From positions 1 to 24,275 of the IMG/VR virus record IMGVR_UViG_3300031368_000013: a stretch of 24,275 bases of DNA; one strand, 5' to 3'. Of the stretch, positions 1 to 24,275 are shown in pieces. A program made the translations under genes and the position numbers. This stretch comes from a virus. Under the pieces are notes generated by a model that was not told the DNA's origin, did no database searches, and saw only the letters and a program-made list of their open reading frames with translations. Each line of letters opens with the position of its first letter. Position 1 is the stretch's first letter.

Positions 1-259
1 TAGCCGCAGCGTCAGCGTCTATGGCATCAAAGATGTCTGTAGCACCTGTGGTAGCATTAGCGGCTACACCGACATCCAGGTCAGCAGTTGCAGTCCCGCC
101 AGCAGTGGTAATATCAACTACAACCCTGGTTACGATGATGGCCTTATCCTCTGGGTTTTGCCATGCGAAGGCAAAAGCATCAGCAGCACCCGCAGCAAGA
201 GCCACCCTCTTAACTCGCCTGCGCACCATGCTTTCAATTCCTGTAAATATTGTACCCAT
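1..259 (-). CDS. Probable head decoration / capsid-accessory protein, 3' end cut by window edge
   Basis: Minus-strand frame open from an ATG at 257-259 to the window edge (86 codons visible). An AGGAG site lies just upstream of the ATG. The visible protein starts MGTIFTGIESMVRRRVKRVA, then turns into a beta-rich stretch with alternating Thr/Ala/Gly and Val, including IIVTRVVVDITTAGGTATAD. I know similar segments from small phage proteins encoded just after the major capsid gene, which is where this one sits (about 100 nt downstream of it). The role on the capsid surface or as a head accessory is inferred from position and composition; no catalytic motif is visible. A long open frame at 130-564 overlaps both this gene and the capsid gene but is a shadow. 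Confidence 0.6.
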   Translation of the reverse strand, partial: MGTIFTGIESMVRRRVKRVALAAGAADAFAFAWQNPEDKAIIVTRVVVDITTAGGTATADLDVGVAANATTGATDIFDAIDADAAA

Positions 260-358
260 TGGGTTCTCCTTCTTTTGTTTGACTTGGCGCTAATTATTTG
301 ACTAGGCTTGCGCCTGCTCAGCCTATAAAGGAAGGACTGATAAGGTTCAGCCCTCAGC

Positions 359-1348
359 TTACCCGGTATCAGTGATAGCGGCCGTCTGGTCGCAACTGTG
401 GATTCGGGTAATAGACTTGGGGCTACCCATCGCCAGGGCGGTGTAGCAGTAAGCTCGGATGCCCTCGGCGTTGTAACCCTCCAGCTTATCAAAGTGGTCA
501 ACCTCAAAAAAGTCTTTCCCGCCAGTTGAGCCACCGAGACAGAGGCTAACGCCACCCTCTTCAATTGAGCCAGTTCTGATAGCGTAAATGCTTACCAGGT
601 TGCCTGAACCTAGATACCCACCGTCATTGTCATTCTCAGTCAACAGATAATCTGAGGTAACGATGGGAATACCGTTTACGGTTTCGACCAAAGTGCCGAA
701 CTCACTAGGAGTTCTGGCCATCACGATAGCCCCAGCTTTGCCCATTGAGTAGATGAACAATTTATCCTTGATAGCTGGGGGCATCAGGATAAAACTAGGT
801 TTGGGCTTGCATTGTCTGATAAGTTCCAGGAGAGCAGCTATGGTTAGTTCCCCGGCTGCTCCGCCAGCATCAAAGTCCTGGTTTGCACCAAAAGCGTGTC
901 CGCCGGTGGCAGGGCAGAGCTTGTCCAGTCCATCGAACTCCTTGGGGTAGGTGGTTGCATCCCCATAGACAAGTTTGTTTTCAATGGTTCGCAGTGCCCC
1001 CTTGATGATTTGAGCTTGAATGACTCCCCTGTAGTCATTGGGGTCTTTGTAGGTTTCCTGAGCGCCTTTAACAAGTGCCCATTGGTCACCAAACTCCTTC
1101 AATGCCACACTAGGTTGACCATAGGTGGCTACTTCTTTCCAGCCGTATTGCTCGCCCTTGGACTTGGCGGAGATACTAGGTAGCGTCGCCTCCCGATTCC
1201 ATTTTAAGGTGTAGGAATCAATCGTGGTGACAGGCAACTTAGGTATAAGCTGCCCAACTTCATATACCGTCTGGACGACACCAGCTAGTAGCTTAGATTG
1301 CACCAACTTCACCATTTCGGTTGTGTTGGCGAAATATCCAGTAATCAT
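359..1348 (-). CDS. Major capsid protein (HK97-fold type)
   Basis: A 329-aa protein that should form the icosahedral shell. The start ATG at 1348 follows an AGGAGG site by about 8 nt. The N-terminal part (MITGYFANTTEMVKLVQSKL) looks like the N-arm and spine-helix region. It is followed by a basic/aromatic stretch and a beta-rich domain with the nucleotide-independent fold expected of phage shells: GIPIVTSDYLL near residue 225 and a C-terminal section on sequestered loops and strands. The order portal, giant protein, scaffold, this gene, decoration protein is the standard head-gene order, and length matches the 300-400 aa typical of these proteins. There is no prohead protease domain in it, and scaffold is encoded separately just upstream. 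The fold assignment rests on size, composition and position; I cannot name the exact capsid family. Confidence 0.85.
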   Translation of the reverse strand: MITGYFANTTEMVKLVQSKLLAGVVQTVYEVGQLIPKLPVTTIDSYTLKWNREATLPSISAKSKGEQYGWKEVATYGQPSVALKEFGDQWALVKGAQETYKDPNDYRGVIQAQIIKGALRTIENKLVYGDATTYPKEFDGLDKLCPATGGHAFGANQDFDAGGAAGELTIAALLELIRQCKPKPSFILMPPAIKDKLFIYSMGKAGAIVMARTPSEFGTLVETVNGIPIVTSDYLLTENDNDGGYLGSGNLVSIYAIRTGSIEEGGVSLCLGGSTGGKDFFEVDHFDKLEGYNAEGIRAYCYTALAMGSPKSITRIHSCDQTAAITDTG

Positions 1349-1367
1349 TTAGTGTTCCTCCTGTGTT

Positions 1368-2069
1368 CTATTTTTTCTGTTCATCTCGGAAGTCCTCAGC
1401 GAATAACTTACTCGCTGATTTGCCTTCCAAAGACTCTCCTCCACCAGAAGTCACACCGGAGTCGGGGTCGAACTTTTCACCCTTTTTGCTTTCTGGCTGC
1501 TTGCCAGTTTTCAGCGTCTTGGCTAGGGTTTTGGCTTGCTCAACAGTCGTCAGGCCAAGGTCTTTCATGCCCTTTTTGAGGTCTTCGGCCTTAATACCTT
1601 CTGCCTCTGCGATTTTCCAGAGTTCGATTTCAAGCTGCGTTTGCTTCGCTGCATTAACCTCTGACTCATGTTCAGCCTTTGAGCGGTTTAGCTCAGCCTC
1701 TCGCTTGTCGAGTTCCTTTTTCTTAGCCTCAAGTTTGTCCAGCAAGTCTTTGTAGGACTTCTTAGCCTGGAGTTCCCTGAGCCTTTCCGGGTCCCCCTTA
1801 GCAGCCTCCAGTTCGGCCTGATCTATCTGCTCCTGTACCTTGGTAACTTCGCCCTTCAGGTCGTCAAGTTCCTGGCGCTCAGCATCAAGACCAGCTTTCC
1901 TATCGTCTAGTTCTTTGGCGGTTCTACCCGCCGTAGCGAGAGCATCATTAACCGCTTTGTCCCTTTCCTCCTCGGTGTAAGTCTTGGCTGGTTCCTTTGA
2001 AGTAGTCCCAGGTCTACCATCAGAAGACTTCTGAGAAGCGTCCTGGTTGGTCTCTTTGGTTTCGTCCAT
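1368..2069 (-). CDS. Capsid scaffolding protein
   Basis: A 233-aa highly charged protein encoded 19 nt upstream of the major capsid gene. The N-terminus is disordered and Ser/Thr/Lys rich. Residues about 45-165 are a long heptad-like coiled coil rich in Glu, Lys, Leu and Ala. The C-terminus carries Gly/Ser spacers followed by a short basic tail ending DEQKK. This matches phage scaffolds, which line the inside of the prohead and are removed before packaging. The start has the strongest ribosome site in the window, a full AAGGAGGTGA 4 nt before ATG, which suits a protein needed in large amounts. The stop is TAG. A hairpin and an intrinsic terminator separate it from the genes upstream, so its transcription may be controlled separately. 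A minor structural GP20-like protein is an alternative name for the same role. Confidence 0.8.
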   Translation of the reverse strand: MDETKETNQDASQKSSDGRPGTTSKEPAKTYTEEERDKAVNDALATAGRTAKELDDRKAGLDAERQELDDLKGEVTKVQEQIDQAELEAAKGDPERLRELQAKKSYKDLLDKLEAKKKELDKREAELNRSKAEHESEVNAAKQTQLEIELWKIAEAEGIKAEDLKKGMKDLGLTTVEQAKTLAKTLKTGKQPESKKGEKFDPDSGVTSGGGESLEGKSASKLFAEDFRDEQKK

Positions 2070-2091
2070 TGGTCACCTCCTTAAGTAACTA

Positions 2092-2118
2092 GAGCCAGCA
2101 TCTTTGATTTACCGGCTC
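2092..2118 (-). other. Leader hairpin before scaffold gene
   Basis: GAGCC at 2092-2096 pairs with GGCTC at 2114-2118, extended by a G-C pair after one mismatch, around a loop of about 17 nt. It lies between the intrinsic terminator and the Shine-Dalgarno site of the scaffold gene. It could protect the 5' end of a processed scaffold/capsid message. No T-run follows, so it is not itself a terminator. Confidence 0.35.
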
Positions 2119-2123
2119 AAATG

Positions 2124-2150
2124 AAAAAGCCCGCTTAGTGCGGACTTTTG
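2124..2150 (-). terminator. Intrinsic terminator between giant-protein segment and scaffold/capsid segment
   Basis: On the minus strand AAAAGTCCGC and GCGGGCTTTT form a stem (2125-2149) with one A-C mismatch and a 5-nt loop, followed by a T-tract. A second perfect 6-bp hairpin (GCCACC/GGTGGC, 2154-2174) lies directly upstream of it in the transcript. The position inside a co-directional structural operon implies either partial termination, giving different dosage, or an antitermination regime. The A-tract before the stem would also make it partly bidirectional. Confidence 0.75.
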
Positions 2151-2187
2151 TTTGCCACCCTTGAAGGCGGTGGCTTACCCTTCGACC

Positions 2188-2301
2188 CTATCTTCTATTA
2201 CTTCCCTTTCCTACATTCCTTGTCGGTGAGCATCCACCCCTACCTCTATTTGCCCTAACCCCCTTGCCAGAGCCATCTCTTTTGGGTATTCCTTTTGCCA
2301 T
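2188..2301 (-). CDS. 37-aa basic Gly-rich small protein
   Basis: A 37-codon frame, ATG at 2299-2301 and TAG at 2188-2190, placed 9 nt after the stop of the giant gene. A strong AAGGAGGAATT site precedes the ATG. The product (MAKGIPKRDGSGKGVRANRG, then a further Gly/Arg-rich stretch with a single Cys) is strongly basic, with no predicted helix or membrane segment. Its Gly-Arg composition suggests nucleic-acid or acidic-protein binding, but I do not recognise a defined family. It is the last gene before the hairpin pair and terminator at 2124-2174. The SD site and tight spacing support translation; function unknown. Confidence 0.6.
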   Translation of the reverse strand: MAKGIPKRDGSGKGVRANRGRGGCSPTRNVGKGSNRR

Positions 2302-2310
2302 AATTCCTCC

Positions 2311-5300
2311 TTACTTAAATAACTCCTTAAACCTCTCCACATCCTGTTGTGTCTCCCAGGGAGTAGGTTCTGCTTCTGCATTTCCTCTGTCCTTAATAGA
2401 TGTGTACCCTTTGGCTAAAACCAGCCAGTCATCTAATTCTGGATGCTTAGCTCTGAAGTCTAATCGAGGATTTCCAGATGGCAAGCCTAAATATGTCTGG
2501 TACAGGTTATAAACCTCTCTACTAGGCACTTTGCTATAATCCCGTGCTTCTGCCCAGCCTTCTTTGCCATCTGTGTCCTTATATAGTTGAACCATAGCTT
2601 GTTCAAAGTCTTTATGCTCCATGAGCCACCAGTCATCTTCATAGTCCTTGAAATCAGACTGATACCATTCCACATAGGCAGGCGTTAAATCTTCAGGAAA
2701 CTCTAAATCCTCAGCCCGCATGGTTAGTCTGGCAGCCCAGAAGTCGCCATGTTCTTGTAGATATTTTTGCTTGGCAATGTCTCCCTCTATGGCATCATAT
2801 TCAGTCTGTGCATCCCGCCACTTGATTTGAAACTGGTAATACTCCATACCTTTGTAATCTTCAGTCCCTTCCCAGCCCCAGTTCTCCATCGCCCAATTAG
2901 TAAATTCGGGATTCTCCAGCCTCCATAGCTTAGCCTCGGCGCTATTGCCACTGACTCCCAAGTCATTGTAGGCAAAGTAGTCATCAATCAAGCTCTCCGA
3001 GGGTAAGCCCAAGCCCATGTCTTCTAGGGATATGCCCAGTTCCTTGCCCCATTGCCTCAGGAGGTTATAGGCTTCCATAGATTGCAGTTTTCCACCATAA
3101 CCCCACAAGGCTAGCATAGCATCTTCCTCGGGGTGAGCCTTTCTATATTCAGCCCGCCAGTCCTTAGAAAGCTCAGGATACAGCGCTAAAAGGCCTTCCT
3201 TCTCGGCATCGGACAGCATTTGATACTGCTTCCATAAGCCGTAGTATTTGGCAGGGATATTCCCTTCGTTGTAGTCATCCTCGGTCATCTGAGAAATCGG
3301 CTTGTAGGGAAGCTCCCAGTATTCCCTGCCCAGCCTTTCCGTATCCTGGCTCTTTCTTATCCAGACTGAATTAAGCCCCTTCTCTTCCCTCTCTGCGGTG
3401 ATGTAGTCAAGAATCTCGTGGTAGAGGCCTGCCCCCCATTTCTCTACAAAGCCATCAATCCGCCTGTCTCTTTCGTCCCAGTTGTAATCGCCATTGGAAA
3501 GATACATGGCGGGATCATCAGCAAACCTTACCTGTGAGTTATATTCAGCATAAGCCAAGTCCCATCGAAACTCATATTTTGAGCCCTCAGCCTCCTTCTC
3601 ATCGAAGTATTCGTAGATAGAGGCATAAGTCGGGTCTCGCTCCATGGCCTCCATGATAGCCCCATAGTTTTGGCCGGCCTCGCTGCAAAGTTCCCGATAT
3701 TCCCTGGTGCCGATTTCGCCAGCCTGCAATCTCCTAGTGTATTCGTCTATCCTCTCATAGTAGATTGCTCTCTCCTCATCTATCCTGTTTGTATAGGCCT
3801 CCCATTCCCCTGTCTGGCGCAACTTACTGTCACCCTGGGCGGCTTCGTATAGCTCGGCCAGCTCGGGATAGCGCTCAAGCAAGTCCTGTTTTTGCTTCTT
3901 TGTTAGCTCTCCCCAGCCAAGTGCCCCCTTCTCCCAGGCCTCTATTTGCTTTTCGTCAAGTTCATCTCTTGGTATCTGTGGGGTATATTCTTTGACCCTA
4001 TCGTAAAACTTAACCCAGCTAGATTCAGGGAAAGTCCGCCAGCCGAATATCTCAAAAGCGGGCACGGCTGCCTTGGCTGTCCCTTCAGGTATTTCATAAT
4101 CTCTTACTGCCCCGGGAACCATCCAGTTAAGCCCCTGCTCCATCCAGATAGGCTCAAAGCGGGAGAGGATATACCTGAGATACTCTGCCGGTGTCTCAAT
4201 CGGATAGCCCAAAAAGTCCTTGCCGTTTATGAGTTCTAAGCCAGTTCCCACCAGGGGCGAGGCACGAGTGTACCACCAGTAGATAAATGGATTATCCCTG
4301 TTAATTGGTATTCTGTCACTACCCTTCAGAATCCGCACAAGGTCTATGCGCTCTCTTTCCCCAATCTCATTGATACAAGCGGAGATATTTCCAAATAACC
4401 GCACAAGCCCATACCAGAAGCCACCGGGGCCGAAATTATAGTTCCCGACTTTAATAGTCATAAACTGGGCTGTCGGTCTCCAGGTAACTTCACCGGTTAT
4501 TGGGTCTTCCTGAATCCCCAGCCCCCCTGCTATATCGCGCCAGGCCTCATCATCGTCTTTGCCTGAAAGGAGAGACATTGCCAGTTGTATTCCCACATAG
4601 TAAGCCACCCCAGCGGCCATCAAACCCCCCAGTGATTGCCTAGCAAATGCCCCTGTGTAACCGCCCCTGAATATATCTGCTACAACAGACAAACAAGCCC
4701 GGGTATAATTCGGTGCAAACCACATGATAGATGATTCCAGTTGCCTCATTGTCAAAGGCACACCGGCAGCCTGGGCATCCGCCAGCCCCGTCATTAAGTC
4801 TAATGACCTGGCCAGCTCAAACCCCTTGCCCTGCTTTAATGCCTTTGGCGAGAGAGCCTTCCAGAACTCATCCCTGACTATCTCGCCGGCAGAGTAAAAC
4901 GCCATCTCCGCTCTCTCAAATGGAGACAAAGGTATTCTCTCCAGGGTCCATGCCGCTATCTTGGCAAGCCCGTGCTTTCCCCTCAAGACATCGAAGTAAT
5001 CAATCGCCCTGGAGCTCCCACCAAAGCTCGCCCTTTGCAAGGCGGCATCCTCATTCCTTGCCATGTAACCATAGAACACGCCAGGGGTGAAAAACGCCCT
5101 AGTAGAATCAGCTAATGCCTTATACCACCCACCCATGAGTTTTAACCCAGTTCTAGGGCTGCTCAGCAGCATCCCATGGGAAATCCCAAATGAAGTCAGT
5201 CCTTGAATCATCATGGCTGAAAAGTCAAGGCTTGCCTTTGTTATTCTCAAGATGCTGGCTGCATCGCTAGTGAACTTGAGAACTGAGCTGCCGCTTTCAT

Positions 5301-8300
5301 GCCCGAAGAACTTATTACAGGCATCGATGAAGTCCTGGTTAAATATCCTGCCGCCGGCGAAGGGCATGGGGATATAACCTTCACCGATCCCCGGTTGTCT
5401 TACAATCTCCATCTTAGTCGCTCTTTCCGCTCTGGCCTGCCAGTATGGAGCTTTCCTAGCCTCCATCAGAGTCTTTGCTTCACTGGCTAGATTGTCAAAT
5501 GCTGCCTTCCGCTCAGCCGCTGTCATAGCCTCTGGCACGGAGAATGATACTTGCCATGCCTCAGTGTCCCCCGAAAGCTCACTAATGCCCTCTATCTTCG
5601 GCTTGATGTGCGTATAAGGCGGGGATAATCCCTGCTCTTCGTATGTTTCGACCAGTTTCGCATAATCGTCAAGGGAGATTTGTGTGGTTTTGCCCTTACC
5701 TTTAGGTTGAACAGGCGTTGTGTAGCCGAACATATCCACCTGTAAGCCGGCCTCTGGCATACCAGCTTCGGCTTTGGGGATTGCAGTCTCAACATTCTTA
5801 CTGCGAGCTATTATATTTAATCCTGTGGTACTATCTGCCTTTACCACAACACTTTCATCACCTACCATTATTAGGGAATTAGTTGCTTTTTCGTATCTCC
5901 ATCTCATCCCAGAAGCTTCTTCAGTGATTGTTCCATCACGCAGGGTTGCTAATCTTGCTCTGGCTTTAGCAAGATGTTCCTCCGTCATGTAAGACTGTTT
6001 AACTCGCTCGCCAACAGGGGCAGCCTCTTTTGCCTCCACATCAGCTTGATATAAAGAACCTTCTGTAACCTCTGGGGTAACAGGTGTAACCTCTACTGGT
6101 GTTACATTCTCAGGACTACCTTCTACCTCAGCCAGTATATTGAGCATCCGCTTAATGCCTTCTGTTCTCTGGTTAGCAACATCAACTAGAACTCTAAGGT
6201 CAGCGAATCTTTGTTTTGTATTGGCAAGACCTTCTATTTGCTTTATGAGTTCCCCTTCGGTTAAGTTGAAATGCTCCGCCAGTTCATCTATGACATAGGC
6301 TGAAGGCACTCGCCCTTCTGGTGTTCGTGCCTGGACTTGCTCGACAGGCTTCACCATTAAGGCTGCCGCCTCTTTCAAAGTAAAGCTCTCAGGCCATTCA
6401 CCTTGTTTCAGGAAATAATCCAGATGGCGTTTTAGCTTGCCGATTTGGGCTGTAAAAGTGGCCACTGGGTCAGTTTTCAGGGTTTCTCCCAGTGCCTCAA
6501 CTTCTGCTGCCTCTTCACCAGTCATCTGCCCTATCTCCTGAAGCTGAGTCTCCATAGTATTGCGGAAGGCTAGCCTGTCCTCATACTCCATAGCTTCAAA
6601 AGCCTGTCGTATCTTCTGGTCGGGTGGGATTTCAGGAACTTCTTTGGCTGCCTTGATAGCTTCTTCCGTTTCCGCCTTGAGCGACTTTATAAAGGACTGC
6701 ATCTGCTTTAAGGTGTTCCGTAAAGCCTGAGTCTCCGATGACTTTTCCCCTATTAAAGCTCTCAATCTTCCCCCAAGCTCAGGAAATCGCCTCTGTATCG
6801 CTCTCAGGGTTTGCCCTGGCAGTATCTCCCCCCTCTTGGCCCTGAGAACCAGTGAGTGCAGCTTGGCGGCATCGGCAAGGTCCCCTTGTGTCCGCTCTGC
6901 CCGTTCCACGGCTTCAGGATAGCGTTCCTCCAGCCTCTCCGAGGGAGTAACCCCAAACTCCTGTAGTTGTTCCTCGACTCTCTTATTGGCCACTGCCTTA
7001 TAAGTTTCCTCGATGTAAGTCCCGATAGATGCTTCGGGGTTTGGCGCATACATAAAGCCGGTCTGTATCCCCCCAGCCATTGTCTCAAAGGTGCGTGGCT
7101 TCATATAAGACGGTTTGGCCCCGACAGCCCTGCCGCCTCTCCCAGGCTTGCCTCTGGCCTCTGTTACCTCGCCTTCTACCATTCGCCCAGTTACTACCCT
7201 GTGCATCCACGCCTCGTTGATGACATTTGGCGCCACGCCTTCTTTTTGCTGGAGTGTTGATACCGCCTTGTTTATCCTGTTGAATCGGGCTACATACTCT
7301 AGTCCGCGGCTCATGTCTGTCCAGTCATACATCTCAGGATGGGTTAATACATGCTCTACAGTGCCGGCATTAGTGCGCTCACTTTCATAACCTGAAAGCA
7401 GCCGGCCTGCCATCTTGGAAGAGTAGCCTGCTTCATTGAAGCCAAAGTATCTTACGGAGTCGCCGATTATGCTTTTAAGAGTGCCGGTTTCTATCTTGGC
7501 GGCATTTTGCCCCATCTTCTCAATAGCCCTGTAAGTAACGGCTATCCGTCCCACTATGTCCTCGGTCACCTGGCTGTCTATCTTGAGCGAGGACCGCCAG
7601 CCTAGGATTGTCTTCTGAATTTTCCCTATCCCCGGCATCTCGGCTGTCTTTTCAAGGGCTGTCCTAATCCAGTTCGGAACCATCAAGCCCTTTTTTATCT
7701 CCTCGTTGCTGGGTATCTGGAAGAGGGTGTCGGGTTCTCCCGGCATCCCCATGATATTACTGGGGTCTTTTACACCCAGGCCCATGTCTCCGCCCGCGGG
7801 GACAACGAGGTCTGGATTAGTAGATTGAATCTGATTTAATGCCGTCTGCGCCTGTCGCTGTATCTCGGGCAAGGCACTAACCTCATCCACTGCCTTACTC
7901 AAGGCCTCTTGCCCCTCTGGTGTTTCCAATACCTGCCCAATAGCCACAAGCTCGGCCTGCTCTTTAGGCACTCCGTTCTGTGTGAGTTTCTCTATTGTCT
8001 CGTTAATCTGTGCCATCTGGCTTGAGTTCATAAATCGGTAGAGATGCGCGGTATGAGTTCCCCCACCAATAATCGCCAGAGGCAGAATAGCAACTAGCGT
8101 TCTCAGGGTAACTTCAGGAATCCCCTCAAACATCCCTCTGTTCTCGTCTATCGTGGCGACTGTGGCGTTTTGAATAGCTTGCTGCACAACCTCTTCCATA
8201 GTCTCGGCTATTTCAATGTCGGTAAATGTTTTCAATCCCTTTATTGCGAGTTGCCTCCAGGTCAGATTTACGAGTTCCCTTTTGACATTCCGGCTGAAAG

Positions 8301-9732
8301 CCCGGGCAAATACCGGGGATACAGCCCTCAGAAACGGCAAATCTCCCATTATTTCCACTGAGTTAATCACCGCTCCGATAGGTGTAGCGAGCCGTAGAGC
8401 CTGGTCCTCAGTTGCCCCACTTGCCAGTAAATCTTCGTATAGGTCAGTTACCATCGCCGGGGTAGTGAGCACCCAGCCCGCAGCTAACCCGATAAAAGGA
8501 TTTCCTGTCGCAGCCCCTACAACTAGACTTGTCCCCATAAAAGCAGCCGTGAAAGCAGCCGATTCAGCAGCTACATTGGCGATATACCAGGGGTCATGCA
8601 CAATCAGCAGCGGGTCTTCCTTAATCTTCTCAACAATGCTGCCTTCCCACTCCTTCGGCGTCTGAAGCTCTGGATGAGCTATCAGCCATTGCCGCATCTC
8701 TGCCTGGTTTTTCTCATATCTTGTCTGCAAATCCTTGATGGTGGCTAGTGCCCCGGCAAGTTCGGGACCCTGTTCTGTTATAGTCCCGTATTGTGCCAGC
8801 AATTCCTGGTCGCTCATAAGCTCCCAGGGCTTAAATGGTGAAGTTGTTTTGGTAGCCCAGGGAATTGTTTCTGGCTGCTCGACAAGATGAGAGAGAACAA
8901 ATTGCGGTATCAAAGAAGTAAATCCCTGCTTAAGCTCATACCAAAGATTCATAACCCCAAGTCTCAGAGTATCAAGGACATTCTTTCCCCCGCTTTCCTC
9001 TACCTCAGGCAGCCTCCCGAATACCTCATACATTTGCTCCTGGGTTATCTCCGGGTAGAGGGCTTTCAGCAGAGACTCCGTTTCCCCAGTCCAACCGATC
9101 TCCCGCAGGTCAGTGAGGAAGCCTTCAGGATTAGTCTGAAGATACCCCAAAACCTCCCCTATATCCTGCTCAGGGAAGACCTGTCCGAAGATTTGCTCAG
9201 TTTCTAGCTGCTGTTTCTCCCTTAAATCCAGCCAGCCGCTAACATCAAGCTCTCCGCCACCGGTCTGATATTCCCCATATAAAGCCTTTCCCTCTTCGGT
9301 TAAATCTTCTATGGCTAGTGCCTGGGGTGTGGTTTCTAGGCCTCCGGTCGGCGGGCTCAGGAGTGTCTCCAGGTCAGCCTGGCTGTATTCCGCACCTTCG
9401 GGTGAGATGTAAGTTCCAGCTTCGGTAATCTCCCATTTTTCAGGTGTGATTAGGCTTATGGAATAGTCACCCTCTTTTGGGGTGAACTTGAGCATCCAGT
9501 TTTCCTGAAGAGATAAGCCCATGTCCGCAGCCTCAGTGGGAGTGAAGAATAGCTCCTGGGTAGGTAGAGTGGTCGCCAGCTTACTTGCTTCAATAGCGCC
9601 CGTTAGCTTGGGATACATCTCCCGCATTTCAGCCAGAGAAGTTCCGTATTGGCTGAGCAGCCTTTCAATTTCTATCTGCTGCGATTGTGCAAATTGCTGG
9701 AGTAAATTCTTAGCACTCAGGTCAATGGCCAT
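2311..9732 (-). CDS. Giant (2473 aa) polyvalent-type virion-associated protein
   Basis: One uninterrupted frame of 7.4 kb, about 30% of the window, placed between portal and scaffold. The start ATG follows AAAGG and overlaps the preceding stop. Visible layout: N-terminal helical region (1-370); an Ala/Gly-rich hydrophobic stretch (about 385-450) and a second one (about 540-565); a helical middle with GAKPSYMKPRTFETMAGGI near 870; coiled segments (about 950-1200); and a Pro/Thr/Val linker near 1210. A region I recognise from large polyvalent-protein-associated phage proteins includes FAPNYTRA near 1671, a hydrophobic segment near 1700-1720 and KVGNYNFGPGGFWYGL near 1758. The C-terminal third (about 1900-2473) is acidic, Trp/Tyr-rich and repetitive. 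No lysozyme, peptidase, nuclease or helicase motif was seen. Position, size and hydrophobic patches suggest an internal virion/ejection protein delivered with the DNA; that role is inference. Confidence 0.8.
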   Translation of the reverse strand: MAIDLSAKNLLQQFAQSQQIEIERLLSQYGTSLAEMREMYPKLTGAIEASKLATTLPTQELFFTPTEAADMGLSLQENWMLKFTPKEGDYSISLITPEKWEITEAGTYISPEGAEYSQADLETLLSPPTGGLETTPQALAIEDLTEEGKALYGEYQTGGGELDVSGWLDLREKQQLETEQIFGQVFPEQDIGEVLGYLQTNPEGFLTDLREIGWTGETESLLKALYPEITQEQMYEVFGRLPEVEESGGKNVLDTLRLGVMNLWYELKQGFTSLIPQFVLSHLVEQPETIPWATKTTSPFKPWELMSDQELLAQYGTITEQGPELAGALATIKDLQTRYEKNQAEMRQWLIAHPELQTPKEWEGSIVEKIKEDPLLIVHDPWYIANVAAESAAFTAAFMGTSLVVGAATGNPFIGLAAGWVLTTPAMVTDLYEDLLASGATEDQALRLATPIGAVINSVEIMGDLPFLRAVSPVFARAFSRNVKRELVNLTWRQLAIKGLKTFTDIEIAETMEEVVQQAIQNATVATIDENRGMFEGIPEVTLRTLVAILPLAIIGGGTHTAHLYRFMNSSQMAQINETIEKLTQNGVPKEQAELVAIGQVLETPEGQEALSKAVDEVSALPEIQRQAQTALNQIQSTNPDLVVPAGGDMGLGVKDPSNIMGMPGEPDTLFQIPSNEEIKKGLMVPNWIRTALEKTAEMPGIGKIQKTILGWRSSLKIDSQVTEDIVGRIAVTYRAIEKMGQNAAKIETGTLKSIIGDSVRYFGFNEAGYSSKMAGRLLSGYESERTNAGTVEHVLTHPEMYDWTDMSRGLEYVARFNRINKAVSTLQQKEGVAPNVINEAWMHRVVTGRMVEGEVTEARGKPGRGGRAVGAKPSYMKPRTFETMAGGIQTGFMYAPNPEASIGTYIEETYKAVANKRVEEQLQEFGVTPSERLEERYPEAVERAERTQGDLADAAKLHSLVLRAKRGEILPGQTLRAIQRRFPELGGRLRALIGEKSSETQALRNTLKQMQSFIKSLKAETEEAIKAAKEVPEIPPDQKIRQAFEAMEYEDRLAFRNTMETQLQEIGQMTGEEAAEVEALGETLKTDPVATFTAQIGKLKRHLDYFLKQGEWPESFTLKEAAALMVKPVEQVQARTPEGRVPSAYVIDELAEHFNLTEGELIKQIEGLANTKQRFADLRVLVDVANQRTEGIKRMLNILAEVEGSPENVTPVEVTPVTPEVTEGSLYQADVEAKEAAPVGERVKQSYMTEEHLAKARARLATLRDGTITEEASGMRWRYEKATNSLIMVGDESVVVKADSTTGLNIIARSKNVETAIPKAEAGMPEAGLQVDMFGYTTPVQPKGKGKTTQISLDDYAKLVETYEEQGLSPPYTHIKPKIEGISELSGDTEAWQVSFSVPEAMTAAERKAAFDNLASEAKTLMEARKAPYWQARAERATKMEIVRQPGIGEGYIPMPFAGGRIFNQDFIDACNKFFGHESGSSVLKFTSDAASILRITKASLDFSAMMIQGLTSFGISHGMLLSSPRTGLKLMGGWYKALADSTRAFFTPGVFYGYMARNEDAALQRASFGGSSRAIDYFDVLRGKHGLAKIAAWTLERIPLSPFERAEMAFYSAGEIVRDEFWKALSPKALKQGKGFELARSLDLMTGLADAQAAGVPLTMRQLESSIMWFAPNYTRACLSVVADIFRGGYTGAFARQSLGGLMAAGVAYYVGIQLAMSLLSGKDDDEAWRDIAGGLGIQEDPITGEVTWRPTAQFMTIKVGNYNFGPGGFWYGLVRLFGNISACINEIGERERIDLVRILKGSDRIPINRDNPFIYWWYTRASPLVGTGLELINGKDFLGYPIETPAEYLRYILSRFEPIWMEQGLNWMVPGAVRDYEIPEGTAKAAVPAFEIFGWRTFPESSWVKFYDRVKEYTPQIPRDELDEKQIEAWEKGALGWGELTKKQKQDLLERYPELAELYEAAQGDSKLRQTGEWEAYTNRIDEERAIYYERIDEYTRRLQAGEIGTREYRELCSEAGQNYGAIMEAMERDPTYASIYEYFDEKEAEGSKYEFRWDLAYAEYNSQVRFADDPAMYLSNGDYNWDERDRRIDGFVEKWGAGLYHEILDYITAEREEKGLNSVWIRKSQDTERLGREYWELPYKPISQMTEDDYNEGNIPAKYYGLWKQYQMLSDAEKEGLLALYPELSKDWRAEYRKAHPEEDAMLALWGYGGKLQSMEAYNLLRQWGKELGISLEDMGLGLPSESLIDDYFAYNDLGVSGNSAEAKLWRLENPEFTNWAMENWGWEGTEDYKGMEYYQFQIKWRDAQTEYDAIEGDIAKQKYLQEHGDFWAARLTMRAEDLEFPEDLTPAYVEWYQSDFKDYEDDWWLMEHKDFEQAMVQLYKDTDGKEGWAEARDYSKVPSREVYNLYQTYLGLPSGNPRLDFRAKHPELDDWLVLAKGYTSIKDRGNAEAEPTPWETQQDVERFKELFK

Positions 9733-9884
9733 TTACCTTTACCTTGCTCCTTCTTCGCCCGTAGTAGCTGAAGTATATTAGGCTTTGTCGGCTGATTATT
9801 CGGTTGTTCTACCCCTCCCTGAAGCATCCTGATGAACCTCTCGTTCACCATATCCTTTGTAAACTTAAACTGTGGGTCACTCAC
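9717..9884 (-). CDS. 55-aa unknown protein between portal and giant gene
   Basis: The frame can be extended upstream into the portal gene, but the better start is a GTG at 9882-9884. That GTG overlaps the portal stop by 8 nt and follows GAGGAGG at normal spacing. The product begins MSDPQFKFTKDMVNERFIRM, has a Pro/Asn/Gln middle and ends in a basic tail. Its TGA stop lies 16 nt inside the giant gene, so portal, this gene and the giant gene are likely translationally coupled. No family recognised; it could be a small head-tail or portal-associated factor. Its reality rests on the SD site and overlaps. Confidence 0.55.
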   Translation of the reverse strand: MSDPQFKFTKDMVNERFIRMLQGGVEQPNNQPTKPNILQLLRAKKEQGKGKWPLT

Positions 9885-11583
9885 TTTCTGCCTCCTCAGC
9901 TTCAGGCTTTGGTGTTTTCCCACCACCAGCTCCACCACCTTTACTAAAGAGAGGTAAGAGCCCTTCCTTCTGTGATTCAGGTTCTCTCTTGCCTTCTATT
10001 GGACTTAACTGCCCTAGTGCTTTCCTCTGTGCGTAAATAGTTTCTGCCCTCTCCGTTAGCAGGGCTGCTCCAAGCTGGTCTTCCAAAGTCGGCTTATCTT
10101 TATCAACAAGACTTATCGCTCTCCGATAGAGGAAGAAAATCTCGTCCGTGTTTTCGGCTTGCTGTGCTTTCAATTCAAGCTCTAGGCCATCAGGGTCTTG
10201 CACCTTCAGCATCTCCCGTAGAATGTAATTGTCAGGCAAAAACCCTCTAGCAGTCTTAGCTATAGAGAGGTCAGCAGCCGTTTGCTCCTTCGATAACAAG
10301 AAGAATTGATAATTGATAGAATACTCACCTTCCAAATCACCCGGGCTATATGTATTCTGATTCCCTGGCCGCCCTAGTTTTATCGTCTTGCCGGATGATA
10401 TGCACTGTTTAATAATCATCCTTGAAAGAGCTTGATAGAATGATGCAATCGTTGATAGCCTTGGCGCGAAGATGTCATTTCTGGCAGCCAAGAGATTCAG
10501 AATCGCCACTGAGGATAACGGGAAGGTGAGACTTCCATAATCCAGCGGTGTTAGTTCGCCCCTCTGCAAGCAGGCCTCCACAATCGAGTAAAGTAGCCGT
10601 GTGGCACTCTTGATGTCATTCACTGGTAATTGCTTAAAGCCGCCACCTATTTCAGTCTCTATCACCACATCCTCTTGATAGGGAGATTCGGCCGGCTTCT
10701 GCCCTTTGTCGGGGCTGTTTGGGCCTCTCTGAAGCTCTAACCCGCCCTTCAATGCCTTCCTGCTCAGTGTTTTCAAAATAGTGGCTGTTTCATTCTTTGA
10801 TTCCCAGAGGTTTCGGTCTGGCCAGAAGATGCTCTCTCCGTCATGTTTCGCCGCATTTTCCGTATTGAACATACAGCCGATGGGACACTTGGCAATGACA
10901 AACGGCGGATAGCCGTAAGGGTTCGGTTGGTCTTTGATTACTTTATCTTCTGCAAAAACTAATTCCCTCTCAGCGTTCCATAAATCGGTAATCTTGTTGT
11001 CAGTGCCTTCCAGAGAAATATTGAGTCCCTTGCCGTATTCCCGCTCAATTTGAACCTTTGAACGGCTGGTAATCGGAGCACCCCAAATCATGCCGTTATG
11101 GTCAGTATCAAATGGGAACCACCTTGCGTCCACTGGCAGAATATCGGGGATTATGCCACCTTCATTATCAAATCTTACGCAAGACCTAGCAGGAATTCTT
11201 CCCCTGACACATACCTGCTCATTGATAAAGGCGTCCAGGCTCGCAATCCCCCGATTCGGTAGCCATTCATCCACTATATAAAAAAAATCGTCAAGGAATT
11301 CCTCGATTTTGGTAATCTGCTTGGGGGTTAAATCTTTCCCTTTAACGACTGTTTGCCTTTGATAGCTGGACAGAATCCCTATTGCCTTTGTAGCGTATAG
11401 CAAAGGGTCATTTAGGGTAACATTGGATACATCCTTTTCTTTATCGGTCGAACCCAACTTCTTCATCTCGTAAGCCTCAAGGAGATACAGCTTCTCATCC
11501 ACATCCATGCGGTCATGCAGGGACTTCATCTCTCTGAGCTTATCTTGAACTAACTGGTATTCCTTTTTACTTTCGTCAGACAT
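9877..11583 (-). CDS. Portal protein
   Basis: A 568-aa protein encoded after the large terminase and a small holin-like gene, and before the giant virion protein. It should form the dodecameric ring through which DNA is packaged and ejected. The start ATG follows TAGGAG by 7 nt. The N-terminus is a charged helix, followed by a mixed alpha/beta body with several Trp/Pro turns (for example DARWFPFDTDHNGMIWGAP near 150). A long helical section from about residue 350 (LLYSIVEACLQRGELTPLDY) is consistent with the portal stem and wing. The C-terminus is a Gly-rich, then acidic tail ending EAEEAESE, commonly seen as disordered portal tails. No catalytic motif. The call rests mainly on position and overall layout; specific subfamily not assigned. 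Confidence 0.75.
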   Translation of the reverse strand: MSDESKKEYQLVQDKLREMKSLHDRMDVDEKLYLLEAYEMKKLGSTDKEKDVSNVTLNDPLLYATKAIGILSSYQRQTVVKGKDLTPKQITKIEEFLDDFFYIVDEWLPNRGIASLDAFINEQVCVRGRIPARSCVRFDNEGGIIPDILPVDARWFPFDTDHNGMIWGAPITSRSKVQIEREYGKGLNISLEGTDNKITDLWNAERELVFAEDKVIKDQPNPYGYPPFVIAKCPIGCMFNTENAAKHDGESIFWPDRNLWESKNETATILKTLSRKALKGGLELQRGPNSPDKGQKPAESPYQEDVVIETEIGGGFKQLPVNDIKSATRLLYSIVEACLQRGELTPLDYGSLTFPLSSVAILNLLAARNDIFAPRLSTIASFYQALSRMIIKQCISSGKTIKLGRPGNQNTYSPGDLEGEYSINYQFFLLSKEQTAADLSIAKTARGFLPDNYILREMLKVQDPDGLELELKAQQAENTDEIFFLYRRAISLVDKDKPTLEDQLGAALLTERAETIYAQRKALGQLSPIEGKREPESQKEGLLPLFSKGGGAGGGKTPKPEAEEAESE

Positions 11584-11591
11584 AGCTGCTC

Positions 11592-11816
11592 CTAATGTCC
11601 ATTCTTAGCCTTGAGCCAAGTAATGAGTTCTGTTAAAACCTGCGTGTGCTTCACTAACGCATCGGTGCGTTCCTGAGTCATTTTGTTATAGTCATCGGTG
11701 AGTCCCGTGAGCCTAGCCTCCATAGCTTTGCGGTCTTGCCGATAGACAAAAAACATAAGCACAGCGAGAACCCCCGCTATGCCTCCTATATTACCGATAT
11801 ACTCCATGAAGCCCAT
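11592..11816 (-). CDS. BhlA/UviB-like holin candidate (74 aa)
   Basis: The frame is open from 11909, but the ATG at 11814-11816 is chosen because AGGAGG lies 7 nt before it. The product has one N-terminal membrane segment (IGGIAGVLAVLMFFVYRQDR, residues about 10-29). A soluble amphipathic coil follows, rich in Thr/Asp/Lys (DDYNKMTQERTDALVKHTQV), ending LKAKNGH. One membrane helix followed by a short coiled coil is the pattern of the BhlA/UviB holin-like family. That family is often encoded in lysis or bacteriocin cassettes. No endolysin is adjacent in this window, so lysis is inferred. A membrane anchor helping packaging or portal assembly is an alternative, given its place between terminase and portal. 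Confidence 0.6.
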   Translation of the reverse strand: MGFMEYIGNIGGIAGVLAVLMFFVYRQDRKAMEARLTGLTDDYNKMTQERTDALVKHTQVLTELITWLKAKNGH

Positions 11817-11826
11817 ATTGTCCTCC

Positions 11827-13008
11827 TTAATATTTCCAAACCGGTATTTTCCCCAATACTCCAGCAAGTTTATGCGTTGCCACGGCATATCTCCGGGCGT
11901 CCATGCCATGTGACCAAGTGTGGGTTGTCCTGTCGGTGAGTTCTCCGGTGGTCCTATCCTTGAGATACCGGAAGTTTCTTTGCTCTTTGATGCAGTTTAC
12001 GCTGTCCTTTGTCCAGTGCTGGTAGAATTGATTGACCTTCTGTATGCCATACTCAACGCTGCCCTTGCCTTTGACTGCCTCAATGACATTGAACCCAAAC
12101 TTGCGCAGCTCCTCAGCGCTCTTAGGCTCGTTCGGGTCAGGGTAGATAGGCTCTCTGGCGACACCAGCAAGGCTCAGTTTCCTGGCTATCTGGTCATTGG
12201 TGAGTGCAGTCCTGTCGTAGAATATCTCCTGCGAGTAGAGCTTATCCCCCAGTATCACATTCTTAACCAGGACTGTAGGGTCGGCCGCAAAGCCGAAGTC
12301 CATCCCGTAGAAGAACTCGCCCAGGGGAAGGCTGGCCACCTGCTCGAAATGAGGATAGACTAGGCCTTCTATCTTTCCTATCAGCCCCAGCCCGTAGATG
12401 TTCCACCAGTTCGGGTCTTTATCCCGGTAAGACTCTATCTCCGCTACCTTTGACTCAGGGATGACATCTACAGCGTCAAGGTAAGTGGAATGGTCATAGG
12501 CATTTTCTTCTTCCTCAAGCCAGTTCTCATGTGCCCAGAACTCCCCGACCGGGTTCCAGTCCAAGACAGTGAAGAGCTCGGTTCTAATGTCTAGCGCCCT
12601 AGCCGTCTCCCAGGGTATGTTGTTGGCCTCGTTTATAAACAGGATATGCCGACGTGGACCTCTTACTTTGCTATCGTCATCAGCTCCAAAGAACTGAAAG
12701 ACACCCTGCCAGTCCGGGTGACGGTAAATGTGGTCCGTCTTGTTATAGAACGGGTTATTGTCTTTGCTCTCCCCCAGGATATTGAAGAAATCCCGGATGC
12801 AGCCTTGCTTCAAGTGAGGCAGAGATTCTGAGACGACTGAAATGTCCAGAGGGACTTCCGACTTATCGGCTATGACCTGGAGTGCCTGGAGAGCCGAATA
12901 GGTCTTGCTGCTCCATGTCCCGCCTTCGAGCTTAACCCTTCTCTTTCCCTCCACCCAGGCCTTCAGGATCGCCTTGAAGACTTTTGTCGTCCTTACATCT
13001 ACTTCCAT
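11827..13008 (-). CDS. terL: Terminase large subunit (PBSX/Terminase_3-like)
   Basis: A 393-aa DNA-packaging motor: ATPase plus headful/cos-cutting nuclease acting at the portal vertex. The ATPase half has a deviant Walker A, EGGTWSSKT (residues 28-36, Lys35), and Walker B ILFINEAN (122-129) with Asn in place of the usual Asp before Glu127. A coupling-type LDWNPVGEFW follows (149-158). The RNase-H-like nuclease half starts at GMDFGFAADP (Asp237), continues with DPNEPKSAEEL (about 291) and ends at GMDARRYA (Asp370), which supply the acidic metal ligands. It overlaps the small-subunit gene by 77 nt. No strong SD site precedes the chosen ATG, so translation may depend on coupling to the upstream gene. 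Length is slightly short for the family, but all motifs are present. Confidence 0.93.
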   Translation of the reverse strand: MEVDVRTTKVFKAILKAWVEGKRRVKLEGGTWSSKTYSALQALQVIADKSEVPLDISVVSESLPHLKQGCIRDFFNILGESKDNNPFYNKTDHIYRHPDWQGVFQFFGADDDSKVRGPRRHILFINEANNIPWETARALDIRTELFTVLDWNPVGEFWAHENWLEEEENAYDHSTYLDAVDVIPESKVAEIESYRDKDPNWWNIYGLGLIGKIEGLVYPHFEQVASLPLGEFFYGMDFGFAADPTVLVKNVILGDKLYSQEIFYDRTALTNDQIARKLSLAGVAREPIYPDPNEPKSAEELRKFGFNVIEAVKGKGSVEYGIQKVNQFYQHWTKDSVNCIKEQRNFRYLKDRTTGELTDRTTHTWSHGMDARRYAVATHKLAGVLGKIPVWKY

Positions 13009-13573
13009 TCGTTACCAGCTTCGTCCTTTCAGCTACTTGCGTAATCAACTTTTTTGTTTCGCCATCTACAACGGTTATGTTGACTATCCTGTCCCCTCTG
13101 TTGTCCTGGATAATCGAGGACTCAGAGTAAACCCCGTCCATCTTGTTCAAGAGGTCAATCGCCTTCATCGGGTCATGCAGCTTTACTGAGGTATGAACTG
13201 TCGGTTTAGCACCCTTCTCGTCATACTCAGTTCGGGAGTGTATTTCCTGGATGGCGCCACCCTGGGGTGTCTCCTGGCCGATGTTCACCCAGGAGCCATC
13301 TGGCCCTAGTTCCATAAAATCAGTTAATCGAGCCCGAGCTACTTCAGAAAGCCTCTCCTTGCGCTCTTGGACACTCATTACGGCAGCGTTTTTAACCTCA
13401 TCCCGGATTGCCTGGATGCGAGCCCAAATCTTAGGCTTCCTTAGATTTTCTGAAGCTATAACGGCTGCTGTCTTTCTCTTGTAACCAGCCTGTATAGCTG
13501 CCTCGGTGCCGTTGAGGAGTTCAAAGTATTTAACGCAGAATGTCTCTTGCTTCTGGGTAAGTTGTGTTCTCAT
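12932..13573 (-). CDS. terS: Terminase small subunit (Terminase_2-like)
   Basis: A 213-aa protein that should recognise the packaging site and load the large subunit. The N-terminus LTQKQETFCVKYFELLNGTE, followed by AAIQAGYK and the helical ENLRKPKIWARIQAI, is the typical helix-turn-helix start of Terminase_2 small subunits. The middle is helical and the C-terminal 40 residues are basic and Gly-rich (ending GLGGGKEKG), as in oligomerisation/large-subunit contact tails. The ATG at 13573 follows GAGGAAGGAT closely. It overlaps the upstream Cys/His gene by 44 nt and the large subunit by 77 nt; both overlaps are unusually long for this compact genome. Confidence 0.9.
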   Translation of the reverse strand: MRTQLTQKQETFCVKYFELLNGTEAAIQAGYKRKTAAVIASENLRKPKIWARIQAIRDEVKNAAVMSVQERKERLSEVARARLTDFMELGPDGSWVNIGQETPQGGAIQEIHSRTEYDEKGAKPTVHTSVKLHDPMKAIDLLNKMDGVYSESSIIQDNRGDRIVNITVVDGETKKLITQVAERTKLVTNGSRCKDDKSLQGDPEGLGGGKEKG

Positions 13574-13820
13574 ATCCTTCCTCTAAAGTTGTGCTGTCCT
13601 CAGTCCAGGTACAAGCTATCGTTCCATTCCATTTTCTACTCCGATGTAGATTTCGTCTTTTAGGCTCCTGTTTCATTTGATAACCCTCAATCATTTGCTT
13701 CTGGAAATACGGGCAATGAGATTCATGCTGCCCTGTTGAAGACATATGACAATACTCGCATCCTTCCTCAAACCAGATTTTCCTACCATCAGTTGTTTCT
13801 ATATAGTGTCCATAAGGCAT
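13530..13820 (-). CDS. 96-aa Cys/His-rich unknown protein
   Basis: N-terminal beta-type start (MPYGHYIETTDGRKIWFEEG), then CEYCHMSSTGQHESHCPYF (residues 20-38). Two Cys separated by two residues, with nearby His and Cys, could bind one zinc ion. The C-terminal half is basic, then polar. It is encoded directly before the terminase genes and overlaps the small subunit by 44 nt, so it may take part in packaging-site recognition or in late regulation. I do not recognise the family. The SD site is weak (AAGGA about 13 nt away), so translation may depend on coupling to the gene upstream, whose stop lies 2 nt before. Confidence 0.6.
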   Translation of the reverse strand: MPYGHYIETTDGRKIWFEEGCEYCHMSSTGQHESHCPYFQKQMIEGYQMKQEPKRRNLHRSRKWNGTIACTWTEDSTTLEEGYENTTYPEARDILR

Positions 13821-13821
13821 C

Positions 13822-14100
13822 TTACCAACCTAATCCTTTTGCTAAGAATTTGAGAACCTTACCTCTGAGTATTCCGACTATCAATAACCCGAATCCTACT
13901 AATGATATAAAGCCAAGAACACGCCCGAAGGCATAGTAGTGGTGCTCACTTTTCAGGTCTTTGAGCAGCTCCTTGGATGGCTCATAGTTGGCCCGCCAGA
14001 AGCAGAAGGTCTCACAGAATCCTTCTACAAGGGCGTGCCATTCCTGATGAGTGTCAAGGAAGTTGTGAATATCAAACCAGCTAAAAAAACCATTTCCCAT
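13822..14100 (-). CDS. 92-aa single-pass membrane protein
   Basis: Soluble aromatic-rich N-terminal part (MGNGFFSWFDIHNFLDTHQE; then EWHALVEGFCETFCFW) and one C-terminal membrane segment (FGRVLGFISLVGFGLLIVGI, about residues 58-78) followed by a basic tail. The start has GAGGT at good spacing and lies 2 nt after the stop of the 39-aa membrane gene. It is one of three tiny membrane proteins encoded in a row just after the late terminator. Candidate holin, antiholin or superinfection-exclusion protein; no family recognised. Confidence 0.65.
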   Translation of the reverse strand: MGNGFFSWFDIHNFLDTHQEWHALVEGFCETFCFWRANYEPSKELLKDLKSEHHYYAFGRVLGFISLVGFGLLIVGILRGKVLKFLAKGLGW

Positions 14101-14102
14101 GA

Positions 14103-14222
14103 TTACCTCAGCTTATCCCGCACCGATTTAATTAGTATCCCCAAGCCGATGCCCGCGACAAACCAAATAGCAGCCCAACTTATGCTTCCCCAAAAGCCAT
14201 ACACTACTTCGCTTCCGGCCAT
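14103..14222 (-). CDS. 39-aa membrane micro-protein
   Basis: A 39-codon frame missed by usual length cut-offs. The ATG at 14220-14222 is preceded by GTGAGGT at good spacing, and the TAA stop at 14103-14105 lies 2 nt before the next start. The sequence begins MAGSEVVYGFWGSISWAAIW and continues as a single hydrophobic helix (SISWAAIWFVAGIGLGILI, about 13-31). It ends in a basic tail KSVRDKLR, giving an N-out/C-in orientation by the positive-inside rule. It sits 7 nt after the three-helix membrane gene. Spacing, SD and clean membrane topology support it being real; function unknown, possibly a holin partner. Confidence 0.7.
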   Translation of the reverse strand: MAGSEVVYGFWGSISWAAIWFVAGIGLGILIKSVRDKLR

Positions 14223-14229
14223 GTTTACC

Positions 14230-14511
14230 TCACTTGGCGACCTTATTCATTATGTCCTGAGAAGCCCATCCGAAGGTGAAGGCTACAGGGAAGACGCCGC
14301 TTGGTGGCATCTGAAATGCCGGGAGCATTAGTATCGCAGTTGTCATCGCCACGAAGAGATTAAAGATAATGGTCACGGTATAGCGATGTTCCCACTTAAC
14401 TTGCTGCTCGCTCTGAGCTGCCTCGTATCTCTTTTTCAGGAAAGGAAATAGCGTTCTCGCGAAGCAGCCGAAGAAGATACCCACCAGCGCAATGATTTCA
14501 ACTTCAGTCAT
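14230..14511 (-). CDS. 93-aa membrane protein with two to three helices
   Basis: First gene after the terminator that ends the tRNA leader. Hydrophobic segments at about 5-24 (EIIALVGIFFGCFARTLFPF), 46-64 (TVTIIFNLFVAMTTAILML) and a weaker one at 70-85. A charged hinge KKRYEAAQSEQQVKWEHRY separates the first two. AAGGGGGT precedes the ATG. Two or three helices with a charged linker suit a class I/II holin, but no endolysin is nearby and no named family fits. Together with the 39-aa and 92-aa genes it forms a membrane cassette at the front of the late operon. Confidence 0.65.
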   Translation of the reverse strand: MTEVEIIALVGIFFGCFARTLFPFLKKRYEAAQSEQQVKWEHRYTVTIIFNLFVAMTTAILMLPAFQMPPSGVFPVAFTFGWASQDIMNKVAK

Positions 14512-14530
14512 GTTTACCCCCTTAAATGCG

Positions 14531-14551
14531 AAAAACCACCCGAAAAGGTGG
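14531..14551 (-). terminator. Intrinsic terminator closing the tRNA leader, before late genes
   Basis: On the minus strand CCACC (14547-14551) and GGTGG (14536-14540) pair around a TTTTCG loop, followed at once by TTTTT (14531-14535). It lies 10 nt after the 3' CCA of the tRNA-like element and 20 nt before the SD/start of the late membrane genes. All late genes depend on read-through of it unless another promoter exists. GGTGG could alternatively pair with CCACC inside the tRNA 3' end (14563-14567), which would compete with this stem. Confidence 0.8.
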
Positions 14552-14561
14552 CCTGAATGCT

Positions 14562-14636
14562 TGGTGGCGGGTCTGGGAATCGAACCGAGTCCTCCAGCGT
14601 ATGAAACTGGCGATTTAGCTTTTTATCCTACCCGCA
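14562..14636 (-). tRNA. tRNA-like gene, anticodon CAU (Met/initiator-like or Ile2)
   Basis: The 75-nt minus-strand segment folds as a cloverleaf. The acceptor is TGCGGGT/ACCCGCC with only the first pair (U1-C72) broken, plus A73 and an encoded CCA end. The D stem is GAT/ATC with A14 and A21. The anticodon stem CCAGT/GCTGG has loop TTCATAC, putting CAT at 14601-14603. The variable loop is 4 nt, and the T arm CTCGG/CCCAG has loop TTCGATT and one C-C mismatch. Odd points are A8 instead of U8, no GG in the D loop, and the T-stem mismatch. An unpaired 1-72 and an A11-U24 pair are initiator-tRNA hallmarks, but the three G-C pairs of the initiator anticodon stem are absent. It could be a functional phage tRNA, an Ile2 tRNA needing lysidine, or a decayed tRNA-like domain. 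Confidence 0.65.
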
Positions 14637-14711
14637 ATACTGACTAAATTAAGGAAAAAATTAACCGAAAAGTTAACTAAAATGACTTGAGGGCGTATGA
14701 ACGCCCACATT
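14637..14711 (-). other. Leader between promoter and tRNA: two small hairpins
   Basis: No protein gene fits here. The presumed leader begins near 14711. It contains a perfect 6-bp hairpin GGGCGT/ACGCCC with a 4-nt loop (14691-14706), then a weaker TTAAC/GTTAA hairpin (14661-14676). The weaker hairpin has the same 6-nt loop sequence as the terminator at 14531-14551. A second TTGACA at 14711-14716, with no -10 behind it, sits at the predicted start site and could be a binding site. The stretch is AT-rich compared with its surroundings. Confidence 0.45.
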
Positions 14712-14717
14712 GTCAAT

Positions 14718-14747
14718 AGCATATCACGATGCCCAGCGCCCTGTCAA
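14718..14747 (-). promoter_or_regulatory. Sigma-70-like promoter with extended -10, driving the tRNA leader / late genes
   Basis: Read on the minus strand: TTGACA (14742-14747, perfect -35), an 18-nt spacer, then TGA-TATGCT, an extended -10 (14718-14726). The predicted start is near 14711. It is the only promoter I find with a perfect -35 and a plausible -10. It overlaps the 3' end of the 89-aa gene, whose TGA stop is the extended -10 TGA. Transcription from it would run through two hairpins and the tRNA to the terminator at 14531-14551, giving an RNA of about 180 nt. Confidence 0.7.
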
Positions 14748-14993
14748 GCCCCAGAAAAGTGATATTTTTATGACCCTGAGCCAGGTCCATAGCCTCTTCA
14801 AACCCCTGGCCAGCCAGTTACCTTTTCTGGACCCGAGCCGGGGCTTACCCCCTAGCCATATCGGTTTCCAGGCCGGCACCCCGGATACTCGAAACTCCCT
14901 CGGCTTTGTGCCCTTCGGTTGCCTCATGCCCCGCATCTTTAGCCTCTCTCTTTTGCGCCTGTCCCTTTCTTGGATTTGAATTGCAACCCTCAT
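14724..14993 (-). CDS. 89-aa strongly basic unknown protein next to the late promoter
   Basis: The open frame extends to 15038, but the ATG at 14991-14993 is chosen: AAGGAGG lies about 8 nt upstream and the start overlaps the preceding stop as ATGA. The product begins MRVAIQIQERDRRKRERLKM and is very rich in Arg, Lys and Trp (for example GNWLARGLKRLWTWLRVIK). It has almost no acidic residues after the first third. Such composition fits RNA or DNA binding, as in lambda N-type arginine-rich proteins, but no family is recognised. Its stop codon lies inside the late promoter. By position it, or the 145-aa gene before it, would be the counterpart of a Q-type late regulator. A fortuitous frame is possible. 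Confidence 0.5.
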   Translation of the reverse strand: MRVAIQIQERDRRKRERLKMRGMRQPKGTKPREFRVSGVPAWKPIWLGGKPRLGSRKGNWLARGLKRLWTWLRVIKISLFWGLTGRWAS

Positions 14994-15427
14994 TGCGTTA
15001 CCCTCCTTTTCAAGCGATAGTGTCGTGCCGCTAACCACTGCTGGAAACTCATCTTTTTTGGGCTCCAGCCGGCCACATAATAAAGTGCATCCCTAGCGTC
15101 ATCGCTCAGGTAAATCATCTTGTCCCGGTTCTTACACTCCTCAGCCAGCAGCCTGCCCCGCCATCCTGTTCTTTTCAGCCGGCGGTCTATCTCCGCTATG
15201 GCGAGCACTACTTTGGTGTATGCTGCCTCTTTCACTGCTTGCCCCCGCATCCCGCCTGGGGCTGTGGCATCAGGAACCGGCCACTGCCCAGTATGGAGAA
15301 TGTCGGCATACTTCAATAGCCAGAACGACTGCTGAGGACACCATCTAATTTCCCCGTAGTGATACCATTCCTTACCCGGGCAGCCCTTCCAGCTCCGGCA
15401 CTCGTGGCAGTCCCCGAACTCGGTCAC
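14990..15427 (-). CDS. 145-aa protein with N-terminal Cys cluster; possible late regulator
   Basis: The N-terminus has Cys at 7, 10, 16 and 30 (MTEFGDCHECRSWKGCPGKE; later IRWCPQQ), a spacing that could hold zinc or an iron-sulfur cluster. The middle is helical and basic (EIDRRLKRTGWRGRLLAEEC). The C-terminal 45 residues (LSDDARDALYYVAGWSPKKM followed by SFQQWLAARHYRLKRR) look like a small helical, possibly DNA-binding, domain. It overlaps both neighbours by 4 nt. Late-gene regulators are usually found at this place, just before terminase genes, so a transcription-control role is a reasonable inference. I cannot assign a known family. Confidence 0.65.
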   Translation of the reverse strand: MTEFGDCHECRSWKGCPGKEWYHYGEIRWCPQQSFWLLKYADILHTGQWPVPDATAPGGMRGQAVKEAAYTKVVLAIAEIDRRLKRTGWRGRLLAEECKNRDKMIYLSDDARDALYYVAGWSPKKMSFQQWLAARHYRLKRRVTQ

Positions 15428-15633
15428 CGGTCCCTCTCCTGCTTCTCCACTGTATAGTTCGGCTTCTCCCGCATCTGCCGACTTATCTCTTCGGTGCTTT
15501 CCAGCTTGGGCTCAAGTTGAATTGCCCGCTTGCCCTTCTCAGGTGTATCCCATTCCTTTTCTGTGAAATACTCGTAGAGCGCAGGCCATAATGGTCGGCT
15601 TTCTTCGCTCAAACATTCCCATATCTTAGGCAT
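15424..15633 (-). CDS. 69-aa unknown acidic/basic protein
   Basis: Likely start ATG at 15631-15633 (a TTG at 15645 would add four residues, but has no ribosome site). The product begins MPKIWECLSEESRPLWPALY. It is helical, with a charged second half rich in Glu, Lys and Arg (EKGKRAIQLEPKLESTEEIS). The stop overlaps the next start by 4 nt. Only a weak AAAG site precedes the start, and an intrinsic terminator ends immediately upstream. Its translation and transcription therefore depend on read-through of that terminator. No family recognised. Confidence 0.55.
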   Translation of the reverse strand: MPKIWECLSEESRPLWPALYEYFTEKEWDTPEKGKRAIQLEPKLESTEEISRQMREKPNYTVEKQERDR

Positions 15634-15642
15634 CTTCTTTAA

Positions 15643-15688
15643 CAAAAAGGGCAGAAGCTAAGAGTTTCCTCTTAAAACTTCCGCCCTT
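15643..15688 (-). terminator. Long two-part terminator hairpin / possible attenuator
   Basis: Minus-strand stem of 6 + 4 bp with one mismatch (AAGGGC-x-GAAG, 15647-15657, with CTTC-x-GCCCTT, 15678-15688). It encloses an inner 6-bp helix (15659-15664 with 15669-15674) capped by a GAAA tetraloop, and is followed by TTTTT (15644-15648 side). It ends 10 nt before the ATG of the 69-aa gene. A weaker GCGC/GCGC hairpin lies upstream at about 15694-15710. The T-tract and GC-rich base argue for an intrinsic terminator; the inner GAAA helix adds a possible RNA-binding element. Confidence 0.75.
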
Positions 15689-15722
15689 CTAATGCGCTTA
15701 GTTGAGGCGCTTTATTCAGTTG

Positions 15723-15950
15723 TTAATCTATAAGCCCGCTCTCTTTAGCTATCTTATCAAATCTTATTGTTTCAGTGCCAAACCCGCTATTAACTTGGGC
15801 TTCAAGTGGTACACCCTCATGCACCTTGAGCTTCTCAAAAGTAATATACGGATGTTGACGTAAATACTCAAGGAAAGCTCTCTGAAGGGGTGTAACCTTC
15901 ATGGTAACGAGTGTAACCCCGTGGCCATCGTTAATCAATGGGTCTGGCAT
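15723..15950 (-). CDS. 75-aa unknown protein
   Basis: ATG at 15948-15950 with AGGAG 6 nt upstream. The product begins MPDPLINDGHGVTLVTMKVT. It has a helical middle PLQRAFLEYLRQHPYITFEK resembling the first helices of a winged helix, and ends TIRFDKIAKESGLID. A DNA-binding or regulatory role is possible but not shown by any motif. It is separated from the next gene by the long terminator hairpin, so it ends a transcription segment. No family recognised. Confidence 0.6.
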   Translation of the reverse strand: MPDPLINDGHGVTLVTMKVTPLQRAFLEYLRQHPYITFEKLKVHEGVPLEAQVNSGFGTETIRFDKIAKESGLID

Positions 15951-15961
15951 TTAGGCTCCTA

Positions 15962-16450
15962 TTAAATGTGTCTCCAGTTCTCCCCTCTGACAATTTCGCC
16001 AATACAAGTTTTACCTACTCCAAACATCCTACCCAATTTTCGTTGGCTAATCCCCTCATTTGTATATAATTCCCGAATCCTCTTAACATCGGATTCAGCC
16101 AATTTAGCACTCCCTTGCCGCTCACCTCTTGCCCGCCTTTCAGGATGGAGCTTCATTGTCTGCCCAACATTTGCCCTAGTCCTACCTTTATTGGCTCTAT
16201 CTCTATTATTGTCAGCTCGTGTGCCTAGAAAAAGGTGTGATGGATTTACACAAGATGTGTTATCACAATAGTGACATACGCACATACCCTTAGGGATTTT
16301 ACCCTTAAAGAGTTCATACATAAGACGATGTGCCTGAACCGCTACGCCATCAACAATTAGTGTCCCATAACCACCTTTATGCTTACCACCAATCCAATTC
16401 CAACAGTTATCGGTAATTTCAATTTTGCTCCATATCTCATTGATATTCAC
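15962..16450 (-). CDS. HNH endonuclease (HNH_3 type) with C-terminal HTH
   Basis: The open frame continues to 16471, but a GTG at 16448-16450 is preferred. AGGAG lies 7 nt before it, and it overlaps the VRR-NUC stop as GTGA. The N-terminal part has CWNWIGGKHKGGYG, then AHRLMYELFKG. The core CHYCDNTSCVNPSHLFLGT contains the His, Asn and zinc-ligand Cys residues of HNH_3 endonucleases. The C-terminal part (AKLAESDVKRIRELYTNEGI, then SQRKLGRMFGVGKTCIGEIV) is a helix-turn-helix of the type found in HNH homing enzymes. It nicks or cuts DNA at a recognised site. It may be a free-standing homing endonuclease beside the VRR-NUC gene, or may help packaging like HNH proteins of cos phages. Confidence 0.88.
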   Translation of the reverse strand: MNINEIWSKIEITDNCWNWIGGKHKGGYGTLIVDGVAVQAHRLMYELFKGKIPKGMCVCHYCDNTSCVNPSHLFLGTRADNNRDRANKGRTRANVGQTMKLHPERRARGERQGSAKLAESDVKRIRELYTNEGISQRKLGRMFGVGKTCIGEIVRGENWRHI

Positions 16451-16755
16451 CTTAACACTCCTGCAAACCATTCTATATCAGATGGGCGAACAACATAAAC
16501 CTCCTGATCACACTCCCGCAGGGCATCAAGCCACTCTTGCTGCTTCTCAGTAGGCTTGCCCTTCTCGCTCTTGAGCTCAGCATAGATAACCCGCTTTTGC
16601 TCGGGGTTTGCCAGCACTAAGTCCGGGAAGCCTGCCGGGGAGTGTATGCTTCGCCAGGTGAAATACATCTTCCAACCGAAGAGCTTACAGAGGGTCCTGA
16701 TTTGCTCTCTCAGGTCCGCCTCAGTGACGGGGATGCGGTCAATCGTTCGTGTCAA
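16447..16755 (-). CDS. VRR-NUC domain nuclease (102 aa)
   Basis: Restriction-fold nuclease made of little more than the VRR-NUC domain. Helical start (VTEADLREQIRTLCKLFGWK), then SPAGFPDLVLANPEQ with the catalytic Asp, RVIYAELKSEKGKPT with the E-x-K signature, and a final strand with EVYVVRP. The start is TTG at 16753-16755, preceded by GAGGAAG at normal spacing, with a 17-nt overlap with the previous gene. Phage single-domain VRR-NUC proteins are structure-selective or Holliday-junction nucleases in replication/recombination or packaging. Its place between replication genes and the late switch agrees with that. Confidence 0.88.
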   Translation of the reverse strand: MTRTIDRIPVTEADLREQIRTLCKLFGWKMYFTWRSIHSPAGFPDLVLANPEQKRVIYAELKSEKGKPTEKQQEWLDALRECDQEVYVVRPSDIEWFAGVLR

Positions 16756-17167
16756 TCTTCACTTCCTCGCCATACTTTTTAGCCAGTTTATTTAAGTTAG
16801 TCAAAAGCCCCTGCTCGCCTTCTTTAACTAGGAACTCTATGATTTCCTTTACTACATCAACCTTCATCCGTCTATAGCCATGAAGCAACTGAATGGTCGT
16901 GATAATTTGTTCCATCAAAGTCTTGCTGATAGTTCCTTTCTCATGCCCTACAATATACTCCCAGCCTTCAATTACCTTGTCTAATTTGTCCAGCACAGGT
17001 GGCTTCTTCCCCCCAGGAAAGAGCATCTTGTGGATTTCCTCAGCCGTATCGAACACCCACTGGGCGTCCTCCAGGGAGACATCGGGGAACTGCCCGAACT
17101 TTATCCTTTCCCAGTTATAAAGCCCGTAGTGTCCCCGTCCTATTATCTCAACTACTTGGTCTTTCAT
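16739..17167 (-). CDS. 142-aa unknown protein
   Basis: ATG at 17165-17167 after GGAGGG, overlapping the previous stop as ATGA. The protein is mostly helical: MKDQVVEIIGRGHYGLYNWE, an acidic helix with DAQWVFDTAEEIHKML, a Pro/Gly hinge, and a long C-terminal helical part ending YGEEVKIDTND. No enzyme motif or zinc-binding cluster. The company (replication loader upstream, VRR-NUC downstream) suggests an accessory role in DNA metabolism, but nothing in the sequence shows it. Confidence 0.7.
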   Translation of the reverse strand: MKDQVVEIIGRGHYGLYNWERIKFGQFPDVSLEDAQWVFDTAEEIHKMLFPGGKKPPVLDKLDKVIEGWEYIVGHEKGTISKTLMEQIITTIQLLHGYRRMKVDVVKEIIEFLVKEGEQGLLTNLNKLAKKYGEEVKIDTND

Positions 17168-17634
17168 GGTTGCCCTCCTGATATTTGAAAGCGGTGGTCC
17201 TGCATAACCTCATAGAGCAACTTGCCCTGGCCTACTTCCATATACGGCAAGAATATCTGGTCTATGGTCACCAACTCGGCCTCCAGGATTGCCATTTGCG
17301 CCCGCACCCAATCTTTAAGGATTCTCCAGGCAACCCTATATGCCTGCTTTTTTATCTTGGCCTTCCGTTGCTCCTGATACTCTGTATCCCATTGCCTACG
17401 GCTTGAAGATGCTAGTTGCTGGAGAAGGACCGCCTCAACCTTTTCCACATTGGCGGGGAGCCGGAACGGAGTATCTCCATAGTTTGTATTGATGATAAAC
17501 GCCAGACCTACCGGCTCGCCTTTATCGCCATAAGCAATCAAAATCTGCCTAGCGCCATGAGCCACTAGCATCCCCTGGATTTCACCGATAGATTGCATGG
17601 CTGTTACTTCCGTAGTGTAGTTAGCTATTGGCAT
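17164..17634 (-). CDS. Conserved phage protein of unknown function (156 aa)
   Basis: AAGGGGGTGA precedes the ATG at 17634. The N-terminal half is alpha/beta (begins MPIANYTTEVTAMQSIGEIQ; contains MLVAHGARQILIAYGDKGEP and GDTPFRLPANVEKVEAVL). The C-terminal half is a basic helix with RVAWRILKDWVRAQMAILEA and then DQIFLPYMEVGQG. I recognise this combination (FRLPAN..., AWRI-KDWV-AQ-AI-EA, FLPY) as a widespread family of small phage proteins with no established function, usually found among replication and recombination genes. It overlaps the downstream gene by 4 nt and the upstream one by 14 nt. Confidence 0.8.
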   Translation of the reverse strand: MPIANYTTEVTAMQSIGEIQGMLVAHGARQILIAYGDKGEPVGLAFIINTNYGDTPFRLPANVEKVEAVLLQQLASSSRRQWDTEYQEQRKAKIKKQAYRVAWRILKDWVRAQMAILEAELVTIDQIFLPYMEVGQGKLLYEVMQDHRFQISGGQP

Positions 17635-17812
17635 TGTTCACCCCCTTTAACTTGTTAATCCTTTCGCCGATCCTCAAAACCTGGTCGCCCAGCCTGCTTA
17701 TCTTATGCCCGGCGTTTCTCACTGAGCTGGCCCTGAGAGCCTTTATTTTGCCCAGGAGCTCCTGCTTCCGCGTCTGGAGTCGGCTAATCCTGTCTTTGGT
17801 AGGTTCTTTCAT
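17621..17812 (-). CDS. 63-aa basic helical protein
   Basis: ATG at 17812 after GGGAGGGAC. The short product begins MKEPTKDRISRLQTRKQELL and contains two basic amphipathic helices (IKALRASSVRNAGHKI; LGDQVLRIGERINKLKG) likely to form a coiled coil. It may be a small nucleic-acid binding or assembly factor, but no family is recognised. The stop lies 14 nt inside the following gene, suggesting translational coupling. Confidence 0.6.
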   Translation of the reverse strand: MKEPTKDRISRLQTRKQELLGKIKALRASSVRNAGHKISRLGDQVLRIGERINKLKGVNNANS

Positions 17813-17847
17813 TTCTCTGTCCCTCCCTGTTTTACAGAGGAAAGCGT

Positions 17848-17877
17848 CCTGAAAATGTTAAGTTTTATCAGGTTTTT
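17848..17877. other. Short hairpin with plus-strand T-tract in a 93-nt gap
   Basis: CCTGA (17848-17852) pairs with TCAGG (17868-17872), and TTTTT follows on the plus strand. No plus-strand gene precedes it, so a plus-strand terminator has no obvious use. On the minus strand it would be a weak leader hairpin before the 63-aa gene. The gap 17813-17905 otherwise shows no gene and no convincing promoter. Confidence 0.25.
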
Positions 17878-17905
17878 GAACATCCGCTAATAAACCTCGC
17901 CATTA

Positions 17906-18697
17906 TTACTTTCTGCCCCTTGTCAGCCTGTAATCCTTGGCTTCGTTCAACACAGCCCGGGATAAAATGCGGTCTAAGAATCTGCTTTTAAGACGAAGTG
18001 GTAAATCCTCAATGTCCCGATTGGTTGCGATTACCGTGTGCAACCCCCGGTTCCACCGGGCGGCCAGTAATTCCTCTATTTTCTCCTTTTCCCACGGGGT
18101 CCCGAGCTCCAAGCCATACTCGTCTATTATCAAGTAGGGTATTTCCTTGTGTTCCTTCAACTTGAATTCAACCTGATTAGTTTCCATGGCCATACGCAGC
18201 TCAGATAATAGCTCGGCCATCATCACCAACCGGGTTAGGCAGCCGCGCTCTATCCACCGGTTAGCGATTGCATTTAGAAGATGCGTTTTGCCGTTGCCCA
18301 CGCCACCATAGAGAAGCACCCATTTGACATCGCCCAGGCCTTCAGCTAGCTTAGTTGCCGCCTTGTATGTCTTCGCTACTCCGGACACTGTGGCATCGAA
18401 GTTTTCAAAGGTCTGCTCCCTCCCAGTCACGCCACTGGCTTCTATCATAAGGTTCTGTTTATATGCCCTGGCCTGGTCCCTCAAACACCCGGGATAGCCG
18501 CAGGGAATTATCCGGGAAAAGTCCGGTTTTCCTTCGATTATTGGATAGACAAAGCCACAGCCACCGCATTTCGGGCAATCGGGCAATGCTTTGTATGGCT
18601 GCCCTGCGAATTCGTCAGTCATCACCATAGTCTGGCCCCCGTGTGTAGCTCTCACGGGCGGGAAGTCCCCGGCTTTTAGTTTTTCCAGTTTGCCCAT
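17906..18697 (-). CDS. DnaC-like helicase loader ATPase with zinc ribbon
   Basis: 263 aa from the ATG at 18695-18697, chosen because AAAGGAG lies just upstream; the longer TTG start at 18718 would put that site inside the gene. The N-terminal zinc ribbon has Cys at 41, 44 and 47 and at 66 and 71 (CPKCGGCGF and CGYPGC). The AAA+ domain has Walker A YGGVGNGKTHLL (130-141, Lys137), Walker B YLIIDEYG (188-195, Asp192/Glu193), sensor-1 ATNRD (about 224-228) and a box VII/arginine-finger region RLKSRFLDR. This is the layout of DnaC/DnaI-type loaders that place the replicative helicase on a phage origin. It follows the Lin1244-type initiator, its usual partner, and overlaps it by 83 nt. Confidence 0.9.
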   Translation of the reverse strand: MGKLEKLKAGDFPPVRATHGGQTMVMTDEFAGQPYKALPDCPKCGGCGFVYPIIEGKPDFSRIIPCGYPGCLRDQARAYKQNLMIEASGVTGREQTFENFDATVSGVAKTYKAATKLAEGLGDVKWVLLYGGVGNGKTHLLNAIANRWIERGCLTRLVMMAELLSELRMAMETNQVEFKLKEHKEIPYLIIDEYGLELGTPWEKEKIEELLAARWNRGLHTVIATNRDIEDLPLRLKSRFLDRILSRAVLNEAKDYRLTRGRK

Positions 18698-19388
18698 CTC
18701 TCTCCTTTGCTTTACCAAGCCAGTTTCGCAGCGCCAAGAAAGGTCTTTTTAGCTGCCGAGTATTCCAGTATTCCCGGAACTTCTTAAACTCTAATAGATA
18801 ATTGAGCCCAGGGTAATCTTTCATAACGTCTTCTAATTTCCAGATATTTTCCTGAGTATATTTTGGGAAACCCTTAGTCCCTTCAAGGATTTTGTATAAT
18901 TCATCCCTGTCTGTTGTCTCTATATTATTTACTTTACTTTCCTTTACTTTACTTTGTGTACTTTCATCTGTAGAAATAGCATTATTGTCTGTAGTTATCC
19001 CTTTATTATTTGTAATTATCGGTTTTTGGGGGATTTCCCGGCGCCGATTTTTGTAAACATCACTGATGTTATCAACCAAATTTTGACACCAAATTACCTT
19101 GTTTTCCCAGAGGTCTTTGTCAATGGCCTGCATTTCTACAAGTAATTTCATTATTTCTACGCCAGTTATTTCATCAACACCAGCTTTTGCTAGTAGTAAT
19201 TGCCATCTGTTAGAGTTATTGCAATCAAGAAAGTGCCCCTCAGTGGAGGCCAACTTCTCCAGGAGCTTGAACCAGAAGGCATAACCATCATTTCTGTACC
19301 GGCTTTGAAGGACAGTTAATGTATCCCCGGCACTGGCATTGGAATCATGCGGGAAGTAATTAACTATATCCTTCTGAGTTCTAGCCAT
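18615..19388 (-). CDS. Replication initiator: Lin1244/Lin1753-type N-domain with DnaD-like C-terminus
   Basis: 257 aa. The N-terminal domain (FPHDSNASAGDTLTVLQSRY, then RNDGYAFWFKLLEKLASTEG) is the Lin1244/Lin1753-like winged-helix domain found in phage replication proteins. A low-complexity linker (about 120-155) has many Asn, Thr, Ser and Lys and includes QSKVKESKVNN. It is encoded by iteron-like DNA repeats (see the repeat entry). The C-terminal domain (TQENIWKLEDVMKDYPGLNY; FKKFREYWNTRQLKRPFLAL) is DnaD-like. Such proteins bind the phage origin and recruit the loader ATPase, which is the next gene. The start ATG at 19388 follows closely on the methyltransferase gene upstream. Confidence 0.85.
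   Translation of the reverse strand: MARTQKDIVNYFPHDSNASAGDTLTVLQSRYRNDGYAFWFKLLEKLASTEGHFLDCNNSNRWQLLLAKAGVDEITGVEIMKLLVEMQAIDKDLWENKVIWCQNLVDNISDVYKNRRREIPQKPIITNNKGITTDNNAISTDESTQSKVKESKVNNIETTDRDELYKILEGTKGFPKYTQENIWKLEDVMKDYPGLNYLLEFKKFREYWNTRQLKRPFLALRNWLGKAKERDGQTGKTKSRGLPARESYTRGPDYGDD
18928..18955. repeat. Two perfect 13-bp direct repeats in an AT-rich stretch: candidate origin iterons
   Basis: TTTACTTTACTTT occurs at 18928-18940 and again at 18943-18955, a period of 15 bp. A degenerate third copy may follow at about 18958. The surrounding 18921-19025 is much richer in A and T than the rest of the window. The repeats lie in the linker coding region of the replication initiator, where lambda-like phages keep their origin. 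The codons read as SKV-KE-SKV, so protein repeat and DNA repeat are the same thing; which one is selected cannot be seen. Confidence 0.5.
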
Positions 19389-19391
19389 TAT

Positions 19392-20078
19392 CTATTCTCG
19401 CTCTTGTATTTCCTCAAAACTCATAACTTCCTGTCGCCCTTTTTCTTTTGGCCCGAGTGCTCCATTTAGCCGTTCCCGAGCCATGGCGATAGTATCCCCA
19501 TCAATCTCAAAGCCAATAAAGTCCCGATTAAGTGCCTTGCAAACTTCAGCAAAGGTGCCGGCACCAAGAAAGTAATCGGCCACAAGATTACCCTCATGGG
19601 TGAAGCAGTCAATATAATAACGAGCCGTATTAGCTTCCTGCCCCCATTTATGGAATCTTTTGTCACCACCAGTACCATTGTATTTACCTAAAACATTAGT
19701 TCTCGGGACCGCCTTTGAGCTTTTGAGCCGATAACATAAGAGTGATTTATAGCCTGTTATGACTCGCCGTGGCCAAAGTATAGTTGTGGTGCCTCTATGT
19801 ATTAAAACGAAGTCATAGAAAAAATCTAATTGCCTTCCCAGTGCTTCCATGATTTGTTGCTTCCAAAAGATTCCAGAATAGGCAATTAAGAAGCCATCAG
19901 GTTTCAAAGCTCGGATAGCTTCCTCTGCCAGCCAATCATAAAGATAGAGATATTTCTTTTGATATGGTGGGTCAGTGAATATCAGGTCCACGGTGTTGGG
20001 GTGAATAATCTCAGGAGCCATGTTCCGAGCATCGCCGTGATAAAAACTTATTCCGTTATGCTGATAATAAGGCTTCAT
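19392..20078 (-). CDS. DNA N6-adenine / N4-cytosine methyltransferase (beta-type motif order)
   Basis: 228 aa. The catalytic DPPY is at residues 36-39 (DLIFTDPPYQKK). The SAM-binding motif DYFLGAGTFAEVC follows near the C-terminus (168-180), with the DFIGFEID strand behind it (187-194). Catalytic motif before SAM motif is the beta-class order, and the enzyme should methylate the exocyclic amine of A or C. No target-recognition domain is distinct and no restriction enzyme is nearby. It is probably a solitary phage methyltransferase that hides phage DNA from host restriction or marks it for replication/packaging. The start is preceded by a weak AAGAG site. A 16-bp direct repeat occurs just before the start and within the last codons. 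Confidence 0.9.
   Translation of the reverse strand: MKPYYQHNGISFYHGDARNMAPEIIHPNTVDLIFTDPPYQKKYLYLYDWLAEEAIRALKPDGFLIAYSGIFWKQQIMEALGRQLDFFYDFVLIHRGTTTILWPRRVITGYKSLLCYRLKSSKAVPRTNVLGKYNGTGGDKRFHKWGQEANTARYYIDCFTHEGNLVADYFLGAGTFAEVCKALNRDFIGFEIDGDTIAMARERLNGALGPKEKGRQEVMSFEEIQERE
19401..19416. repeat. 16-bp direct repeat, copy 1 (within 3' end of methyltransferase gene)
   Basis: CTCTTGTATTTCCTCA here is identical to 20084-20099. This copy encodes the C-terminal EEIQE of the methyltransferase. The two copies bracket nearly the whole gene. Confidence 0.7.
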
Positions 20079-20083
20079 CTTAT

Positions 20084-20099
20084 CTCTTGTATTTCCTCA
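20084..20099. repeat. 16-bp direct repeat, copy 2 (leader of methyltransferase gene)
   Basis: Identical to 19401-19416. This copy is non-coding, 5 nt before the methyltransferase ATG. Read in frame after the preceding gene's stops it would give TDEEIQEIR and a stop, resembling the methyltransferase end (EEIQERE) and the end of the DUF5131 protein (QELPEIK). Confidence 0.7.
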
Positions 20100-20119
20100 T
20101 CTGTTCAAAAGGTTAGCTA

Positions 20120-20413
20120 CTACTCAGCCATTTCCAATTGATGTCGCCTTAAGGCGTTTTCAATCTTGGCGTTTATTTCTTCCTTCGTGTACTTTTCCAA
20201 TGACCTTACAGCATTGGCAATTGCTCGTTTAGCACTTGTCCCACCTACGCCGACTGCCTCACCCGTTCTAGCCTCTGTTATGCAGACCTTGCTCTTGAAT
20301 GTAATGTCATGTATGGCATAGAACTCATATTCCTCATAGCCTGGAATCACCACCTTCCGTATAGGCTTCACTTCGCGATACCAAGGCTTCTCAGTCATCC
20401 AAATCTTTATCAT
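20120..20413 (-). CDS. 97-aa unknown protein, double-stranded-RNA-binding-like in outline
   Basis: ATG at 20413 after GAGGAG. The N-terminal half is a strand-rich module (begins MIKIWMTEKPWYREVKPIRK; contains YEEYEFYAIHDITFKSKVCI). The second half is helical, with GVGGTSAKRAIANAVRSLEK, and ends HQLEMAE followed by two TAG stops in a row. The beta-sheet followed by a Gly-Thr-Ser-Ala-Lys-x-Ala helix resembles a double-stranded-RNA-binding fold in outline, but this is only a pattern impression. Its neighbours are the DUF5131 protein and the methyltransferase. No family assigned. Confidence 0.6.
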   Translation of the reverse strand: MIKIWMTEKPWYREVKPIRKVVIPGYEEYEFYAIHDITFKSKVCITEARTGEAVGVGGTSAKRAIANAVRSLEKYTKEEINAKIENALRRHQLEMAE

Positions 20414-20446
20414 CTGTCATCTCCTCTCTTTCAGTAATAGCTGTCT

Positions 20447-21448
20447 TCATTTTATCTCTGGTAGCTCCTGCCTTAGTTTCCATCCTCTTTGTTCTTGTCT
20501 CCAAAATCCCTGCCATCTGCCGTCACTTGTAGCCGTAATCCTCAAGTTATCCTTCAAGAAGACCTTCACGCCCGCCTTATCCGCAGCCTCAACTATCTCA
20601 CGAACCCACTCGATTTTAGGCAAGGCTACATATTTGGTAGAGTTGAGTCTATGCCAGCCAAGCCCAGGGTATTTACTACAAAGCTGTGCCACATCATCAG
20701 CCGTGCCGGTGCAGGCACCGATAATGAGCCAGTTAATTATGTGCTTTTCTAAGAGGCTGTAAAGCGTAGCAGTTGGCGGTTCCTCCAGTAGAGGTTCTAG
20801 GGATAAATACTTAATCTGCGCCTCTATGTTTTTCAAATGGTATGACGCAGCTTTCAAATCTGAACGCCTCGTAGCCGTCACACCCACCCAGCAGTTATCG
20901 GGGAAGGGTGAGAATTTGATTAGGTTCTGAGGCTGCTTCGTGAGAAGGTAAAAGCGATAATCAGGATTGGCTTTAATGGCATTGAATACTTGCTCCTGCC
21001 AACTTTTGGGTATCCAGTTGCCAAAGAGTTCCCCCATATCGCAAACAAAAATACCCTTCTTCGGCGAGTCAGCTTTTCTTGGAATATGCAGAGGTACTAC
21101 CCTCTCTTCCCAAAAGCGGGGATAGAAGGGGTCTATGGGAGCATCTATTTCTGCTTTGTAGAACTGTCCACCTTTGTCTTTGTCGTCATAGAAATCTATT
21201 GACGTATTTCGCCAAGTAATATAATTCTTGTTCGCCAAATACCTCTGCTTCAATCTCGTATGCGCTAGTTTATAGGCATAGCAGGGAAAGCCCCCGCCTT
21301 TGCATAAGCCGTTGTCATTATTTAGACAGCCGGTGATAGGATTAAGTGTCCAACCTAGCTCATAATTGCTTGCCTGTGTGGGGTCTAAATTTGGCGATTT
21401 CATAATGGGATTTCTCACCCATCCAGTTGCCGAACTTGCTCTATTCAT
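20447..21448 (-). CDS. DUF5131 / phage Gp37-Gp68 family protein
   Basis: 333 aa. Family features in order: WTLNPITGCLNN with Cys41, Cys49 and Cys56 (a Cys cluster ending PCYA, of the kind that could ligate an Fe-S cluster); VCDMGELFGNWIPKSW; RFYLLTKQPQNL; NCWVGVTATRR; LSLEPLLEE; NWLIIGACTG; and VKVFLKDNL. These identify the Gp37/Gp68 family, a TIM-barrel-like, probably radical-SAM-related group frequent in phages. The reaction is not established. The first Cys spacing (C-x7-C-x6-C) differs from the classical CxxxCxxC, so a standard radical-SAM mechanism should not be assumed. The ATG follows AGGAGGGAG. It lies two genes from the ASCH protein and beside a methyltransferase. Confidence 0.88.
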   Translation of the reverse strand: MNRASSATGWVRNPIMKSPNLDPTQASNYELGWTLNPITGCLNNDNGLCKGGGFPCYAYKLAHTRLKQRYLANKNYITWRNTSIDFYDDKDKGGQFYKAEIDAPIDPFYPRFWEERVVPLHIPRKADSPKKGIFVCDMGELFGNWIPKSWQEQVFNAIKANPDYRFYLLTKQPQNLIKFSPFPDNCWVGVTATRRSDLKAASYHLKNIEAQIKYLSLEPLLEEPPTATLYSLLEKHIINWLIIGACTGTADDVAQLCSKYPGLGWHRLNSTKYVALPKIEWVREIVEAADKAGVKVFLKDNLRITATSDGRWQGFWRQEQRGWKLRQELPEIK

Positions 21449-21495
21449 TCTCCCTCCTGGTAATCATCTTCACTCTGGCTCTTATGGGTTACCTT

Positions 21496-21678
21496 CTATT
21501 CCTTGGTCTCGCCTGGTAGTAGCTGAATGGGGTCATTTGCGTATCTTGCCCTTCGCCATTGCTCTCGCTTCAGAGCTTCGATGCCAAGCTTGATGGCTTT
21601 TGTGAATTTCGGGTCAACATCGTAGTTACCTGTTTTGACCAACTCACGATTTATCTTGATGGCTTTTTCTACTGTCAT
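21496..21678 (-). CDS. 60-aa small helical phage protein
   Basis: Strong AAGGAGGAG site before the ATG at 21678. Product begins MTVEKAIKINRELVKTGNYD, followed by TKAIKLGIEALKREQWRRAR. This two-helix outline (TVEKAI... then KLGIEALKR) is a common small phage protein of unknown function, placed among early genes. The stop is TAG. It starts 14 nt after the ASCH gene stop. Confidence 0.65.
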   Translation of the reverse strand: MTVEKAIKINRELVKTGNYDVDPKFTKAIKLGIEALKREQWRRARYANDPIQLLPGETKE

Positions 21679-21692
21679 ATCTCCTCCTTATC

Positions 21693-22148
21693 TCATTTCC
21701 TGCTGAAAATAATATCTGGCTCAAAGAAACCGAGCTTCCCTTTGCATGGTATCGGCTTGTCATAAAGCACAGGGTTAGCCAGTAGCAAGCCATACATACC
21801 AATTTCATGCCAGACTGAGTAAAGATTATCGTTTTCTTCGCCATAGTGATATTTGCAGCCGACAATATCAACTTCGCCGATAATGGTACCAAGTTTGAAG
21901 ATTGAAAAGCCGGTAGTAAAGTTCGCACTCTTCCATATCTCTCTCCAAATTTCATCTGATACTCTCGCATGGATGGAATCCCAGCCTGTATCATCGAATG
22001 TTTTACCTGCGTGAACATAAATTCGCTTTGGGGTGGCGGGATAATTCAAAAGCGGTGGCATGTGAATATGCCAGGTGCGATTCTCTACATCTTTAATTCC
22101 CTTGCAGATTAGCCATGCCCAGGGTTGCCTAATACTTAATGCTTTCAT
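21693..22148 (-). CDS. ASCH-domain protein
   Basis: 151 aa. N-terminal KALSIRQPWAWLICKGIKDV followed by ENRTWHI, then KRIYVHAGKTFDD, GTIIGEVDIVGCKYHYG and the C-terminal MYGLLLANPVLYDKPIPCKG. This is the ASCH fold (PUA-like beta barrel) with its conserved ENR and Gly-x-Val strands. ASCH proteins bind RNA, and some hydrolyse N4-acetylcytidine; which activity applies here is not visible. AAGGAG lies 7 nt before the ATG. The frame is open a further 16 codons upstream to a TAG stop, so the ATG choice rests on the SD site. Confidence 0.88.
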   Translation of the reverse strand: MKALSIRQPWAWLICKGIKDVENRTWHIHMPPLLNYPATPKRIYVHAGKTFDDTGWDSIHARVSDEIWREIWKSANFTTGFSIFKLGTIIGEVDIVGCKYHYGEENDNLYSVWHEIGMYGLLLANPVLYDKPIPCKGKLGFFEPDIIFSRK

Positions 22149-22196
22149 CTTAGACTCCTTAAATCTATCCCCCAGCCAGCAGCAGGTGACTTTCTG

Positions 22197-22289
22197 CTAC
22201 CGCCGTTGCCTGCCAACTAGCGCTTTGCTGGCTATCACGACAACTAACTGCTTGGCGCACATCCTACACTGGTAACGCCCTATCCTCAC
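22197..22289 (-). CDS. Doubtful 30-aa CxxC zinc-knuckle-like peptide between two genes
   Basis: GTG at 22287-22289 to TAG at 22197-22199, giving VRIGRYQCRMCAKQLVVVIA and a basic tail GRQRR. A YxCxxCxK opening is typical of small zinc ribbons, but the second Cys pair is missing before the stop. It has no ribosome site. It is in the same frame as the gene before it and as the ASCH gene after it. It may be a decayed zinc-ribbon gene, a translated peptide, or chance. The 165-nt gap also holds a CCCTAT/ATAGGG hairpin at about 22279-22298 overlapping the GTG. No terminator or promoter was seen in it. Confidence 0.3.
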   Translation of the reverse strand: MRIGRYQCRMCAKQLVVVIASKALVGRQRR

Positions 22290-22313
22290 GAAATAGGGTG
22301 GCTGGGAATCCTC

Positions 22314-22571
22314 TTAGCTCTCTACGGCGGCCGGCTCTTTCGTCTCTTCCAGGGGAAGTTTTTGCTGCGGGCTGCTGAAGGTCACATCAACTTCGTGGCC
22401 GGCCCGGAGTGTGTGCAGCACATCATCCATCTTGCCAGGGACGCCGACATACTCTATCGTTACCGAAGTAACGATGTCGCGGTCAATAACCTCGCCATCA
22501 GCCTTTTCCTCGACAATCTTGGTTTTTGTCTCCAGCTTGTTTGTTTTGACCTTGACCTCTACTTTTGCCAT
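22314..22571 (-). CDS. 85-aa unknown charged protein
   Basis: Strong AAGGAGGTAACC before the ATG at 22571. The N-terminal half is a run of alternating Lys/Val/Glu strands (begins MAKVEVKVKTNKLETKTKIV; ends EEKADG) and the second half is mixed (TIEYVGVPGKMDDVLHTLRA; then VDVTFSSPQQK), with an acidic tail. No enzyme motif. It lies between the RecT/MBL pair and the ASCH protein, consistent with an early accessory protein. Family not recognised. Confidence 0.65.
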   Translation of the reverse strand: MAKVEVKVKTNKLETKTKIVEEKADGEVIDRDIVTSVTIEYVGVPGKMDDVLHTLRAGHEVDVTFSSPQQKLPLEETKEPAAVES

Positions 22572-22594
22572 TGGTTACCTCCTTTTAAGATTTG

Positions 22595-23281
22595 TTATCC
22601 TACATAAACCGGTTTGCCTGTTATTTCCTGCACCTTTCGCTTGAACATATCTGCATCAGAGTTACTACCACTCAGATGGAGCAGGTGTATTTCTTCGACC
22701 TTGCTCAAATCATTTGCCCGGAGCATCTCAACCAGCGTCTCCAGGCTCATGTGATTCTGAAGAATTGACTGCCTTAGCTCTGATGAAGGGGTGTTATCCT
22801 TGAGCAGAGGCGAGCTATAATTTGCCTCAACCATAAGGTGCGTTAGCCCTTCAAATCTGTGGGGAATATAAGCCGTATCAGTAGCGAAAAGAAGCTTCTC
22901 GTGGAATTGGTTAGCCATTAGAAAACCGAGGGGCTCAGCGGCGCCGTGGTGCATCTGGAAGGGTTTTATTACCCAGGTGCCGATATGGAATTGCGTCAAT
23001 GCCTCAATGATATGTAACCTATGCCCCTGTAGTTTAAGCACTTCAGCAGTTCCGCGACTCATATAACAGTCTATGCCTGCCCTCATAACCTCATGTGCTG
23101 CCTTTGCGTGGTCCTGGTGTTCGTGCGAGATAAGGCAGCCGGCCAGCCGGGATACTTCAAAGTTTAAGCCTTGCCGAATGAGGCGAAATGAAATACCGGC
23201 TTCCAGGAGCAATGGCGTTTTGCCATCGCTCACAAAGTAAGCATTACCACTGCTCCCGGAAGCCAGCACTTTTATTTCCAT
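22595..23281 (-). CDS. MBL-fold metallo-hydrolase paired with RecT
   Basis: 228 aa. HxHxDH metal motif at residues 53-58 (ISHEHQDHAK), further ligands at His111/His112 (FQMHHG), Asp135 (LFATDTAY), Glu152 (VEANYS) and a final LLHLSGSNSD around 200-208. This places it among the metallo-beta-lactamase-fold phosphodiesterase/nuclease-like proteins related to YycJ. It starts 1 nt after the RecT stop. RecT-type annealases normally work with a 5'-3' exonuclease. No lambda-exonuclease or YqaJ-type gene appears in the window, so this protein may supply a nuclease role; that is inference from position. Confidence 0.88.
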   Translation of the reverse strand: MEIKVLASGSSGNAYFVSDGKTPLLLEAGISFRLIRQGLNFEVSRLAGCLISHEHQDHAKAAHEVMRAGIDCYMSRGTAEVLKLQGHRLHIIEALTQFHIGTWVIKPFQMHHGAAEPLGFLMANQFHEKLLFATDTAYIPHRFEGLTHLMVEANYSSPLLKDNTPSSELRQSILQNHMSLETLVEMLRANDLSKVEEIHLLHLSGSNSDADMFKRKVQEITGKPVYVG

Positions 23282-23282
23282 C

Positions 23283-24275
23283 TTAAAACCCAGGCTCCTC
23301 CTGGGGCGCCGCAGACCCTACCCTGACTGCCGCTACCCGTGTGTAGCAATCTGCCGGACTTTCCGTTATCGCTGCCTGAGTTTCAACCCCGAGCTCAGCC
23401 AGCACTTGTTTTGGTTGCAAGCCGAAGTCGTCAAAACATGCCTTCAGCATAGCCTCTATTGTTTTAAGGCCCACGGGATTGCGGCTCGGCTTTGAGGACT
23501 TCGGGTCCCCTGTCTCTCCCGGTTGCTCCCCGACAACCTCCCCAGTCTCAGGATCCACGTCAATAACGTCCTGGTTGGCATTTTCCTCAATCTCAGCTTC
23601 GAGCTCAATAGTAGATTGCTCTTCGTCTGAGCGGTTAAAATGCTCCAGGAATAGATTGCTGTCCGAACTAGAATTGATAAGCGCCTTGCAAGCCCTGTTG
23701 GTTACGGTGCGCTTCGCCATTTCTTCGGGAAATTGAGAATGAACTGAAGTAGGCGCATCAGTGTCCGTTTTCGATTTAGCCCATGCCTTTTTTATTTGCT
23801 CAATGGTCATAATCTCAGTAAACGAAGGCTTACCATTGTTGAACTTAATCACACAATAAGCAGCTACAATGGCCGTTGGCTTGACATTCCCTATCTTCTG
23901 CGTGTGCTTGGACACATTCTTTCGATTGTGGGAGATCGTATATTCAAACTCGTCCGCTTCATAAACGACCTCAGCCCAAATATCACTTGCCCCCGCTACC
24001 CTCTCGGCTACTGCCATGGTGCCAAAGTAACTCCTCTGGCATATGAGCTTTTTCCCATATGCAATGAAGTAGCATTGATTCTTGCCAGGGTTTAACCCCT
24101 GGACAGCCATGTCGAGAAGGGCATTTGCTATGCTAGCTTGAGAACACACCTGGAGAACCGGGCGCTTATCCCTATCAACTGTCTCCTGGAGCGCCAGCCA
24201 GGCAGACTTCAAGGCGTTCTCAATGCTGTAGTTCTCGGGTAAGATAAGCTCCTTGTCGTCTGTGTAGGTCCGCAA
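23283..24275 (-). CDS. recT: RecT-family single-strand annealing protein, 5' end cut by window edge
   Basis: 330 residues are visible, and the frame runs off the window edge, so the real start is probably outside. KELILPENYSIENALKSAWL, QASIANALLDMAVQGLNPGK, QCYFIAYGKKLICQRSYFGT, EIMTIEQIKKAWAKSK and PEEMAKRTVTNRACKALINS are family features of RecT annealases of Gram-positive phages. The C-terminal part is an acidic disordered linker (rich in Glu, Asp, Gly and Pro) plus a small helical tail (GLKTIEAMLKACFDDFGLQP). The protein anneals single-stranded DNA during phage replication and recombination. It ends with TAA and is followed after 1 nt by the MBL-fold gene, its likely partner. Confidence 0.93.
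   Translation of the reverse strand: MRTYTDDKELILPENYSIENALKSAWLALQETVDRDKRPVLQVCSQASIANALLDMAVQGLNPGKNQCYFIAYGKKLICQRSYFGTMAVAERVAGASDIWAEVVYEADEFEYTISHNRKNVSKHTQKIGNVKPTAIVAAYCVIKFNNGKPSFTEIMTIEQIKKAWAKSKTDTDAPTSVHSQFPEEMAKRTVTNRACKALINSSSDSNLFLEHFNRSDEEQSTIELEAEIEENANQDVIDVDPETGEVVGEQPGETGDPKSSKPSRNPVGLKTIEAMLKACFDDFGLQPKQVLAELGVETQAAITESPADCYTRVAAVRVGSAAPQEEPGF

Follow-up and report, generated by a model that had tools for sequence, protein, structure and literature searches.

Q-type switches of late transcription have so far been known mainly from lambdoid phages, and the Stx2 phage 933W carries phage-borne tRNA genes in its Q-controlled late region. The lambda system (Q/pR'/6S/tR') consists of a regulator gene, a promoter, a leader of ∼180–190 nt, an intrinsic terminator, and the late genes. 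The pR' sequence reads TTGACT-N17-TAAATT-TGACTCAACGATGG, with two copies of TTGACT whose starts are 28 nt apart. The downstream copy, a -35-like element, is needed by lambda Q, and other lambdoid late promoters, including that of the Q protein of phage 21 (21Q), are without it; 21Q itself has a fold resembling sigma region 4 (PMC6606751). AlpA of Pseudomonas aeruginosa, an antiterminator of a cellular lysis pathway, loads at the alpB promoter and passes the intrinsic terminator tB, 54 nt beyond the start site (PMC7969949, PMC9371919).

The DNA analyzed here (the window), a virus record of 24,275 bases from IMG/VR, has its genes on the minus strand, and all the elements of the proposed switch (the gene for a 145-aa protein, p145, along with the promoter, leader, and terminator) lie on that strand. 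Judging from its sequence and that of its relatives (designated by L numbers), the window is best read as carrying a Q-like late-gene switch conserved in a little-explored group of phages. As in lambda, a candidate regulator gene, a promoter, a leader of similar length, an intrinsic terminator, and the late genes are found together; the host differs, being Proteobacteria for lambda and probably Chloroflexota for the window phage. The features of the window are as follows:

14990–15427, minus strand: p145, a 145-aa Cys-cluster protein that may be a Q-like antiterminator or, alternatively, a late activator; in most relatives, its gene immediately precedes the promoter-terminator unit
14724–14993, minus strand: 89-aa basic ORF between p145 and the promoter; an orphan of doubtful role
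14718–14747, minus strand: late promoter, with -35 TTGACA (14747–14742), 18-nt spacer, and extended -10 TGA-TATGCT (TATGCT at 14723–14718)
14711–14716, minus strand: second TTGACA just 3' of the -10; a possible lambda pR'-type -35-like element, to be recognized by sigma region 4
14691–14706, minus strand: 5' hairpin GGGCGT-TCAT-ACGCCC, located where the leader RNA is predicted to start
14677–14689, minus strand: conserved box CAAGTCATTTTAG, identical in L098, L101, and L011 and found also in L111, L116, and L117 (these last three were fetched using the box, so that only the presence or absence of a tRNA is informative in them)
14655–14676, minus strand: AT-rich, terminator-like hairpin TTAAC-TTTTCG-GTTAA-TTTTTT (T6 tail), 5' of the tRNA
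14562–14636, minus strand: tRNA(CAU), initiator-type by sequence, CCA encoded, with a U1xC72 mismatch, A11:U24, GC instead of GG in the D-loop, and A8 instead of U8
14531–14551, minus strand: intrinsic terminator CCACC-TTTTCG-GGTGG-TTTTT, predicted to end a leader RNA of about 180 nt; its position is kept in relatives
14230–14511, minus strand: first late gene, a 93-aa membrane protein, possibly holin-like; its relative in L080 lies directly after the terminator of that locus
11827–13573, minus strand: late genes for the small and large terminase subunits

A sequence-only reading of this DNA had described the promoter, with its perfect TTGACA, 18-nt spacer, and extended -10, as well as a leader with two hairpins and a terminator, and each of these is present at the positions listed. 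The promoter is the best promoter match within positions 12000–18000 of the window, with a predicted transcription start at ∼14711. In simulated windows of the same dinucleotide make-up, a perfect-TTGACA promoter followed by a terminator was found in 1 out of 200. The window contains a second promoter-terminator pair on the plus strand at 18324, antisense within a DnaC-like gene, which is probably due to chance. The window leader folded better than its shuffled versions (z = -2.7).

A search with the terminase large subunit yielded 80 viral loci, and a tblastn survey of these loci revealed that p145 recurs in them at a constant position, with the replication-side genes on one side and the late genes on the other. 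Single-sequence scans of the viral contigs with the 145-aa and 93-aa proteins gave no matches, and an alignment of six p145 members used as query retrieved 21 p145 loci, some of them on contigs already known. The DNA 3' of p145 in the relatives shows a TTGACA promoter with a 17–18-nt spacer, in which the -10 is usually of the extended type; the predicted RNA often begins with a hairpin, and an intrinsic terminator lies just before the late genes. Within -40 to +300 relative to the p145 stop, 18 of 22 loci have a perfect TTGACA promoter; among the control segments of these loci, such a promoter was present in 4 out of 412 (sense) and 7 out of 456 (antisense). Promoter and terminator occurred together upstream of terL at 15 loci (198 kb of sequence) and nowhere in 1.04 Mb of control DNA (619 kb antisense and 422 kb downstream sense); the p145 loci are related and some contigs overlap, so that these counts are not independent, and the control is drawn from the same loci. 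The promoter, the terminator, the gene order, and their conservation can be read directly from the DNA. The expectation that related phages would keep the order of promoter, tRNA, and terminator held for the promoter and the terminator, whereas a tRNA is found in only 4 of 25 leaders.

L028 has an MTase gene after p145, and its promoter-terminator unit immediately precedes terS; hence, the unit goes with the late genes and not only with the 3' end of p145. The unit is placed after a different small HTH gene, not p145, in L030–L032. This HTH gene overlaps the unit (L030 4707–5105, L031, and L032) and possibly represents another regulator family. Loci that do not fully fit the pattern are L091 and L104, in which no unit adjoins p145, and L055, in which the -10 lacks its final T.

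The p145 family, with 20 aligned members, is characterized by an N-terminal C-x2-C-x5-C-x13-C motif and a conserved C-terminal part. The window p145 showed no match to protein families, its AF2 model gave no fold match in PDB and BFVD, and the p145 profile returned nothing useful from PDB sequences; likewise, the relatives in L011 and L095 had no match at the protein level in the cultured-phage collection. There is no detectable sequence or fold relation between p145 and lambda Q. The divergent member L011 matched sigma-70 region 4 (Pfam, E = 8.6e-5) and gave a weak hit to PHROG 79 “anti-termination protein Q-like” (E = 0.0013). Its AF2 model matched region-4 domains with Z of about 6.4 to 7.2, which is moderate for a small helical domain; the match list of this model (VIA) included sigma region-4 domains and other HTH proteins and no Q protein, which does not thereby exclude Q. 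Among the p145 members, those of the divergent L011 branch alone show the sigma-4-like HTH clearly. The resemblance of p145 to 21Q and PHROG 79 thus consists of the size of about 140–160 aa, the HTH of the L011 branch, and the weak PHROG 79 match, whereas most p145 members differ from 21Q in their N-terminal Cys cluster; p145 may or may not be a Q homologue. The sequence-only reading had pointed to two small genes before the promoter; the gene for the 145-aa Cys-cluster protein is conserved, whereas a role for the 89-aa basic gene is not supported. The latter had no tblastn relative in the loci first searched besides the window itself and no family match, and its 3' end is overlapped by the late promoter.

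A second TTGACA located 27–31 nt from the first was observed in 13 of 25 leaders (the window and 12 others) and was absent from the other 12; the corresponding frequency among other TTGACA sites, taken as control, was 6 of 578. The spacing is comparable to the offset of 28 for TTGACT in lambda and sets these leaders apart from the 21Q promoter, which is without such an element (PMC6606751). A function of the second TTGACA as a second promoter was ruled out, as no -10 was present at 16–18 nt in the leaders read. The sequence GACAAT shares bases with the second TTGACA, at a position upstream of that of the lambda pause element; no clear -10-like sigma-pause element was found at the lambda position in the leaders compared with lambda, and no Q-binding site could be defined in these leaders. 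The pR'-6S-tR'-like layout suggested for the window is borne out by the promoter and terminator of the relatives, the adjacent p145, and the -35-like element in about half of the leaders. The proposal that p145 works like Q is well supported by this layout. The switch of the window would be a variant of the already known Q-type design, with an accessory initiator-type tRNA in the leaders of a few members.

Compared with lambda, a hairpin is added at the 5' end of the RNA and the pause element is not evident. We know of no lambda equivalent of this hairpin. Its stem varies in sequence among the relatives (GGGCAT/ATGCCC, GGGCATA/TATGCCC, GGCGTA/TACGCC, GGGGCG/CGTCCC, and others) with the pairing kept, including G-C to A-U swaps. 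A hairpin with at least the chosen score was present in the first 40 nt of 11 of 20 leaders as compared to 3.7% of random 40-nt segments. These observations suggest that the 5' hairpin is likely an RNA element; it could alternatively be a DNA palindrome read by a protein. The AT-rich hairpin at 14655–14676 is possibly a weak or decayed first terminator.

ARAGORN detected no tRNA in the window, and the Rfam tRNA model scored 38.5 bits (cut-off 29). Across nine aligned tRNAs, two-sided changes were seen in 13 of 20 stem pairs, a number reached by none of 500 shuffles. The CAU tRNA-like fold noticed earlier in the leader is confirmed by the Rfam score and the covariation, and on sequence criteria, the window tRNA is a real, covarying, initiator-type tRNA. 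It can be aligned with initiator tRNAs over its whole length, and its 1x72 mismatch is also present in L007, L008, L021, L063, L098, L099, and L116. The three G-C pairs 29–31:39–41 of the anticodon stem, present in L007, are not found in the window tRNA (A-U, G-C, and U-G); hence, it is termed initiator-type and not a proven initiator. The lack of these pairs, A8, and a D-loop without GG suggest that it may be impaired. In a covariance model built from nine tRNAs, which includes the E. coli initiator tRNA sequence, the likely initiator tRNAs of two genomes scored 89–90 bits and their other tRNAs at most 59, while the leader tRNAs outside the model scored 70 (L098), 78 (L099), and 74 bits (L116). 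In pairwise comparisons, the identity of the window tRNA was 0.61 with host initiator tRNAs and 0.60 with host elongator tRNAs, which did not discriminate between the two classes. In L007, L008, L021, and L063, related CAU tRNAs precede terL by about 1 to 1.3 kb. The leader tRNA of L098 (3661–3736) has the anticodon loop CCCATTA with C in place of U33, which is unusual for a working tRNA, and L086 includes a contig stretch with 16 tRNA genes, among them a similar CAU tRNA. Like the 933W-type tRNAs, the window tRNA lies near the head of a late region under Q-type control, as proposed here, but it is a single initiator-type tRNA between promoter and terminator. VapC-type enzymes cut initiator tRNA, altered anticodon arms of phage tRNAs could resist tRNA-cleaving defences, and phage tRNAs have been considered a counter-defence (PMC10264068). 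The leader tRNA may supply initiator tRNA or replace one cut by host defence.

It is proposed that the strong sigma70-type promoter is constitutive and would give rise to a short leader RNA stopping at the intrinsic terminator before the late genes. The p145 protein would engage RNA polymerase near the promoter and bring about read-through of the terminator, and its build-up would turn the late genes on. The tRNA would be made with the leader RNA as a passenger, independent of the late switch. We infer the transcript, its termination, and antitermination by p145, and this explanation as a whole is considered probable. AlpA would be an analog of p145 as proposed here, i.e., a promoter-loaded antiterminator passing an intrinsic terminator, and has no known relation to it.

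The role of the tRNA is best judged by comparing leaders with and without it. The four leaders containing a tRNA are those of the window, L098, L099, and L116, and the tRNA is situated between box CAAGTCATTTTAG (a variant in the first base or two in L099) and the terminator. The box is directly followed by the terminator in L101, L103 (variant box), and L011, likewise in L111 and L117, and the leader of L087, whose p145 is nearest to that of the window, is also without tRNA. Since matching leaders occur without it, the tRNA appears to be accessory and is best understood either as having been inserted into a leader that otherwise matches those of the relatives or as an optional component of it. 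Taken alone, the promoter, tRNA, and terminator of the window look self-contained, as if they formed an autonomous tRNA gene with the late genes transcribed from another promoter. This reading is largely refuted by about 20 related leaders in which this promoter, mostly together with the terminator, occupies the corresponding position and no tRNA is present; moreover, the tRNA of L095/L007 sits outside its leader. Very little probability is assigned to the autonomous tRNA gene. The sequence-only reading had made the tRNA a part of the switch, with the terminator arm GGTGG pairing either with its own stem or with CCACC of the tRNA tail. In a tRNA-dependent switch of this kind, folding, processing, or charging of the tRNA would decide on terminator formation. 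The position of the tRNA between hairpin and terminator in four leaders and the possible pairing are in its favor. However, the alternative pairing is weaker (-6.1 kcal/mol vs. -8.6 kcal/mol for the terminator's own stem), close relatives have the same leader without the tRNA, most leaders have none, the GGTGG arm is unchanged in the tRNA-less leaders, and L099 has a leader tRNA without the CCACC tail. The necessity of the tRNA was not borne out, the match between terminator arm and tRNA tail is best read as chance, and a tRNA-dependent switch is highly improbable.

The other alternatives concern p145 and the leader RNA. An activator of the late promoter like RinA/ArpU, with the terminator being a weak attenuator or insulator, would also fit the sigma-4-like HTH of the L011 branch and a regulator gene adjoining the late operon. 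The promoters, however, are already near consensus and mostly have an extended -10, a terminator is placed downstream of the promoter and before the late genes, and some leaders (L087, L094, and L095) contain two terminators; such a role of p145 is unlikely. If the leader with its 5' hairpin, box, and terminator were a trans-acting regulatory small RNA and the late genes were switched otherwise, the retention of the hairpin through changes of sequence and the conservation of box CAAGTCATTTTAG in one group could be explained. Leader length and content nevertheless vary widely while promoter and terminator stay, the position is upstream of the late genes, and lambda 6S RNA also leads a late operon, all of which render this possibility improbable. 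In comparison with the antitermination by p145 preferred here, a more far-reaching version, in which p145 forms a new family of processive antiterminators unrelated to known Q that switches the late genes of Dehalococcoidia phages, with the 5' hairpin in the loading signal and the leader tRNA in termination control in some phages, has little chance of being correct in its entirety.

A conserved Q-like layout in Dehalococcoidia-linked phages, combined with a regulator that seems unrelated and a lambda-type -35-like element at the corresponding position, would, if true, indicate that the design is far more widespread or has arisen more than once. The filled and empty leaders constitute a natural experiment on why phages carry tRNAs. 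A Dehalococcoidia MAG carries a terminase relative, and p145-like genes were found in 5 of 393 genomes of the class of that MAG; the window host is taken to be Dehalococcoidia-type on the sole basis of provirus relatives in that class. A literature search on antitermination in Dehalococcoidia prophages returned nothing relevant. A provirus in a 1.52-Mb single-contig genome (L128, 8607–16351) carries a p145 homologue, followed by promoter and terminator and then by terminase-like genes, as well as an HNH gene, which makes this genome a possible test place for the switch. In L127 (genome G296 contig 83), the p145-like frame has two in-frame stops, and the promoter, second TTGACA, and hairpin look intact.

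Among the remaining genes, the L080 relative of the 93-aa protein showed a weak PHROG holin match (E = 0.016). A single 2473-aa ORF without Pfam or PHROG match follows the portal gene (2311–9732, minus strand). The early genes on the minus strand include those for a DUF5131 protein (20447–21448), a weakly matching ASCH-domain protein (21693–22148), and a VRR-NUC nuclease (16447–16755).
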